From: an uncultured Dokdonia sp.
Lineage (GTDB): Bacteria > Bacteroidota > Bacteroidia > Flavobacteriales > Flavobacteriaceae
Direction of reading: 5' to 3'
Assembly (NCBI RefSeq): GCF_947492535.1
Contig: NZ_CANLNH010000009.1
Location: forward strand, 140,626 to 204,625
Length of the DNA: 64,000 nt
Within the stretch, counting starts at the first letter, position 1, and each line of letters opens with the position of its first letter. Under the pieces are notes generated by a model. It searched no databases and was not told the origin of the DNA. It saw only the letters and a list, made by a program, of their open reading frames with translations. Both the position numbers and the translations under genes were made by a program. Of the stretch, positions 1 to 64,000 are shown in pieces.

Positions 1-139
1 AGAGATATGGTATGAGGGTTTAAATATTTATGAGCATACGTGCCTATTTTATAGAAATTGTCGTGTTCTCATTAAAAAACATAAACTCATCGCTAGATAA
101 ACTTCAAAACTCAATTAACTTTTATTACTTTTACCAACT

Positions 140-760
140 ATGAGTTTAGTACGTTTAAATATAAAAGGGATTTCCTATAGTCAGACACAAAATGGAGCCT
201 ATGCCCTTATCTTGAGCGAAGTAGATGGAGATCGTAAACTACCTATTGTTATCGGTGCCTTTGAAGCACAATCTATTGCTATTGCATTAGAAAAAGAAAT
301 ACGACCACCTCGCCCTCTTACACATGATCTTTTTAAAAATTTTGCAGATCGTTTTGATATTGTGATTAAGCAAGTTATTATTCATAAGCTTGTAGATGGC
401 GTGTTTTATTCTAGTATCATCTGTGAGCGTGATAAAATAGAAGAGATTATTGATGCACGTACTAGTGATGCTATTTCATTAGCACTTCGTTTTCAAGCAC
501 CTATATTCACGTATAAAAATATCCTAGATAAAGCAGGTATTTACCTAAAAGGAAATACAGACCCTGAAGAATTTACAGATGAAGATGAAATCCTTATGGA
601 TGAAATCATTCTTGAGGAAGAAGAAGAGTTATTATCTAGTGAAAACGACTATCAAAGAATGTCTTTAAAAGAGTTGAATATTCAACTTGAGCAAGCTGTA
701 ACCAATGAAGATTATGAGCTTGCCGCTAAAATAAGAGACGAGATTTCTAAACGAAACTAA
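140..760 (+). CDS. Bifunctional nuclease family protein (DUF151-like) with C-terminal UvrB/UvrC-type motif
   Basis: ORF track; LPIVIGAFEAQSIAIALE core and C-terminal LNIQLEQAVTNEDYELAAKIRDEI. Confidence 0.85.
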   Translation: MSLVRLNIKGISYSQTQNGAYALILSEVDGDRKLPIVIGAFEAQSIAIALEKEIRPPRPLTHDLFKNFADRFDIVIKQVIIHKLVDGVFYSSIICERDKIEEIIDARTSDAISLALRFQAPIFTYKNILDKAGIYLKGNTDPEEFTDEDEILMDEIILEEEEELLSSENDYQRMSLKELNIQLEQAVTNEDYELAAKIRDEISKRN

Positions 761-776
761 CCTAACCAACTAACTT

Positions 777-2180
777 ATGCGCAAACAATTACTAACAATC
801 ATTGGGTTACTTATGCCTCTTTTAGGCTTTGCGCAAACAAATCAAGAAACGATAGCACTAGATCCAGATCTAGGTATTGGACTCTCTTTTACGAGTGTAG
901 GACGTGGTCTGTTAGGAATGCTTTTTTTAATTGGTGTATGTTACTTATTAAGCAGCAATCGTTCAAAAATTAATTGGCGTCTCGTACTTACAGGATTAGG
1001 ACTACAATTATTATTTGCCATCCTTGTATTGAAAGTAGATTTTGTTGCTGCCGGTTTTGATTGGATATCACAAAAAGTAGTTGAATTTTTAAATATAGCT
1101 GAAGAAGGAGCTCTATTTGTATTTGGAAAACTAGTAGATCCTTCTGCTAGTATGGGATATATCTTTGCTTTTAAAGTATTACCGACTATTGTCTTTTTCT
1201 CTGCTTTCACTTCTTTATTATATTACTTAGGTATTTTACAAGTTATTGTGAAAGGTCTTGCATGGGTGATGAGTAAAACGATGCGTCTTTCTGGAGCAGA
1301 AAGTTTGGCTGCTGCTGCCAATGTTTTTATCGGACAAACAGAAGCGCCACTTGTAGTAAAACCCTATCTAGATAAAATGTCAAAGTCTGAAATGCTCTGT
1401 CTCATGGTAGGTGGTATGGCTACTATTGCTGGGGGTGTTTTAGCTGCTTTCATTGCATTTTTAGGAGGCGACAGTATTGCCGAACAAGCCATTTTTGCAA
1501 AGCATTTACTTACAGCATCTATCATGTCTGCACCCGCAGCAATTATTATCGCAAAAATATTACATCCAGAAACGGAAGAGGTCAATAGAAAATTAGACAT
1601 TTCTAAAGAGAAAGTCGGAACCAATATATTAGACGCTATTTCTAGAGGAACTACAGATGGTTTAAAACTCGCCGTAAATGTAGGTGCGATGCTTTTAGTC
1701 TTTACAGCTTTAATGGGAGTGCTTAATTGGATACTAGGAGATTTACTAGGAGACATTACAGGCTTAAATGGAGTTATTGCCGGCGCCACAGATGGACGTT
1801 ACACAGACTTATCTATGGAATTTATTCTAGGGAATGTCTTTGCTCCTGTCGCTTGGATTATTGGTGTACCTGCCGAAGATATTACCACGGTTGGTCAACT
1901 TTTAGGTGAAAAAACAATTCTTAATGAATTTTATGCCTATGGTTCTTTAAGTACATTGAAAGCTAGTGGAGCAATCACTAATTATCGTTCTATTGTCATC
2001 GCGACCTATGCACTTTGTGGATTTGCAAATTTTGCTTCTATAGGGATTCAAATTGGTGGAATAGGTGTACTAGCTCCTAGCCAAAGAGCAACTCTTGCTA
2101 AATTTGGTATTAAAGCACTTATAGGAGGTACTGTTGCAGCTTTACTTACCGCTACTATAGCTGGAATGCTTATTGGATAA
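777..2180 (+). CDS. NupC-type concentrative nucleoside transporter
   Basis: ORF; polytopic, VFIGQTEAPLVVKPYL and GFANFASIGIQIGGIG motifs. Confidence 0.9.
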   Translation: MRKQLLTIIGLLMPLLGFAQTNQETIALDPDLGIGLSFTSVGRGLLGMLFLIGVCYLLSSNRSKINWRLVLTGLGLQLLFAILVLKVDFVAAGFDWISQKVVEFLNIAEEGALFVFGKLVDPSASMGYIFAFKVLPTIVFFSAFTSLLYYLGILQVIVKGLAWVMSKTMRLSGAESLAAAANVFIGQTEAPLVVKPYLDKMSKSEMLCLMVGGMATIAGGVLAAFIAFLGGDSIAEQAIFAKHLLTASIMSAPAAIIIAKILHPETEEVNRKLDISKEKVGTNILDAISRGTTDGLKLAVNVGAMLLVFTALMGVLNWILGDLLGDITGLNGVIAGATDGRYTDLSMEFILGNVFAPVAWIIGVPAEDITTVGQLLGEKTILNEFYAYGSLSTLKASGAITNYRSIVIATYALCGFANFASIGIQIGGIGVLAPSQRATLAKFGIKALIGGTVAALLTATIAGMLIG

Positions 2181-2322
2181 TTAAAAAAGATAATTAGTCG
2201 TTAGCTTTTAGTCAGTAGATAAGAATATGTCACCCTGAGCGTGTCGAAGGGCTTAGTTGATAGTCTTTAGTCGTTAGCTTTTAGACTTTTACATTTTAGC
2301 TCTTCGCTATTAAAAAGTTACG

Positions 2323-2544
2323 CTACTTTTTAAATGGTAATTCAGCTATTATATTTCCTTTCGAATCTAAAAAAGAGTGATTCATAATTTTAATTTCTTC
2401 GTCTAAAGGCATTTTTGACAATGTATCAACAAAGTCTCTCGTAAACTGTTTCACCTCATCACTTGGATTTGTAACACCCTCTTCTTGCATACCTTTTCTG
2501 ATTGTATATATTCCAAGAAAATGTGCGACATCTAGTTTTCCCAT
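2323..2544 (-). CDS. Small hypothetical protein downstream of the RiPP export genes
   Basis: 73-aa ORF, same strand as and 62 bp downstream of the HlyD-type gene. Confidence 0.5.
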   Translation of the reverse strand: MGKLDVAHFLGIYTIRKGMQEEGVTNPSDEVKQFTRDFVDTLSKMPLDEEIKIMNHSFLDSKGNIIAELPFKK

Positions 2545-2605
2545 TTTAATTCAATTTACATGAGTAATTGATATATACGCTTTCGCGAAAGCGTATACTT
2601 AACCA

Positions 2606-3898
2606 TTATCGTTTAAATATATCACGCAATTGATAGAAGAAACGCTCTATGAGTCTTAGATCCTCTGTAATGATATCTCCCGTACCTCTCATTTCCTGTT
2701 GAAAATCTATTTCTTTATCAAACGTAGTCACTAGCGTTTCAGGAAGAGATACATCAATAGCATACATCCCTTCTTCATCTGCAATAACAGATATCTTTTC
2801 TATTCTACCTTCTAATGTTCCAAACTCAGTATCAGGGTAATTTTCAAGTCTTACAATCACCTCTTGTCCTAATTTTATTTTTCCAGAATTTTGCGCAGGT
2901 GTTTTTAATTTTGCAACATATTCTGATCCATCGTTAGGAATGACAGTAAAAACGACATCTCCTGCATTTACGGTTTGATTTTCGCTCCAAAAATTAAGAA
3001 AAGAAACTTTACCATCTAGTTTAGAAGTTAACGCAAAATTAAGCTCCCAATCTTTAATACTTGCCTTAAGTACATTGAGAGACTGAATCACTCCATTCAA
3101 TAAGACTCGCTCTTCGCGAGCGCCGTCAATTTCTGTTCCCTTAGCTGTGCTTTGAGCACCACTAATAGCTTCTTTTAATTGAGAAATTGAAGCCTCTACA
3201 TTTTTATAGTTACGTTCTACTTGAGAAAACTCTATTCTTCTCCTTTCTACTTCTGAAGTTGCTATTACTCCATTACTATAGAGTTCTTCGTAACGCTCTT
3301 TTTCTTTCCTAGCTAGGTCTAATTCGTCTTTATTGAGTTGACGTTGTGACTCTGTGAATTTTAATCGTCTATTTTGCTCAGAAATAGAAATACGATTTGC
3401 AATTGCGCGATTAGAAAAAGGTTGAAATTCTTTATTCAGTTCATACAACACATAACTATTTACAAAAAGTGCATAATTAGTTTCTATATTTCCTAGAGAA
3501 AGCTCTGGAATCTTTGTATAAGGAAAATAGAACGATTCATTTTGTAATGATATCGTATCTAATGCAGCTTTAAGGGTATATATATCTTTATAATTTGCTG
3601 CGTTTTCAATAATCGCAAGAGGCTGATTCCTTACCACATCTTGATTATCTTCTACTAAAATAGCAGAAAACCTTCCTGAACTTTTTGCGCGTTCTTTTTG
3701 AGGAGGTACTTGTGTAGTTATAATAGCTTGCGAAGGAATAATATCTGGGTATTCTAAAAACCAAGAAATAGCAAGTAATAAGATTATTAGTCCTAAAAAA
3801 AGTGCGCTTCCCCAACGTATCATCCAGTTAGGAGCTCGTGTTAAAATCTCTTGAACCTCTTCGCTACGTAATTCTATGTCATCTATTTGATCTGGCAT
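2606..3898 (-). CDS. HlyD family secretion/membrane-fusion protein
   Basis: N-terminal TM helix, long coiled coil, beta-barrel C-terminus; adjacent to C39 ABC exporter. Confidence 0.9.
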   Translation of the reverse strand: MPDQIDDIELRSEEVQEILTRAPNWMIRWGSALFLGLIILLLAISWFLEYPDIIPSQAIITTQVPPQKERAKSSGRFSAILVEDNQDVVRNQPLAIIENAANYKDIYTLKAALDTISLQNESFYFPYTKIPELSLGNIETNYALFVNSYVLYELNKEFQPFSNRAIANRISISEQNRRLKFTESQRQLNKDELDLARKEKERYEELYSNGVIATSEVERRRIEFSQVERNYKNVEASISQLKEAISGAQSTAKGTEIDGAREERVLLNGVIQSLNVLKASIKDWELNFALTSKLDGKVSFLNFWSENQTVNAGDVVFTVIPNDGSEYVAKLKTPAQNSGKIKLGQEVIVRLENYPDTEFGTLEGRIEKISVIADEEGMYAIDVSLPETLVTTFDKEIDFQQEMRGTGDIITEDLRLIERFFYQLRDIFKR

Positions 3899-3910
3899 TC
3901 CTTTTCTTTT

Positions 3911-6103
3911 TTACGATCCTAATTCTAACTGATTTTTTACTAGATTATAATAATACCCTTTTTCACGAGTAAGTGTTTCGTGGTTTCCAACTTCTACGAT
4001 TTTACCTTGATCTAATACAACGATTTGATCTGCATTTTTCACAGTGCTTAATCGGTGGGCTATTACGACAGCTGTTCTATTTTTAAAGAACTCATCCAAC
4101 TTCTCCATGATTACTTTTTCATTATTTGCATCTAATGCACTAGTTGCCTCATCAAAGAATAAGAAATTAGGATCTTTATATACAGACCTAGCAATAAACA
4201 AACGCTGTTTCTGACCTGTACTTAAACCGACACCTTCCATTCCTATTTTCGTATTATACGATAAAGGCAGTGACTCTATAAAGTCTTTAATATTAGCAAC
4301 ATCTACAGCATGCGCAAGTTTTTTCTTATCTACATAATCATCTCCTACAGCAATATTATTGGCTATCGTATCATTAAACACATATCCTTCTTGCATAACC
4401 ACACCACAAGATGCTCTCCATGAGTATTGCGAAATATTCTGCAAGTCAGCACTTCCAATTTTTATTTGCCCTTCATTAGGTTCATAAAACTTAAGCAAGA
4501 CTTTCATTAGTGTTGTTTTACCACTACCACTTACCCCAACAATAGCGGTTACTTTATTTGCTGGAATATGCAAGCTCAAACCATCAAGTACTTTAACATC
4601 AGAGCCAATATATCTAAATGAGATGTCTTTAATATCAAAATCTGCATTTTTAGGGATGTCTGTTATTTTTGTTTCTTCTCTTCCTTCTTCATCTTCTTTA
4701 TTGTGTATTTCTCCTAGACGATCTAATGAAATACGAGCATCTTGTAATTCTCTAATAAAGCTTATTAACTGCGAAATAGGAGAGTTCAATTGCCCTACGA
4801 TATACGTAACAGCAAACATTTCCCCCAGTAATAAATCTCCATCAATTACGAGTGTTGCTGATAAAATGGTAATTAAAATATTTTTAAGCTCGTTTATAAA
4901 TCCAGAACCTACACTCTGATATTGTTCTAATGCAAGGCTTTCTATAGAAATCTTAAAGAGACGTGCTTGCATAAACTCCCATGACCATCTCTTTTGTTTT
5001 TCTGCATTATGAAGCTTGATTTCTTGCATTCCGTTAATAAGCTCAATCACTTTACTTTGTTCTTGACTTACTTGAGAGAAACGCTTATAATCAAGATCGG
5101 CTCTCTTTTTAAGGAAAATAACAATCCAGAAAAAATAAAGCACACTTCCTAATAGAAATATTCCAAAAATTTGAAAACTATAATAGGCTAATACAAAGCC
5201 AAACACCACAAGATTCACCATTGAAAACAACACATTCAATGATGATGTTGTTAAGATACGCTCTATACGTCTATGGTCATTAATACGCTGTAAAATATCT
5301 CCCGTCATACGTACATCAAAAAATGATATAGGTAGATTCATCAGTTTGATAAAGAAATCTGAGATTAAAGAGATATTAATACGGGTACTTAAATGCAGTA
5401 AAATCCAACTTCTAATTACCTCAACTCCTGTTCTTCCTAAGAATAAAGCGACTTGTGCAATAAGTATTAAATAGATAAAATTAATATCTCGTGTTTTAAT
5501 ACCTACATCAACAACACTTTGTGTTAAAAATGGGAAGACCACTTGCAACAAACTTCCTGCAAGGAGTCCTATGACTAACTGAACAATAAATTTTCTATAT
5601 CTGAATACATATTTAAAGATAAAAGAGAAGCCAAAATTCTTTTTTTCTTCTTCAAAATGCTCTTCATAAAACTTAGGAGTCGTTTCAAGTAATAATGCAA
5701 TTCCTTCGGCTGTAGCGTCTGTAGCATTATTCCCTATCCAAAATTTAAGGAGTTCTTCTTTTGTATATTTTAATATGCCATGTGCAGGGTCAGAAATATG
5801 AAAGACACCTCTTGAGATCTTATAAAGTACTACATAGTGGTTTTTATTCCAATGGAGTATACATGGCAATGGAACTTCTTCTTGAAGTTGATCCAACGTT
5901 ATTTTCACCCCTAAGGTTCTAAAACCAAGTTTTTCTGCTGCATTACTAATTCCTAATAAACTACTACCAGATCTTGTGGTTTCACTAAGACTTCGTAGTA
6001 ATTGAATAGGAATAGGTTTCTTATAGTATTTAGCAATCATTTTGAGGCATGTAGGCCCACAATCTTTACTATCTGCTTGTTTATAAAAAGGAAACTTCTT
6101 CAA
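3911..6103 (-). CDS. Peptidase C39-containing ABC transporter (bacteriocin/RiPP processing exporter)
   Basis: N-terminal QADSKDCGPTCLKMIAKYYKK (C39 Cys) and HYVVLYKI His; Walker A GVSGSGKTT; LSTGQKQRLFIARS. Confidence 0.95.
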   Translation of the reverse strand: MKKFPFYKQADSKDCGPTCLKMIAKYYKKPIPIQLLRSLSETTRSGSSLLGISNAAEKLGFRTLGVKITLDQLQEEVPLPCILHWNKNHYVVLYKISRGVFHISDPAHGILKYTKEELLKFWIGNNATDATAEGIALLLETTPKFYEEHFEEEKKNFGFSFIFKYVFRYRKFIVQLVIGLLAGSLLQVVFPFLTQSVVDVGIKTRDINFIYLILIAQVALFLGRTGVEVIRSWILLHLSTRINISLISDFFIKLMNLPISFFDVRMTGDILQRINDHRRIERILTTSSLNVLFSMVNLVVFGFVLAYYSFQIFGIFLLGSVLYFFWIVIFLKKRADLDYKRFSQVSQEQSKVIELINGMQEIKLHNAEKQKRWSWEFMQARLFKISIESLALEQYQSVGSGFINELKNILITILSATLVIDGDLLLGEMFAVTYIVGQLNSPISQLISFIRELQDARISLDRLGEIHNKEDEEGREETKITDIPKNADFDIKDISFRYIGSDVKVLDGLSLHIPANKVTAIVGVSGSGKTTLMKVLLKFYEPNEGQIKIGSADLQNISQYSWRASCGVVMQEGYVFNDTIANNIAVGDDYVDKKKLAHAVDVANIKDFIESLPLSYNTKIGMEGVGLSTGQKQRLFIARSVYKDPNFLFFDEATSALDANNEKVIMEKLDEFFKNRTAVVIAHRLSTVKNADQIVVLDQGKIVEVGNHETLTREKGYYYNLVKNQLELGS

Positions 6104-6131
6104 AATGATACGTCTATTTTTTTTACTACTA

Positions 6132-7019
6132 TTACTTCTTTTTATTCTTAAATGTTCTAATCCCCCACGCTACTTTATAATGTCTATACAAAAGATCATA
6201 TACCACCATTTCATGCAATCTGTTTTTTGACCTAAACATCCTGTTCATAAGCATATGAGCATAACTTCCTAAATAGGCATCTATTTTTTCATTAGATGCA
6301 GACTTTTTAAGTGCTTCAATAGTCGTTTTACTCTTTTCACTTTTATACGCCAATAATTCCAAAAGAGGTTGATACTCTGGACGATCCTCGGCTTTAAAGT
6401 CTATAAAGAAAGTTATTTTTTCTCGTTTAGAACGGAATTTTTCATCTAATTGTTTCTTAAGAAACTTATTCATCCCAAACTCTTGTCCAAAGCCAGTTTT
6501 TAATCGTTCCATAAAAGCTAACTTTTGGTCTTCTGAATAGTCAAAATCTGCTAGCATGGTATCCAATGCTCTTATAGAAAAAAGCCATCGTAACTCTTCT
6601 CCTTCTTCCCCATCTACCATATCTAAAAAGTTAACAATCATATCACTTTCATGGGAGAATAACTGTTCTGCGGCTTCAATATGTTCTTCCCCGTATCGTT
6701 CAATTTCTCGATTGTAGGTGTCTAGCTGTATTTTCCATATTAAATCCGCTTTCGCGAAAGCGTGTAAATGTGCATATACTGTTTTCATAATGACCCCTAT
6801 TGCGTCTGCATCTTTATAGTGAAAACGCACCCTAATATGATGTTTAGGGTCTGCATATCGTATAAAAAACCACTGATCTATATGTCCTTTTTGAAACAGC
6901 TCTTCTGTGATAGGCTTAATCGCTTCTGCAAGTACAATATCAGCTGTTTTTGTTCCTGTGTATATTTTATAATACACCCACGAATCTCCTGGTATAAATG
7001 TACGTTGTGTATTAGGCAT
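6132..7019 (-). CDS. Thiopeptide-type bacteriocin biosynthesis protein (SpaB C-terminal/elimination-type domain)
   Basis: WVYYKIYTGTKTADIVL...WFFIRYADPKHHIRVRFHY; overlaps LanB ORF by 8 nt. Confidence 0.9.
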   Translation of the reverse strand: MPNTQRTFIPGDSWVYYKIYTGTKTADIVLAEAIKPITEELFQKGHIDQWFFIRYADPKHHIRVRFHYKDADAIGVIMKTVYAHLHAFAKADLIWKIQLDTYNREIERYGEEHIEAAEQLFSHESDMIVNFLDMVDGEEGEELRWLFSIRALDTMLADFDYSEDQKLAFMERLKTGFGQEFGMNKFLKKQLDEKFRSKREKITFFIDFKAEDRPEYQPLLELLAYKSEKSKTTIEALKKSASNEKIDAYLGSYAHMLMNRMFRSKNRLHEMVVYDLLYRHYKVAWGIRTFKNKKK

Positions 7020-9243
7020 CAGACTGTTGTTTTAAAAGGGTTTCATTGTAAAAAGATAAAATCACTTGATTTGTATAGGATGCATTTTCTCCAGAAACAA
7101 CACTTTGTTCAGTATGTAAAAATTCTTTGAGTATAAATCGTCCTCGCTTTTTTACTGTTGACAACAACATTTGTACACTCGTTATATTTTTTAAATTGAT
7201 TAGTAGTTCATTATCACTATCCTTCAAAAGCACGTATTGGGGTAATTGTTTTTCTTTTATAAATAGTTCCAAATTCTCTTGAAAATTACCCATATTTTTT
7301 AGGGAATTTTGAAGTGCCTCTATATCAGACTTTAAAATATTCCAAGTTTTTGAAGATAAAATAACTCCTTTATAGACAACTCTAGGCAAGAACGGAAAAT
7401 CCCCTTCATAAGGTCCCCAGTGAAAACCGATCCCTCCTCGTTTATTTTGGCTCTGCATATTTGCCAAAAATTGATAAATAGGCAATGCACCACTAGAATA
7501 ATTATGAGCATTACTTAAGTGTGGAATCACTTCTTTATTATATTTTTTTGAACGTAAAATAACACGATCTCTTTTTACAGATACCATTAAGTCATCAATG
7601 GGAAGTTGCGCCTCTGTATTTAATACAGATTTAGCTAAATATGGAATTTCATACTCTCTCAAAGCAGGTCGCATTAATATATTTCCTACTCTTGATTCTG
7701 GAAGGTGTACTATTTCTGCTAGGATTCTATTTGAATTACATCGTTTTTCTACAGCGATTATTTCATTTACATATTCATGTATTTCTGGATCACTATGACA
7801 GAACCTACCTAATAAATTTGCTGCACTAGAGCCTCCTACATTTGCCATTACAATCTGTTCTTCACCATCAATATTTACTACTTCTACCATTGTCGAAATG
7901 GTATCTGGCAAGTCTTTCCAGTTTTCTTCAAATTTGTCAAAATCTGAATCTATAAGCGTAACTATTTGTTTATTCTCACGTAAGCAGTCTACTAATTTTT
8001 CATGTAAAATAGTATGGATGGTATTCCACTTTACTTCTCTCGTCGTGATTTTTGCAGACCCACCTGGCAGCATAATATCATCTACTAACGCACTTACATC
8101 ACCAGAATCTTTATTTTGAAGAAAGCCTACTCCTAGTTCTACATCTAATGCCTGAGATAAAGGAACTTCTCTATCTTCATAACGTTCATAAAATGCTTTT
8201 CTAAATTGTGATAATAATGTTTCACTAGGTGCTTGTGAGATCTTATTAAGCAAACGCATTACACGTCTTACTTTGTAAAGCAATTGCTTATTTAAACTAT
8301 TTTTTTGGGGATGTAGCGACATATCTGTCTGAAACAGATACTTGAGTTCAAAACCCGTATTTAATGCTTCTAAAGAAGTACTTATATCTATATAGTCTGA
8401 AGACGGGTTTCCTATTTTCGTGTCAAGTTTTTTAATTTTTAGCTGTGTTTCTTCTAACTTTTCTACAAATCGAGCAGTGCCTTCAAGTTTTTTTAGAACA
8501 GGAATAATTTGATCTGTAAACTCTGGACCAGAAACAGACGGTTCTAGTTCACTCACTAGCAACTGACTATTTACCAATTCTTCTATAAACCCTGAAGCCA
8601 CTTCTAATGAAATCTCATCATCTACCAAGCATTCTGATACTACCGCTAGTGTTGCTCCTGAAGCTGCTGTACTTAGTACTCTTTGTAAATATTCTGAATG
8701 TTGTACTCCAACAATATGATGCATCCTACGACTATTTTCATAGTGATACTCTACATAACGTAATTGTGATCCTGCTTTATATATACTTGTATTAGGATAA
8801 AAACGGAGTTGTTTTCGTATCGTTTCATCTTTTACAATATCTTGAGACAGTGCAACGAGATAATTCATATCAAGCCTCGTATGTCTTTTATTTTCTGTAG
8901 ATTTTTTTAGAACAATGTCTGTCTCTTCTCCAAAAACGCCTACGGTAGTCCCTGCAAATAATCCAAAAGGGGTACATCTAGATGACATTCTACTTATGTA
9001 TTTAAGTATCGAATATGTCATACGTTCACTATCACTAGGATTTGCTTGACCCTCTAACCATTTTTCAAAAGCGGTATATAAAGATGGGGAAGCTAAAAAA
9101 AGTGCTTCTTTAATATGTGCTTCTTGACATATTTTTTTGAGCGTATCTTGTGTTAAGATAGAATCTTTTGTAAGCTCAAAAAAGAAGTTAAGCGGGAGTA
9201 AAGGTGATCTTAAAACGTATTTGGGAAAATGGGTGTATTGCAT
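7012..9243 (-). CDS. Lantibiotic dehydratase, N-terminal (glutamylation) part; split LanB
   Basis: RSPLLPLNFFFEL, SRMSSRCTPFGLFAGTTVG, NYSSGALPIYQFLANMQ motifs. Confidence 0.93.
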   Translation of the reverse strand: MQYTHFPKYVLRSPLLPLNFFFELTKDSILTQDTLKKICQEAHIKEALFLASPSLYTAFEKWLEGQANPSDSERMTYSILKYISRMSSRCTPFGLFAGTTVGVFGEETDIVLKKSTENKRHTRLDMNYLVALSQDIVKDETIRKQLRFYPNTSIYKAGSQLRYVEYHYENSRRMHHIVGVQHSEYLQRVLSTAASGATLAVVSECLVDDEISLEVASGFIEELVNSQLLVSELEPSVSGPEFTDQIIPVLKKLEGTARFVEKLEETQLKIKKLDTKIGNPSSDYIDISTSLEALNTGFELKYLFQTDMSLHPQKNSLNKQLLYKVRRVMRLLNKISQAPSETLLSQFRKAFYERYEDREVPLSQALDVELGVGFLQNKDSGDVSALVDDIMLPGGSAKITTREVKWNTIHTILHEKLVDCLRENKQIVTLIDSDFDKFEENWKDLPDTISTMVEVVNIDGEEQIVMANVGGSSAANLLGRFCHSDPEIHEYVNEIIAVEKRCNSNRILAEIVHLPESRVGNILMRPALREYEIPYLAKSVLNTEAQLPIDDLMVSVKRDRVILRSKKYNKEVIPHLSNAHNYSSGALPIYQFLANMQSQNKRGGIGFHWGPYEGDFPFLPRVVYKGVILSSKTWNILKSDIEALQNSLKNMGNFQENLELFIKEKQLPQYVLLKDSDNELLINLKNITSVQMLLSTVKKRGRFILKEFLHTEQSVVSGENASYTNQVILSFYNETLLKQQSDA

Positions 9244-9411
9244 TCTATAATGCGCTATAATTTAAGTTAATTTTAATTTCAAAAAGTTAACTACCAAGAT
9301 ACTAGAATATATTCATCTAAGCTAATAGTTTTTCTAATTAAACCCTCATTATTTACAATTTGTATTGATCTATTTCATTTTTGTTCATTCAAATGGGTAA
9401 TTACATTTCAT

Positions 9412-9445
9412 GTAAAAGCCACCTTGCAAACAAGATGGCTTTTAC
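9412..9445 (-). terminator. Hairpin between precursor 1 and lanB (terminator or attenuator)
   Basis: GTAAAAGCCACCTTG-CAAA-CAAGATGGCTTTTAC, 15-bp arms with 1 mismatch. Confidence 0.7.
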
Positions 9446-9485
9446 GTATTGATTTACTTCAAAATAAATCAATAGGTACATTTTA

Positions 9486-9632
9486 TTAATAACATTCTCT
9501 TCCTGGAGGAGGACAGCTATTAAAAGCATCTTGTGTAGTGCAGCAATGCGAACCTCCGCCTTTTACTTTATTTAATTCTAGATTACTAATTACTTCTTTG
9601 TTTAATGTTAATCCTTTTAGTGAATTTTTCAT
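9486..9632 (-). CDS. Lanthipeptide precursor 1 (48 aa, class I-like leader): MKNSLKGLTLNKEVISNLELNKVKGGGSHCCTTQDAFNSCPPPGRECY
   Basis: Hand-translated; not in ORF track. Same leader as precursors 6 and 7, GG motif, core rich in Cys/Ser/Thr. Confidence 0.9.
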   Translation of the reverse strand: MKNSLKGLTLNKEVISNLELNKVKGGGSHCCTTQDAFNSCPPPGRECY

Positions 9633-9656
9633 AATTCTATGTTGTTACTTAAAATA

Positions 9657-9686
9657 CCTACTCTAGTTAAGGTTTTCGGCTTTCCC
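9657..9686 (-). promoter_or_regulatory. Conserved 5' leader element (GAAAACCTTAAnTAGAGTAGG family), precursor 1
   Basis: Same element upstream of precursors 1, 2, 5, 6 and 7. Confidence 0.7.
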
Positions 9687-9766
9687 TTGTCAAAAATTGG
9701 TTGTTAACAATGCAATAATTCTGACACTAAAGTAGCCTAGACAAAAAGATGAAAAAAGAAACCTAT

Positions 9767-9788
9767 CGGTATTTTAGACAAAATACCG
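9767..9788. promoter_or_regulatory. Putative operator, type A, upstream of precursor 1
   Basis: CGGTATTTT-AGAC-AAAATACCG, perfect 9-bp arms. Confidence 0.7.
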
Positions 9789-9791
9789 CAT

Positions 9792-9821
9792 AAAAAAAGC
9801 GCTGACTTACAGCGCTTTTTT
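9792..9821 (-). terminator. Hairpin terminator downstream of peptide 2
   Basis: AAAAAAAGCGCTGACTTACAGCGCTTTTTTT. Confidence 0.75.
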
Positions 9822-9835
9822 TCTTTATTTATTTA

Positions 9836-10006
9836 CTAATGAAAATGCGAATATGTACAACCCATTTCTCTAGACAATTCTGGATCTGTATGTGGATCTG
9901 GATCTGTAGGATCACTACTTCCTCCTTGTATTTTCAATAGTTCGCTTGTATTAATCTTTGCTATCGTTAACTTTTTAAGATTTAGTGTTTTAAATTCTTT
10001 TTTCAT
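9836..10006 (-). CDS. GG-leader peptide 2 (56 aa) paired with regulator A: MKKEFKTLNLKKLTIAKINTSELLKIQGGSSDPTDPDPHTDPELSREMGCTYSHFH
   Basis: Hand-translated; not in ORF track; directly downstream of regulator A. Confidence 0.85.
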   Translation of the reverse strand: MKKEFKTLNLKKLTIAKINTSELLKIQGGSSDPTDPDPHTDPELSREMGCTYSHFH

Positions 10007-10028
10007 GATACTAATTGTTTTATCTACT

Positions 10029-10048
10029 CCTACTCTTTTAAGGTTTTT
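10029..10048 (-). promoter_or_regulatory. Conserved 5' leader element, peptide 2
   Basis: cctactcttttaaggttttt, matches the element of precursors 1, 5, 6 and 7. Confidence 0.6.
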
Positions 10049-10114
10049 CAGAATCCTCCTATATAATTGAATTTGAAATATACCTTAAGTGATTTTCCGT
10101 TCACAATGAAACAA

Positions 10115-10136
10115 CCGTATTTTGTCTAAAATACGG
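10115..10136. promoter_or_regulatory. Putative operator, type A, between regulator A and peptide 2
   Basis: CCGTATTTT-GTCT-AAAATACGG, perfect 9-bp arms; centre is the reverse complement of that in site 9767..9788. Confidence 0.7.
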
Positions 10137-10151
10137 TAGGATTTTCATCTC

Positions 10152-11873
10152 TTAAGCCGCAGTATTCTTTAGTATCTCGATATTCTTAATATAGTACGAA
10201 GGATTAATCCCTGTTTTAGATTTAAAGTGCTTTACAAATGATTTATCACTTTTATATCCTACTTCTAAAGCTATAGACGCTATAGAAAAAGATCGAAATC
10301 TTTTATCATTTTTTAATTTTGTCAATGCATATTCTATTCTTAAATCATTTATATATCCATTAAAGTTTTTACCCTTATGAGTATTTATTATTTTGGACAA
10401 ATACGTGGCATTGGTTTTTGTTTTTTTGGCTATCGTTCTAAGACTACAATCAGGTTTTAAAAAGTATTCTTGTTTTTCCAGTTTAGAAAGTCCTTTCAAA
10501 ACAGCATCTACTTTATCATCATCAATGGCAATCTCTGCTACTATTTTCTTAGTCTTCTGTTCTTCTTTTTGTTGTTTATGAGATTCAAGTTGATCTATCT
10601 GACTGATTAAATTATTGAATAACATTTTATTTTTTTTCTGCTTTCGCCAGAAAGAATACCCTACTATTAACAGTAAAACAAAAGTGATAAGCAATCCTAT
10701 TTGTGCATACCTCTTATTTGCTTTCTCTAAAGCTATTCGTTCATTAGCTGCATTTTCTTCTTTTTCAAAAACTCTATTCCTGGTTTTACCTTCATTTTTT
10801 TTATATGCATTTGTAAGCTCCATATATATTTTATGGTATACCCAAGCTTGTTTATCTTCTCCTAATTCTCTGTGGCATTCCATAAGTAAGTAATACGTTT
10901 GAATAATAGGAAGTTTATTGGTGTCTTCATCTTCTAAATTAGATACTATTATATTCAGGTAATCAATAGCATCATGATATAACCCTTTATCATATTTAAG
11001 CTTCGCCAAAAAGTAATGTACTCTTACTTTCTGATGGAAGTCATTATCTAACGCATACTCGCTAATTATTTTTTTTGCTTTATCTAAAAAAAACTGCGAT
11101 TCTTCTCTGCTATCTTTATTATAATAAACAATACCTTTCTTTATGTATAAATCTGCAAGTCCTTTTTTATAGTTTAAAGAATCTGCGATTTTTATTCCTT
11201 TATCTGCAAGTGATATAACTTTATCGTATTTCTCTGCTCCTAGATAAACATCATTAATCGTCGTAAGCATCTGTACATAATTTTTAGTATTCCTGTCTGA
11301 AGATTGTTCTAACGCTAGCAATAGTTTATCAGACATATCAAGTGCTTTTTCTAACTGATCATCCATTTGTGATATAAGACTGATATAACTCGAGGTTGCT
11401 ATGTTTTCTAATGTTACATATGCATGTTTTTTAGCAATATCTATTGCCGTATTGTAAAGATCTACTGCTTGTTCATTGTTACCATCAAGCATAAATGATT
11501 TTGCCTTAATAATAGAAATAACACAGGTTCTTCTTTTTTCATTATTTTTCTTTGCTAAATCTAGCGCCTCGTCTAGATATTGATGCGCCTTTTCATAATT
11601 TTCTTCTTTAGAAAAACGTCTTCCTAATTCCTGGTATATCTCGGCAGTATTATTTTCTTTAGCACGTTTTAAAACCACTTTTTCATAAAATGCGGCTTTA
11701 TCTAATTTTGCGCTTTTAATTAGTTGCACAAGCTCTTGTGAAGATTTATTAACTAAACTATCAGTAATCTGAACAGATGCTTCTTGGGCATAGAAAAAAT
11801 GTGTAGAACATAAAATAATTAGTACTGTAATCGTATTGATTATAAGAGGTATTTTCTTTGAGAAAAAAGTCAT
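10152..11873 (-). CDS. Regulator A: membrane-spanning TPR / AraC-type HTH transcriptional regulator
   Basis: Signal peptide, TPR-like repeats, single TM (IGLLITFVLLLIVGYSFW), C-terminal AraC HTH (GYKSDKSFVKHFKSKTGINPSYY). Confidence 0.9.
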   Translation of the reverse strand: MTFFSKKIPLIINTITVLIILCSTHFFYAQEASVQITDSLVNKSSQELVQLIKSAKLDKAAFYEKVVLKRAKENNTAEIYQELGRRFSKEENYEKAHQYLDEALDLAKKNNEKRRTCVISIIKAKSFMLDGNNEQAVDLYNTAIDIAKKHAYVTLENIATSSYISLISQMDDQLEKALDMSDKLLLALEQSSDRNTKNYVQMLTTINDVYLGAEKYDKVISLADKGIKIADSLNYKKGLADLYIKKGIVYYNKDSREESQFFLDKAKKIISEYALDNDFHQKVRVHYFLAKLKYDKGLYHDAIDYLNIIVSNLEDEDTNKLPIIQTYYLLMECHRELGEDKQAWVYHKIYMELTNAYKKNEGKTRNRVFEKEENAANERIALEKANKRYAQIGLLITFVLLLIVGYSFWRKQKKNKMLFNNLISQIDQLESHKQQKEEQKTKKIVAEIAIDDDKVDAVLKGLSKLEKQEYFLKPDCSLRTIAKKTKTNATYLSKIINTHKGKNFNGYINDLRIEYALTKLKNDKRFRSFSIASIALEVGYKSDKSFVKHFKSKTGINPSYYIKNIEILKNTAA

Positions 11874-11981
11874 TAATGTATTGAATAAGAATGTGTTTCC
11901 AAATGTAACTATTCTTACAACTAACTACTTAGTTAAATTATTATAATTAACATCTATTTATAATAAGAATATGTTATATAC

Positions 11982-11995
11982 GCTTTCGCGAAAGC
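11982..11995. repeat. GCTTTCGCGAAAGC palindrome (representative intergenic copy)
   Basis: One of 13 intact copies in the window. Confidence 0.95.
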
Positions 11996-12179
11996 GTATA
12001 AAGAAGTGATTTTTCTATAATAGTATGTAAAAAAGCCCATCTTCTTCCTTTCAGAGAAAATGGACTTCATCAATTAATAATCAATAAAACTCAATTATTA
12101 ATTACAAGCTACTAACCAATAGATTAATTCACTAATCTTCTAGAAGTGCTAATAATAGATAGGCCTTCAGTTAAATCTA

Positions 12180-12386
12180 TTAACAAGCTATCCAAACATT
12201 ATTTGCACAAACTAGATTTACGGGTCCCGCTAGACATGGTGGGCCCCAATAAGGACCTCCACAACAGAAAGCTCCTTCTTCTGGGCATTCTTGATCTATA
12301 CAAAACCCAAAACCACCATTAATGTTTTTTTGATCTTCTTTCTTTAAAGATTCAATTCCTTTAATATTTAAAATGTTTTTTAACAT
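12180..12386 (-). CDS. GG-leader Cys-rich peptide 3 (68 aa)
   Basis: MLKNILNIKGIESLKKEDQKNINGG leader; six Cys in core. Confidence 0.85.
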   Translation of the reverse strand: MLKNILNIKGIESLKKEDQKNINGGFGFCIDQECPEEGAFCCGGPYWGPPCLAGPVNLVCANNVWIAC

Positions 12387-12412
12387 AATATAAAATTTAA
12401 AATGAATGTATC

Positions 12413-12436
12413 CTTGATCATTTAATGACGCTCAAG
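12413..12436 (-). promoter_or_regulatory. Second-class 5' leader hairpin, peptide 3
   Basis: CTTGATCATTTAATGACGCTCAAG (+ strand); matches 20404..20427. Confidence 0.65.
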
Positions 12437-12479
12437 GTTTGCGTCACACTCAAGCTTGAATATTTTAAATATCATATAA

Positions 12480-12767
12480 TTAGTTTCCATAAATTGTAAC
12501 AGGATCTAAGATGACATTGCTTTCACACATATCTAAGTAAAAGTCTGCCAATGACAAGTATTCCATCACTGTCAATGTTCCTCCAGAAGCAACATCGTCA
12601 TAATTTGCTTGATCAAACGCCCATTGAACGCAACTTTCTGGGTGATCTTCTGCTAGTAATTGGTAATAAAACTCTTCACAAGTTTCTAATTCTGTAGAAG
12701 AAGCATTTGCAGTAAACCCTGCGAGTAATAGCAATAAAAAGCCTATTGTATTTTTAAGTTTTCTCAT
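12480..12767 (-). CDS. Small secreted Cys-containing protein (95 aa)
   Basis: N-terminal signal peptide MRKLKNTIGFLLLLLAGFTANA; upstream of and co-oriented with peptide 3. Confidence 0.75.
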   Translation of the reverse strand: MRKLKNTIGFLLLLLAGFTANASSTELETCEEFYYQLLAEDHPESCVQWAFDQANYDDVASGGTLTVMEYLSLADFYLDMCESNVILDPVTIYGN

Positions 12768-12853
12768 AATATATTTTTAACATTAATTTTTTATGTTGCA
12801 ACACATTACAAATATGAACTGTATTTTTAGCACTTGCAATTTGAGCATACTGG

Positions 12854-12887
12854 TATTCATGAAAAACGAATTCGTTTTTCATGAATA
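12854..12887. promoter_or_regulatory. 34-bp perfect palindrome; putative double type B operator in the divergent intergenic region
   Basis: TATTCATGAAAAACG-AATT-CGTTTTTCATGAATA; two inverted ATTCATGAAAA copies with CATG centres 22 bp apart. Confidence 0.8.
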
Positions 12888-13078
12888 TTAATAATATGTT
12901 CTAATGATTAGCATTAGATGTACATCGTATCCTTAGTGTGTACGACGAGACAAATTATCTAGTGAACTTTGATCGGGATTTACATTTCGCAAAAAGATAT
13001 CGTGTAGGTTTAATAAATTGATAAAGGATACTTACATTTATTATCTCAAAACCACCTAATGACCCTTATTACTTTGTT

Positions 13079-14776
13079 ATGAAGTTATTAACTCACCTTC
13101 TTATATGTATTTTCTTCTTAAGTAGTATCAATACTTTATTAAGTCAAAATAAAGCAAAATCTATTGATACTTTAAAAAATAAAACGGCGCAAGAACTTTT
13201 TTACATCTCTGCAAGAAGCCCTGACATTTCTATTCTTGAAAAAGCTATTAAAAAAGCCAAAGAAGAAAATAATATGTCAGTCCTTATCAACAGTTATAAC
13301 TATATGGCTTTACGATTAAAAGATGAAAATAAACTATTGTATAGTGACAGTATTATTGCTTTAAAAGATACATATAGCAATAGTTTCTATCCTGCAAGTG
13401 CTTACTATAATAAAGGTTTTTATTTTTTTAATAACGGCAACTTTATTAAAGCAACAGATAATTTCATCAAAGCCAATGAATATGCAAATAGATATTATAA
13501 CAAAGACATGATCGTTCGCTCAAAGCAAAGTTTAGGATTACTAAAAAAAGAAACAGGGGATTATAAGCAAGCACTTACGCTTTATAAAGAAAATTTTGAA
13601 TTTGCTACTTCTGGAAATACTAATACATTATCAAACACAGATTATCTTGAAATTATTCTTTCTATAGCCTCTACTTACAACGAACTAAACAATTATGATT
13701 CAATATCTTACTATAACGACTTTGGAATTAAAGAATCTTTACGTTTAAAAGACACCACTAAATACAATGACTTTATTTTAAACGAGGCTAAAGCGCTTTT
13801 TAATAAAGAAAAATATGATCGCTCTTTAAATAATTTAATTAAGATATTACCCTATTATAAATCTAGTAATGATCATGCAAATTTATCTTTTACCTATTAC
13901 TATTTAGCTAAAAACTATTTGAAATTAAAAGAAGACAAAATAGCGATTCAATTTCTAAAAAAAGTAGACTCACTTTATATAGAAAGCAATGATGCTAGAC
14001 CAAAAACAAAAGTGCAAGAAAGCTATGCGTTATTAACCTCTTATTATAGAGATCAGAAACAGTTAGAAGATTTAATTATATACCAAGATAAAACCATTGC
14101 TTTAACCAATAAGTTGCATGCTAATGAACTATATACTAATAAAAAAATTGTAAATGATTACGACATCCCATTAATATTGGCTAACACCAAAAAAGCTATG
14201 GACAAGATTAAAGCAAAAGAAAAGCGAACAAAATTGCTTTCTTATTTCTTGGTCGTTATTATTATAGCTATTCTTATCATTTTGTTTTATTTAAATACAC
14301 GAAGAAAAGTGTACAAAAAGATATTTGAGGAGTTAATCAGTAAAAAGGATGATACTTTAAATCTAAAATCAATTAAAAAAGAAAAACCTTCTACAAAAAC
14401 AACATTAAATATTCCAGATACTGTTGTTTCAAAAATCTTAACTAGTTTAGAAAAGTTTGAGAAAGACAAGGAATATCTTAATTCAAAAATATCTATTGCT
14501 GGTTTAGCTAAATCTATTGGAACGAATCCTAATTACCTCTCTAAAACTGTCAATCATTTTAAGGAAATGTCTTTTTCTCAGTATATCAATACGCTTCGAA
14601 TAACATATGCAGTAAGCTCTTTAAAAAATGATTCTATCTATAGAAAATACACCTTAAAGGCGATTGCTGCTGAGTTTGGATTTAACAATACAGAGTCATT
14701 TTCTAAAGCATTTTATAAAGAAACAGGTATCAAACCTTCTTTTTTTATGAGAAGTATTGAAAAGACAAACACATAA
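13079..14776 (+). CDS. Regulator B: membrane-spanning TPR / AraC-type HTH regulator
   Basis: Signal peptide, TPR-like region, TM (LLSYFLVVIIIAILIILFYL), C-terminal HTH (GFNNTESFSKAFYKETGIKPSFF). Confidence 0.9.
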   Translation: MKLLTHLLICIFFLSSINTLLSQNKAKSIDTLKNKTAQELFYISARSPDISILEKAIKKAKEENNMSVLINSYNYMALRLKDENKLLYSDSIIALKDTYSNSFYPASAYYNKGFYFFNNGNFIKATDNFIKANEYANRYYNKDMIVRSKQSLGLLKKETGDYKQALTLYKENFEFATSGNTNTLSNTDYLEIILSIASTYNELNNYDSISYYNDFGIKESLRLKDTTKYNDFILNEAKALFNKEKYDRSLNNLIKILPYYKSSNDHANLSFTYYYLAKNYLKLKEDKIAIQFLKKVDSLYIESNDARPKTKVQESYALLTSYYRDQKQLEDLIIYQDKTIALTNKLHANELYTNKKIVNDYDIPLILANTKKAMDKIKAKEKRTKLLSYFLVVIIIAILIILFYLNTRRKVYKKIFEELISKKDDTLNLKSIKKEKPSTKTTLNIPDTVVSKILTSLEKFEKDKEYLNSKISIAGLAKSIGTNPNYLSKTVNHFKEMSFSQYINTLRITYAVSSLKNDSIYRKYTLKAIAAEFGFNNTESFSKAFYKETGIKPSFFMRSIEKTNT

Positions 14777-14801
14777 AAAACAGTGTTTTATGAATTAAAA
14801 T

Positions 14802-14823
14802 TACCAATATTCATGAAAATCGG
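14802..14823. promoter_or_regulatory. Putative operator, type B, between regulator B and peptide 4
   Basis: ACCAATATT-CATG-AAAATCGGT; shares ATTCATGAAAA with 12854..12887. Confidence 0.65.
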
Positions 14824-14891
14824 TATATACTTCTAAAATAAGAGTTCAAGTCTTCTTAGTTTTAACTCAATCAATTAATAAAACAATATTC

Positions 14892-15131
14892 ATGAAAAAG
14901 AAATTAGATCTAAACAAATTCAAAATTGCGAGTCTAACAACAATGAAAACATTAAAAGGAGGAACTGGTGATGAAACAGGAGGAATTGAAACAGAACCTA
15001 ACACACTACCTCCACAATGTTTAACAAATACACAACCCGATCCTGATTATAATTCTGACGGTCCTTTAACTCCTCCAACCTGTTTACAGACTTCTGCAGT
15101 ACAAGTAACTGCTTTTTGTAATCATGGGTAA
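14892..15131 (+). CDS. GG-leader peptide 4 (79 aa) paired with regulator B
   Basis: MKKKLDLNKFKIASLTTMKTLKGG leader; directly downstream of regulator B. Confidence 0.85.
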   Translation: MKKKLDLNKFKIASLTTMKTLKGGTGDETGGIETEPNTLPPQCLTNTQPDPDYNSDGPLTPPTCLQTSAVQVTAFCNHG

Positions 15132-15220
15132 TAATACATTGATGATCATGTTATTTAATAAATAACTAAAAAGGGTGAATATGTTATCTAACATATATAT
15201 TCTTTTTTGCTTTATATCTT

Positions 15221-15265
15221 TATACGCTTTCGCGAACCTGCCTCGCCGGCAGGCAGGAGCGTATA
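15221..15265. repeat. TACGCTTTCGCGAAAGCGTA palindrome interrupted by a CCTGCC..GGCAGG palindrome
   Basis: tacgctttcgcgaa | cctgcctcgccggcaggcagg | agcgtata. Confidence 0.85.
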
Positions 15266-15270
15266 TTAAA

Positions 15271-16485
15271 TTACCCAATCATTAAGCATTGATTCCAATC
15301 TGTTTTTTCTGGATTTAAATACGATAGAATAGCAAGTCCTATACCTGCAATACCTTCCAAAAGACTGTTTTCTTTTTCGTAGGTAGGTGTATCTCCACCT
15401 CTCCATTTCTTATATCCCGCAGATCCATCTTTATGATGGTCTATTGTCAACCCATAATCTATCCAATAATCGGCAGCTTCTTTAAAAATTGGAGTCCCTA
15501 TTTCCTTATACATAAAATCAAAAATATGCATCACACCAAAAGCGCCATGGCATAATCCTCCATCTACAATTCGGGTTTCTTCTATATCTCTACGCGTTGC
15601 AGCATGTTCTAAAAGTTGTATTGAGGTTTGCTTTACATCTTCATTTTGCATCACTTTTGCGGCTTGCCAAAGCGAAACTGCAACCCCCAAATCGCCATAA
15701 CACCATGCGAGTCTACTACTTTCAGTTTCTTCATTATTATTTGTAATCCAGTCCGGAAAATAAGAGGTGGTTACCTGTTCTCTTTTACGACTCATTAAAT
15801 GATGTATTGACTGTTCTAAAAGAGGTAGTGCTTGTTTAGAAAAAACAGTGTGCTTTGAAAGTCTAGCTAAAAAATTAATAATACTAGATAATCCATGTGA
15901 AAGACTTAGGTTACACCCTTTAAGCCCTTCTTCTCTTATAAGAATTGATTCCCAATAGATGCCATACTCACCTTTTTGAGCTGTATTATCTAGCTTAGCA
16001 ATCATCTCTAACAACATCTTTTCGTACTTTGCTTTGAGCTCTTCAGAGGTTGTATTTTCATACCTCTTTAAAAAATAGTAGCCTATTCCTATGAGGCCAT
16101 GTAGAAAGTCATAAAAATTATCTTTATCATTGAGATTTGCAACATGATTTAAATAATCATCTAACACTCCTAGAAGACCATCTGTATCTACTTCTATAAA
16201 TTCTAACTCATTAAGAAGTTCAATAGTCCATGCTGCTCCCGCAATTCCTCCACAAAACGTATGAAAATTGTATCCTTCATTAATGCTACCCACTATAGAT
16301 GCTATAATTTCACTTCCAACATCTTCACTTATTTCATTAGGGTTATAGGCATTGTAATAAAAGTGATATAATGCAAGTCCTGAGCTACCTGAAAGCACTC
16401 CTACATCAGTAGTGTCTAGCTCTCCATTTGCTATAAGCTCTTTATTTATTTCTTCTAATTTATCTTTTAATTTTTGCTCACGCAT
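15271..16485 (-). CDS. LanC-like lanthionine cyclase
   Basis: GVLSGSSGLALYHFYY, LAWCYGDLGVAVSLW (CYG), GLCHGAFGVMHIF (CHG), LLEGIAGIGLAIL. Confidence 0.93.
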   Translation of the reverse strand: MREQKLKDKLEEINKELIANGELDTTDVGVLSGSSGLALYHFYYNAYNPNEISEDVGSEIIASIVGSINEGYNFHTFCGGIAGAAWTIELLNELEFIEVDTDGLLGVLDDYLNHVANLNDKDNFYDFLHGLIGIGYYFLKRYENTTSEELKAKYEKMLLEMIAKLDNTAQKGEYGIYWESILIREEGLKGCNLSLSHGLSSIINFLARLSKHTVFSKQALPLLEQSIHHLMSRKREQVTTSYFPDWITNNNEETESSRLAWCYGDLGVAVSLWQAAKVMQNEDVKQTSIQLLEHAATRRDIEETRIVDGGLCHGAFGVMHIFDFMYKEIGTPIFKEAADYWIDYGLTIDHHKDGSAGYKKWRGGDTPTYEKENSLLEGIAGIGLAILSYLNPEKTDWNQCLMIG

Positions 16486-16518
16486 ACTGTACTAATTTTT
16501 AATGAAATATACACATAA

Positions 16519-16549
16519 AAAAGCCATCTTACGATGTAAGACAGCTTTT
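16519..16549 (-). terminator. Hairpin between precursor 5 and lanC (terminator or attenuator)
   Basis: AAAAGC-CA-TCTTAC...GTAAGA-CA-GCTTTT. Confidence 0.65.
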
Positions 16550-16579
16550 AAAATATACAATGAATGTATAATTTCTATA

Positions 16580-16735
16580 CTAGAAGCACTGCATTCCTGG
16601 AGGTGGGATACTAATTAAAGTTCCTTCAGCGCTTCCTGGTCCGCAACCACAAGTTCCTTGTCCTTCAATTTTGTTTAATTCTAAACTACTAATTACTTCT
16701 TTGTTAAGCGATAATTCTTTCAATGATTTTTTCAT
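16580..16735 (-). CDS. Lanthipeptide precursor 5 (51 aa) with atypical GQG junction: MKKSLKELSLNKEVISSLELNKIEGQGTCGCGPGSAEGTLISIPPPGMQCF
   Basis: Hand-translated; not in ORF track; leader nearly identical to precursors 1, 6 and 7. Confidence 0.9.
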   Translation of the reverse strand: MKKSLKELSLNKEVISSLELNKIEGQGTCGCGPGSAEGTLISIPPPGMQCF

Positions 16736-16762
16736 GATAATTCTGTATTAGTTAATAAAGAG

Positions 16763-16794
16763 CCTACTCTATGTATAGGTTTTCGGCGTGTCCC
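16763..16794 (-). promoter_or_regulatory. Conserved 5' leader element, precursor 5
   Basis: cctactctatgtataggttttcggcgtgtccc. Confidence 0.7.
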
Positions 16795-16875
16795 TAAAAT
16801 CAATAAATAATTAAAATTTATTTTTCGATTCTTTATAAAAATACACTGTAAATCAACGTCTTACAACTTAACACA

Positions 16876-16897
16876 CCTCATATTAAACAAAATAAGG
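16876..16897. promoter_or_regulatory. Putative operator, type C, upstream of precursor 5
   Basis: CCTCATATT-AAAC-AAAATAAGG, inside CACCT...AGGTG. Confidence 0.65.
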
Positions 16898-16996
16898 TGC
16901 TTAAAATCAATTATTTACAAAACACAACTTTAAAAACCTTAACTATAATTAGAACAACCTAGTATTTTGGTTTTTTTACGGAAAAATTTACAACAT

Positions 16997-17027
16997 AAAA
17001 AAGCTATCTTTTTACAGATAGCTTTTT
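16997..17027 (-). terminator. Hairpin terminator downstream of precursor 6
   Basis: AAAAAAGCTATCTTTTTACAGATAGCTTTTT. Confidence 0.75.
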
Positions 17028-17085
17028 ATAATGTATTAGGCCTCTAAACGAATATACATTATATTATAATTAGATATATTTTATT

Positions 17086-17235
17086 CTAGTAGCACTGTGC
17101 TCCTCTTGGTGGGCAGGTATTTAAAGGACCATCTGTAGGACAACAATGTGTTGCACCACCTCCATCAATTTTATTTAATTCAAGATTACTGATAACTTCC
17201 TTGTTAAGTGTTAATGCTTTCAATGACTTTTTCAT
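17086..17235 (-). CDS. Lanthipeptide precursor 6 (49 aa): MKKSLKALTLNKEVISNLELNKIDGGGATHCCPTDGPLNTCPPRGAQCY
   Basis: Hand-translated; not in ORF track. Confidence 0.9.
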   Translation of the reverse strand: MKKSLKALTLNKEVISNLELNKIDGGGATHCCPTDGPLNTCPPRGAQCY

Positions 17236-17257
17236 GATTATTCTAGTTTAATAAAGA

Positions 17258-17288
17258 CCTACTCTATTTAAAGGTTTTCGGTTTCCCC
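17258..17288 (-). promoter_or_regulatory. Conserved 5' leader element, precursor 6
   Basis: cctactctatttaaaggttttcggtttcccc. Confidence 0.7.
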
Positions 17289-17367
17289 TTATATTATAGT
17301 TCATATTCTGACAAACTAAATACGATACTTGTTAACGCAATTTTGTATGGATGTATCATTCATAATA

Positions 17368-17397
17368 AAGGACTATCACAGGTAAGTGATAGTCCTT
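17368..17397 (-). terminator. Hairpin terminator downstream of precursor 7
   Basis: AAGGACTATCACAGGTAAGTGATAGTCCTT. Confidence 0.75.
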
Positions 17398-17433
17398 CTC
17401 ATTATATATTATAATAGTATATAGTTCTATTTT

Positions 17434-17583
17434 CTAGTAGCAATATACTCCTGGAGGTGGGCAACTGTTTAAAGCGCCACCAGTAGGACAGCAATGTGTT
17501 ACACCTCCACCTTCAACTTTATCTAATTCAAGATTACTGATAACTTCTTTGTTAAGTGTTAATTCTTTCAATGACTTTTTCAT
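17434..17583 (-). CDS. Lanthipeptide precursor 7 (49 aa): MKKSLKELTLNKEVISNLELDKVEGGGVTHCCPTGGALNSCPPPGVYCY
   Basis: Hand-translated; not in ORF track. Confidence 0.9.
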   Translation of the reverse strand: MKKSLKELTLNKEVISNLELDKVEGGGVTHCCPTGGALNSCPPPGVYCY

Positions 17584-17605
17584 GATTATTCTGGTTTAAT
17601 AAAGA

Positions 17606-17635
17606 CCTACTCTATTTAAGGTTTTCGGCGTTCCC
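17606..17635 (-). promoter_or_regulatory. Conserved 5' leader element, precursor 7
   Basis: cctactctatttaaggttttcggcgttccc. Confidence 0.7.
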
Positions 17636-17715
17636 TTATAATTAAACACATAAATATTGTGTATTCAATCAGGAATCAAATTAGTCAACTATAGAGAGTT
17701 AAAAAAGTACTGTTG

Positions 17716-17737
17716 CCTTATATTGAACAAAATAGGG
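17716..17737. promoter_or_regulatory. Putative operator, type C, upstream of precursor 7
   Basis: CCTTATATT-GAAC-AAAATAGGG. Confidence 0.65.
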
Positions 17738-17740
17738 CAA

Positions 17741-17771
17741 AAAAAACGCTATCCTCAATGGATAGCGTTTT
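17741..17771 (-). terminator. Hairpin terminator downstream of peptide 8
   Basis: AAAAAACGCTATCCTCAATGGATAGCGTTTT. Confidence 0.8.
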
Positions 17772-17791
17772 CATGAATCTTTACATGATTT

Positions 17792-17968
17792 TTATGGTAA
17801 ATCATTTGTGGTGCAATAAAGATCTGAACAGTTATTGCTATGTTTATACCAATCAGTACCATCTGTAGGAATACAATCTCCTCCATTAATAATATCCATT
17901 CCTCTTGTTTCTATTCTAGCAATTGTAAGTTTATTAAGGTTAATACCTTTCTTTACTTGTTTTTTCAT
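17792..17968 (-). CDS. GG-leader peptide 8 (58 aa) paired with regulator C: MKKQVKKGINLNKLTIARIETRGMDIINGGDCIPTDGTDWYKHSNNCSDLYCTTNDLP
   Basis: Hand-translated; not in ORF track; directly downstream of regulator C. Confidence 0.85.
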   Translation of the reverse strand: MKKQVKKGINLNKLTIARIETRGMDIINGGDCIPTDGTDWYKHSNNCSDLYCTTNDLP

Positions 17969-18082
17969 ATGAGTGTGTTTTATAAAAATTAATGTTAGCT
18001 AATATGTTTGAAAATTATAACATATCTATTTTTAGCGTTCCTTAAATGTAATTGCAATCTCTATAGAAACATAATTCACAAT

Positions 18083-18104
18083 CCCTAAATTGTTTAAAAT
18101 AGGG
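18083..18104. promoter_or_regulatory. Putative operator, type C, between regulator C and peptide 8
   Basis: CCCTAAATT-GTTT-AAAATAGGG; reverse complement CCCTATTTT-AAAC-AATTTAGGG matches the sites of precursors 5 and 7. Confidence 0.65.
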
Positions 18105-18142
18105 CTCTATAATTAAGTAAAAAAAACAATAACATATTGATT

Positions 18143-19876
18143 TTAAATCTCTTGTATTTTTTTTATATAATATGACGGATTGATTCCTGTCTTAGATTTA
18201 AAATGCTTAGCAAATGAATAATCACTTTTATATCCTAATTCTGTAGCTATAGATTTAATAGAAAAAGATCTGAATTTCTTATCATTTTTTAATCGATTAA
18301 CCGCATAATCAATACGCAAGTTATTTATATAATCATTGTAACTAAGTCCTTTGTGGGTATTTATAATTTTAGATAGATAGGTAGCATTTGTCTTTACTTT
18401 CTTAGCCATAGATCGTAAACTACATTCTGTATTAAGAAAAAACTCCTGTTGTTCTAAACGTTTAAGCCCCTTAAGTACAGCTCTCACTTTTTCATCATCA
18501 ATAATTACTTCCCGAGACTTCTCTTTTGGTTTTAAGGATTCTTTAGAAGACTTTTCCAATTGATCAACCTTCTTAAGCAGTTTATCAAAAGATTGCTGAC
18601 TTGTACGTTGTTTTTTCTTGTACACGTATAAAATAAGAACACAAATTCCAGAGACAGCAATAAGGAGGCATAAAAAATAGATAGCATTCCTTTTTTGAGC
18701 TGCTACTTCTTCGCCTAATATCCCTGTATCATTGTTATAAATTTTATTTACAACCTTGTCTCTATTTTTCTGATATTTTTCATTTAGTTTACTAAATTCA
18801 CTATACCAATACAAAGATTCTTTATGATCGCCAAGACCTTCATGAGAGGTTGCCATTAATTTATAGGCATGAATAAGTCGTGGTCTATGATTTATAGACT
18901 CATCATCTCTTTTTACATCTATAATCTGCTGTAATTTATCAATTGCATTTTTGTATTCTTTTTTTTCTATGTAACAACTCGCCAGAAAATAATTAATATT
19001 AATCATAAAGGTTTTATTCTTTATGTCACTTTCTTTAAGAATATTATCTGCAATCTTCAAATATTGTAATGCTTCCGTATAATCCTGTTTATAAAAATAA
19101 ACGGTCCCTTTTTTTGTATATAAATCAATCAGGCCTGCCTTATAATCTAAAACATTACTCATAGCGAGTCCTTGATTGACATACGTTAAAACAGTGTCAT
19201 ATTGTTGTACATCTGATTTATTTTTAGATTGTTGTATATCTAGATGTACTTCTGCAACTATGGTAAGTAAGTTTACATGAGCTCGTTCATTATGATACTT
19301 TGTTTCAGAGACAATAGCAAGTCCTTGATTACATACCTCGAGCGCCTTATCTAACTGCCTCATTCTTCTTCTAATAATAGCAATATTGGGGTGTATAATA
19401 ACTATCCTGTGATTATCTTGACCTTGTTTTTGAGTAATTTCTAATGCTTTATAATAAGCATCAAGTGCTTCTTGATTACGCCATGCTGTCAATTCTAAAC
19501 TTCCTAACGACGTATATAAATCAATGAGTTTTTCTTTATTCTTTATAAACTGAGCATATAAAATAGCTTCTTTGATATAGGATACAGATCGTTTATTATC
19601 TCCTTGTTTTGAAAATGTGCGACTCAGTTTTTCATATAGTACAACTCTATCGAGATCGCTTTGAAACCTTCGCAGTAATTCTTTTTCATAAGGAATAGCT
19701 TTTTCTTGAGACAACTCTATGATATTAGAAAAAAGCTGATCATTGGTTTCCTGCCTTAAATCGACGCGTATATTTTCTTGTTGTGCAAATGATTTGTTGT
19801 GTATACTTAAAAAGAAAATAATAAGTATAGGAATACTTGCTAGATATATATTATATCGTGAGGGGGAATACATCAT
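18143..19876 (-). CDS. Regulator C: membrane-spanning TPR / AraC-type HTH regulator
   Basis: Closest paralogue of regulator A; TM (IYFLCLLIAVSGICVLILYVY); C-terminal HTH (GYKSDYSFAKHFKSKTGINPSYY). Confidence 0.9.
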   Translation of the reverse strand: MMYSPSRYNIYLASIPILIIFFLSIHNKSFAQQENIRVDLRQETNDQLFSNIIELSQEKAIPYEKELLRRFQSDLDRVVLYEKLSRTFSKQGDNKRSVSYIKEAILYAQFIKNKEKLIDLYTSLGSLELTAWRNQEALDAYYKALEITQKQGQDNHRIVIIHPNIAIIRRRMRQLDKALEVCNQGLAIVSETKYHNERAHVNLLTIVAEVHLDIQQSKNKSDVQQYDTVLTYVNQGLAMSNVLDYKAGLIDLYTKKGTVYFYKQDYTEALQYLKIADNILKESDIKNKTFMININYFLASCYIEKKEYKNAIDKLQQIIDVKRDDESINHRPRLIHAYKLMATSHEGLGDHKESLYWYSEFSKLNEKYQKNRDKVVNKIYNNDTGILGEEVAAQKRNAIYFLCLLIAVSGICVLILYVYKKKQRTSQQSFDKLLKKVDQLEKSSKESLKPKEKSREVIIDDEKVRAVLKGLKRLEQQEFFLNTECSLRSMAKKVKTNATYLSKIINTHKGLSYNDYINNLRIDYAVNRLKNDKKFRSFSIKSIATELGYKSDYSFAKHFKSKTGINPSYYIKKIQEI

Positions 19877-20188
19877 ATATTTTTAAGTCGGTTGAGAGAC
19901 CTAAAAATAAGAATTCATTTTAAGATATACCCCTGAAATTTAGGGATTAACTTATTTTATTTATGGTGTTAAATACGCTTTCGCGAAAGCGCATAACAAA
20001 AGCCCATTGCAATACATCAATCTATCAAATGACGTGAAAAGTAAATTATCTCAAAAAGCTCATGAATATATGAATACTCATATCCATGTATCTATAGTCC
20101 TCAAGGTATAAAACCTTCCTAGAATAAAACTAGAATAAAAAAGGTCATTTATGAATAAATGACCTCCCTATTTCTATATATCATCTAG

Positions 20189-20374
20189 TTATGCCTGACA
20201 GCAGATGCAATGACCTTGAACTGGATGCGGTACATAACCGTCCATACATTCTCCTCCTGGATTTAAATATGGATTTATACATTCAAACTTTTGAATAGGT
20301 CCAAAACCTCCTTTGATTTGTTCTTTCTCTGACTTGTTTAATTCTTTTCCTAAATTCGAAATTGATTTTAACAT
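20189..20374 (-). CDS. GG-leader Cys-containing peptide 9 (61 aa)
   Basis: MLKSISNLGKELNKSEKEQIKGG leader, same class as peptide 3. Confidence 0.85.
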   Translation of the reverse strand: MLKSISNLGKELNKSEKEQIKGGFGPIQKFECINPYLNPGGECMDGYVPHPVQGHCICCQA

Positions 20375-20403
20375 AATTGCTTGTTTTTTGTATTATTTGA
20401 ATT

Positions 20404-20427
20404 CTTGATCATTTAAAGACACTCAAG
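20404..20427 (-). promoter_or_regulatory. Second-class 5' leader hairpin, peptide 9
   Basis: CTTGATCATTTAAAGACACTCAAG (+ strand), near-identical to 12413..12436. Confidence 0.65.
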
Positions 20428-20619
20428 TATATGTCTACTTTATCTTAAAGAATATGATGTATTGTGTTAACCATATATTTTTATAAAGAAGCTATGTAAT
20501 AGATTATTAAAAAATTATATACACGCTAGTATGATTATGTGACGGTATTCTATTTATTAATTGGCCACCAATACTCCAAATATTAGGGAATCTTATAGAA
20601 AAGACAAGGAAAGCTAATC

Positions 20620-20656
20620 GGAATTCTAAGAATTAAAAGTTGGAATTCTAAGAATT
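20620..20656. promoter_or_regulatory. Two tandem type D operator candidates, 22 bp apart, in the divergent region of peptide 9 and regulator D
   Basis: GGAATTCTAAGAATT at 20620 and again at 20642. Confidence 0.7.
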
Positions 20657-20817
20657 CAAAAAAGAAAAAAAAAGAACTAACAACCTTAATACAAGTGATT
20701 TAAAATCATTTATTTAACATCTTCTTCAAATAACCTATATATAACAAGTATACTTATGAAAATACTAACAGGCTCTTTTAAATAAATTATCTATTTTTCA
20801 AAAAAATATAATAATTA

Positions 20818-22548
20818 ATGATGTATTCATTGACGCAAAGATCGCTTTACATTTATATAATTTTTATAGTACTTATTTCGCAAAATATCTTTGCTCAAGA
20901 AAAAGATTTTATAATTCCTGATTCTCTTAAGGGAAAAGACTTCAATTATTTAGACAAGCAATTCAGAACGCATTATTTAGACACTGTTACATCATTAGTA
21001 TACCTAAACACTATTTATAAAAAAGGATTTATAGAAAATAATATAGCAAATCAATCTTTTGCTTTATCTCAATTAGCCTACTATACTACAAACAGAAATG
21101 ACAAATTAGATCTTATTAAAAAATCTATTGCTAAAGGAGAAGAAGAAGCGCTTTACATGTCATTATCTGCGCGTTTGATGCTTGGTATAAATTACCACAG
21201 TCATTTTGAATATGAGGAAGCACTACAAGAATATTTACTATTGTATAATAACTCAAAGAAAGCTAATAGTGAAGTTTATGAGTTTAATGCATTAAATCGT
21301 ATTGCGCAATTAAAAAGAGATATAGGAAATTATAAAGAAGCTTTAGAAACTTATAAAAAGTGTTTACATTACGAGAAGTTAAAGATACCCATAGACTCCA
21401 TTTCTCTAACACGCACTTATGTAGACATGGCTGAATCTATGCGATACCTCAAAAAACATGATTCTGCCTCTTATTACTATAGATATATTAAAGACCATGG
21501 TTATAAAAAAAATAACTTCTACTTAAATATAGCCACTATTAACCAAGGAATTAATTTATATGAAATTGGCAAGCTTAAAGAAAGTGGAGTACTCTTACAT
21601 CAAGGCCTTCAAAACATTAATTTAAATAACAAAAGTAGTCATAGATATCACATACTATCGCTACTATACCTAGGAAAGATTAATCAATCTCTAAATAAAA
21701 ACCTAGATAAAACGAAACGTTATTTCCAAACTATTGATTCTTTATATACAGCTACAAATATTATCATTCCAGAAACTAGAGAAGTGTATGAATTTTTTAT
21801 TAAAGACTATATAAAGCAAAAAGATGCAAATGCACAGATCAATACTATAAATAAACTAATGAAATTTGATAGCATTGCTGCTGAAAGAAAGATAAATACC
21901 CTTACCAAATTTCATTCAGAATATGACACACTTCAATTAACAAAAAGTAAAGAAGAAATCATTAAGAACTTAGAAAAACAGAAAACACAACTTAGCAAAA
22001 AAGTCATTTACTTAAGTGTATTCATTCTACTTTTTATCATATTATTTTTAATACAGTATAAAAAACATAAAACGTATAAAGATAGATTTAATAAAATTAT
22101 TTCTGAATTAGATACACATAAAGAGAAAAACACACCTTCATATACGTCTTTAACTACTGAAGAAAAATTACTCGATGTCATTGATGAAACCACCATTAAT
22201 ACAATCGTAGATAAACTTACTGAATTTGAAGAAAAAGAAGGTTTCTTACAGAAAGATATCACGCTATCTATTCTTGCAAAAAAATGTACTACAAATACGA
22301 AATACTTACCTAAAATTATAAATGCCTATAAAAATAAATCCTTCGTAAACTATATCAATAGTCTTAGAGTAGATTATATCTTAAAAGAATTAAAGGAAAA
22401 TACCACGCTACAAAAATATACCATCAAAACCATTAGTGAAGAAGCTGGTTTTAACACGCCAGAATCATTTGCTAGAGCCTTTAAAAACAAAACAGGGATT
22501 AGACCTTCATATTACATTAGAAACCTCAAAAAGAACGTAGAAAATTAG
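20818..22548 (+). CDS. Regulator D: membrane-spanning TPR / AraC-type HTH regulator
   Basis: Signal peptide, TPR-like region, TM (VIYLSVFILLFIILFLIQY), C-terminal HTH (GFNTPESFARAFKNKTGIRPSYY). Confidence 0.9.
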   Translation: MMYSLTQRSLYIYIIFIVLISQNIFAQEKDFIIPDSLKGKDFNYLDKQFRTHYLDTVTSLVYLNTIYKKGFIENNIANQSFALSQLAYYTTNRNDKLDLIKKSIAKGEEEALYMSLSARLMLGINYHSHFEYEEALQEYLLLYNNSKKANSEVYEFNALNRIAQLKRDIGNYKEALETYKKCLHYEKLKIPIDSISLTRTYVDMAESMRYLKKHDSASYYYRYIKDHGYKKNNFYLNIATINQGINLYEIGKLKESGVLLHQGLQNINLNNKSSHRYHILSLLYLGKINQSLNKNLDKTKRYFQTIDSLYTATNIIIPETREVYEFFIKDYIKQKDANAQINTINKLMKFDSIAAERKINTLTKFHSEYDTLQLTKSKEEIIKNLEKQKTQLSKKVIYLSVFILLFIILFLIQYKKHKTYKDRFNKIISELDTHKEKNTPSYTSLTTEEKLLDVIDETTINTIVDKLTEFEEKEGFLQKDITLSILAKKCTTNTKYLPKIINAYKNKSFVNYINSLRVDYILKELKENTTLQKYTIKTISEEAGFNTPESFARAFKNKTGIRPSYYIRNLKKNVEN

Positions 22549-22550
22549 TC

Positions 22551-22565
22551 GTAATTCTAAGAATT
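22551..22565. promoter_or_regulatory. Type D operator candidate between regulator D and peptide 10
   Basis: GTAATTCTAAGAATT, within GTCGTAATTCTAAGAATTTAGAC. Confidence 0.65.
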
Positions 22566-22647
22566 TAGACTATTTCACAATATATATTTACTTCTCAGAT
22601 AGTAATTACACTTAGATTTAGCACACATATTTAAACAATAAAACCTT

Positions 22648-22899
22648 ATGAAAAAATCAAAAAAAGTACTTGAATTAAACAAACTTGTAATTTCAAAATT
22701 AAATGATCTTCATTCTATAAATGGAGGGTCACAAAATACAGACGAAGAGACTACATGTACTGGTCAAGGTGCATCAGATATATCTCCTTTATGTCCAAGA
22801 GTAAGTAGACCTAATGGGGTTTGCGACACTGAAAATGACAACACCTGTAATGGTAGACCAGGTGGTACGGGTACAGAAATTGTGAGTTTAGGTTGCTAA
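22648..22899 (+). CDS. GG-leader peptide 10 (83 aa) paired with regulator D
   Basis: MKKSKKVLELNKLVISKLNDLHSINGG leader; directly downstream of regulator D. Confidence 0.85.
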   Translation: MKKSKKVLELNKLVISKLNDLHSINGGSQNTDEETTCTGQGASDISPLCPRVSRPNGVCDTENDNTCNGRPGGTGTEIVSLGC

Positions 22900-23099
22900 T
22901 ATTCCAATAATCGTATTCAGTTAACAACTTATAATAACTACAAGCGCCTTCCGTTGTATAGCTCGGAAGGTGTTTTTATTTTAGAGCACTTTTTGTGAGG
23001 GTATTTGTTATGCTTTCGCGAAAGCGTATACCAGAAAAATAAATAAATAAATCCTGTTTTACAGGGGTAAAAAGTTACCCGTCTCCACGGGCAATTATT

Positions 23100-23924
23100 A
23101 TGAAGCAATACCACGACCTTATACGTCACGTACTTGAAAATGGAAATGAAAAAGGAGACCGTACAGGAACAGGTACAAAAAGTGTTTTTGGCTATCAAAT
23201 GCGTTTTGACCTCTCTGAAGGATTTCCCATGGTTACCACAAAAAAACTCCATTTAAAATCTATTATATACGAACTCTTATGGTTTCTGAATGGAGATACT
23301 AATGTGAAATATTTGCAAGAAAACGGTGTGCGTATTTGGAATGAATGGGCTGATGAGAATGGTGATTTAGGTCCCGTATATGGCCACCAATGGCGTAGTT
23401 GGAATGGCGAAGAAATAGATCAGATTGCTGAAATTATAGAAACGCTTAAAACCAATCCTAATAGCAGACGTATGCTTGTAAGTGCTTGGAACCCTGGCGT
23501 GCTTCCTGATACCTCAAAATCATTTTCTGAAAATGTTGCCAATGGAAAAGCAGCATTACCGCCTTGTCATGCCTTTTTTCAATTTTATGTGGCCAATGGA
23601 AAATTGAGTTGCCAACTCTATCAACGCTCTGCCGATATTTTCTTAGGCGTTCCTTTTAATATCGCAAGTTATGCCTTACTTACCATGATGATGGCACAAG
23701 TATGTGGCTATGAAGCAGGAGATTTTATACACACCTTTGGAGATGCACATATCTACAGTAATCACTTTGAACAAGTCGAGTTACAATTGTCCAGAGAATT
23801 GCGTACTTTACCCACTTTAAAAATAAATTCTGAGGTAAAAGACATTTTTGGCTTCAAATTTGATGACTTCACCTTAGAAAACTACAATCCGCATCCACAT
23901 ATTAAAGGAGCAGTTGCAGTTTAA
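23100..23924 (+). CDS. thyA: Thymidylate synthase
   Basis: [52 protein letters not shown]. Confidence 0.97.
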
Positions 23925-23956
23925 ACCAATAATAAACTAAAAAGCAAATCAAAAAA

Positions 23957-24364
23957 ATGAAGAAATTAGCCCTAGTTCTTTTCGTATTAGTAAGTACTGT
24001 ATCTTTTGCACAAGAAGGTGTATCTATGAAACGTACCACAACACTTACCATTAGTGAAGTGCCGCCTACTTGGCCTGGATGTGATGGTTCTATCAACCAA
24101 AAGAACAATTGTTTTAGACAAAAATTGGCAAACCATGTTGTACGTGGTTTTAAATTTCCTGCAGGACATAAAAGCGGAACTCGTGTAGTCGTTGATATGA
24201 TTATCAACACAAAAGGACGTCCAGAAATCAAAGGAATGGAAGGCGGATCTAAAGAACTACAAGCAGAGATTAAGCGTAAAATCATGTCGATGCCAGATGT
24301 GAAACCAGGACACTCTGGAGGAACACCAGAAGTACGTAAATATAAGCTTCCATTTACATTCTAA
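23957..24364 (+). CDS. TonB C-terminal-like secreted protein
   Basis: Signal peptide; WPGCDG...VVDMIINTKGRPEI, typical of flavobacterial TonB-C-like proteins. Confidence 0.7.
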   Translation: MKKLALVLFVLVSTVSFAQEGVSMKRTTTLTISEVPPTWPGCDGSINQKNNCFRQKLANHVVRGFKFPAGHKSGTRVVVDMIINTKGRPEIKGMEGGSKELQAEIKRKIMSMPDVKPGHSGGTPEVRKYKLPFTF

Positions 24365-24368
24365 AGCT

Positions 24369-24845
24369 TTGAAATATATCGTTATTATCCTGTTTGTAAT
24401 GATTTCAATAAACACATTACAAGCACAAGAAGATGTAGAAATTATAGAAGTAACAGAAGATGCTGTTCCAAAAGATCTACCGTTTGCTATTATAGAAAAC
24501 GTTCCTGTATATCCAGGATGTACTGGAGAAGACAATGCATTACTTAAAAAATGTATGTCTGATAATATCGCTGCATTTGTAGGCACACACTTCAATATAA
24601 AAAAAGCGTCTAAAGGACTTGCATCAGGAAAACATAATGTTTTTGTAAACTTTAAGATAGATAAAGAAGGATTTGTGACAAACATAAAAAGTCGTGGCCC
24701 AAATAAAAAATTAGAAAAAGAAGCCATTCGTGTCATGAAAAAACTTCCTAGATTACAACCTGGAAAACAAAAAGGTAAAAATGTAGGAGTATTATATTCA
24801 TTACCTATCACTTTTTACATAGAAGATAACACCAAGAAAGGGTAA
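24369..24845 (+). CDS. TonB C-terminal-like secreted protein, tandem paralogue (TTG start)
   Basis: YPGCTG...NFKIDKEGFVTNIKSRGP, same layout as preceding gene. Confidence 0.65.
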   Translation: MKYIVIILFVMISINTLQAQEDVEIIEVTEDAVPKDLPFAIIENVPVYPGCTGEDNALLKKCMSDNIAAFVGTHFNIKKASKGLASGKHNVFVNFKIDKEGFVTNIKSRGPNKKLEKEAIRVMKKLPRLQPGKQKGKNVGVLYSLPITFYIEDNTKKG

Positions 24846-24966
24846 TGCCTTTTTATAAAATTACTCCAAAAGACACTTTAACGATGTCTTAACGTGAGTC
24901 CGCTTTCGCGAAAGCGTATAAAATTAGTAACTTTGAGAGTGACCTATAGATGGTCACTCTTTTGCT

Positions 24967-26127
24967 ATGATAACAACTCAAACCCTCCTTGATTTCTTTA
25001 AAGAAACAAGAAAACATACAGAAACCATCTGTACCCCTTTACAAACCGAAGATTATGTGGTACAACCCATTGTAGATGTATCTCCACCCAAATGGCATTT
25101 AGGACATACGACATGGTTTTTTGAAGAATTTATATTAAAACACCATAAGCCAGGATATACCATCTTTAGTGATGACTTTGCGTTTGTTTTTAACAGCTAT
25201 TATGAAAGTGTTGGTAAACGTGTAGTTCGTACAGATCGTGGTAATTTATCAAGACCTACCGTTGCACAAGTATATGCCTATAGAAAATACGTTACAGAAG
25301 GATTGATTGAGCTACTTGAAGAAAGCAAAAATGATGAAATCTTAAAACTGTTGACCATTGGGATCCATCATGAAAAACAACATCAAGAGCTATTACTTAC
25401 TGACATCAAATATATTTTAGGAAATAACCCTTTAATGCCTGCATATGACGGCACTTTTTCTGAAAATACGATAGAAAAACAATCACAAGAATGGATTTCT
25501 ATTACTGAAGGAATCTACGAAATTGGGCATCAAGGAAACGATTTCTGTTATGATAATGAATTGGGAAGACATAAAGTATATCTTCATGACTTTGAGATTT
25601 CTAATAAATTAGTAACCAATGGTGAATTTATAGAGTTTATAAATGCTAGAGGCTATCAAAAAACCTTACTATGGCATGCCGAAGGTTGGGATTGGGTACA
25701 AACACAAAAGATTATAGCGCCATTGTATTGGCATCTCATCAATGATGAATGGCATCAATATACGTTTAAAGGATTACAAAAAATAGATCCAGAAGCACCG
25801 CTAGCACATATTTCTTATTATGAAGCATTTGCCTATGCACAATGGAAAGAAATGCGACTTCCAACCGAGTTTGAATGGGAAGTAGCACAATCTCAATTCA
25901 ATTGGGGACAACGTTGGGAATGGACAGAAAGTGCTTATCTCCCCTACCCTGGATATGCAAAAGAACCGGGTGCTTTGGGGGAATATAATGGGAAGTTTAT
26001 GGTCAATCAGAAAGTGCTTCGAGGAGGCTCTGTGGCAACACCTACAAATCATACAAGAGCTACCTATCGCAACTTCTTTCAGACAGGATTACGCTGGCAA
26101 TTTACAGGCCTTCGCCTTGTAAAATAA
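24967..26127 (+). CDS. egtB: Ergothioneine biosynthesis protein EgtB (DinB + FGE-sulfatase-type domains)
   Basis: PPKWHLGHTTWFFEEFIL; HHEKQHQELLLTDIKY; C-terminal VLRGGSVATPTNHTRATYRNFF. Confidence 0.9.
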   Translation: MITTQTLLDFFKETRKHTETICTPLQTEDYVVQPIVDVSPPKWHLGHTTWFFEEFILKHHKPGYTIFSDDFAFVFNSYYESVGKRVVRTDRGNLSRPTVAQVYAYRKYVTEGLIELLEESKNDEILKLLTIGIHHEKQHQELLLTDIKYILGNNPLMPAYDGTFSENTIEKQSQEWISITEGIYEIGHQGNDFCYDNELGRHKVYLHDFEISNKLVTNGEFIEFINARGYQKTLLWHAEGWDWVQTQKIIAPLYWHLINDEWHQYTFKGLQKIDPEAPLAHISYYEAFAYAQWKEMRLPTEFEWEVAQSQFNWGQRWEWTESAYLPYPGYAKEPGALGEYNGKFMVNQKVLRGGSVATPTNHTRATYRNFFQTGLRWQFTGLRLVK

Positions 26128-26165
26128 CTGAAAGATCATACTATTTATTACGACCAACCAATCAT

Positions 26166-27131
26166 ATGACTACAAAAACAATCACATATACTTCTACCTT
26201 TGAAGAAGACGTTATAAAAGGGCTTACTTCTTTTCCCAAATCCTTATCATCAAAATACTTTTATGATAAAAAAGGAGATAAACTTTTTCAAGATATCATG
26301 GCAATGCCTACCTATTATCTTACCAATAGTGAATATGAAATTATCTCTTCTCAACAAGAAGCTATTAGTACTGCTTTTCAGGGAGAAAACGGATTTGACC
26401 TTATTGAACTAGGTGCCGGTGATGGCAAAAAAACCAAAGTCCTATTAAAGTACTTAACCCAACAAAATATAGATTTTTCATATTTACCCATTGACATAAG
26501 TCAGAATGTTTTAGATGGTTTAAAGGAAAGTGTCGAAAAAGAAATTCCAGGTATTGACATAAGACCTCAGCAAGGCACCTATTTTGAAGTTTTAGAAGAC
26601 CTAGCTTCCTATAATTCCCGTAAAAAAGTCATTATGGTGTTAGGTTCTAATATTGGAAATTTATTACACCCTAAGGCTATTGAGTTTTTAGCTAATATTC
26701 GAGAAGGAATGAATACTGATGATTTACTATTTATGGGGTTTGACCAAAAGAAAAATCCGCAAACCATCTTAGATGCCTATAATGATAAAGAAGGTATCAC
26801 CGCTGCATTTAATAAAAACGTACTCCACAGAATTAATAGTGAACTTGATGCCAATTTTGATGTAGATCAGTTTACGCATTGGGAAGTCTATGATCCAGAA
26901 ACGGGTACTGCAAAAAGCTATTTGGTAAGTAAAAAAGAACAACACGTACGCATAAATAAATTGGAACTCGATGTTAATTTTAAAGCTTGGGAAACCATTC
27001 ATACTGAAATCAGTCAGAAATATGATGATACAGTCGTTACTTGGTTAGCAGATGAAGCTGGCTTACAAATTGCAGACCAATTTGTTGACAGTAAAGGATT
27101 TTACAAGAACTATCTATTCAAAAAGAAATAA
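26166..27131 (+). CDS. egtD: L-histidine N-alpha-methyltransferase EgtD
   Basis: YFYDKKGDKLFQDIMAMPTYYLTNSEYEI; LIELGAGDGKKTKVLL. Confidence 0.9.
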   Translation: MTTKTITYTSTFEEDVIKGLTSFPKSLSSKYFYDKKGDKLFQDIMAMPTYYLTNSEYEIISSQQEAISTAFQGENGFDLIELGAGDGKKTKVLLKYLTQQNIDFSYLPIDISQNVLDGLKESVEKEIPGIDIRPQQGTYFEVLEDLASYNSRKKVIMVLGSNIGNLLHPKAIEFLANIREGMNTDDLLFMGFDQKKNPQTILDAYNDKEGITAAFNKNVLHRINSELDANFDVDQFTHWEVYDPETGTAKSYLVSKKEQHVRINKLELDVNFKAWETIHTEISQKYDDTVVTWLADEAGLQIADQFVDSKGFYKNYLFKKK

Positions 27132-27151
27132 TCATAATACACACATAAGCT

Positions 27152-27433
27152 ATGAAAGCTATTTGGAACGACACTATTATTGCAGAAAGTAATGACACCA
27201 TCGTCATTGAAGGAAATCACTATTTTCCACATGATAGTATTAAAAAAGAATTTTACGCATCTAGTGACACGCATTCTGTATGCCCTTGGAAAGGACAAGC
27301 ACACTATTATACCTTAGATGTAAACGGAAAGCAAAATACAGATGCTGCTTGGTTTTATCCAGAAGTAAGCGAGTTGGCTACCAGTATTAAAAATCGTGTT
27401 GCTTTTTGGAAAGGTGTACAAGTAGTAGAATAA
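27152..27433 (+). CDS. DUF427 domain-containing protein
   Basis: MKAIWNDTIIAESNDTIVIEGNHYFPHDS; CPWKGQAHYY. Confidence 0.85.
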   Translation: MKAIWNDTIIAESNDTIVIEGNHYFPHDSIKKEFYASSDTHSVCPWKGQAHYYTLDVNGKQNTDAAWFYPEVSELATSIKNRVAFWKGVQVVE

Positions 27434-27437
27434 TCTA

Positions 27438-28679
27438 CTACAATTCATTCTTTTTCAAAAAGAAGTAACTCACTTGTAATACAAGTAATATCCCCATTGC
27501 AACTACTTGCATCAACACTACTTGAAATAGGTCGTTGTGAAAAAATACGATCAATACTATTTGTAAAATTCCCATAAGTGCTGCAATAAGAATAGGAATA
27601 TAATGATCTAGTGATAAGAAGTAATAAGCAAAAATATTAGACACGGCAAAGAAAGAGGTAGCAAGCGCGTACCATCCTAATAAAGAAGCAATCGAAGTAT
27701 ACGCTTCTCCAAATAATAGCTGAACTGAAAAAGCAGGAAATAAAAATGTGAATGCTACAATGGCAGATGCTAATACGATGATATACCCAGTATACTTCAC
27801 AAGTACTGGTTTTGTGTTTTCTCCTTTTTTCTTCTTCTCTACAACTGTTGGCAATAGTAACATAACAAACATCCACGTCACGAAATACACCACTCGCCCT
27901 ATTAAAGCTAATGAGGCATATAACCCAGCTTCTTGAGCAGGAAAATAGTGCTTTACCAATAAGATATCGCTATTATTACAGATAATCTGAGTAAGTTCAT
28001 AACAACCTGTAAGTATAAAAAAGTTAAGAATTGCTTTCTTGTCTTTGGCAGACAGTTGAATTCTGGGATACGTGTCACCTTGTTTCTTTTTAAGCGGAAA
28101 AACACCTGCAAGAAATGAAATTCCAATCCCTATCGCTACGGCTACAGAAGAGTTTATTTGAAAGATACTGATCAGTAAAAAAGTAAGTGCTAATCGTGTA
28201 CACATTTCTAACTGATATGTAATAGATAGATTAATAAAATCCTTACTTCCTTGCAGTTCTCCTCTACGTACACTCATGATAAAATAAACAGGAATTGCAG
28301 TACCAAAAATCACAAACATACTATGTGATTCTGTTTGGAAAATCGTTTGTAAATCTTTTGCAAACCAAATAACCCCCATACCTAATACCAATGCAAAAGA
28401 AACGGCATAGGTATAACACATTTTTATAAAACGATGCAATACCGCAGATTCGAAAATAACGGTAAACTTTGCAACAGCAAGTTGAAATGTCATTGCAATA
28501 AATGATAGCACTAGCAATAATGTAATGAGTATTGCGGCATCAGAAAAGGCTTTAGGTCCTAACACACGACCTAGTACTAAATTATATATATAATTTCCAC
28601 CGTTTACTAAAAACACACTGATCATAAAGAATTGCTCGGGTGTAATTCGGCGTTTAAGTTGTTTGGTAAGGGCTAACAT
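27438..28679 (-). CDS. Polysaccharide flippase/MATE-like multi-TM protein
   Basis: About 12 hydrophobic segments; NGGNYIYNLVLGRVLGPKAFSDAAIL. Confidence 0.75.
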   Translation of the reverse strand: MLALTKQLKRRITPEQFFMISVFLVNGGNYIYNLVLGRVLGPKAFSDAAILITLLLVLSFIAMTFQLAVAKFTVIFESAVLHRFIKMCYTYAVSFALVLGMGVIWFAKDLQTIFQTESHSMFVIFGTAIPVYFIMSVRRGELQGSKDFINLSITYQLEMCTRLALTFLLISIFQINSSVAVAIGIGISFLAGVFPLKKKQGDTYPRIQLSAKDKKAILNFFILTGCYELTQIICNNSDILLVKHYFPAQEAGLYASLALIGRVVYFVTWMFVMLLLPTVVEKKKKGENTKPVLVKYTGYIIVLASAIVAFTFLFPAFSVQLLFGEAYTSIASLLGWYALATSFFAVSNIFAYYFLSLDHYIPILIAALMGILQIVLIVFFHNDLFQVVLMQVVAMGILLVLQVSYFFLKKNEL

Positions 28680-28706
28680 ACTTCTAATTTTTATGGTGAG
28701 TCTGCT

Positions 28707-28943
28707 TTAAACAGCACATTTACTATACTGTAATTGTTTTCTATTGGTCAATACTTTTTTGAGTCGTTGTATCATATAAATAACCTTATGACTTGTATCC
28801 TCTAGGTGATCTAAATTGACCATCACGCTATTACCTTTTTGAAGTTTCTCAAGGATATAACACTTGATTTCTTTTAATTGGCCTTCTTCGCATTTTCCTT
28901 TTATGTAATGCACCGTATTTATTTCTTTAATCGTAAGTTTCAT
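28707..28943 (-). CDS. Small hypothetical protein
   Basis: 78-aa ORF, co-oriented with the flippase gene. Confidence 0.5.
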   Translation of the reverse strand: MKLTIKEINTVHYIKGKCEEGQLKEIKCYILEKLQKGNSVMVNLDHLEDTSHKVIYMIQRLKKVLTNRKQLQYSKCAV

Positions 28944-28971
28944 GGTGATTTTATTTTTTAGGATTACTCAT

Positions 28972-29106
28972 TTATTGATATAAGTAATACACTGGTTTTT
29001 CTTGACGTTTATAGACCAATTGCAATGTGTCTTGTGATCCATCTTTTACTATCGAATTATGTACTACTTTAAGGTGAGTGCGGTTTGTAATTACTGTAAA
29101 TTCCAT
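28972..29106 (-). CDS. Small hypothetical ORF (44 aa): MEFTVITNRTHLKVVHNSIVKDGSQDTLQLVYKRQEKPVYYLYQ
   Basis: Hand-translated, co-oriented with 28707..28943; position only. Confidence 0.3.
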   Translation of the reverse strand: MEFTVITNRTHLKVVHNSIVKDGSQDTLQLVYKRQEKPVYYLYQ

Positions 29107-29499
29107 ATCTATTGGTGTTTATTCTGATACAAATATGGAATATGAACTGTAGATGTTTGGATGTTTTTCGATGAGTGGTCATTCGCTATAGTTCAATGGT
29201 AAGAATATTACTTTATATGAATCTTATGATACTAGGTACGCTCCTGCCTGCCGGCAGGCAGGTTCACGACCAAAAGGGGGAGTGTAGCGTTAAAGCGTAT
29301 ACAACATACTTACAATTTCATAATAGACAGCATATTACAAAATCGAATTATAGCACTGCACAAGTCCTAAATGGCTAGTCATTTGACGTTTACATGTAAT
29401 AACTGACTACCAAATACCATTTACTTTCGACGAATTGCAACTATCTATAGATTGTATCAGCGTGACTCAAACGTACCTTGCTATTGTAAAACAATCACC

Positions 29500-31533
29500 A
29501 TGAAATTAGTACTTACAATAGTGTTATTATGTATAGGAATATACGGTCACTCACAAGAGATGAAAACAGGTTTCACCTATTTAGAAACGGGTCAATATCA
29601 AAAAGCCGAACATTTTTTTGAAACAGTATTACAAGAATACTCTTCTAACAAGACAGCACGTCTATGTTATGGACGCGCTATAGGATTACAAGGAAAAACA
29701 ACAGAAGCAAAAGCATGGTTTACTACGTTAAAATCAGACTACCCTACAGATTTTGAAGTAGCACTAAATTATGCAGAAGCATTATTATGGAATAAAGACT
29801 ATCAAGAAGCACGTACGTTTTACAAAACATTACTTAAGGAACAACCAGAAAGCTTCTCTGCTTTATTAGGATATGCCAATACACTTTCAAATCTTAAAGT
29901 GTATGATGACGCATTGAACTATGTAAATAAAGCCTTAGGCGTACAACCTGGCAATGCTAATGCTATGAATTCTCGTAAGTATATCCGTTTAGGAAAAGCT
30001 TCTGCACATATGCAAGAAGAGTCCTTTGATATAGCTATTGCTCTTCTACAGGAAAACATGGTAGATTTCCCAACAGATAAAGATTCTCAAAGCTTGTTAG
30101 CTAATATTTATCTATTACAAAAAGAATATGAAAAAGCAACAGCAGTATATACAGCCATGACAGACTCAGTGGCATCTTATACTGGACGTTCACTTGTTGC
30201 TCATACAAATCACAAGGAAAAAGAGGCGTTATCCTTAGCAAAAAATGCCGTTACGATAGCTGTCAAAACTACAGATAGTACAAAAATAATAATCGCTAAA
30301 GAACGATACATACAAGCCTTATTATGGAATGGCAAATATGCCGAAGCAAAAACAGCCATCACACAAGTATCAGAAGCATTCCCAGAAAACACAAAAACAG
30401 CTAGTTTACTAGCTACCTATGGAATGTATACTGGAAATTTTAAAAAGAGCATTACTACCTATGAAAAGATGCTTGCTAAAGATTCAACCTCTTTTGATGG
30501 AAATCTTGGCATTGCAAATGCGTATAGAGCACAAGGAAATCTTACCAAAGCGTATACGTATGCGCAAAAGACATTGCAATTTTATCCAAATCAAAAAGAT
30601 GCCATAGGTTTGATCAAAACTATTGAAAACACCCTTTCTCCAGTTATCAATACAAATGCAGCGTATACCGTAGATAATGGAAATAATGAAGCGTATGCAA
30701 TCAATGCAACTGTAACCATTCCTTTTTCTGAGCGATTTAAAATATTTGCTCAATATGGATATAGAACTACAGAGAATACGGTAAGCCAGCAAATGGCATA
30801 TAATACGACACTGGGTCTGGGTGCACATTATCGTGTACTCAATAATACTTGGGTAGAAAGTAGTTTAGGTTTTATAAAAGCCAATGCACCTTCTAATGAG
30901 TATACCGATGTAAACGGATCTTTATTTTTAACATCTAGACCGTTACCATTACAATATTTAAAAGTAGGATATAGTAGAGAGTTACAGAACTTTAATGCCT
31001 CTCTTATAGATGAGAAAATATTTATGAATAACTATACCCTGAATTACAATATGGGAACCAACGTTAATTTGGGTTGGTACACAGGATATACCTACACCTC
31101 ACAAACCGACGGGAATACTCGTCATTTATTATTTACTTCGTTGTATTATACATTTACAAAGCGTCCTGCACTTAAGGGAGGTATTAATTACCAATTCTTA
31201 GGTTTTAAAAACCAAGTGCCGACTTTATACTTTAGCCCTTCAAAATACCAGGCGTTAGAAGCATTTTTAGACCTTCAAGGAAAAAAGAACCACTGGACGT
31301 ATAGTGCCAATATCGCAGGCGGATATCAGTTTATAGAAAATAATAGTGCTACTAGTCTTTTTAGAGCTGAAGCGAAATTGACCTATGATCTCACTGGACG
31401 TTTTCAAGTAGGTGGGTATGGAAAATACAGCACAATTGCTTCAGAAACAGCTGCCGGTTTTGAATTTATGGAAATAGGTGTGAAATTAAGATGGCAGCTT
31501 ACAAAGAAGCCTCTATTTAAAATAGAGAAGTAG
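29500..31533 (+). CDS. TPR protein with C-terminal YaiO-type outer-membrane beta-barrel
   Basis: Signal peptide MKLVLTIVLLCIGIYGHSQ (downstream start preferred to 29452), TPRs, alternating beta-strand C-terminal half. Confidence 0.8.
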   Translation: MKLVLTIVLLCIGIYGHSQEMKTGFTYLETGQYQKAEHFFETVLQEYSSNKTARLCYGRAIGLQGKTTEAKAWFTTLKSDYPTDFEVALNYAEALLWNKDYQEARTFYKTLLKEQPESFSALLGYANTLSNLKVYDDALNYVNKALGVQPGNANAMNSRKYIRLGKASAHMQEESFDIAIALLQENMVDFPTDKDSQSLLANIYLLQKEYEKATAVYTAMTDSVASYTGRSLVAHTNHKEKEALSLAKNAVTIAVKTTDSTKIIIAKERYIQALLWNGKYAEAKTAITQVSEAFPENTKTASLLATYGMYTGNFKKSITTYEKMLAKDSTSFDGNLGIANAYRAQGNLTKAYTYAQKTLQFYPNQKDAIGLIKTIENTLSPVINTNAAYTVDNGNNEAYAINATVTIPFSERFKIFAQYGYRTTENTVSQQMAYNTTLGLGAHYRVLNNTWVESSLGFIKANAPSNEYTDVNGSLFLTSRPLPLQYLKVGYSRELQNFNASLIDEKIFMNNYTLNYNMGTNVNLGWYTGYTYTSQTDGNTRHLLFTSLYYTFTKRPALKGGINYQFLGFKNQVPTLYFSPSKYQALEAFLDLQGKKNHWTYSANIAGGYQFIENNSATSLFRAEAKLTYDLTGRFQVGGYGKYSTIASETAAGFEFMEIGVKLRWQLTKKPLFKIEK

Positions 31534-31672
31534 TATATTTTACTTTATAGTTTTAAAGAAAGAGGCTCCTATTCGCTTGTGAATAGGAGCCTCTTTTAGT
31601 TTTGTATATAAACTCTTTTAAGGATCTTAACGATAGAAAAAGTAACTTTATACACTAATTAGAAATTATAGA

Positions 31673-32437
31673 ATGAGTGAATTTGACATTGTAATGTCTG
31701 AAAGATCAGATTTTGAACTTTACGAGATTATTTATTATAAAGAAGGCAGTTACAGACAGGAAGCATTAGATGCTGCCAAAAAGGAATTTGATGCGAGAGC
31801 TATTAGTTCAGAGAAAATTGCTCAATTCGAACAAAAGATTCAAAAAGCTAATCAACTAAAATTAGAAAAAGAAAAAGAAAAAACTGAACTCAAAAACAAA
31901 GCAATCAGTTATAGTAAATTCCTAATTCCCACAGAAAAAGATACGCTTCCAAAAACCATACTTTCCCTTTGTATTTTTTTGAGTATCTCCTACATATACT
32001 ATTTATTTAATGATATTAGGATGATCATAGCCTTCTTTGAAGACATTGCAAATTGGGATCTAAGCTATATAGAATATTTATTTCCCTATATCCTGTTTCC
32101 AATAGGTATATATGGATTATGGAAAAGTAAAAAATATGGATGGTATTTAATCGTTGGGCTCCAAACATACTTAGCATTTTCAACTATTTATTCTGGAATA
32201 ATTTCATATAAATATTCTATGGGGAGTACTGACGGACTTTCTGCAATACTAGATACTTTATTTCCAAGACCTACTATCTTAAGTATCATTTTACTTTTTG
32301 TAGTTTTATTTGGAATCGTATACTTTTTAAATCGGATTAAAGTCTTAGAAATTTTTAAAATTAAAAGAACCAACGGACTACTCTTTGTGCTTGTTGTTTT
32401 TGCTATAACAAGTATTTTGTGGTGGAGTTTAATCTAA
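31673..32437 (+). CDS. Hypothetical membrane protein
   Basis: 254-aa ORF with several TM segments. Confidence 0.7.
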   Translation: MSEFDIVMSERSDFELYEIIYYKEGSYRQEALDAAKKEFDARAISSEKIAQFEQKIQKANQLKLEKEKEKTELKNKAISYSKFLIPTEKDTLPKTILSLCIFLSISYIYYLFNDIRMIIAFFEDIANWDLSYIEYLFPYILFPIGIYGLWKSKKYGWYLIVGLQTYLAFSTIYSGIISYKYSMGSTDGLSAILDTLFPRPTILSIILLFVVLFGIVYFLNRIKVLEIFKIKRTNGLLFVLVVFAITSILWWSLI

Positions 32438-32452
32438 AAACTATAACTAATA

Positions 32453-32911
32453 ATGGAATCCAAAATATTAAGACCGAAAAAAACAAAAAGCATAATACTT
32501 ATAGTCATTAGTATTTTATTTGTACTTGGAGGGTATCTGATGCTTGAAGAAAAATTCTTCATAGGTATTATTACCATCATTTTCTTTGGATTAGGAATCA
32601 TCATATTTACAATCCAATTATTCCCAAACACTTCATATTTAAAATTAACCAAAGAGGGGTTTGAAATGCGAACTCTTTTCAAATCCAATTTTACTAAATG
32701 GAGTGATGTTAAAGAGTTCAGCACAGACTATATCGGACCTAATAAAATGGTCATGTTAAACTATAATGAAGAGCACACAAAATATAAAAACGGGAAAAAG
32801 ATTGCTAAAATACTTTCTGGAAGCGAAGGGGCTTTACCTGATACTTATGGAATGTCTGCTAAAGCATTGACGCAACTTATGAATGAATGGAAAGCTAAAC
32901 ATAATATGTAG
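32453..32911 (+). CDS. Hypothetical two-TM protein with PH-like C-terminus
   Basis: SYLKLTKEGFEMRTLFKSNFTKWSDVKEF. Confidence 0.65.
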   Translation: MESKILRPKKTKSIILIVISILFVLGGYLMLEEKFFIGIITIIFFGLGIIIFTIQLFPNTSYLKLTKEGFEMRTLFKSNFTKWSDVKEFSTDYIGPNKMVMLNYNEEHTKYKNGKKIAKILSGSEGALPDTYGMSAKALTQLMNEWKAKHNM

Positions 32912-33013
32912 TAATAATATGTATCACATTCTATTTTCCTAAACAAAAAAGCCCCCATGGGCCCTACCCCACGGAGACTTTTTCTCACCATAAAATCAAT
33001 TAAAAACTAATCA

Positions 33014-35566
33014 CTATTTAATCATAAATCGTCCAGTATAGGTGTGTTGTTGATCGTCTGTAATTCTATAGACATACATCCCCGTAACCAGTTGTGGTGC
33101 ACTATACGAGATAGCTTGGTTACTTGAATGGGGTTGTATATCCTTTTGATCTACTAGGCTCCCCAACATATCATATACTTCTATTTTTATGTTGCTCGCC
33201 ATTTGTGGTAATTGTATTGTTGTACTACTTGTAAAAGGGTTTGGATAATTCCTTAAGGTTGTACTTTCTGTTTCAAAGGCATCTACTGCCAATACAGATT
33301 CATTTGAAAAACGAAGCTGCTGGATATCCATTTCTTTTGTTTCTAAGCTGCCACTTTCTGAAACCATTGTAAAGACAATAGTAACTACATCCGTAAGATC
33401 TGCTGCTTCTACAGGCACCATAAACTCTTGTAATTCATCTGTCAATGTAATCGTTTGCTTGTATTGATCTTCCCAGGCATCTATACTCTGTTTTACAAAT
33501 GTGATTTCTAAATCTCCTGTTCCTCTTGCTTCTAATGTAAAGCTCGTATACTCAGATACATCTACGGCTTGGAATCGAGGCGTTAATGCTCTGTATGTAG
33601 CTACATAAGAACTCGTAGTTGCTTCTACATGTACATTTCGTTCTATTGGAAATAGATCTATATCAAAGGTTTCTGTATTTGGGTTCACGATATAGTCTTG
33701 TACTGTCGTTCCTTCTTGGCTATCATCTATTCCCCAAGGCCCATCTGACATAAACAAATCATCAGGTGTAGCAATCCCATCTCCTATTCTAAATCCAATA
33801 TCAAATAAATTTCCAGTTTCTATAGTCACATTTGTAATATAATCTCCTTGTAAATCGATCGTAGATGCCATCGTAACTACTTCACTAGTTTCTGTAGTGC
33901 GAATACCTGCATCAAATGCAATTTCTTCTGTTTGATTGGTATTGATGATCTCTAGATCTAATCCCCCGTTTACATAGGCTCCTTTTCGTACGAATACCGT
34001 AGGTGGCGTTGAATTATCATACTCAGTAATTGGTTTTTCAATGTTAAGTAAGTTTAATACTTCGGTTCCTAATAGATATAAATCATCTATAGAGTTTGAC
34101 CAGATTTGAAAATTATAATACGTGACATCTTCTTCATACTGATCTAAGTTCCAATGACTCTCTACGGCAAACTCAGTATCTCCTGTAATAGCTTTCGCCG
34201 AAAGGCTTAACACAAATTCTACAGTACCATCAGGATTTTTGATCAATGATTTTATAAAAGGCTGCTCATTAATATCGATGGTAGACACAGAAATCAATTC
34301 TCCGCCTAATAAACGATCACATATATATTTGGTGTGCTCATACACGCCATCTTCTGTTTTAAGCGCTAGAATAGACGCCACTGATATGTCTTCTTTGATG
34401 TAGTCTACCGCATATACTTCGGTGGCATTGGTAATTGTAATTAAATCTTCTGGAGTGGATGCTACAACATACGATTCATCAATTATTTCTAGTGGAATAA
34501 AATCTTCTAATTGTATTGATGCATCTGCGTTACGATGTGCGTAATTTGAAGTTTTCTCGACACGCGCTGCTGTTTCTTTATTAAATGTATAATTTGTTTT
34601 AGCTCGGTTATAACTACGTTGGTTAATCACATCAGAAAGTCTATTATTACTTTCTAAGCCTCCATTATTTGCACTAGAACTAGGTGCTTCTATAACTTCA
34701 CAATACCCATATCCAGAACATGAAGGATCTTCACAATCTATCAATCCATCTCCATCATCATCTATTCCGTTATCGCAGATTTCTTGCAGAACAGGTGCTG
34801 TGCAACAACGAGCTCCATCATTACTCGAGCTTGAAGGTCCAAAAGCAAATAAGTTTGAATCTATCTCAATATTACCATCCAAATTTTGTACGCTATGAAT
34901 TACATAGATTGCCCCTGTCTGGTTTGCAGAGACATAAAAACGTCCTGAAGTATCAAAATAAACAGCTCCATAGGTATAATCTAAGCCTGATAAAATAGGT
35001 ACTTCTCCAAGTGATTGTACCGCCCCATTTGAAGGATCTATTCGATACAAAATATTAGTATTTCTTTCTACGGCATATAAAAGCCCATCTACTGCATTAA
35101 ATGCCCAATCATGAATACTAATTCCTTGCGATAATGATTCTGTAGCTATATATTTTCCATAATTTTCAGATTCTGGATGTACATCTATTTTATAATAGGT
35201 TGTACCTCCGGATTTAAGATAATACACGCCATCTAAACTAATATCTCCAATGTATCTATTACTCGTTGGTAATTCTGGCACATAAAAAGTAGTCGTTGTA
35301 AAGTTCTTTCCTATACGTACAATGGTTTTTGAAGGAGTGCTTAATGACCCCCATATAAAACCATCTGTTCCATTATGTGCTGTAGCATTTATATTTCCTT
35401 CGGTTACGTTTTCTGCTGCCAAGTATGAGTTTCCAGAAGCCAAATCAATCGCATACACATCATTATACTGAAATAAATAAGCATTGTAATCACAATTAAA
35501 AGGAATGTCTTGAGCTTGTGAGGTTAGCGTTATAAATGTTAATACCAGTAGTAATAATCTTTTCAT
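33014..35566 (-). CDS. Large secreted protein with T9SS type A C-terminal sorting domain
   Basis: Signal peptide; CDNGIDDDGDGLIDCEDPSC; C-terminal NYPNPFTSSTTIQLP...GMYVYRITDDQQHTYTGRFMIK. Confidence 0.9.
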   Translation of the reverse strand: MKRLLLLVLTFITLTSQAQDIPFNCDYNAYLFQYNDVYAIDLASGNSYLAAENVTEGNINATAHNGTDGFIWGSLSTPSKTIVRIGKNFTTTTFYVPELPTSNRYIGDISLDGVYYLKSGGTTYYKIDVHPESENYGKYIATESLSQGISIHDWAFNAVDGLLYAVERNTNILYRIDPSNGAVQSLGEVPILSGLDYTYGAVYFDTSGRFYVSANQTGAIYVIHSVQNLDGNIEIDSNLFAFGPSSSSNDGARCCTAPVLQEICDNGIDDDGDGLIDCEDPSCSGYGYCEVIEAPSSSANNGGLESNNRLSDVINQRSYNRAKTNYTFNKETAARVEKTSNYAHRNADASIQLEDFIPLEIIDESYVVASTPEDLITITNATEVYAVDYIKEDISVASILALKTEDGVYEHTKYICDRLLGGELISVSTIDINEQPFIKSLIKNPDGTVEFVLSLSAKAITGDTEFAVESHWNLDQYEEDVTYYNFQIWSNSIDDLYLLGTEVLNLLNIEKPITEYDNSTPPTVFVRKGAYVNGGLDLEIINTNQTEEIAFDAGIRTTETSEVVTMASTIDLQGDYITNVTIETGNLFDIGFRIGDGIATPDDLFMSDGPWGIDDSQEGTTVQDYIVNPNTETFDIDLFPIERNVHVEATTSSYVATYRALTPRFQAVDVSEYTSFTLEARGTGDLEITFVKQSIDAWEDQYKQTITLTDELQEFMVPVEAADLTDVVTIVFTMVSESGSLETKEMDIQQLRFSNESVLAVDAFETESTTLRNYPNPFTSSTTIQLPQMASNIKIEVYDMLGSLVDQKDIQPHSSNQAISYSAPQLVTGMYVYRITDDQQHTYTGRFMIK

Positions 35567-36029
35567 GGCCTGGGTCTTTTTGTTTTATAAGAACAAATGT
35601 AGACCGAAGAGCCTCCCTATTTTATAAAATTCGTTAGGTCATCAGGAACTATAGACGAGTGGTATTTTAGACTCGTTAAATGGTTTAGACTATTATTTTA
35701 ACTTCACTTTTTCTATGCAAAGAATCAATTAGTACTTTTTGTTTAATTCTAATTAAATTTCAATTTATTCATTGACAATAGACAAAGTTGTTCATTTTCT
35801 TTGCTTGTCCAAAGAAAACGGAACCAAAAGAAAAGACACTTTTTCTTAGGTATTTTTTCGCTTAAAGCGAAAAACCATAAAGAGTTTTCTAAATTTTTTC
35901 CAAGGCTTCAAAAATTTTCAACGAAAACACTTTACTATACTGGAGAAAAAGAAAAAAACAACTTAATTTCAACAAATAATCTATGTTCTATTTTCCATGA
36001 GTGAAGGAATCAATATTCTTATATAAAAA

Positions 36030-36920
36030 CTATAGATACTTTAAAATACCCTCTGCAAATTCTTCGGCAGAAACGGGTTGATTACGTACCCAAAGCTCGG
36101 GTTCTATGATTTCAAGCTCACCTAAAAGAATGGTTCCTTCTGTATCCCAAATAATATCTGCTCGACCATAGGCAGGCATAGGATCACAAGCATTAAACAC
36201 ATTTTCTGCAAAAGCAATTTCCTCAGGAGTTGGTGTATAATCATATACCGTACCTCCAAAATCGTCTTGCACTCGATAATCACCTGCTTTGGCTTTTTTA
36301 AGAATGGCATGTGTATATTTCCCATTAAATACCATAAGAGACGCTTCCCCGAAACTCGTAATTGTTTCTTGGAACGGTTGTATCAACATATCCCGCTCAC
36401 TTACCAGTTTTTTAAATAAGTCTTCAAACGAAGTTCTTTCTTCTTGACATACTTTATGTGTATGAAATGCACCTCCAGCAATTGCTGGTTTTATCACAAC
36501 ATCTGTCCATCCTTTTTCAGCACATACACTATCTATAGAGCGATACGCATCCGTATCTACATAAGCTGTAGGAACAATCGCAATTCCTTTTTTTTCTAAA
36601 CCTGCTAAGTAATGTTTATCGATATTCCAATCGATAAGGGATTTTGGATTGATTAATTGTGTTTGTGTTTTTACCTTTTCAATCCATATAGAGAATTCAT
36701 CATATCGCTCAAAATAATCCCATATCGTTCTAAAAACAACTGCTTTTGTTTGTGACCAATCGTAATTAGGATCATCCCAATAGGTGCAATCTACTTTTAC
36801 CCCTCGTTTTTCTAGAGCTGCTTGCAAAAGTTTTCGTTCCTGTAAAATATTAGAAATATAAGGCGTCACCTCTTTGGGTTGAAAATAGGTTTTGCAAGTA
36901 AGGAGTGTAATATCTGTCAT
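36030..36920 (-). CDS. ATP-grasp domain protein
   Basis: INPKSLIDWNIDKHYLAGLEKKGIAIVPT; DVVIKPAIAGGAFHT; LGELEIIEPELW. Confidence 0.8.
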   Translation of the reverse strand: MTDITLLTCKTYFQPKEVTPYISNILQERKLLQAALEKRGVKVDCTYWDDPNYDWSQTKAVVFRTIWDYFERYDEFSIWIEKVKTQTQLINPKSLIDWNIDKHYLAGLEKKGIAIVPTAYVDTDAYRSIDSVCAEKGWTDVVIKPAIAGGAFHTHKVCQEERTSFEDLFKKLVSERDMLIQPFQETITSFGEASLMVFNGKYTHAILKKAKAGDYRVQDDFGGTVYDYTPTPEEIAFAENVFNACDPMPAYGRADIIWDTEGTILLGELEIIEPELWVRNQPVSAEEFAEGILKYL

Positions 36921-36936
36921 TGTTTAATGAAATAAT

Positions 36937-36992
36937 GGGTTAATGGGTTAATGGGTTAATGGGTTAATGGGTTAATGGGTTAATGGGTTAAT
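36937..36992. repeat. Tandem repeat (GGGTTAAT)x7, 17 bp upstream of the ATP-grasp start codon
   Basis: Direct reading. Confidence 0.97.
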
Positions 36993-37228
36993 GGAAGAAA
37001 TAAAATAAATTGTTACATAATTAATTATATTTCAAAATTTATTCACAGCATTATTTTTTTATCGCTCTACATTCGTCGTTCGTCGTTCGTAATTCTGTAC
37101 TCGGTAATTTCGATACATTTCGACAAGCTCAATGCAACGCAATTTTAAAATTCACGTTGTTTCGTTTTAAAATCACTCAATCACCTTATAGTATTCATTA
37201 TTATATTATATCATTATCTCATTGGAGA

Positions 37229-38473
37229 TTAAAACTTCCTATCTGGATGAAACAATGACATATCCATACTGGGTTGTATCTCATCAATAACTTCTTGCAC
37301 TAGCTTCCCTGTAGAAGGCCCTAAACTCCATCCCATCATTGCATGTCCTGTTGCAATCGTTAGGTTTTTACATTTTGCACTTTTCCCGATATAAGGCATT
37401 CCGTCTGGAGATACGGGGCGCAAGCCAGAAGCCGCTTGTGATTTTTCTATTTTAGAAATTTTTACTTCTGGGAAGTACTGCGTTACTCCTTCTGCAATAG
37501 CTTCTACTCTTGTTGTATTAATTGTTTGATTAATTCCTGCTATTTCCATCGTTCCTGCAAAACGTGTAAATCCGTTCATTGGGGTGATGGCTACTTTCCG
37601 TTCAGCGAGTATAGATGGATAAGTAATTCCTGTGGGCGTTGTGGTTTGTATACGATATCCTTTTCCTGCTTGTAATAAAAGATTCAAATTCAGCTTTCGC
37701 GAAAGCGTACTTGTCCATGATCCCGCGGCGAGTACATACTCATCTGCTTTGAGCTGTTCTTTATCGGTTTGCACATGCGATATTGTTCCATTTTGAACAC
37801 CAATATCCGTTACTTTCTCTTCTTTCCGAATCGTAACGCCAGATTTGATTAAGTATGCTTTTAAATCTTCCATAAACTCATCGGGAGTCGTATGGTGATC
37901 ACATTCAAAATAGGTCGCTCCTACAATATTTAATTGTGCATCAGGCATCATTTGTTGTACTTCTTGTGATGTAACCGTCCGAGCAACTAATCCTTCTTTC
38001 AAGGCATAATCTACCAAATGACTTTCTTCTTCCAGAATATGTTCTGATTGGCAGAGCATAAACAATCCTTTTTTCTCCAGTTGAAAATCAAACTTTTCTT
38101 CTTGTTTTATTTGATCGTATAAATCACGTCCCATAACGGCAATTTCTCGCATGGCTGGCACCGCACGTTGTACATGTTTTGAGGTACAGGACTTATTAAA
38201 GGCCCACGTCCATTTTATCAAATCTGAATTTAAACGAGGTTTAATATATAGAGGGCTTTTTTTATCCAGCATCCATTTTAACCCTTGTTTCATAACGCCA
38301 GGTGCCGATAACGGAATCAAGTGACTAGGCGCTAAATAGCCTGCATTTACATATGAGGCACCACCTTGCATTTTAGATTGGTCTATCACTGTTACCTGAT
38401 GCCCTGATTTATGTAAGAAATACGCACAAGATAATCCTATAATTCCGCCGCCGATGATGATACAATGTTTCAC
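37229..38473 (-). CDS. FAD-dependent D-amino-acid dehydrogenase-like oxidoreductase (probably hydroxy-D-proline oxidation)
   Basis: IIGGGIIGLSCAYFLHKSGHQVTVID; beside hydroxyproline epimerase. Confidence 0.85.
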   Translation of the reverse strand: MKHCIIIGGGIIGLSCAYFLHKSGHQVTVIDQSKMQGGASYVNAGYLAPSHLIPLSAPGVMKQGLKWMLDKKSPLYIKPRLNSDLIKWTWAFNKSCTSKHVQRAVPAMREIAVMGRDLYDQIKQEEKFDFQLEKKGLFMLCQSEHILEEESHLVDYALKEGLVARTVTSQEVQQMMPDAQLNIVGATYFECDHHTTPDEFMEDLKAYLIKSGVTIRKEEKVTDIGVQNGTISHVQTDKEQLKADEYVLAAGSWTSTLSRKLNLNLLLQAGKGYRIQTTTPTGITYPSILAERKVAITPMNGFTRFAGTMEIAGINQTINTTRVEAIAEGVTQYFPEVKISKIEKSQAASGLRPVSPDGMPYIGKSAKCKNLTIATGHAMMGWSLGPSTGKLVQEVIDEIQPSMDMSLFHPDRKF

Positions 38474-38498
38474 TTTTGCAATGATTTAATGATTTAAT

Positions 38499-38562
38499 GG
38501 GTTAATGGGTTAATGGGTTAATGGGTTAATGGGTTAATGGGTTAATGGGTTAATGGGTTAAT
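38499..38562. repeat. Tandem repeat (GGGTTAAT)x8 upstream of the FAD oxidoreductase start codon
   Basis: Direct reading. Confidence 0.97.
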
Positions 38563-38768
38563 GAAAGAAATAAAATAAATCGTTATACAGTTATTTATAT
38601 TCCAAAAAATTATTCACAGCATTATTTTTTCATCTCTACATTCGTCGTTCGTAATTCTGTACTCGGTGGTTTCGATACATTTCGACAAGCTCAATGCAGC
38701 GCAAGTTTTAAACTTCACGCTATTTCGTTTTAAAACCACTCAATCACCTTATGTTATTCATCACTTCA

Positions 38769-39782
38769 TCATATCACCGAAAACCCAAACGCATACGGAT
38801 CATCTTCATCTATCGTAATCGTGTTTTGTCCATACACACGCGCCCAACCTTGAATACTTGGAATGATCGCTTTATGAGTTCCAATAGTTACTTCTTTTTC
38901 TACACGACCTACAAATGTAGATCCTATAAAACTTTCATGGATATAGGCTTCATTTATTCCTAATTTTCCTTTGGCATGTAATTGCGCCAATCGTGCCGAT
39001 GTCCCTGTTCCGCAAGGGCTACGGTCAATAGCTTTATCTCCATAAAAAACAGCGTTTCTTCCTGAAGATTTAGGATCTATAGGGTCACCTGTCCAGAGCA
39101 AATGTGTGACATCACGAATGGTCTCATTTTCTGGATGAATAAATTGATCTGGATAGTTCTCTTTAATACGTTCTCTCACTACTTGACTATACTGTATAAT
39201 CTGACTGGCTGTAAAATTATGTACTCCCGAGAAGTTTTTTTGCGGATCTACAATGGCATAATAGTTTCCACCGTAGGCCACATCAAAGGTGATTTCACCT
39301 AGGTCTGGGCAATCAACCGTTAAGTTTTCGGCAGCAAGGTAAGAAGCAACATTCGTTAGTTTTACCCAATCTACTTTCTCTCCTGTTTGTTGATACTCTA
39401 TTTCTACCAATCCAGCTGGCGCTTCCATACGGACTTTACCAGGTGTTTTGGGTTGGATCAATCCTTCTTCGATAGCAATAGTCATGGTGCCAATAGTACC
39501 ATGTCCACACATCGGTAAACACCCTGAGGTTTCAATAAATAATACACCTACATCATTTTTTGGATCATGTGGTGGATATAAGATACTTCCACTCATCATA
39601 TCATGACCTCGAGGTTCAAACATTAATCCTCTACGGATCCAATCATATTCATTAATAAAATGCTGGCGTTTTTCACTCATAGAATTCCCTATAAGTTCTG
39701 GACCACCTTCTTTTACTAGTCGGACAGGGTTACCACAGGTGTGTGCGTCTATACAAGTGAATTTATGTGTCATATATAACAT
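38769..39782 (-). CDS. 4-hydroxyproline epimerase / proline racemase family
   Basis: IDAHTCGNPVRLV; MCGHGTIG; DRSPCGTGTSARLA. Confidence 0.92.
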   Translation of the reverse strand: MLYMTHKFTCIDAHTCGNPVRLVKEGGPELIGNSMSEKRQHFINEYDWIRRGLMFEPRGHDMMSGSILYPPHDPKNDVGVLFIETSGCLPMCGHGTIGTMTIAIEEGLIQPKTPGKVRMEAPAGLVEIEYQQTGEKVDWVKLTNVASYLAAENLTVDCPDLGEITFDVAYGGNYYAIVDPQKNFSGVHNFTASQIIQYSQVVRERIKENYPDQFIHPENETIRDVTHLLWTGDPIDPKSSGRNAVFYGDKAIDRSPCGTGTSARLAQLHAKGKLGINEAYIHESFIGSTFVGRVEKEVTIGTHKAIIPSIQGWARVYGQNTITIDEDDPYAFGFSVI

Positions 39783-39956
39783 ACGAAATTAGAAATACGA
39801 ACGACGAATCTTAATTGTTCATACTTTTTCTTTACTCTATTCTCTATTACTTTTTTAATTCCAATCGGTAATTTCGATACAATTTGCTTACAGCAAATCA
39901 CTCAATCACCCTTAGTCTATTTTAGAATCTTTGATCTCCTCTTATTTTTCGTTTTT

Positions 39957-41672
39957 CTAATTTCCATTTTCTTTGATAATCCAATCTCTCACTCGCTTCT
40001 CCAAAATCTCCAAAGTCACGGTTCCTTGACCTAGAATCACTTCGTGAAACTCACGAATATCAAATGCAGTTCCTAAAGCTGCTTCTGCCTCAGTGCGGAG
40101 TTCGCGTATTTTGATCTCCCCTATTTTATAGGATAATGCTTGTCCTGGCCATGAGATATAGCGATCGGTTTCTGTATTGATTTCATGTATGGATAATGCG
40201 GTATTTTCAGACATATAGGTAACGACTTGATCACGTGTCCATCCTTTGGCGTGAATTCCTGTATCTACTACGAGTCTACAGGCTCGCCACATCTCATACG
40301 TAAGTTTTCCAAAACGCTCATACGGCGTTGTATACATACCCATTTCTTCAGCGAGAAATTCGCAGTATAATCCCCATCCTTCGCCAAAAGCAGAGAGGTA
40401 CATATTTTTACGAAACTGCGGAATATCATCTCCTAATTCTTGATTTAAACTTCCCTGTAAATGATGTCCAGGTACTGCTTCATGGACTGTTAGAGAAGGT
40501 AATACATACAAAGGTCTACTAGGAAGGTCATAGGTATTTACCCAATAATACCCTGGATCTGTACTTCCTTTGGCACTTCCTACATAACGTCCTGTCGTAT
40601 ACTTAGGCGCAATCGCATCAGGTACGGGAGCCACTCCGTATGGTTTTCGCGGAAGCGTTTTAAAAAATCGAGGCAATTGTGCATCGGCTCGCTTTGCCAT
40701 ATCTCGTGCAATCATTAAAATCTCTTGAGGTGTCTTCGCATAAAACTGCTCATCGGTACGGAGAAATTCTAGAAATGCTGCAAACGATCCTTTAAAATCT
40801 ACCTCAGCAATGATCTTTTCCATTTCAGCTTTAATACGTGCCACTTCTTTGAGTCCTGTTTGATGAATCTGATCTGCTGTGAGGTCTAAGGTTGTGTAAT
40901 AGTTGATTCTATTTTGGTAATAATCCCTGCCATTTGGAGTTTCTGAAACACCAATCGCTTTTCGTGTTTTAGGAAGGTATTCGTTTTCAAAAAAGGCCTT
41001 GACACGCTTAAACGAAGGAATCACTTTCTTTTCTATAGCTATTTTTGCAGCAGCAAGCACAGAATCTTTTTGGGTATCTGTAAGCGAACTTGGTAAATTC
41101 TTAAAAGGCCCATAATAAAAACTGTCTTGGTAATCAGTTACAATTTGAGAATCATAGGTACTCTCATACCCATTAAAAATTACTCTAGGTTGAGAAACAC
41201 CTTTCTCCAATCCTTCTCGTAACAACGGAATATATTGATCTACTACATCTGGAAGAGCATTGAGTTTATTGAGATACGATTTTGCTTGTTTATAATTGGT
41301 AATAGGTCGTACCATATAATTCCAACTACTATGAAATCCCGAATCTGACAGCAACGGATTTAAATAGCGTTCATAGGTATAATAATCTACGGTTTCTTGT
41401 AATTTAAAACGAAGTAATGCTAGTGAGATGGCTTCGGTTTCAGAAAGGGTATTTTCAGAAATGGCTGCGAGTTTGGTTATTTGCGCTTTCGCGAAAGCGG
41501 ACTCCTCTTTAAAATATTCTTTAGAGAATAATCCCATAGGATAGTCTTTCCCTTCATATCCTTTGTGACTTTGTACTTCTTCAATAATGGTATGAAGGTT
41601 TTCTGATGGGGATTGTGCGAATGTCATTGCACTACAACTGATGGCCAGTAATACACTTACTATCTTATTCAT
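39957..41672 (-). CDS. DUF885 family protein (secreted, metallopeptidase-like)
   Basis: Signal peptide; HEAVPGHHLQ; GEGWGLYCEFLAEEMG. Confidence 0.88.
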   Translation of the reverse strand: MNKIVSVLLAISCSAMTFAQSPSENLHTIIEEVQSHKGYEGKDYPMGLFSKEYFKEESAFAKAQITKLAAISENTLSETEAISLALLRFKLQETVDYYTYERYLNPLLSDSGFHSSWNYMVRPITNYKQAKSYLNKLNALPDVVDQYIPLLREGLEKGVSQPRVIFNGYESTYDSQIVTDYQDSFYYGPFKNLPSSLTDTQKDSVLAAAKIAIEKKVIPSFKRVKAFFENEYLPKTRKAIGVSETPNGRDYYQNRINYYTTLDLTADQIHQTGLKEVARIKAEMEKIIAEVDFKGSFAAFLEFLRTDEQFYAKTPQEILMIARDMAKRADAQLPRFFKTLPRKPYGVAPVPDAIAPKYTTGRYVGSAKGSTDPGYYWVNTYDLPSRPLYVLPSLTVHEAVPGHHLQGSLNQELGDDIPQFRKNMYLSAFGEGWGLYCEFLAEEMGMYTTPYERFGKLTYEMWRACRLVVDTGIHAKGWTRDQVVTYMSENTALSIHEINTETDRYISWPGQALSYKIGEIKIRELRTEAEAALGTAFDIREFHEVILGQGTVTLEILEKRVRDWIIKENGN

Positions 41673-41765
41673 ATTATATGTCTTTTAAACACCTCCCTCG
41701 ATCCCTTACTTCAACAAGTTCAGCACAACGCCTTTCTAGGAGGAAAGTCTGCATCTGATGATTAT

Positions 41766-43265
41766 TTATTTTAAAAATGCGGGTAGTAATTCTTCTGGAA
41801 ATCCTTGGTAACTAAAAGGTCGTACCCACCTTTTAATAGCTTGGTTTCCTACTGCCGTAAAGCGGCTATCTGTAGAAGCTGGATAAGGACCTCCGTGGGT
41901 CATGGCGTCTACTACTGCAACCCCAGTAGGGACCCCATTAAAAATGATACGCCCTACACGGTTTTGCAGTCTTTCAATTAGGGGTGAAAGATCTTTATAA
42001 TCTTCTTGCTCAGCTAAAATTGTTCCTGTTAACTGTCCTTCTAACTGGCTTATAATTTGCAATAATTGTTGTGTGTCGTCGCATTGTACTACTAATGAAA
42101 AAGGTCCAAATACTTCTTGGTGTAACTTTGGATTCTTTAAGAAAGCGTCTCCAGAAACTGTTCCTATTTTTGCTTGCGCATAATTTTCTTGAACAGTGTC
42201 TTGATGCATAGCGACTACAGTCGTATCAGGTTGGCTAATGACAGCTGCTCCATTTTTTTCATACGCTGTATGAATGTTAGGATGTAACATACAATTTGCA
42301 TCTATTGCAGCCGTTTTTTCTCCTAAATTCTGTGTAAAGGTCGTAAATTCTGGGCTTTTAATCCCTAAAATCAATCCTGGATTTGTACAAAATTGTCCAA
42401 CACCTAAGGTAATCGAATCTGCATAGGTTTGTGCAATCTCTTCCGAACGTGCGTTTAGGGCGTTTTGAGTAACGATAACTGGATTGATGCTTCCCATTTC
42501 TGCAAAGACAGGAATCGGTTCTTCTCGTTGAGAAGCAAGATCATAAAGAGCGCGTCCTCCTCGTATACTTCCTGTAAATCCAACAGCTTTTACCATAGGA
42601 TGTTTTACTAATTGAACACCTACTTCAATACCTGCACTATTTAAATTTGAAAAAACACCATGAGGCATTCCTGTTTTTTGTACTGCTTTTTGAATCGCAC
42701 TTGCCACTAGTTCTCCAGTACCTGCATGCATTGGATGTGATTTTACAATCACGGGACATCCTGCTGCCAATGCACTGGCTGTATCTCCGCCTGCTGTAGA
42801 GTATGCTAATGGAAAATTACTTGCTCCAAACACAACTACAGGTCCTAGAGGCATCAAGTATTGACGTAACTCATTAGCTTCTCCTGAAATGGTTGGGTTA
42901 CGCCAATCTTCGGTTTTTATAAGATCTGCAAACATGCGTAGTTGTCCTAAGGTACGACCACGCTCTCCTTTAGCTCTTCCTTCGGGTAATCCTGTTTCAG
43001 ACATATATGTGGTTACTAGTGTATCACCTAGTGCTTCGATCTCATCTGCAATGGCATGCATAAAAGCAGCTCTTTTTTCTCCAGATATATGTTGATACGT
43101 ATCAAAAGCTTGATATGCAAGTGCTACAGCCAAGTCTATTTCTTCAGAAGTAGCTTCTGTAAAAGAAGTAGCATTGGCGACATTTAATTTTGGATTTAAC
43201 GTTTGGTACGTCATCTCTCCTTTTGCGCTTAAGGCATTGCCTATATAATTTTTTCCTGTGATCAT
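41766..43265 (-). CDS. Aldehyde dehydrogenase (alpha-ketoglutaric semialdehyde dehydrogenase-like)
   Basis: VVFGASNFPLAYSTAGGDTASALAAGCPVIVK; GVGQFCTNPG. Confidence 0.92.
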   Translation of the reverse strand: MITGKNYIGNALSAKGEMTYQTLNPKLNVANATSFTEATSEEIDLAVALAYQAFDTYQHISGEKRAAFMHAIADEIEALGDTLVTTYMSETGLPEGRAKGERGRTLGQLRMFADLIKTEDWRNPTISGEANELRQYLMPLGPVVVFGASNFPLAYSTAGGDTASALAAGCPVIVKSHPMHAGTGELVASAIQKAVQKTGMPHGVFSNLNSAGIEVGVQLVKHPMVKAVGFTGSIRGGRALYDLASQREEPIPVFAEMGSINPVIVTQNALNARSEEIAQTYADSITLGVGQFCTNPGLILGIKSPEFTTFTQNLGEKTAAIDANCMLHPNIHTAYEKNGAAVISQPDTTVVAMHQDTVQENYAQAKIGTVSGDAFLKNPKLHQEVFGPFSLVVQCDDTQQLLQIISQLEGQLTGTILAEQEDYKDLSPLIERLQNRVGRIIFNGVPTGVAVVDAMTHGGPYPASTDSRFTAVGNQAIKRWVRPFSYQGFPEELLPAFLK

Positions 43266-43313
43266 TTTATGAATGATTAACTATTTTAATGAATAAATGC
43301 TGATGCCTATTAT

Positions 43314-43583
43314 TTATGTTTTGTTCTTAATTCTTTCCATATGCTTCTCAATATCTACAGGTTTATGAATCTTTTTTGTAGATACTGGATACTTTTCTAG
43401 TAATGAAGCTGGTCGTATCGGTCGTTTTTCAAAACCGCCACCACAATTAGGACAGACTTCTTGCAATACATTTTCTACACAATCACTACAGTAGGTACAT
43501 TCAAAGGTGCAGATCATGGCATCGCTAGCATCATATGGAAGTGCTTTATCACAATGTTCACAAGAAGGGCGTATTTCTAACAT
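43314..43583 (-). CDS. DUF1272 zinc-binding protein
   Basis: LEIRPSCEHCDKALP...CTFECTYCSDC...CPNCGGGFEKRPIRP. Confidence 0.85.
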   Translation of the reverse strand: MLEIRPSCEHCDKALPYDASDAMICTFECTYCSDCVENVLQEVCPNCGGGFEKRPIRPASLLEKYPVSTKKIHKPVDIEKHMERIKNKT

Positions 43584-43591
43584 CTTATTTT

Positions 43592-44506
43592 TTATAAATT
43601 TTTATAATCTGGTAAGGTAGGTCTCGTTTCAAGTCCTTTTTTAATTACTTGTAATACATGCGCTCTTTCTTCTCCTGATAATGGTAATCGTGGTGCTCTT
43701 ACATGTTCTGTACCAATCCCTGTATGTACTTCTGCTAGTTTTATATTCTGTACTAATTTCGGGTTTATATCTAACTCTAGCAAGGGTAAAAACCATCGAT
43801 ATATAGCAATAGCTTCTTGAATACGTCCTGCCTTTTGTAATTCATATATCGCAACAGTTTCTGCTGGGAATGCATCTACAAGTCCAGCAATCCATCCATC
43901 TGCTCCCATAAGAAGTGATTCCAATGCTAAGGTGTCTACCCCTGTCATTATTTTTAATCGATCACCAAACGCATTTTTAATACGCGTTACATTAGAGATA
44001 TCTCTTGTAGATTCTTTGACCGCTTCTATATTATCACAGGCTAATAATTGATCAAACATAGCTAGTGTCACTTCTATTTTATAATCTACTGGATTATTAT
44101 AGACCATAATAGGTAGTGAAGTATTTTCTGCAACGGCCTTGAAATAAGCAACGACTTCTGCATCTCCAGCTTTATAACGCATAGGGGGTAACATCATTAA
44201 TCCAGTAGCGCCATCTTTCTCTGCCGAATGCGCAGCGGCAATCGCTCCTTTTGTGGTTTGCTCTGCAATATTAATAAGAACAGGCACCTTCCCGTCTACG
44301 AGTTGTACAGTTTCTTGTGTCAAGATACTTTTTTCAGCATCACTTAAGGTACTTGCTTCTCCTAGAGTTCCTCCTAGTACAATTCCATGTACGCCTGCTT
44401 CTAATTGCGCTTTAATATTTACGGCAAACATAGCTAGATCTAAGGTATCTTGTGCTGTAAACTTTGTCGTGACGGCTGGCATCACTCCTTTCCATTGTAT
44501 TGACAT
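43592..44506 (-). CDS. Dihydrodipicolinate synthase family protein (hydroxyproline pathway deaminase candidate)
   Basis: MSIQWKGVMPAVTTKF start preferred to 44599; VLGGTLGEASTLS; MVYNNP. Confidence 0.85.
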   Translation of the reverse strand: MSIQWKGVMPAVTTKFTAQDTLDLAMFAVNIKAQLEAGVHGIVLGGTLGEASTLSDAEKSILTQETVQLVDGKVPVLINIAEQTTKGAIAAAHSAEKDGATGLMMLPPMRYKAGDAEVVAYFKAVAENTSLPIMVYNNPVDYKIEVTLAMFDQLLACDNIEAVKESTRDISNVTRIKNAFGDRLKIMTGVDTLALESLLMGADGWIAGLVDAFPAETVAIYELQKAGRIQEAIAIYRWFLPLLELDINPKLVQNIKLAEVHTGIGTEHVRAPRLPLSGEERAHVLQVIKKGLETRPTLPDYKNL

Positions 44507-44686
44507 ATCTATATGTATATGGTTATCATATGCTGCCTCACGTATCAAAGTGAGGCTTCTAATTTGAGAATAAAAATACCATACATCACACGGATACATA
44601 ATGTGTCAATTATCCAATACTATGCGTATATTATCCATTTTATATGAAGCATTTCTTATTTTGAAACAATAAAGTATCTTTATGTT

Positions 44687-45517
44687 GTGAAAGTACTGCC
44701 TTTTAAAATACCTAAACCTAGTAATACTGCTATTATCTTTCAAATAGATACGGGTGCGTTTTATGAGCAATTACATCAACATCAAGAACTTCAGATAAGT
44801 CATATTCTAAAAGGAAATGGCACATTACTTATTGCAGACACTATACATCATTTTCAGGAAGGGGATGTTTTTGTGATTGGCGGACAACAACCTCATGTAT
44901 TTCGTAGTGAAACAACAGATGCATTAATGCATACCCTGTTTTTTAATCCGCAGTCTTTTGGAGATTCCTTTTTAAATTTAGAGGAAGGCAAAGGGGTTCA
45001 GGATTTTTACGCTTTCGCGAAAGCGGGATTTAAAACAACCGCAACGCAAGAACTTATCGCCATGTTTGGTGCCATAGCACAACATGAAGGGGTCTCTCGA
45101 CTGGCCTATTTTTTACTCCTCATACAATTATTAACCAAAAGTACCTATACACCTATTTCTTCTTTTGTATATCCTAAAAATATATCGGAAGCTGATGGAA
45201 AAAAGTTACATCGCATTTTTGAATACTCCTTACAGCACTTTTCTACACCTATACAATTAGAAGATATTGCGCATATTGCAGCAATGAGTACCAATGGGTT
45301 TTGTAAATATTTTAAAAAACGAACAAATAAAACGTATTTTCAGTTTTTAACGGAATTACGAATTGCACAAGCTTGTCAATTATTAAAAGAACAGCCTGAA
45401 TTATCTATCGCAGCTATTGCCGAACTTTCAGGATTTCAAACTTTATCCCATTTTAATAGAAAATTCAAATACCATAAAAAAGTAAGTCCTTCTATATATA
45501 GAGTTTCATTTCAATAA
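44687..45517 (+). CDS. AraC family transcriptional regulator (cupin + HTH; GTG start)
   Basis: Cupin-like N-terminus; C-terminal HTH SGFQTLSHFNRKFKYHKKVSPSIYR; divergent from the hydroxyproline genes. Confidence 0.9.
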   Translation: MKVLPFKIPKPSNTAIIFQIDTGAFYEQLHQHQELQISHILKGNGTLLIADTIHHFQEGDVFVIGGQQPHVFRSETTDALMHTLFFNPQSFGDSFLNLEEGKGVQDFYAFAKAGFKTTATQELIAMFGAIAQHEGVSRLAYFLLLIQLLTKSTYTPISSFVYPKNISEADGKKLHRIFEYSLQHFSTPIQLEDIAHIAAMSTNGFCKYFKKRTNKTYFQFLTELRIAQACQLLKEQPELSIAAIAELSGFQTLSHFNRKFKYHKKVSPSIYRVSFQ

Positions 45518-45965
45518 AAGGACTCAAAATGAATGCTATTTTTTGGAGTCAAAAACCTTCACATGCGATAAAACTATCGAAAAGTAGACTACTATAAGTT
45601 TTATCTATATCACTATAAGTCTAAAAATAAGCGTTTTATGTTAGAACCGTTACACTTTTTTTTTATTAAGACTTACCATTATTACCTTAATTACATTTTT
45701 AACATTTTTTTCTTTCCAAAAAATAAAATTAAGCTAAATCCTTGTAAAACAGATACTCCCAGTATTCTGAAGTTCAAAAAATCAGAGCTTCAAACACTAT
45801 GACAATCTTCCTTTTTTCTACGATCCCCAAGAAAATAGAGAAAGTATAACGAAATCCTTTAGTCTAAACCGGTGTGATAAAAATAAAGCGCTCATTATTT
45901 TCAAACAAACCTAATACACAAATAAAGAAACATATTTAAACAAAAAATTAAATAAACACATAATC

Positions 45966-47291
45966 ATGAAAAAGATCATATATACATTAATGGCAGCAGG
46001 AGCTATATTTATAGCAAGTTGTAGTTCTGACGATAATAACAGTTCTACTCCAGAAGGTGAAAATCCACCAGCAGATGCACCTTCTGCAGCGAGTTTATTA
46101 TTAAATAGTATTGAAGTAGATGGAGGTACTCCATATAATGCAGACAATCCTGCTCTTAGTTTTACTGGCGCACAAAACGTATTTGTTCCTAGCGTTTTAG
46201 GAATTGATTTTCGTGTAGACAGAGATGTAGTGCCAGCAGGCCCTACAGTAAGATTACCTATGTTCCAAGGATGGGAAACAACACCTAGTGGTCCTAGAGA
46301 AGCATACTATGTAATTACAGAAGCTTCTGATGAAGATTTCGCAAGAGAACTTGGAATTATTTATGCACCTAGAATGGCAGAAGCTATTGGTTCTGGAGGA
46401 GTTCAAAGTTCTGAATGGACAGATGATGGTAGACTTATTTTTGAAGGGTCTGTAGATTTTTCTCCTACACGAAGCTTAACCGCTGGAGGAGTATCAGCAG
46501 ATGGAGCATTAGTTGGCTTCCCACCTGCAGCAGTAACTCCTGGAGCAGTTGCAGATGCAAACTGGTCTTCATATGTAGCATTACCGGGTACTAACATTGT
46601 AATCAATGCACAATTAGTAGCAAATAGTACAGGAATACACGACAGAATTCCTAATCCAAATGGAAACGGACAAGCGCAAGAAGACGATTTAAACAACCCT
46701 AACTTTGCACCAGATCAAGCATCTGTAGTAATGCAACTTCTAGATGGATGGCATGACGACAGAGCATACTACTTCCACCTTGTAACTGATACTTCAGATC
46801 CTGGACCAGCGACGATCGAATTAGGAGTATATGCGCCAAGATTAAATGAGATTCCTCAATTTGGATTATTCCCAGGAGGTTCTATGTTACCTTTTAGCCC
46901 AACTGCAAATGGTGTTACACCAGACGCTAATAATCCTCTAGGATTTCAAGGTTTAAATACGGCTTCTATAAGTGAACGTCAAGTAAATGATCCTACAAAT
47001 ACATTCCCAATTGATCCAAGTGACACACGTTACTCTCCAATGTGGGATGCACATATTACTGAGTTTACTGTTCCTGTAGAAGATCGTGTAATCTTAACAA
47101 GTTTTGGTCAAATTAATGATCTTTTAGAAGACGGTACTTTAATTCCTTTTAGAGGAAATGCAAATCCAAGTCCGTTAGCAAATTCATTATCAGATTTATT
47201 AACAGCAACAGGAGCTATCATTAACTGTCCAGTAATTACACAACCAGATGCGAGTGTGATTGGAACTCAAATTGGAGCACCAAGAAACTAA
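45966..47291 (+). CDS. Secreted lipoprotein of unknown function
   Basis: Lipobox AIFIASCSSDD. Confidence 0.75.
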   Translation: MKKIIYTLMAAGAIFIASCSSDDNNSSTPEGENPPADAPSAASLLLNSIEVDGGTPYNADNPALSFTGAQNVFVPSVLGIDFRVDRDVVPAGPTVRLPMFQGWETTPSGPREAYYVITEASDEDFARELGIIYAPRMAEAIGSGGVQSSEWTDDGRLIFEGSVDFSPTRSLTAGGVSADGALVGFPPAAVTPGAVADANWSSYVALPGTNIVINAQLVANSTGIHDRIPNPNGNGQAQEDDLNNPNFAPDQASVVMQLLDGWHDDRAYYFHLVTDTSDPGPATIELGVYAPRLNEIPQFGLFPGGSMLPFSPTANGVTPDANNPLGFQGLNTASISERQVNDPTNTFPIDPSDTRYSPMWDAHITEFTVPVEDRVILTSFGQINDLLEDGTLIPFRGNANPSPLANSLSDLLTATGAIINCPVITQPDASVIGTQIGAPRN

Positions 47292-47387
47292 TAATACATC
47301 AAGGTATTATTCACACAAAAAGAATAATTTTTGATTTTAGGGGGCTGTCCGAGAGGACAGCCTTCTTTTGTTTTGTAATTATTTTAA

Positions 47388-48389
47388 TTAATTCCCTTTA
47401 ATACGTTCCCAAAGTGTTCCAAAAATAGCATCAGTATTTTCCATTTCTGGGCGGTCTTCTGTGGCAGTAATCACACCTTCTTTTTCTGCTAATACATATC
47501 TAAATACAAATTGAGGATGCTCTGGATCAATAGCGATCAATCCAAAGCGCAAATCATTATAAATCCACTGTCCGTTTTCTTCTTCTAGAATATACCAACC
47601 TTCTGAGATGTTGATGAGGCGTTGTACCTCATCTCTAGAAGCCAGCTCTTCTGATGCTTTCCGTTTTTTTGGATAGGCCGTAAATGTGATGGGTTGGGAA
47701 TCAAAAAAGGAATAGTCGCCTATCAAATAGTTTTCTCCTGCATCTATATTAGCATTCCATAAAATGGTATTCATTGGGGCCGGACGTGTTGATATTTTAG
47801 AATAGGTAATCTGTTGTTCTTCTAATGCCTTTGTAATTTTTGTATGTGCTGCCCATTTCAAAAATAGGGTAAGGACTAAATATCCTGTGCTCAAATATAT
47901 GCCAAGGTGATTTATACGCTTTCGCGAAAGCGTACCCTTCTTCTTAAACGCTGCAATGAGAAGGCATACTAAAAATGGAAGGGTGTATAAAGGGTCGATC
48001 ACAAAAATGTTATTGAAGGCAAGACGCCAGTCAAAAGGCCAGAATAATTGTGTTCCCCAAGTCGTAAATGCATCTAGTAATGGATGCGTAAAGAGCCCCC
48101 AGAAAAAGAGTTTGGCCCAACCTTGCCAACCTACATCATCTCGTTTTTTTATTTGATGAACAAGCCAACCTAATAGGGGCGCCATTATAACTGAAAAGAT
48201 AATAGAATGACTGAATCCTCGATGCATTTCGGTCGCGGTAATCGTGTCTGTAAGAAAGCGTGCTACAACATCTAGATCTGGAATGGTACCTGCAATGGCT
48301 CCCCATACCATAGCTCTATTTCCTATTTTTTTTCCTAAGACCGCTTCTCCTACGGCTGCTCCTAAAACGACTTGTGTTAAACTATCCAA
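47388..48389 (-). CDS. Membrane-bound metal-dependent hydrolase family (YdjM/DUF457-like)
   Basis: MDSLTQVVLGAAVGEAVLGKKIGNRAMVWGAIAGTIPDLD; HRGFSHSI. Confidence 0.9.
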   Translation of the reverse strand: MDSLTQVVLGAAVGEAVLGKKIGNRAMVWGAIAGTIPDLDVVARFLTDTITATEMHRGFSHSIIFSVIMAPLLGWLVHQIKKRDDVGWQGWAKLFFWGLFTHPLLDAFTTWGTQLFWPFDWRLAFNNIFVIDPLYTLPFLVCLLIAAFKKKGTLSRKRINHLGIYLSTGYLVLTLFLKWAAHTKITKALEEQQITYSKISTRPAPMNTILWNANIDAGENYLIGDYSFFDSQPITFTAYPKKRKASEELASRDEVQRLINISEGWYILEEENGQWIYNDLRFGLIAIDPEHPQFVFRYVLAEKEGVITATEDRPEMENTDAIFGTLWERIKGN

Positions 48390-48401
48390 TGTTTTCTTTT
48401 T

Positions 48402-48965
48402 TTACCATTTTTTAAAAGTTATGGATGATTGAAAATACCAATATCCCTTTTCTCTTGTAACACTACAATGAAATGTATCTAGTGTCTTTAAATTTAATAC
48501 TTCAAAATATTCCCCTTCTTGCGGATATAAGCTTTGATTTGTTATTATTTTATATTCTCTAGTATCAATTGATTTTAAGAACAGTAATGCTTTAGATTTA
48601 TCTTTATCTAATTTCAATTTAAAATTTCTAAAATAAATGTATGCCTCATCACATAATTTAGAATAAAATTCTTTTGACCCTTCAGGAATAAGTATTGATG
48701 AATGATCATCATCTATATATCCAATATCTGGCTCTATCTCTTCTTGATCATATTCTAATTGGTAATAAATTAGGGTATCTCCTATTTCTTTACTAATTAA
48801 TACAACATCATCTCCCCATAACCTCTTATATCCATTTTCTATAAGTCCTTCACAAGATAATTTATGATTTACCTCAAAAGGATCTCTTTTATCTATTTTT
48901 GATTGTTTATTACAAGATTGTAACAATAAAGAGAGTATTATAAAAAAGGAAAGGGATCTACACAT
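48402..48965 (-). CDS. Putative lipoprotein
   Basis: Start at ATG MCRSLSFFIILSLLLQSCNKQ (lipobox) preferred to TTG at 48974. Confidence 0.6.
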   Translation of the reverse strand: MCRSLSFFIILSLLLQSCNKQSKIDKRDPFEVNHKLSCEGLIENGYKRLWGDDVVLISKEIGDTLIYYQLEYDQEEIEPDIGYIDDDHSSILIPEGSKEFYSKLCDEAYIYFRNFKLKLDKDKSKALLFLKSIDTREYKIITNQSLYPQEGEYFEVLNLKTLDTFHCSVTREKGYWYFQSSITFKKW

Positions 48966-49049
48966 GTTGGTCAATGAGAATGACGTTATTATTTAGTTTA
49001 AATGATGACAATCGTTAAGCTAAGGTATATTCGTTCGTTCAAAAAATAT

Positions 49050-49214
49050 TTTCTTTTCTTTTTTCATTGCCAAAAAAGAAACAAAAAGTCTAGGCTGGCG
49101 AAACCTTGTCTAAATTTATCATTCTATTCCTAAATTTCAGAAACTCGCTACGCTCAAACAGTCTGAAATTTTACGGAATCTTCACTTCAAATTTTACGAC
49201 AACTTTTCGAATGC
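49050..49214. repeat. Dispersed repeat of about 165 bp, copy 1
   Basis: Shares gccaaaaaagaaacaaaaagtctagg...aaatttcagaaactcgctaygctcaaa...tctgaaattttacggaat with 57668..57834. Confidence 0.9.
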
Positions 49215-49248
49215 CAGAGAAAAGATTCCAACCTTCGCGGGAATTCAT

Positions 49249-49620
49249 TTATACATGCTGATCGATGAGTATGGCGTTTCCATCTGGATCCATCAGTACA
49301 ACACTAGCAGGTCCTGTCTTAGTTTCATCTGCTTCGCGTTCTAAGGGGATTCCTTTTTCTTTAAGGTGTTTTTGAATGGTGCGTACGTCATCAAAGTCAT
49401 CTAAAACATTGGCATTTTCATCCCAGCCTGGATTGAATGTCAAAATGTTGTTTTCAAACATCCCTTCAAAAAGTCCGATGAGGGCATTGCCATTTTTCAT
49501 AATGAGATACTTGCGTTCTATATCGCCTGCAAATACTTCAAAGCCTAAATGCTCATAAAAAGCTTTGGACTTATGAATGTCTTTTACACTCAAACTACTT
49601 GAAAAGGCTCCTAGTTTCAT
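49249..49620 (-). CDS. VOC (glyoxalase/bleomycin-resistance) family protein
   Basis: LSVKDIHKSKAFYEHLGFEVFAGD; VVLMDPDGNAILIDQHV. Confidence 0.88.
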   Translation of the reverse strand: MKLGAFSSSLSVKDIHKSKAFYEHLGFEVFAGDIERKYLIMKNGNALIGLFEGMFENNILTFNPGWDENANVLDDFDDVRTIQKHLKEKGIPLEREADETKTGPASVVLMDPDGNAILIDQHV

Positions 49621-50188
49621 ACTTGATAGGTTTAAGATTGTTCTTTAAAAGTAGTGAATTGTTTTGTGAGTATAAGGTTTAAGGTTTAAGGTTTAAGGTC
49701 AGATTAATGTTTTTATATTTTAAACATAACGTATTGTAAACGAATCTAAAAAGTATATCCATTAATAAAACATAAGATTCCCTCCTTCGAGGGAATTATA
49801 AGTTCCTTCCTAAGAAAACTGTATGCTTAACTTGTAGACTTAAAGGTTAGAGATGTTTTACTTGATATACTATGCACATCATATTTCTAAAATAGAGTAT
49901 TGTTCTATTTTAGAGTAGTACTCTATTTTTATTCCCCTTCGGGGCTAAGGGGATTTCATACCTCCCTCGGTCTCTTACTCCAGCAAGTGTCACACTGAGC
50001 TTGTCGAAGTGTTCTAAGCAGAAAAAGTGTTAGGTGATTCATCTCTTTAGTAGCAAACCTTTGTATTTCTATGGTCTGGTGGAGTGCAGTCGAGATCTTT
50101 TTATGAAACGTAGTTATGTCTAATTAAAAAATTGCATTGGGCAACCTTTCTGTTTCTTGTTGCGTCTCTATAAATAAAACTATTTAAT

Positions 50189-51922
50189 ATGAAAATAAGC
50201 CCAAGAAAAATAATTAGTTTACTCCTTTTAGTTTCTCTAAATATTTTCAACACCTTTTCTCAATCGAAAAAAAATAATGTAAAATATATAACTGAATATT
50301 TTCATCAGAGAAATGAAGCAATGACTTTAGTCAAAAATGAAAAATGGCAAGAATCCATTGAAATTTTAAAAAATCTAACTTCTCAATATCAAAATGACGC
50401 TGATTTATTTTATGTATTAGGACTCTCCTATTATCAAGTAGAAAAATATCAAAACGCTATTTCTGCATTAAAAGAGACCCTTGATCTTGGTGGAACTATT
50501 TTAAGAGGAATACCAACAGGGTCAGCACCTTCAAATGATATTATGATAAAAATTGCTAAAGCCTATGCTAAAGATGGAGATAAGGATAATGCTCTGTTAT
50601 GGCTAAAAAAAGGATTTGCATCTCGTTACGACGAAAAACCCTTTTTAATAGGAGATCTTGCTTTTAAAGAGCTTATTAATGACAAAGATTTTTTAGTATT
50701 ATTTGGGAATAATCCTCAAGAAGATATCACAAGAGAAGAAGCCTGGATAAGAGATATAATATATTTAGAAGAACGAATTAACGAGTTACATTTTAGTCCT
50801 AACCACGCCATTTCTAAAACTGAACTATCAAAAAAGATTTTAAATATAAAAACAAATATATCCTCATTACGTGATGAACAAGTAATCGTAGAATTAATGA
50901 AAATTGTTGGTAGTTTAGGTAATGGACATAATTTAATTATTCCAACATCCCCAAACAAAGGAGCCTTAAAGAAACTTCCTGTTCAGTTTTATCAATTTAA
51001 TGACGGATTATTTATTGTCGATGCTGAAATAGGCTTTGAACAATGGATTGGCTATAAAGTACAGTTGATTGAAAATACACCTATAGAAGAAGCACTTCAA
51101 AAAACAAATATTATAAATGCAAGGGATAACGATATGCAAACACTTTGGTTGGGCCCATATTATTTAGGACTCCCAGATGTATTAATGGGTTTAGGAATTA
51201 TTAATAATACCCAGCAAGTAACAATTACTTTGAATGACAAAAATGGAAAGTCTCAAAAAATAATAATGAATCCTGTTTCTTGGAATTTTTCTGACTTTCC
51301 AAAAATGCCAAAACTAAAAGACAAGGAACAACCATTATTCTTATCGAAAACAGAAGACCCATATTGGTATAAATTGATTCCAGAAAATAATAGTATCTAT
51401 GTTCAGTTTAATGTTGTTACACATAAAAAAACACAAACTTTAGAAGGTTTTAATATAGAATTACGTAACCAGACTTCTAAAAATAATGTACAATATTTAA
51501 TTTTAGACTTGAGACATAATCACGGGGGAAATGGTTCTTTATTACCACCAATGTTAAAAACCATTATCAATTTTGAAGTTATGAATCCAGATGGAAAAGT
51601 CTTTGTGTTAATGGGACGAGAAACTTTTTCTGCGGCTCAAAACCTATTAACAGATATTACAAAATACACGAATGCTATCCTTGTTGGTGAACCCAGTGGT
51701 TCAAAACCAAATCATATAGGAGAAGCAGGATGGTTTAAACTACCACATTCAGGGTTAATGGGGCTTATTTCTACACAGTTTCATCAAACATCAAAAGCAG
51801 AAGACAATAGGAATTGGATTACCCCTCATATTCCCATAAGTACATTATCAACCGATTATTTTAATGGAAATGACAAGGCTCTAAATATTATAATGGATGT
51901 AATAAAGTCTTATAAGAACTAG
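50189..51922 (+). CDS. TPR + S41-like protease domain secreted protein
   Basis: Signal peptide; TPR; VQYLILDLRHNHGGNGSLL; FVLMGRETFSAAQN. Confidence 0.75.
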   Translation: MKISPRKIISLLLLVSLNIFNTFSQSKKNNVKYITEYFHQRNEAMTLVKNEKWQESIEILKNLTSQYQNDADLFYVLGLSYYQVEKYQNAISALKETLDLGGTILRGIPTGSAPSNDIMIKIAKAYAKDGDKDNALLWLKKGFASRYDEKPFLIGDLAFKELINDKDFLVLFGNNPQEDITREEAWIRDIIYLEERINELHFSPNHAISKTELSKKILNIKTNISSLRDEQVIVELMKIVGSLGNGHNLIIPTSPNKGALKKLPVQFYQFNDGLFIVDAEIGFEQWIGYKVQLIENTPIEEALQKTNIINARDNDMQTLWLGPYYLGLPDVLMGLGIINNTQQVTITLNDKNGKSQKIIMNPVSWNFSDFPKMPKLKDKEQPLFLSKTEDPYWYKLIPENNSIYVQFNVVTHKKTQTLEGFNIELRNQTSKNNVQYLILDLRHNHGGNGSLLPPMLKTIINFEVMNPDGKVFVLMGRETFSAAQNLLTDITKYTNAILVGEPSGSKPNHIGEAGWFKLPHSGLMGLISTQFHQTSKAEDNRNWITPHIPISTLSTDYFNGNDKALNIIMDVIKSYKN

Positions 51923-52068
51923 GTGTAATAATGTATATGAAAAATACGCTAAAATGGTTATGCGAATTAAAATTACTACATTTTAATTATCTTTAAATCA
52001 AAACGGAAAAACAACGCTAGGCGTACTTTTCATATACAATTCCGTTTTACATCATTAAATAAATCCTA

Positions 52069-52752
52069 ATGAAAAAAATAATTTTAGTATCATTCATCTT
52101 TATGAGTTTCTTATCCTATTCTCAAGATTGGGATTTCGAAAAACCTAATTACAAGAAAATTGAAAAGAATATTAAAAAGAAAAAATCAAATCTCTTCTAC
52201 GAATCTTTGATGAATAGATTCCAAAATGCAGATTCAACAATGACTTTAGAGGAAAAAAGACATTTGTATTACGGGTATCGATTTGATGAAAATTACTCAC
52301 CTTATTCACGTTCTGATTATGGTGATAGTTTAAGAGTTGTATTACAAAAAGAAAAGTTAGACAGTATAGATTTCATTAAAGTAGTAGATTTTACAGATAA
52401 AATGCTTTTAGACAACCCTTTTGATTTGAATGCAATCAATTATCAATTATATTCATTGGAACAAATGGGAAATAAAACGACTTTCAATAAAAAAGTTACC
52501 CAATTAAAAGCTATTGTTGATGCTTTAATGAGTTCCGGTAATGGAACAAGTAAAAAAGAAGCATTTTATGTGATTTACACCTCACATGAATATGATTTGT
52601 TGAATATTCTTGGTTTTCAATTTGGAGGGTCTCAAAGTTTAATTGAACATTATGATTATTTGACTCTTGCTGAAAATGAAGCAAAAATAGAAGGGTTGTA
52701 TTTTGATGTAAGCCCTTGTCTGGATTCGATGGCAACAATATTTAAAAAATAA
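52069..52752 (+). CDS. DUF4919-like secreted protein
   Basis: Signal peptide; YYGYRFDENYSPYSRSD; NPFDLNAINYQLYSLEQMGN. Confidence 0.7.
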   Translation: MKKIILVSFIFMSFLSYSQDWDFEKPNYKKIEKNIKKKKSNLFYESLMNRFQNADSTMTLEEKRHLYYGYRFDENYSPYSRSDYGDSLRVVLQKEKLDSIDFIKVVDFTDKMLLDNPFDLNAINYQLYSLEQMGNKTTFNKKVTQLKAIVDALMSSGNGTSKKEAFYVIYTSHEYDLLNILGFQFGGSQSLIEHYDYLTLAENEAKIEGLYFDVSPCLDSMATIFKK

Positions 52753-52820
52753 AAAGCTGTACATCAATGGTTTCTAAGAAAAGCACTCGTACAGTTCTTT
52801 AAAATAGTTTAACTTTCCAA

Positions 52821-53078
52821 TTAATCCATTCCTAAATCATTTGTAAAAGAATGATGTAGTTTTATTTCTTCTTCAGGGATTCCGATGAGTCTGTTCAATA
52901 GATGTCTGACAATACTAACTATTTCTTCTTTCTCTTTTTTAGAATCGGGTTTTTGGTGTAGATATACATAGTCTACTAACTGTCCTACTGTTGCAATACA
53001 TTCAGCTTCTTCATCTGGAATAGCGATCTCGAAATGTTTTTCTATTTCAACGATCAGTTCTACAGTGTCAAGTCCCAT
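52821..53078 (-). CDS. Permuted acyl-carrier-protein-like protein without the canonical Ser
   Basis: N-terminal [37 protein letters not shown] resembles ACP helix II onward; C-terminal [30 protein letters not shown] resembles the ACP N-terminus. Confidence 0.75.
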
Positions 53079-53088
53079 ATATCACTAT

Positions 53089-54861
53089 TTAATCCACAAT
53101 CTCCATTTTCTTTAATAAGAAACTTGCATTCATATTTTGGCAGATGCCTTCTTTAAAGGTATAATCAAAATAGAGCTCATCATCTTCAATACGCGCATCA
53201 AAGAAGTAGTTTTTAACTTGTGGTAATTCATTGGCCGCTTCGCATAAACTCAGGTCATGGGTTGCGATAATTCCTGTCGATTTTGAATTGACAAGTTTAT
53301 CTACAAACTTGCGAGAGCCTTTTGCTTTATCGGTGCTATTGGTTCCTTTTAAGATTTCATCTAGGATGATAAAATAACGATCACTTTTAATCTCTTCTAC
53401 AATAAATTTAAGACGTTTGAGTTCGCTAAAAAAGTAACTCTCATCATCTGTTAAGCTATCTGTAGTACGCATGCTTGTGATCAATTTTATAGGCGTATAC
53501 GATGTTTTTTGAGCACATACCGGCAATCCCATATTCCCCATCACAATTTGTAACGCAACGGTACGTAGGAAGGTACTTTTCCCTGCCATATTTGCTCCTG
53601 TGATAATAAAGAACTGTTCTGTATCTATGGTGATATCATTTAAAATTGCTTTGGCGGGATCTAATAACGGATGCGCTGTTTGTGTTGCCTTTAGTGTTAC
53701 TTGCGTATCTGTAATTTCAGGATATTGATGTGTAGGATGGTTAAAATCATAATTTCCTAAGCTATTGTAGGCATCAAAAAAAGCAATGATCTCAAACCAA
53801 ATAGCCACATCATCTTTATGTTTTTGAATCCACGTTTCTATTTGAGAAACAATAAGGATATCCCTTATAAAAAATCCATTAGCAATCACTCCTATTAAGA
53901 TATTATTTCGTTGGTCTAAGGCATCTAAATGTTTTGAAAATGTACGAAGTACATCTGATGACTTTTGGGTGGCATTGATGATTTTTTCTCTCTTCTCTTT
54001 GAGGATATCACTTTCAAAGGTTTGTGCTTCTATTTTAGCTAATAATTTATAATATTGATCAAAGGTGCTTTGTATTTTTCCTGTATGCACGGCGAGCATA
54101 TTGATTTTCTTTACAAACCTTCCTACGATCGCTAGTCCTAGTAAAAACCATCCTATAACAAAACCTCCATGTATCACATTTAGAAAATACAAGACTAGTG
54201 CTACTAGTGATAGGATAGAAAATCCTATCGCTCCTTTTCGTCCGACTTTAGGAATAAAAGAGCTATGTCCTTGTAACCATTGTACTACAGAGGTAGCTGG
54301 AACTTCTGTTTTTACGAGTGCAGCTATGGCAGAAAACTCTTGACGCCATTCTGGAAGGGTGCTCAACTCTTGAATTGCCTGTTGTTTTTGAGGAATTCCT
54401 GTAATCTCATTAGCTTTTGTGATTTCAGCAAGTACGTCTGATCCACTTTCTAATGCGGTTCTATTGAGGTATTGAAAAAACGATCCTCTTCCAAAGAGAT
54501 CAATATCCTGGCTATAAAAATGGTCTGGGTCGTGGTATTTTTCGCCGGAAGGCAAGTCATAAAAATCACGATCTAACACCTTTAATTCCGTATCATTTAT
54601 AGCCACTAATGCTTTTAGCAGATCTCTTTGATATGCAATTTTACCGTGGCGCACGACTAAAAAAACAAATAGTGAAAATTCTACAATGAGAAGACCAATC
54701 ATGAGTCTCCAACTGCCAAATGTTGCGTATATGGTTCCTAAAATCCCAAAAAATAGTAACAAACGTATCGTGCTTGAGAAATTCAATTGTCTTTTAATAC
54801 GTCCAAGGGATTCCTGGTGTATTGCTTTTTGTTTTGTATAAAACTGAGATGGGTTGTTCAT
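53089..54861 (-). CDS. MutS-related DNA mismatch repair family ATPase
   Basis: FFIITGANMAGKSTFLRTVALQIVMG; ESYFFSELKRL; ILDEILKGTNSTDKA; ATHDLSLCE. Confidence 0.9.
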   Translation of the reverse strand: MNNPSQFYTKQKAIHQESLGRIKRQLNFSSTIRLLLFFGILGTIYATFGSWRLMIGLLIVEFSLFVFLVVRHGKIAYQRDLLKALVAINDTELKVLDRDFYDLPSGEKYHDPDHFYSQDIDLFGRGSFFQYLNRTALESGSDVLAEITKANEITGIPQKQQAIQELSTLPEWRQEFSAIAALVKTEVPATSVVQWLQGHSSFIPKVGRKGAIGFSILSLVALVLYFLNVIHGGFVIGWFLLGLAIVGRFVKKINMLAVHTGKIQSTFDQYYKLLAKIEAQTFESDILKEKREKIINATQKSSDVLRTFSKHLDALDQRNNILIGVIANGFFIRDILIVSQIETWIQKHKDDVAIWFEIIAFFDAYNSLGNYDFNHPTHQYPEITDTQVTLKATQTAHPLLDPAKAILNDITIDTEQFFIITGANMAGKSTFLRTVALQIVMGNMGLPVCAQKTSYTPIKLITSMRTTDSLTDDESYFFSELKRLKFIVEEIKSDRYFIILDEILKGTNSTDKAKGSRKFVDKLVNSKSTGIIATHDLSLCEAANELPQVKNYFFDARIEDDELYFDYTFKEGICQNMNASFLLKKMEIVD

Positions 54862-55004
54862 TAAAAGGTATGGGCGTTTTTAATAGTGTAAAAGGTCTGA
54901 ATTTTGTCAAACTGAACTCGTTTCAGTTTCTCACTAGACGAATAACTAATGTAATGAGATTCTGAAATGAATTCAGAATGACCTACTAAATTATTTTCAG
55001 ACAT

Positions 55005-55364
55005 CTATTCTAAATTTTCTAATTCGGCACGGAGTTTTTTTGTCATTTTGCTCACGACAAGATCATAGGAATGATCTATAAGTTCTATAATTAACTGCGG
55101 AGGTAAATCTTGCAACACAAGAGTATTCCAATGTAATTTATTCATATGAAAGGCACCTGTAATACTCCCATCGTATTGTTCTCTTAACTCAGCAGAACGT
55201 TCAGGGTCACATTTTAAATTTATGGCAGCAGGTATATGTTCTAATCCGCTAAGGACAAACATTTTTCCCATTACTTTAAAAACTAAAGTAACCTCATCAA
55301 AAGGGAATTCTTCAGTAACTCCTTTTTTTGCCATACAGTAATTCCGTACATCTTCAATATGCAT
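55005..55364 (-). CDS. MmcQ/YjbR family DNA-binding protein
   Basis: IEDVRNYCMAKKGVTEEFPFDEVTLVFKVMGKMF; NKLHWNTL. Confidence 0.9.
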   Translation of the reverse strand: MHIEDVRNYCMAKKGVTEEFPFDEVTLVFKVMGKMFVLSGLEHIPAAINLKCDPERSAELREQYDGSITGAFHMNKLHWNTLVLQDLPPQLIIELIDHSYDLVVSKMTKKLRAELENLE

Positions 55365-55369
55365 GTGTT

Positions 55370-56326
55370 CTATTTTTTAATTTTATACGCAATTGTAGGG
55401 GCGTCATCTACATAAATCACTAAGGATTGTGCTTTTGTTTTGATAGCGATCATACATTGTAATGCCTTATTTTCTATACTAAAATCAACATTGGTTTTTT
55501 CTCCTCCATCTAGCGTATATGATACGTTCTTGCCTTTGATGCCTTCTAATGAGAAAATAATTCCTTTAGACAATGTTTTAGCTTTTATGATACCACCTAT
55601 CGGACTCACTTGTTGTAGTGTCAGTCGTTTATCGATGAGTAATGGTTGTTTACTAAAAGCTTCTCTTGACAAGCTGACATCCACATACGCATCATCAAAA
55701 ACTTCTGGATAATGATTTTTTATAAAGTGTGCTGGAGGTGTATCATAATAGTCATACGAAGGCGATTTGATAAAGGTGCCATTATATTTTCCTGCGCCCC
55801 AAGTAGGATCTAAAAGCATTGGTTTTTCATCAATAATAGCAATCATCCACATATGATTTTTATCGAAAGGGCGGCCTATGTCTGAAGGTTGTGTTTTTGT
55901 ATCTCCACGTACCACATAGGCTTGTATTCCTAGTAATTCACAGAGACGCTCTAAGGTTAAGGCATATCCTTCACATACAGCGACCCCTTGTTGTAAGGTT
56001 CTCTCAATAATAGCTTCGCGCGTTTCGGCCATTTTTTCATTACGCTCTTCAAGAATACGGTATTGAAATTTATAGGTGTAATATTCCTGAGGATCATAGG
56101 CTACATTATGAATCAGCCATGAGTATCCTGCGCGTACTTGTTCTTTGGGGTTTGTAAAATCATTTTTGATTTGAGTTGCCAGCGCTTGGTCTGAAGCAAA
56201 ACGCTCTGGATAAAAAGATACGGTAGCATCTACCTTTGCATAGTCTTGGCTTAATACTACGGTACTACTCATGAATACCACAAACGCTATAAAAATAGGT
56301 ATGTTATGCTGTAATAATATACGCAT
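55370..56326 (-). CDS. Transglutaminase-like domain protein (secreted)
   Basis: GVAVCEGYALTLERLCELLGI; HMWMIAIIDEKPMLLDPTWGAG. Confidence 0.85.
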   Translation of the reverse strand: MRILLQHNIPIFIAFVVFMSSTVVLSQDYAKVDATVSFYPERFASDQALATQIKNDFTNPKEQVRAGYSWLIHNVAYDPQEYYTYKFQYRILEERNEKMAETREAIIERTLQQGVAVCEGYALTLERLCELLGIQAYVVRGDTKTQPSDIGRPFDKNHMWMIAIIDEKPMLLDPTWGAGKYNGTFIKSPSYDYYDTPPAHFIKNHYPEVFDDAYVDVSLSREAFSKQPLLIDKRLTLQQVSPIGGIIKAKTLSKGIIFSLEGIKGKNVSYTLDGGEKTNVDFSIENKALQCMIAIKTKAQSLVIYVDDAPTIAYKIKK

Positions 56327-56858
56327 GTTCTAATTCTTTAGGGGTTGGTTTTTCAAACCAGGTTTCCATAAATTCTACGTCGGTTTCAGATACTTCAAAT
56401 TGAAACGTTTCTCCTTTCTCTTGATTGCGTTGCATCACACGTTGTTTTCGTGTTTCTAATGGAATATCTAAAAAGTGTAATTGGATGGGGATTTTATACG
56501 CTTTCGCGAAAGCGTAAAAACGATCTCTCCTATCTTTTTTTGCAAATCCAAGGTCTAGAATAGCTGGGGTCTTGGCAACGACCAATTGTTTTACAATCGA
56601 TTGAATCATGGTGTCCGAACGTTCAATGCGTTCTAAAAACCAATCGACGCCGTCTTCTTGGGTTTTATCCTCCAGAAATAGGGTTTTATTCCAATGATCT
56701 ATAGAAAAAATCACGCCTTGCTCTTTATCTCTTAACGAAAGTGCATAGGTAGTTTTACCAGCTCCTGTATTTCCGAGAATCATATGTATCACTAGGGATT
56801 GAGTTTTGGAGGTTCTTCTTGACTTGTTATTTTCAACGCATCGTAATTGAGTTGCCAT
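56304..56858 (-). CDS. AAA family ATPase / P-loop kinase-like
   Basis: MILGNTGAGKTTYALSLRDKE; likely start at internal MILG. Confidence 0.75.
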   Translation of the reverse strand: MATQLRCVENNKSRRTSKTQSLVIHMILGNTGAGKTTYALSLRDKEQGVIFSIDHWNKTLFLEDKTQEDGVDWFLERIERSDTMIQSIVKQLVVAKTPAILDLGFAKKDRRDRFYAFAKAYKIPIQLHFLDIPLETRKQRVMQRNQEKGETFQFEVSETDVEFMETWFEKPTPKELEHAYIITA

Positions 56859-57409
56859 CCAATTGTCTCCACCAACTTTTGAATAAGGATAATCGTATCT
56901 AATGCTTGTTGAGAGGCTTGTTTATACAAGCCACTATTGGGGACTTTATCTATAATATGTTGTTTGGCTTCTTTATTGATTTCGGTGAGGTCTGTACTCG
57001 TCAGCGGATTTGCCCATCCTTCTTTTTTATCATAAAACTTAAAATCGGTTTCTATAGAGAGTAGTTCTGGTGACGGAAAATCATATAGTCTAATGGTTTT
57101 TGTCTCTTCATCTGCTTCCATTTTAATCTTGGTAAGATCAAAACCGATATGTGCTTTGGCATCTATAAGTACTAATGCTTTTTTGGTTCCTAATAGCTTC
57201 TGAATCCATTTATCTTTTAAGCTTTCATAGTGGTAAATCTCTGCAAAATCTCCTTCTACTGTAATAAATTTACATACAGAACGGATGCGTTCCATAAGAA
57301 CCATCGATTGTGAATGTACTTTTGCTTTACTTCCTCGCCTCGCAAAACGTCCATATAAAAAATAAGCTATAATCGCCCCTAAAGCAAGTCCTAAAAATAA
57401 AAACTCCAT
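56792..57409 (-). CDS. DUF4230 domain-containing protein
   Basis: N-terminal TM; VHSQSMVLMERIRSVCKFITVEGDFAEIYHY. Confidence 0.8.
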   Translation of the reverse strand: MEFLFLGLALGAIIAYFLYGRFARRGSKAKVHSQSMVLMERIRSVCKFITVEGDFAEIYHYESLKDKWIQKLLGTKKALVLIDAKAHIGFDLTKIKMEADEETKTIRLYDFPSPELLSIETDFKFYDKKEGWANPLTSTDLTEINKEAKQHIIDKVPNSGLYKQASQQALDTIILIQKLVETIGWQLNYDALKITSQEEPPKLNP

Positions 57410-57568
57410 GATGTAAAGATACTAAATTCCCCCTCTGTCCTATCGGACATCTCCCCCAAAGGGAGAGAGTTATAAAATGTTACTAAAATTCATCTCTTTT
57501 GATTAAAGAACTAGAATAAAGAGAAGAGAAAAGAGATCATAAAAAATGTCTTCATTGTTAGGTAAACA

Positions 57569-57652
57569 TCAAAATCATATCATTTACAAATCTCCGAGAT
57601 GTGTGAATTTAAAGCCTTTTTCATACTTTAAACCATAGCCTAGTATTCTATT
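57569..57652. pseudogene. Duplicated 3' end of the DUF4260 gene
   Basis: Encodes (-) RILGYGLKYEKGFKFTHLGDL*, same peptide as 57856.. with only synonymous changes. Confidence 0.85.
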
Positions 57653-57667
57653 ATATCTTAAAGGAAG

Positions 57668-57834
57668 TTCTTTTCTTTTTTTCATCGCCAAAAAAAGAAA
57701 CAAAAAAGTCTAGGCAGACGAAGCCTTGTCTAAATGTATTGCTCAATTCCTAAATTTCAGAAACTCGCTATGCTCAAAAAGTCTGAAATTTTACGGAATT
57801 TTCACTTCAAATTTTACGACAATCTTTCGATAGG
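57668..57834. repeat. Dispersed repeat of about 165 bp, copy 2
   Basis: See copy 1 at 49050..49214. Confidence 0.9.
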
Positions 57835-57855
57835 CCACTATCAAAACTATATCAT

Positions 57856-58200
57856 TTACAAATCTCCAAGGTGCGTGAATTTAAAGCCTTTTTCATACTT
57901 TAAACCATAACCTAGTATTCTATCAAAAGCAGCGTGTGCAAATAGGATAGTGCCTATAAGCATTAGGATATTATTTTGGAAATAGATTCCTAAAAGGTAG
58001 ATGGCTATTGCTAGTCCTTTATGATGAAAAAGATTGTATGTAAAAGCGCCTATTTTATTCCCAAATGCATAGCCTATCATACCAATATCTGGTGCAAGTA
58101 ATAGTACTAAAAACCACCACCATGCAAAAGGAAGTATACTAAAAAAATAGATTCCTAATCCAAATTGTGCCAGTTCTTCTAGTTTAAGTGTTGTTTTCAT
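57856..58200 (-). CDS. DUF4260 family membrane protein
   Basis: LLAPDIGMIGYAFGNKIGAFTYNLFHHKG; AHAAFDRILGYGLKY. Confidence 0.88.
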   Translation of the reverse strand: MKTTLKLEELAQFGLGIYFFSILPFAWWWFLVLLLAPDIGMIGYAFGNKIGAFTYNLFHHKGLAIAIYLLGIYFQNNILMLIGTILFAHAAFDRILGYGLKYEKGFKFTHLGDL

Positions 58201-58209
58201 AGAAGTGTG

Positions 58210-58629
58210 TTAGTTAATAACCATTGTCTTCGCCCATAAATCACCTACCCGCTGATTATAAGGTGTATTCTTTATCACTATAAAACCAACAAGTCCAAAA
58301 AAGAACATATCTGCTGGATCTAAAAGATGCCTTTTAAACGATTCTAAAAATGTTAGTTTTCTATACTGACCGTTTATAGGAATTGCTTTAAGTCCTACTA
58401 GCAAATTGCCAATGGTAGCCCCTGCAGTTATTTCAATAATTACTGTCATCAGTAACCAAAAACCTATTGGAATTAATGAAAAGGCATCATTTAATTGATT
58501 GTAATCAAAATTTACTTGGATTCCAAGTAGCATCATTGTAAAAAAAGAAAGTGTATAAATAATCGTATAATCTATACCACCTGCAATTATTCTTCTTCCA
58601 ATATGTGGTTTTGTTTCTATAAATGTCAA
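58210..58629 (-). CDS. RDD family membrane protein
   Basis: GRRIIAGGIDYTIIY; GATIGNLLVGLKAI. Confidence 0.85.
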   Translation of the reverse strand: MTFIETKPHIGRRIIAGGIDYTIIYTLSFFTMMLLGIQVNFDYNQLNDAFSLIPIGFWLLMTVIIEITAGATIGNLLVGLKAIPINGQYRKLTFLESFKRHLLDPADMFFFGLVGFIVIKNTPYNQRVGDLWAKTMVIN

Positions 58630-58642
58630 GAGGATTTTTCTT

Positions 58643-59389
58643 TTAAGGTTCTATCTTATACAAAATAGGCTTACTAGGTGTGGCATCATTTTCAAAAGGA
58701 GCAATTTGCAAATTAAGCACGTAACTTCCGTCTTCTATTTGATGTGGCACATAGATCATTTCTGTAATGGTTGCGTCCATACGTATAGTTCCTTTTGTAT
58801 TCCAAAAGGCTTTATGAGCTTTTAGTTCGCCTTCATCTTTCTCACGATCTACACTCGGTGTATCTATAAGAAGGTGCTTTACGCCTATGTTTCTTAAAAA
58901 TATCATGGCTTCTTCTTCTATATACGTCCAATTGGTATGTGACCAATTTTTTGTTTTTTTCTCGTCTATATTCGGAATTGTTCTAATGACTAATGCTTCT
59001 GGTTTTTCACCTTTAAGATCGTATTGTAATTGTTTTTTTGAAATCACAAAATCATCCTCTCTAGATTCGGGTACTACGGTTATTAATTCGGCTACAAAAA
59101 AGAATTGTTTTAGGTGTTCATTAATACTGTATACCTCTTCTGTAATATGACCTACACATTCTGTATGAGTACCATGTGCATGCGGATTAAAGGTGATGGT
59201 ATTAAAATTTACATCACCGCCTTCGCTTACCTTCCCAACCCAATCTTCAGAACGTACAGGTGTAATTTCTGGTTTTTCTAGATACCAAGCCAATGGGTTT
59301 TCTATAGCACTCAATGGTATAGAAATGTCTATGGGTTGTAATAAATCAATAGAGAATGTTTGTTTTTTGTGATGAATGGTTGCTTTCAC
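58643..59389 (-). CDS. Cyclase family protein (kynurenine formamidase-like)
   Basis: NPHAHGTHTECVGHI; HLLIDTPSVDRE. Confidence 0.88.
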   Translation of the reverse strand: MKATIHHKKQTFSIDLLQPIDISIPLSAIENPLAWYLEKPEITPVRSEDWVGKVSEGGDVNFNTITFNPHAHGTHTECVGHITEEVYSINEHLKQFFFVAELITVVPESREDDFVISKKQLQYDLKGEKPEALVIRTIPNIDEKKTKNWSHTNWTYIEEEAMIFLRNIGVKHLLIDTPSVDREKDEGELKAHKAFWNTKGTIRMDATITEMIYVPHQIEDGSYVLNLQIAPFENDATPSKPILYKIEP

Positions 59390-59692
59390 TTGATGGTTTT
59401 ATATATGTATAACTATATGTCTTTAAAGATAAAAAATGTTACACGGTATGATAGCAACTTTTCTAAATATAATTAATACACCTCTTTTATACTTTTAACC
59501 CCTTACGTTATTTGCTTAGGAATTACTATAAGATCGTTTAGACCTATTTCTTGTGACCATCTTTTGATATATGATTTGGATTAAATCCATCCTTGTTGCA
59601 TTCTAAACCCTTCCGTCATTTCCCCTATGGGCAAATGCCACCTTCCCCTTTCTGAGGAAGGAGCAACTATGTATGTTTATTTATTAAGTTGG

Positions 59693-60829
59693 TTACGGTT
59701 TTAAATTCAGCATAAACAGGTCTGCAGCGATACCGTCACTGAGGAATTTTCCTTTTTTAGTGACATATAATCTATCTTCTTCTTTAAATAAGAAATGATT
59801 CTCTATATGCGATTGTGCTTGTTCTAGCAAATAGGTCTGCATTTTTGATCCAAACAACGTGGCTATTTCTTTTAGAGAAACGCCTTGTTGTGTTCGTAAT
59901 CGCGTCATCACATATTCATTATACTGATCGGTAGGTGTGAGTTCTTCCACATCTTGCGGTAGCTCGTTTTGCGTAATTGCTTTTATATATTTGGGGTTAT
60001 TACTGATATTCCAAGCTCGGCGCTTTCCGTTATAACTATGTGCGCCTGGACCAATACCTATATAGCTTTTCCCTTCCCAATAGGCAGTATTATTCCGAGA
60101 GAAAAAATGAGGTTTCCCAAAATTACTAAACTCATAGTTATGATACCCTGCTGCTTCTAGACGTTCTACAAGAATGGCATGATGTTCTTGTGCGACCTCA
60201 TCATTTACAGGTGGAATAATTCCTTTTTTGATAAAGTTTTCTAGGGCAGTTTTGGGTTCGACGGTGAGGGCATAGGCAGAGATATGTGGCACTCCCAATG
60301 CTAATGCTTGTTCAATGTTTTGAATCCATCGGGCGTTGCTCATCTCTGGAATCCCATAGATAAGATCTAGGGAAATGTTCTGGAACCGCTTTCGCGAAAG
60401 CGTAATACACTCCAAAGCCTCTTGTGCATTATGTGCACGATTCATAAGCTTCAAATCTTCTTCAAAAAAGGACTGTACGCCAATACTTAACCGATTGATT
60501 GGGGACGCATGCAAGGCTTCTATCTTTTCTTCAGAAAGATCGTCAGGGTTGGCTTCTAACGTTATTTCTGGCGTATCTGTTACTTGGTAATTTTTATAGA
60601 CAGTCTCAATTAACGCTTCAATTTCATGCGTTTCTAATACCGATGGTGTACCGCCGCCGAAATAGATACAATCTACCTCCTGATTTTGAAATTCTTCATT
60701 CCGTAGTTCCAGTTCTTGAATTAACGCCTGTATCATTTCTTCCTTCTTGCCCATAGACGTCGAGAAGTGAAAGTCACAATAGTGACAGGCCTGCTTGCAA
60801 AATGGGATATGGATGTAGATACTGGACAC
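59693..60829 (-). CDS. hemW: Radical SAM heme chaperone HemW / coproporphyrinogen III oxidase-like
   Basis: IYIHIPFCKQACHYCDFHF; YFGGGTPSVL. Confidence 0.93.
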   Translation of the reverse strand: MSSIYIHIPFCKQACHYCDFHFSTSMGKKEEMIQALIQELELRNEEFQNQEVDCIYFGGGTPSVLETHEIEALIETVYKNYQVTDTPEITLEANPDDLSEEKIEALHASPINRLSIGVQSFFEEDLKLMNRAHNAQEALECITLSRKRFQNISLDLIYGIPEMSNARWIQNIEQALALGVPHISAYALTVEPKTALENFIKKGIIPPVNDEVAQEHHAILVERLEAAGYHNYEFSNFGKPHFFSRNNTAYWEGKSYIGIGPGAHSYNGKRRAWNISNNPKYIKAITQNELPQDVEELTPTDQYNEYVMTRLRTQQGVSLKEIATLFGSKMQTYLLEQAQSHIENHFLFKEEDRLYVTKKGKFLSDGIAADLFMLNLKP

Positions 60830-60837
60830 AGTTTATG

Positions 60838-60880
60838 ATTGTTGATTGTTGATTGTTGATTGTTGATTGTTGATTGTTGA
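60838..60880. repeat. Tandem repeat (GATTGTT)x6 just upstream of the hemW start
   Basis: Direct reading. Confidence 0.97.
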
Positions 60881-60914
60881 AAATATGAACTTATTACTAT
60901 TCACTTAATACTTA

Positions 60915-61469
60915 CTACTTCTTCACCCGTTTCTCATTTTGCTTTACAAAAGCTTCCCATCCAGAATAACTCTTCCCTGTTTCTACCTTTCCAGAATTGT
61001 AAAAATGACATACTGCAGCAGCTAGTCCATCGGTGCTATCTAGATTTTTAGGAAGTGTTTTAATTTTCAAAAGCGATTGTAACATTTTTGCTACTTGTTC
61101 TTTACTGGCATTTCCATTCCCAGTAATCGCCATTTTTATTTTTTTAGGCAGGTATTCTGTAATAGGCACCTCTCTACTTAATCCAGCTGCCATGGCTACT
61201 CCTTGCGCACGTCCTAACTTGAGCATACTCTGTACATTCTTTCCAAAGAAAGGTGCTTCAATAGCAATCTCATCAGGATGATAGGTATCTATAAGCTCTA
61301 CAGTACGTTCAAAAATGAGTTTTAATTTTATGTAGGGGTCTTTGTATTTTGAGAGTAACAACTCATTAAGTTGTAAAAGTTCCATTTTTTTATTGACGAC
61401 TTTGATGAGACCAAAACCCATGATGGTTGTTCCTGGGTCAATACCTAATATGATTCTTTCTTCTTTCAA
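60915..61469 (-). CDS. ruvC: Crossover junction endodeoxyribonuclease RuvC
   Basis: ILGIDPGTTIMGFGLI; EAPFFGKNVQSMLKLGRAQG. Confidence 0.95.
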   Translation of the reverse strand: MKEERIILGIDPGTTIMGFGLIKVVNKKMELLQLNELLLSKYKDPYIKLKLIFERTVELIDTYHPDEIAIEAPFFGKNVQSMLKLGRAQGVAMAAGLSREVPITEYLPKKIKMAITGNGNASKEQVAKMLQSLLKIKTLPKNLDSTDGLAAAVCHFYNSGKVETGKSYSGWEAFVKQNEKRVKK

Positions 61470-62474
61470 ATGGAGTTTTATCTTTTATTCGTTACTTTGT
61501 TTGTTATGCAAAGCGATTCCCACAAAGCTACACAATTCTTAAGCTATAGTATTAAAATTTTGATTTTGGCTATAGTCCTTTTTTTTGTGTGGAAACGCAT
61601 ATCAAAAGACACATCTACTATTCGCGAGAATTTCAAAATCAATATTAGCTCATTAATGACATATAGCAATATAGCAATATTACTATTATTAGCTACTCTC
61701 AATTGGCTATTTGAAATTCTAAAGTGGAAGTCTCTAGCTGGTCATTATCATCCTATCACTACAAAAGAAAGTCTTCAACAGGTATTAAAAGCACATATTG
61801 TATCGCTTATTACACCTGCCAAAATTGGAGAGTATGGCGCTAAAGCATTATTTTTTCCAGCACAACTACGCAAAAAAATTCTCTTTTTAAACATATTGGG
61901 AAATGGATATCAGATGCTAGCCACTACTATTTTTGGAAGTATTGGAATAGGAATTTGTAGCTATTTTTTATTTCCTACGTACCTACCTTACTATTTAATT
62001 ACTATCGTCATATCTCTTCTTTTCGTTTATAGCATTCCGAAATTATTAGATCGAATACGCTGGAGCATCAAAGGATATTCTTGGCAACGAATCCGTGATT
62101 TTATGAAAACGGTTGCGCTGCATACAAAACAAAGAGCATGGATTTTTTCTTTTGTGCGGTATCTCCTATTTGCGCATCAGTTTTACTTTTTACTATTCCT
62201 TTTTCAAGTGGATGTTTCTTATCCACTTGCAATGGGACTCATCACGACGATGTATCTTATCAGTTCTATCATACCGATGCTTCAACTTTTTGATGTTGTC
62301 CTTAAAACTGGAGTGGCTGTTGCTATATTTACATGGGTAGGTGCAGCAGAAATCACTATCGTATGTATCACATTTCTTATGTGGTTTTTTAATGTCGTAC
62401 TTCCTATTATTCCTGGAAGTTATTTTATGATTACAGACACATCACTTACTTCCAAAAAATCGATGTCTATATGA
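61470..62474 (+). CDS. Lysylphosphatidylglycerol synthase TM-like / flippase-like membrane protein
   Basis: Multi-TM; LKAHIVSLITPAKIGEYGAKALF; start could be 61506. Confidence 0.7.
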   Translation: MEFYLLFVTLFVMQSDSHKATQFLSYSIKILILAIVLFFVWKRISKDTSTIRENFKINISSLMTYSNIAILLLLATLNWLFEILKWKSLAGHYHPITTKESLQQVLKAHIVSLITPAKIGEYGAKALFFPAQLRKKILFLNILGNGYQMLATTIFGSIGIGICSYFLFPTYLPYYLITIVISLLFVYSIPKLLDRIRWSIKGYSWQRIRDFMKTVALHTKQRAWIFSFVRYLLFAHQFYFLLFLFQVDVSYPLAMGLITTMYLISSIIPMLQLFDVVLKTGVAVAIFTWVGAAEITIVCITFLMWFFNVVLPIIPGSYFMITDTSLTSKKSMSI

Positions 62475-63610
62475 TTGCACTTATCTGTATGTATAGTATC
62501 ATCATTGGGTATGTTATTTTCATCCTCTGGTTGTCTTATGGATTTAGGAATGTTCCTCATTGTACTTCTTCTAGCGATACACCAATACAAGGGTTTTCGA
62601 TTATCATCCCTTTTCGGAATGAAGAAAAAAACCTTCCGAGATTGCTTGAAAGTCTCATGCAATTGGACTATCCGGAATCACTCTATGAAATTCTATTGAT
62701 AAATGATAGTTCTGAAGATGCTTCTTTAAAGGTTATTACATCATACATTGAAAAGCATCAAATATCAACTATTCGTGTACTAGATAGTATTCGTGTTTCT
62801 CATTCTCCTAAAAAAGATGCGATTCAAACCGCGATTCAAACCGCAACCTATTCTTGGATTGTAACGACAGATGCCGATTGTATTGTACCCGAACAATGGC
62901 TTCGTATCCTAAATGCTTTTATTCAGAAACACAATTCAAAATTAGTTGCGGGTCCCGTAACATTACCTTTAGAAAACACTTCCTTCCTGAATATTTTTGA
63001 ACAATTAGATACGCTTAGTCTTGCTGGAGCTACTATAGGCGGATTTGGTATTAATCGTCCATTCTTATGCAACGGAGCACATCTGGCATATGAGAAAGCT
63101 GCTTTTATAGAGCTACATGGTTTTGAAGGAAATAACCATATCGCAAGTGGAGATGATCATTTTATGCTAGAAAAGTTTACAAAAGTATTTCCTAACCAAG
63201 TCCATTATTTCAAATCACAACAGGCTATTATCACGACTATGTTTCAAGAAGACTGGGTTTCTTTTATGAGACAACGTAAACGATGGGCGGCTAAGTCGGT
63301 TGGGTATACAAACTTGTTTACAAAAGGCGTTGGGCTACTTATTTTACTATCTAATTTGACCATTGTGATGGGTATTGTTTTTGCTTTCGCGAAAGCGTAT
63401 ACAAATCCATTCCCATTTTTACTACTCATTTTTATAAAAGTTGTCGCTGATTTTATATTACTTATGCAAGCTTCTCAGTTTTTTAAAAAACGAAAAATAT
63501 TGGTTTGGTATCCTATCATTGCACTATTATATCCTTTTATAAGTTCTTACATTGCGATCACTTCTTTAAAGGGGGGATTTACTTGGAAAGGCAGGTATTT
63601 CAAGAGGTAA
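62471..63610 (+). CDS. Family 2 glycosyltransferase
   Basis: FSIIIPFRNEEKNLPRLLESL; TTDADCIVPEQWL; QRKRWAAKS. Confidence 0.9.
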   Translation: MIALICMYSIIIGYVIFILWLSYGFRNVPHCTSSSDTPIQGFSIIIPFRNEEKNLPRLLESLMQLDYPESLYEILLINDSSEDASLKVITSYIEKHQISTIRVLDSIRVSHSPKKDAIQTAIQTATYSWIVTTDADCIVPEQWLRILNAFIQKHNSKLVAGPVTLPLENTSFLNIFEQLDTLSLAGATIGGFGINRPFLCNGAHLAYEKAAFIELHGFEGNNHIASGDDHFMLEKFTKVFPNQVHYFKSQQAIITTMFQEDWVSFMRQRKRWAAKSVGYTNLFTKGVGLLILLSNLTIVMGIVFAFAKAYTNPFPFLLLIFIKVVADFILLMQASQFFKKRKILVWYPIIALLYPFISSYIAITSLKGGFTWKGRYFKR

Positions 63611-63682
63611 AAGTATCAAACCTGTTACTTTTATACATTGGGATTCACTTGCCTGCCAGCAAAGGCAGGTTCAAGGTACACT

Positions 63683-64000
63683 ATTGAGTACGTCTTACAG
63701 ACTTCTCAACAATGGGTTTATTCAAAAAAAATAAAAGATCCCGCCATAAAGCGGGATTAACCTGCCTGCCGGCAAAGGCAGGTTCAACTTTCACTATTGA
63801 GTACGTCTTACAGACTTCTCAACAATGGGTTTATTCAAAAAAATAAAAGATCCCGCCATAAAACGGGATTAACATGCCTGCCGGCAAAGGCAGGTTCAAC
63901 TTTCACTATTGAGTACGTCTTACAGACTTCTCAACAGTGAGTTTATTCAAAAAAAACAAAAGATCCCGCCATAAAGCGGGATTAATTCAACTTTCACTAT
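63683..64000. repeat. Tandem array of units of about 112 bp with internal hairpins, continuing beyond the window
   Basis: ATTGAGTACGTCTTACAGACTTCTCAACAATGGG...GATCCCGCCATAAAGCGGGATTAA repeats at 63683, 63796 and 63908. Confidence 0.95.

Follow-up and report, generated by a model that had tools for sequence, protein, structure and literature searches.

The split-LanB lanthipeptide locus of an uncultured marine Dokdonia sp. (Flavobacteriaceae; contig NZ_CANLNH010000009.1) contains four peptide genes that each lie behind a receptor-like regulator gene of their own, an arrangement that suggests a chemical signalling system. These peptides, termed class B, are probably LanB-modified pheromones, each sensed in the periplasm by its own TPR-AraC receptor, which would in turn switch on lanthipeptide effectors. 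The reading draws on sequence comparison and structure prediction, namely on the conserved pairing of regulator and peptide and the association of this pairing with split LanB, the topology and predicted fold of the receptors, the class-specific RNA leaders and the covariation of peptide core and sensor. Coordinates and strands below refer to the analysed window, a stretch of 64,000 nucleotides of this contig.

Enzymes and extent of the locus

The locus begins with the exporter's HlyD-type membrane fusion protein (2606..3898, -; PF13437, 45 bits) and a C39-peptidase ABC exporter predicted to cut GG leaders (3911..6103, -; PF03412, PF00664 and PF00005), both at the places originally predicted. 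LanB is split, as had also been proposed, into an elimination or C part of 295 aa (6132..7019, -; PF14028, 244 bits) and a glutamylation or N part of 743 aa (7012..9243, -; PF04738, 490 bits), with 8 nt in common (nt 7012-7019). By these domain matches, the glutamylation and elimination domains of a class I lanthipeptide cluster are present. Among solved structures the N part matches 9g04 (E 1.5e-54) and NisB 4wd9 (1e-25), and the C part aligns with 729-856 of 4wd9 and 762-885 of 9g04. The LanC cyclase (15271..16485, -; PF05147, 172 bits) lies at the expected distance, 6.0 kb from LanB; its motifs WCYG and LCHG, which we take to be the zinc ligands (Cys/Cys-His site), align with solved LanC-like proteins (8byk). 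No LanFEG- or LanI-type gene occurs among the ORFs of the unit, in line with the original prediction, judged from the ORF lists and from Pfam searches of ten proteins and two small ones. Likewise, these ORFs include no histidine kinase or response regulator, and Pfam searches assigned no family to a 95-aa ORF (12480-12767) and a 73-aa ORF (2323-2544).

The start at 2606 holds, but five precursors (17086, 17434, 17792, 20189 and 22648) lie past the predicted end at 16735, as does half of the set of four regulators, so the unit really covers about 2606-22899. The proposal of a class I cluster that has a split LanB and several precursors agrees with the Pfam domains and with the pattern of split LanB, LxLxKx5L leaders and GG/C39 processing published for Bacteroidetes class I clusters, as far as given in the accessible part of the source (PMC7268733). 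The cluster is not a chance assembly, since it is the single PF04738 place in the genome and its arrangement is seen again in relatives.

Precursor peptides

Ten precursors in three leader classes were recovered, the number originally predicted. All ten carry GG-type leaders, lanthipeptide-like in eight, and the NCBIfam lanthipeptide leader model NF038153 touched seven of ten small proteins scanned, in every case short of its cut-off (13.6-21.7 bits, cut-off 22). Class A, defined from ORFs and alignment, comprises A1 (9486..9632, -; family alignment, core SHCCTTQDAFNSCPPPGRECY), A2 (16580..16735, -), A3 (17086..17235, -) and A4 (17434..17583, -). On the same basis, class C consists of the Cys-rich GG peptide C1 (12180..12386, -) and of C2 (20189..20374, -). 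The six class A and C peptides are effector-like, class C being only putative LanB substrates.

The class B peptides, again identified as ORFs and by alignment, have leaders of the lanthipeptide L1a type and are located at 9836..10006 (-), 14892..15131 (+), 17792..17968 (-) and 22648..22899 (+), as partners of the regulators R1, R2, R3 and R4, respectively. The R3-paired peptide has a DCxPT...C core, a type also found in related operons. Class B cores (n=106) have a median length of 25 aa and are net negative in 99 cases; Ser/Thr is present in 106/106 and Cys in 104/106.

Regulators and their pairing with class B peptides

R1 (10152..11873, -) combines a signal peptide, TPR, a TM segment and an AraC HTH (PF13424, PF12833, TM prediction). 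The same architecture is found in R2 (13079..14776, +; Pfam), R3 (18143..19876, -; Pfam, structure modelled with pLDDT 89) and R4 (20818..22548, +; by alignment). Among the 135 non-redundant regulators of Flavobacteriaceae, a TM segment is predicted in all 135, and 115 have an N-terminus resembling an export signal, with [AGS]Q after a hydrophobic stretch. In the cluster's regulators the HTH is C-terminal and AraC-type (PF12833), not the N-terminal Xre-type HTH that is a feature of Rgg, PlcR and NprR. Among the bacterial matches listed for the R3 model, RRNPP pheromone receptors score best (Z 22-25; the list is a realignment of Foldseek's matches and does not exclude families outside it), and the alignment with peptide-bound Rap/NprR extends over about 300 residues. 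This fold match is weak, unspecific evidence, because many eukaryotic TPRs score equally high against the model.

Each of the four regulators has one class B peptide directly downstream (4/4). The combination of several leader classes with four regulators, previously called unusual, is thus more pronounced than stated, and the order of regulator followed by class B peptide had been missed. By inspection of the whole genome, eight of nine regulators are followed by a class B peptide, four of these eight away from LanB. Throughout Flavobacteriaceae, a class B peptide follows 106 of the 135 regulators, which is not an unbiased rate because L037-L114 among them were retrieved using a profile of four regulators whose pairing was already known, and because the same regulator set also served to train the class-B score. 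The control values are 8/134 on the upstream side of the regulators and 4/722 for other genes. The pairing as a quirk of this Dokdonia genome is ruled out by 106/135 versus 4/722.

Adjacency alone is predicted just as well if class B peptides are products, ordinary lanthipeptide bacteriocins, under dedicated TPR-AraC activators whose TPR senses something else, such as envelope stress, a nutrient or a rival's peptide. We consider this unlikely, although their L1a-type leaders and their dependence on the presence of LanB also fit it.

Association with split LanB

Of the 47 genomes that carry these regulators and were searched for LanB, 44 contain it, against 18/199 in the family, and the regulator profile matches 17/18 LanB-positive versus 28/181 LanB-negative genomes. 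These 28 LanB-less genomes contain 39 related regulators, with a peptide in 0/39 by the strict and 1/39 by the relaxed score. In LanB-positive genomes a peptide lies beside 9/45 regulators (strict) or 21/45 (relaxed), leaving 24/45 without one even by the relaxed score. The pairing as a general trait of the regulator family is therefore ruled out by its absence in LanB-less genomes. The peptide-less members in these genomes indicate that the family can sense other things, a point in favour of class B peptides as products.

In the family and class samples, the regulator adjoins split LanB at 10/15 loci and full-length LanB at 0/17, the latter ruling out the pairing as a companion of any LanB. 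No regulator is in view at 13 of 55 split LanB loci, 40 of which come from genomes picked for carrying the regulator; L304 and L305 were left out of this count (short contigs, LanB ORF not found). Like the 24/45 regulators without a peptide, these 13 loci count against the pheromone reading. The LanB-less set and the full-length-LanB set are the fairer tests of the pairing.

Seven genera have the order LanBN>LanBC>REG>B, with LanBC and regulator overlapping or at most 7 nt apart. Their genomes, with LanB, regulator and peptide, lack LanC entirely, and class B is the only L1a-type candidate seen immediately next to LanB. This singular position speaks against class B peptides being products, as do their acidic cores and the two Cys-free cores, L243 and L307, both from the LanC-less architecture.

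Covariation of core and sensor

The similarity of class B cores correlates with that of the TPR (r 0.63); within-genome shuffling of partners gives a mean of 0.25, and 0/999 shuffles reach 0.63. The partial correlation of the core with the N-terminal TPR is 0.43 (0.33-0.53), that with the linker/TM part of like divergence 0.05 and that with the HTH -0.17, while leader and N-terminal TPR correlate at -0.05. The signal comes from closer pairs, the divergent half giving 0.08, so a shallow-tree effect is possible. By sequence similarity, class B cores track the N-terminal TPR sensor and not the DNA-binding domain, only among closer pairs, a further argument against products under dedicated activators.

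RNA leaders and promoters

Matches to the cis-regulatory DUF805b RNA (RF02914) precede A1 (9655..9689, -; 40.4 bits, over gathering), A2 (16761..16797, -; 29.1 bits, E 1.3e-4, below the gathering score of 35.6), A3 (17256..17291, -; 42.1 bits), A4 (17604..17638, -; 37.8 bits) and, exceptionally for class B, the R1-paired peptide (10027..10061, -; 36.9 bits). The cluster thus has four matches over gathering (36.9-42.1 bits) and a fifth below, in front of 4/4 class A genes and one class B gene. Across loci, where class A and C genes were counted with regular expressions, the motif, itself counted by a regular expression fixing parts of both helices, is found at 3/105 class B genes, and is present at class A and many class C genes; that class B lacks this leader again disfavours class B peptides as products. 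Loop/tail pairs covary as a pseudoknot absent from the structure line of the covariance model. The alternative of an AraC operator is ruled out for this 5' motif by the compensatory pairs and the Rfam match, which point towards RNA.

Class B promoters contain a terminator-like hairpin, a TATATTTC box and an element resembling ATTATGAT, not demonstrably present in class A. A search for an operator common to class B, class A and LanB promoters found none, a further point against the pheromone reading. Within the window, the 5' element of the R1-paired class B gene has no second exact copy, and a variant of it matches exactly at 2/254 loci.

The original prediction of one enzyme set with many substrates is right as to the several precursors and incomplete in that these form two differently wired groups. 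Ten precursors as equal substrates are unsupported, because class B differs from A and C in linkage and 5' leader RNA. A plain multi-substrate cluster, in which one LanB/LanC set serves ten equivalent precursors and the regulators have no special meaning, would fit the shared GG-type leaders, the eight lanthipeptide-like ones among them and a single exporter that could suffice, but is highly improbable given the non-random 1:1 pairing of regulators with class B, the different RNA leaders and the further pairs scattered over the genome.

Proposed circuit

In the pheromone reading, the class B precursor would be the signal, dehydrated by split LanB and probably bridged by thioethers where LanC exists. 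The C39/HlyD exporter would cut it at GG and export it. Having either returned to the periplasm or never left it, the resulting peptide of about 25 residues would be recognised there by the TPR domain of a one-component receptor whose gene lies immediately upstream of its own. The bound receptor would signal through one TM helix to its cytoplasmic AraC-type domain and turn on its own peptide gene, LanB/LanC and the effector genes. Class A, and perhaps class C, would act as effectors under separate control by the DUF805b RNA leader.

A receptor that reads modified class B merely to confirm modification and export before effectors are made, with no cell-to-cell signalling, would suit the strict dependence of class B on LanB, the joint operon of LanBN, LanBC and regulator and the periplasm-facing receptor, but the presence of several diversified pairs in one genome, four of which lie apart from LanB, suggests many channels and not one checkpoint, which makes this the least probable reading.

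More tentatively, at slightly short of an even chance, the pheromone reading extends to an undescribed family of Bacteroidota circuits. Split LanB would then first of all make dehydrated acidic pheromones, each with a transmembrane TPR-AraC receptor, in up to eight channels per genome; DUF805b-led effectors would be later or optional additions, and the pheromones of LanC-less genera would be unbridged or self-bridged.

Comparison with known systems

In nisin-type autoinduction via NisRK, the lanthipeptide induces its own cluster. The lanthipeptide could do so here as well, but, unlike in nisin, with no histidine kinase or response regulator among the ORFs of the unit, and with separate signal and effector peptides. 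The likeness to RRNPP receptors consists of the TPR superhelix, itself unspecific, and the adjacent peptide gene; their cytoplasmic form without a TM segment is not matched. According to the available part of PMC7595303, the RRNPP systems TprA/PhrA and TprA2/PhrA2 of Streptococcus pneumoniae control lanthipeptide genes by a TPR receptor and a peptide gene, and such a combination is tied to lanthipeptide genes here, too. TprA-type receptors are described there as cytoplasmic, with the Phr peptide imported by an oligopeptide permease (PMC7595303), whereas the present receptor is from Bacteroidota and transmembrane with an AraC HTH, and its peptide has a GG lanthipeptide-type leader. Pinensin-type clusters (Chitinophaga) share split LanB, LanC, GG leaders with a C39 protease and LxLxKx5L; unlike in these clusters, as far as described in the accessible text, split LanB is here tied to TPR-AraC receptor/peptide pairs (PMC7268733).

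A literature search, largely outside subscription journals, found no description of TPR-AraC/lanthipeptide pairs and no mention of DUF805b. In this locus, RF02914 marks genes of lanthipeptide and bacteriocin-like effectors. To our knowledge, peptide signals of such a kind are hardly known in this bacterial group. If the pheromone reading is true, Bacteroidota would gain peptide-based sensing with named receptor and ligand genes, and LanB would have a use without LanC. Some predicted 'class I lanthipeptides' of Bacteroidota may then lack antibiotic activity because they are signals. Inducers for silent clusters would come within reach, and the orphan DUF805b RNA would obtain a coherent set of targets, the secreted effector peptides.

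Organisation of the lanthipeptide cluster

At about 2606-22899 the window contains a class I lanthipeptide cluster comprising a HlyD protein, a C39 ABC exporter, a LanB divided over two overlapping ORFs, LanC, ten precursors with GG leaders and four large regulators (R1 to R4, each with a signal peptide, TPRs, a transmembrane segment and an AraC-type HTH), which bears out the original prediction of such a cluster with LanB, LanC, C39, HlyD and precursors. The LanB parts align with NisB and the 9g04 enzyme, and LanC with a solved LanC-like protein. PF04738 has its single place in the whole 4.86-Mb genome here, and one of the two strong C39 matches genome-wide belongs to the cluster. The nearest relatives found are Dokdonia, the R1 of Dokdonia pacifica being 71% identical. 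A 95-aa ORF with a signal-peptide-like N-terminus lies between the class C gene C1 and R2 (12480-12767) and matched no family in a Pfam search. By eye, we take 24967-27131 to be an EgtB/EgtD-like pair and 36030-44599 a hydroxyproline/proline-racemase-like catabolic cluster.

Pairing of regulators and class B peptides

Among the three leader classes (A, B and C), class B is tied to the regulators: R1 (10152), R2 (13079), R3 (18143) and R4 (20818) each have a single class B peptide directly downstream on the same strand (9836, 14892, 17792 and 22648, respectively). The four regulators had been recognised beforehand; this one-to-one order (4/4 in the window) had been overlooked. The same genome encodes five further full-length regulators of this kind outside the window, four of them followed by a class B-type peptide, and its regulators are paired in 8/9 cases by inspection and 7/9 by strict score. 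The four pairs outside the window are spread over three loci, whose fetched stretches lack a C39 exporter. The genome's second peptide locus (L026, G000:C14:58000-77900) holds two regulator/class B pairs and four class C-like GG peptides, with neither C39 exporter nor LanB in the region retrieved.

A scan of named genomes yielded 78 loci, chiefly of Aquimarina, Kordia and Dokdonia, which together with the window's genome and the LanB loci provided 135 non-redundant full regulators. With a class B leader score of at least 12 and a distance of at most 600 nt, a class B peptide is present downstream of 106/135 regulators versus upstream of 8/134, and downstream of 4/722 other genes as a control; because the score was trained on the same set, the contrast with the controls counts and not the pairing percentage. 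Several unpaired regulators possess the same peptide type with AG or GA replacing GG, as seen in the scoring output. Class B cores (n=106) have a median length of 25 aa and a mostly negative net charge (99 negative, 3 positive), with Cys in 104 and Ser/Thr in all 106.

The hairpin CCCTATTTT-AAAC-AAAATAGGG recurs 3' of the regulator and before class B (e.g. window 17969-18142 and 10007-10151), followed by a ATTATGAT-like element and then a TATATTTC box upstream of the class B start. This gap looks like a terminator plus a separate promoter for class B, and the ATTATGAT-like element is possibly an operator.

RNA leaders of classes A and C

Class A (THCCPTxGALNSCPPPGxxCY-like) and the Cys-rich class C accompany class B in relatives. 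The orphan cis-regulatory RNA DUF805b (RF02914) has Rfam matches before the class A genes A1, A3 and A4 and the R1-paired class B gene, a sub-threshold match before A2 and none before either class C gene of the window. The window RNAs are located at 9655-9689, 10027-10061, 16761-16797, 17256-17291 and 17604-17638. A motif search of the fetched loci found DUF805b at most 70 nt from the start in 36/41 class A, 34/57 class C and 3/105 class B genes. The genome has 11 DUF805b places at E < 1e-4, five inside the window cluster; other copies in this genome (L255-L265) precede larger proteins, some apparently secreted, plus one class C peptide. As DUF805b also precedes larger proteins, the RNA extends beyond lanthipeptides.

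Stem 1 is variable, with compensatory changes (five window sites and 101 distinct locus motifs). Three base pairs between the loop (NCC, preceding GAAAA) and GGN in the 3' tail are all present in 96 of the 101 distinct motifs and persist through the changed pairs GTC/GAC and ATC/GAT. DUF805b resembles a very small H-type pseudoknot whose end lies about 20 nt upstream of the start codon.

Dependence on LanB and locus architecture

For the LanB search 49 loci were submitted and 47 genomes were searchable; LanB-N is present in 44 of these 47 genomes with such regulators, and the three genomes lacking it include the two with peptide-less regulators (L109, L112). Among 199 genera in a family survey, LanB-N occurs in 18, and the regulator profile in 17 of these and in 28 of the 181 genera without LanB. 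A peptide lies beside 0/39 regulators (strict score) or 1/39 (relaxed score) in the 28 LanB-less genomes, and beside 9/45 or 21/45 in 16 genomes with LanB (relaxed-score background 8/234). Split-LanB loci contain a regulator in 8/12 cases of the family sample and 2/3 of the class sample; full-length LanB loci of the broad family and class samples contain none (0 of 2 and 15, respectively).

In Dokdonia and Aquimarina the order is regulator, B, A, LanC, LanBN (glutamylation half), LanBC (elimination half), in some cases followed by C39 and HlyD, most compactly in locus L153. Other genera display a second order, LanBN, LanBC, regulator, B (in some with a subtilase), in which LanBC and the regulator overlap or are at most 7 nt apart. 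No LanC was found genome-wide in seven genera of this second architecture, whose class B cores often bear an STLVC-like C-terminal motif. The class B core of L243, a locus of the LanC-less architecture, is free of Cys, as is that of L307. The missing LanC in seven genera and the Cys-free cores suggest that the basic requirement is dehydration and not LanC-catalysed ring closure.

A subtilase gene (PF00082) is situated immediately 3' of the class B peptide in three LanC-less operons (L239, L241, L245) and adjoins a regulator/class B pair in L144; the subtilase may trim the peptide. In Kordia (L130-L138) two conserved genes lie immediately upstream of LanC/LanB; in L130, the one locus compared with Pfam, they encode ECF-sigma-like and TPR proteins.

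Regulator topology and covariation

The R3 model (55 sequences, mean pLDDT 89) consists of an N-terminal helix, a TPR superhelix (45-347), a single long membrane-crossing helix and a C-terminal AraC domain. Its top bacterial structural matches are the peptide-bound pheromone receptors Rap and NprR (Z 22-25); unrelated eukaryotic TPRs score 25-29. A transmembrane segment is present in 135/135 regulators, and in 115/135 a hydrophobic stretch precedes [AGS]Q, so that the TPR part is expected on the periplasmic side. The [AGS]Q pattern fits the Q-rule as outlined for exported Bacteroidetes proteins (PMC10653852).

Class B could be the ligand of the TPR domain or a mere output of the regulator. In 94 regulator/class B pairs from 44 genomes, core similarity correlates with TPR similarity at r 0.63 and with HTH similarity at 0.49, with partial correlations of 0.47 and -0.12, respectively. 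After partners are shuffled inside 28 genomes, the core-TPR correlation averages 0.25 and never exceeds 0.38. By segment, the partial value of the core is 0.43 for the N-terminal TPRs (interval 0.33-0.53), 0.05 for a linker/transmembrane segment of like divergence and -0.17 for the HTH; the leader has the opposite pattern (-0.05 versus 0.31). As the core signal sits in the N-terminal TPRs and not in linker/transmembrane segment or HTH, there is moderate evidence for a ligand over a mere output, moderate because the signal falls to 0.08 in the more divergent half of the pairs.

Proposed peptide signalling

The arrangement, its conservation, the LanB dependence, the topology and the RNA leaders are grounded in sequence. 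With class B as ligand, LanB would modify the peptide, which would be exported and then bound by the TPR domain; the bound peptide would activate the AraC part of the regulator, and effectors would be switched on afterwards. The closest known logic is that of pneumococcal TprA2/PhrA2, a TPR receptor whose peptide is described as de-repressing a lanthipeptide gene (PMC7595303). The regulators studied here differ from RRNPP members in localisation and HTH type. A Bacteroidales RiPP survey goes no further than suggesting that TPR genes near clusters are pheromone-binding and reports the order to be without LanB (PMC10352776); the role of associated TPR proteins is termed unclear in a graspetide survey (PMC8939145), and term counts in the text of a Flavobacteriaceae BGC survey found no mention of AraC or quorum (PMC10734526). 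The lanthipeptide cluster itself is of a known type; the wiring of receptor and peptide looks like a new form of peptide signalling whose ligand, receptor and modifying enzyme can each be tested.

Follow-up and report, generated by a model that had tools for sequence, protein, structure and literature searches.

Our in silico analysis of a 64,000-nt stretch of DNA from an uncultured Dokdonia sp. (the window) and of related Bacteroidota genomes reveals a module in which a membrane regulator with TPR and AraC-type domains is encoded directly upstream of a small Gly-Gly-leader peptide. The module is conserved and reciprocal, is found outside RiPP loci as well, and has a C39 exporter in the same genome, which strongly supports a functional partnership of regulator and peptide. 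We consider it likely that the peptide, once exported and often after modification by LanB, serves as signal for the neighbouring regulator, each pair representing one signalling circuit.

An ORF check of the window recovered all four regulators and their peptides at the following positions, with internal TM segments as assigned by hydropathy:

10152..11873, minus strand: regulator A, 573 aa; signal peptide, TPR region, TM segment 390-408, AraC-type HTH
9836..10006, minus strand: peptide A, 56 aa; leader ...LNLKKLTIAKI...GG, mature part SSDPTDPDPHTDPEL...
13079..14776, plus strand: regulator B, 565 aa; layout as regulator A, TM segment 386-404
14892..15131, plus strand: peptide B, 79 aa; mature part TGDETGGIETEPNTLPPQC...
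18143..19876, minus strand: regulator C, 577 aa; layout as regulator A, TM segment 398-416
17792..17968, minus strand: peptide C, 58 aa; mature part DCIPTDGTDWYKHSNNCSDLYCTTNDLP
20818..22548, plus strand: regulator D, 576 aa; layout as regulator A, TM segment 396-414
22648..22899, plus strand: peptide D, 83 aa

The shared layout that had been proposed for the four regulators (signal peptide, TPR region, one TM segment, AraC HTH) is borne out by Pfam, by hydropathy and by an AlphaFold2 model of regulator C. TPR_12 and HTH_18/HTH_AraC were matched in all four proteins (the TPR_12 match of regulator D falls below the curated cut-off), and HTH_18, the two-HTH AraC/XylS DNA-binding domain, scored 46-52 bits against a cut-off of 33.6. 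In each regulator, hydropathy places a hydrophobic stretch at the N-terminus and a single TM segment in the interior. In the model of regulator C (mean pLDDT 86), TPR helices (45-347) are followed by a long helix that runs across the TM segment (351-445) and by the HTH domain (463-576). A kinase domain was not found by Pfam in any of the regulators A-D adjoining the pair peptides. Each regulator is followed by a Gly-Gly peptide, as the earlier note had claimed; the spacing from regulator stop to peptide ATG is 145 (A), 115 (B), 174 (C) and 99 bp (D), a range of 99-174 bp that replaces the 99-183 bp given there. Between the four peptides, the mature parts are indeed unrelated, as described; within each set of orthologous pairs, however, they are conserved: SSDPTDPD..ADPEL of peptide A is retained in D. 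pacifica and another Dokdonia, and GGDC[IL]PT of peptide C is conserved across genera. Counterparts of all four pairs (A to D) are found in Dokdonia pacifica DSM 25597.

The window also carries the genes of a RiPP locus and further Gly-Gly peptides:

2606..3898, minus strand: HlyD-type adaptor of the exporter
3911..6103, minus strand: ABC exporter with C39 peptidase, predicted to cut at Gly-Gly and carry out export
6132..7019, minus strand: split LanB, elimination domain (PF14028)
7012..9243, minus strand: split LanB, glutamylation domain (PF04738)
9486..9632, minus strand: lanthipeptide-type precursor 1; leader LTLNKEVISNLEL, also with LxLxKx5L
12180..12386, minus strand: second-type Gly-Gly peptide with bacteriocin-like leader, divergent from regulator B and two genes upstream of it
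15271..16485, minus strand: LanC cyclase
16580..16735, minus strand: lanthipeptide-type precursor 4
17086..17235, minus strand: lanthipeptide-type precursor 3
17434..17583, minus strand: lanthipeptide-type precursor 2
20189..20374, minus strand: second-type Gly-Gly peptide with LGKELNKSEKEQIKGG leader, divergent from regulator D

No LanB other than the split enzyme (PF04738 gene at 7012..9243) was found in the Dokdonia source genome. The divergent bacteriocin-like genes were considered as a general target of the regulators and dismissed; they occur at only 6 of 65 pair loci, mostly in the D-like and E-like clades.

A search for a shared operator near the regulators yielded a conserved 35-nt element upstream of the lanthipeptide genes and of peptide A. 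We do not take it for a site bound specifically by the TPR regulators, since it corresponds to the Rfam family DUF805b (RF02914, a cis-regulatory RNA element) and also occurs in numerous genomes with peptide-less regulators. Its occurrences are:

9655..9689, minus strand: DUF805b element upstream of lanthipeptide precursor 1
10027..10061, minus strand: DUF805b element upstream of peptide A (36.9 bits, cut-off 35.6)
16761..16797, minus strand: weaker DUF805b-like element upstream of lanthipeptide precursor 4 (29.1 bits, below cut-off)
17256..17291, minus strand: DUF805b element upstream of lanthipeptide precursor 3
17604..17638, minus strand: DUF805b element upstream of lanthipeptide precursor 2

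That peptide A and the lanthipeptide genes have this element in common suggests co-expression of the peptide with the product in Dokdonia.

The pairing extends well beyond the window. Among related Bacteroidota regulators, 64 of 169 have a Gly-Gly-leader peptide downstream, compared to 1 of 169 in antisense orientation and 2 of 166 upstream; shuffles gave 0.15 on average. The closest relatives are paired without exception (26/26). Because paired regulators supplied the search profile, regulator score correlates with pairing. Conversely, when we searched 51 genomes for the leader, 33 of 34 hits lay, by coordinates, beside such a regulator, and no leader hit was obtained in the 29 genomes whose regulators lack peptides. 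Adjacency persists in many genera although regulator identity often drops below 25%, and it does so both amid varying neighbours and in isolation. Pairs located away from lanthipeptide biosynthesis genes include those of loci L033 and L034 and of many Kordia loci, and a single Kordia locus holds several pairs, with one peptide per regulator. A peptide is absent beside 102 of 171 regulators of the same architecture, and the TPR fold can therefore serve other inputs; such peptide-less homologs, which the earlier note had named as evidence against the pairing, are confined to some clades, and about half of their tested genomes lack C39. Its picture of four circuits around one RiPP locus concerns the four pairs of the window, which may act orthogonally; the Dokdonia source genome possesses eight pairs, some of them far from any RiPP genes; the eight peptides comprise the seven strongest leader hits of this genome and one weak hit.

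Genes for an exporter of its own, a protease and an enzyme that modifies peptides often accompany the module. A C39 exporter is encoded in 28 of 28 pair genomes and in 14 of 29 genomes with peptide-less regulators (p=5e-6), a contrast that is confounded with phylogeny. LanB is present in most pair genomes, and LanB genes share a cluster with pairs in 14 contexts. The motif LxLxKx5L, found in 143 of 150 pair peptides overall, has been published as a leader motif that many class I LanAs of Bacteroidota carry (PMC7268733), a match missed in the earlier note. It occurs in 53 of 54 peptides from LanB-containing genomes and in 0 of 4 from LanB-less ones (p=1e-5; the latter number only four, and this contrast is likewise confounded with phylogeny). 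Since the leaders match the LanB-substrate motif, the pair peptides are probably modified wherever LanB exists. In the four LanB-less genomes, the peptides lack both the motif and cysteines, and the cassettes consist of regulator, peptide, S9 protease and C39/HlyD; three of the four adjoin RteC, a mobile-element gene. In one set of genera, the gene following the peptide encodes an S8, S9 or S15 protease in all 18 complete 20-kb contexts; no such protease was found alongside the Aquimarina and Kordia pairs.

With respect to recognition of the peptide by the TPR domain, structural matches to the TPR model of regulator C are TPR proteins that bind peptides, including Rap in complex with its signal peptide (4gyo) and NprR (5dbk). 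When regulator C was modelled in AlphaFold2 as a read-through fusion with peptide C, a weak test in which the peptide was unmodified and had no alignment depth, the peptide remained undocked (peptide pLDDT 22-28). Co-variation of regulator and peptide, a check proposed in the earlier note, shows a local excess between mature part and TPR domain (0.31, against 0.15 for the HTH domain), but the partial correlation between mature part and TPR domain over the whole set is 0.00 beyond joint inheritance. The proposal that each peptide is the ligand of its neighbour is supported in part: the pairing speaks strongly for a functional partnership, in which binding by the TPR domain is the predicted step.

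In the circuit that we favour, the peptide would be synthesised with a leader bearing LxLxKx5L and, where LanB is present, would probably be dehydrated and perhaps ring-closed near a C-terminal Cys. The C39 transporter would then cut after Gly-Gly and export it, and in one group of genera the serine protease encoded next to it may trim the peptide or turn it over. In the periplasm, the TPR domain of the adjoining one-component membrane regulator would detect it, and the cytoplasmic AraC-type domain of that regulator would switch nearby genes, up or down. Candidate targets are genes for lanthipeptides, graspetides or other Gly-Gly peptides, or else integrative/conjugative element functions.

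The peptide might instead be the RiPP product itself, an antimicrobial or other effector whose gene is controlled by a regulator that senses something else, for instance envelope damage or a rival's peptide. Its leader matches those of LanAs, pairs often lie within RiPP clusters, and Cys is present in 135 of 150 mature parts; in 57 of these 135, Ser/Thr occupies position -4 relative to the last Cys, an enrichment that would fit a lanthionine ring, whereas enrichment of Ser/Thr-x2,3-Cys in the mature parts was not significant (87 vs. 78 in shuffles). We nevertheless regard this reading as unlikely, given that the same clusters hold separate, dedicated LanA, graspetide or bacteriocin-like precursors with other leaders, that the tiny Cys-free peptides of the LanB-less pairs, three of which adjoin mobile-element genes, are the only Gly-Gly cargo recognised near their exporter, and that each regulator has one peptide even where several pairs share a Kordia locus. 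The mature parts (median 27 aa, median charge -3) are also short, acidic and hydrophilic, unlike typical membrane-active bacteriocins.

Phr peptides turn off Rap regulators, and RapI-PhrI controls ICEBs1, an integrative conjugative element. By analogy, the pair peptide could be a negative ligand that turns its regulator off and reports self or crowding. The RteC-adjoining pairs recall this TPR receptor and peptide on a conjugative element, and the linked protease could set the inhibitor level; receptor topology, exporter and element all differ. We judge such a role quite improbable, as pairs at antibiotic-type clusters resemble autoinduction more and the DUF805b element common to peptide A and the lanthipeptide genes suggests co-expression. 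An ancient operon, in which the peptide serves biosynthesis or is exporter cargo without contacting the regulator, would fit a whole-set TPR co-variation no greater than joint inheritance explains, but the survival of adjacency through deep divergence, many genera, changing neighbours and isolation makes this very improbable.

Judged from the sequences, the module found in many marine and soil Bacteroidota appears to be a family of peptide 'listening' circuits not described before. Returning to the peptide as signal, we lean modestly towards a new class of peptide communication, widespread in Bacteroidota, in which one-component receptors with periplasmic TPR domains respond to their own exported, LanB-modified signal, the module being reused in lanthipeptide, graspetide and bacteriocin-like clusters and on conjugative elements. 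In the open-licence literature searched, we found no description of the TPR-regulator/peptide module, nor of a dedicated peptide-signalling system of Bacteroidota. If correct, this reading would provide such a system with many natural receptor-peptide pairs to test and a handle for waking silent RiPP clusters; it would add LanB-made modified-peptide signals and suggest peptide control of conjugative elements beyond Gram-positives. Gly-Gly peptides with lanthipeptide-like leaders would gain a candidate partner and role.

The module resembles the Gram-positive ComC/ComDE and BlpC/BlpRH systems in its small Gly-Gly-leader peptide, C39 exporter, adjacent regulator and frequent link to bacteriocin genes. 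In the ComC/BlpC systems, however, a histidine kinase acts as receptor together with a response regulator, whereas here a single protein combines a periplasmic TPR region, one TM segment and an AraC-type HTH, and the leader motif differs as well. With the RRNPP family (Rap, NprR, PlcR, Rgg) it shares a predicted TPR superhelix; RRNPP receptors are cytoplasmic, have their HTH or effector domain at the N-terminus and depend on import of the peptide, whereas the pair regulators place the TPR outside (signal peptide and TM segment) and the AraC-type HTH at the C-terminus. Nisin-type autoinduction (LanRK) offers an analogy in that a probably LanB-modified peptide would control a lanthipeptide locus, but the pair module has a one-component receptor, a putative peptide signal distinct from the lanthipeptide product, and LanB-less versions. 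Leader motif, Gly-Gly and C39 are shared with the Bacteroidota class I lanthipeptide precursors (NF038153; PMC7268733); the cores of the pair peptides differ from those of same-locus LanAs, and each is tied to a regulator. The four pair peptides of the window score 11.1-21.7 bits with NF038153, below the cut-off of 22, as do the window's own LanAs (17.8-20.6 bits).

The window is part of a 4.86-Mb genome of the genus Dokdonia, and the locus considered here is a lanthipeptide locus encoding a split LanB, LanC, a C39-peptidase ABC exporter (C39) with its HlyD adaptor, and four LanA-type precursors. Four membrane regulators (A to D), each described in an earlier note as being followed by its own Gly-Gly-leader peptide, were confirmed there, positions included. 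All four match TPR_12 and an AraC-type HTH, and each possesses a hydrophobic stretch at the N-terminus plus exactly one internal TM segment, placed between TPR and HTH; a single internal TM segment was found in 149 of 150 paired regulators counted. The gaps between regulator and peptide genes measure 145 (A), 115 (B), 174 (C), and 99 bp (D). An AlphaFold2 model of regulator C (46 sequences; mean pLDDT 86, pTM 0.62) comprises a TPR array (45-347), a single long helix spanning the TM segment (351-445), and the HTH (463-576). The TPR model matched best to LGN-type peptide-binding TPR proteins, with Rap carrying a bound signal peptide (4gyo) and apo NprR (5dbk) ranking lower. When regulator C was modelled by AlphaFold as a read-through fusion with its peptide, the peptide, which has no alignment depth and is possibly modified, reached a pLDDT of 22-28.

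Scoring leader-type ORFs downstream of related regulators, as the earlier note had suggested, bore out the pairing. Among 169 regulators with sufficient sequence, 64 were followed by such an ORF starting 20-260 bp downstream, compared to one in antisense, 2 of 166 upstream, and a shuffle mean of 0.15. The 22 matches among 331 "other" long ORFs were all duplicate regulator copies, and leader-profile scoring agreed with the ORF-based picture. All 26 regulators scoring >500 bits had a downstream leader-type ORF; the search profile was seeded with paired regulators, so that scores are biased while the strand and position controls are unaffected. At named-genome loci, mostly from Aquimarina, Kordia and Dokdonia, 85 of 97 scorable regulators had a peptide. 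Across a 172-regulator tree the pairing label switches 16 times versus 54 in shuffles; pairing is hence a clade-level property, and peptide-less clades exist among regulators of identical architecture. One such clade, seen in one genus (loci L146, L148, L150, L152), lies near a lipoprotein-like gene (230-245 aa), divergent from the regulator in several cases, that is perhaps another input to it. Two further loci (L093, L094) hold tandem arrays of several same-family regulators with very similar HTH ends and no adjacent peptides.

The window's genome contains eight regulators of the subfamily, and all eight precede a Gly-Gly peptide; four of these pairs are distant from LanB (two in tandem on contig 14, and single pairs on contig 10 and, at 60 kb, on contig 9). 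A ninth, more distant homologue (L031) lacks a downstream Gly-Gly peptide. When this genome was searched with the leader only, the seven top matches were pair peptides, followed by the window's LanA precursors, by a lone leader-type peptide that has no regulator (C24:7539, L314) and by the eighth pair peptide. One leader match in D. pacifica is noted at G152:C17:256016.

Mature sequences are retained among orthologous pairs: the C-type motif GGDC[IL]PT is common to Dokdonia, Aquimarina, Lacinutrix and others, and the A-type (SSDPTDPD..ADPEL), B-type (TGDETG...) and further types are conserved too. At TPR distances <0.4 the peptides were similar in 70 of 78 cases, and similarity decayed fast beyond. 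Among closer pairs the mature part tracked the TPR region (0.31) above the HTH (0.15), while the whole set gave no excess. This tracking is compatible with ligand and receptor changing together, short of proving it.

C39 was present in all 28 pair genomes tested versus 14 of 29 genomes whose regulators lack a peptide (p=5e-6), and LanB in 24 of 28 versus 4 of 29. LxLxKx5L was described as the leader motif of several class I LanAs from Bacteroidota, many of these leaders ending in Gly-Gly (Walker et al., 2020; PMC7268733), and it occurs in 53 of 54 pair peptides from LanB-containing genomes. Peptides of the four LanB-less pair genomes (G081, G111, G146, G157) have neither this motif nor Cys; three of the four leaders look related, and therefore represent fewer than four independent events.

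Contexts of 20 kb show two arrangements: LanB-N, LanB-C, regulator, peptide, protease, and regulator, peptide, protease, LanB. This protease belongs to the S8 subtilases, the S9 prolyl oligopeptidases or, in a single genome of the sister family, the S15 X-Pro dipeptidyl peptidases. One slot is thus shared by three families and is occupied in all 18 of the 18 complete contexts, which points to proteolysis of the peptide; no such slot was seen beside the pairs of Aquimarina and Kordia or beside the four pairs of the window. Because lanthipeptide leader and maturation proteases include subtilisin-like and prolyl-oligopeptidase enzymes (PMC10885120), maturation is as likely a role as turnover of the peptide. 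The same cassette adjoins grasp-with-spasm clusters (TIGR04192/TIGR04193), bacteriocin-like Gly-Gly gene arrays or lanthipeptides; the module can therefore be exchanged from one product to another, an argument for the peptide being a controller rather than a product itself.

In the LanB-less genomes G111, G157 and G081 the module takes a minimal form, a group of regulator, peptide, S9, C39 and HlyD adjoining RteC, and no other ORF with such a Gly-Gly leader was recognised at these loci. Of the genomic arguments for signalling, this self-contained set of receptor, peptide, protease and exporter, which has no other cargo, is the strongest. We found no description of the pairing in the open-licence papers searched; a survey of RiPPs in Bacteroidales notes clusters with HTH and TPR genes and does not pair them (PMC10352776), and a graspetide survey leaves associated TPR proteins without explanation (PMC8939145). 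The regulator-peptide module is real, widespread and reciprocal, and it most likely constitutes a peptide-signalling circuit with a putative receptor type not described in those papers.

Of the three genomes with RteC-adjoining regulator-peptide-S9-C39 cassettes (L282, L283, L285, L351, L354), two, G111 and G157, also have conjugation genes nearby; those of G111 encode TraG, TraM, a TraN-like DUF4138 protein, DUF5712 and a coupling protein, several with homologues in G157. Integrases lie near the cassette in G157 and G081. These loci read as integrative elements, and the cassettes might control their transfer. Adjoining one LanB-less pair is a gene (L088, 5508-7937) for an 809-aa aminotransferase-GNAT fusion, alpha-oxoamine synthase-like.

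Rfam places four DUF805b cis-regulatory RNA elements in the window:
9655-9689, minus strand, DUF805b element
10027-10061, minus strand, DUF805b element
17256-17291, minus strand, DUF805b element
17604-17638, minus strand, DUF805b element

They lie about 20-30 nt ahead of the start codons of lanthipeptide precursors and peptide A. Many strong copies in Dokdonia and Aquimarina stand, at a nearly constant spacing, ahead of precursors of RiPPs or of other Gly-Gly peptides, and further copies ahead of secreted proteins; small exported proteins may have DUF805b as a leader element. Gly-Gly peptides of a second class, whose leaders are LGKxLxxxEQxxIxGG-like, are encoded at 12180-12386 and 20189-20374, and in Dokdonia such peptides are divergent from D-like and E-like regulators. 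An intergenic 47-nt repeat family with the core CGCTTTCGCGAAAGCG recurs at 11960-12006, 19955-20001 and 22990-23036.
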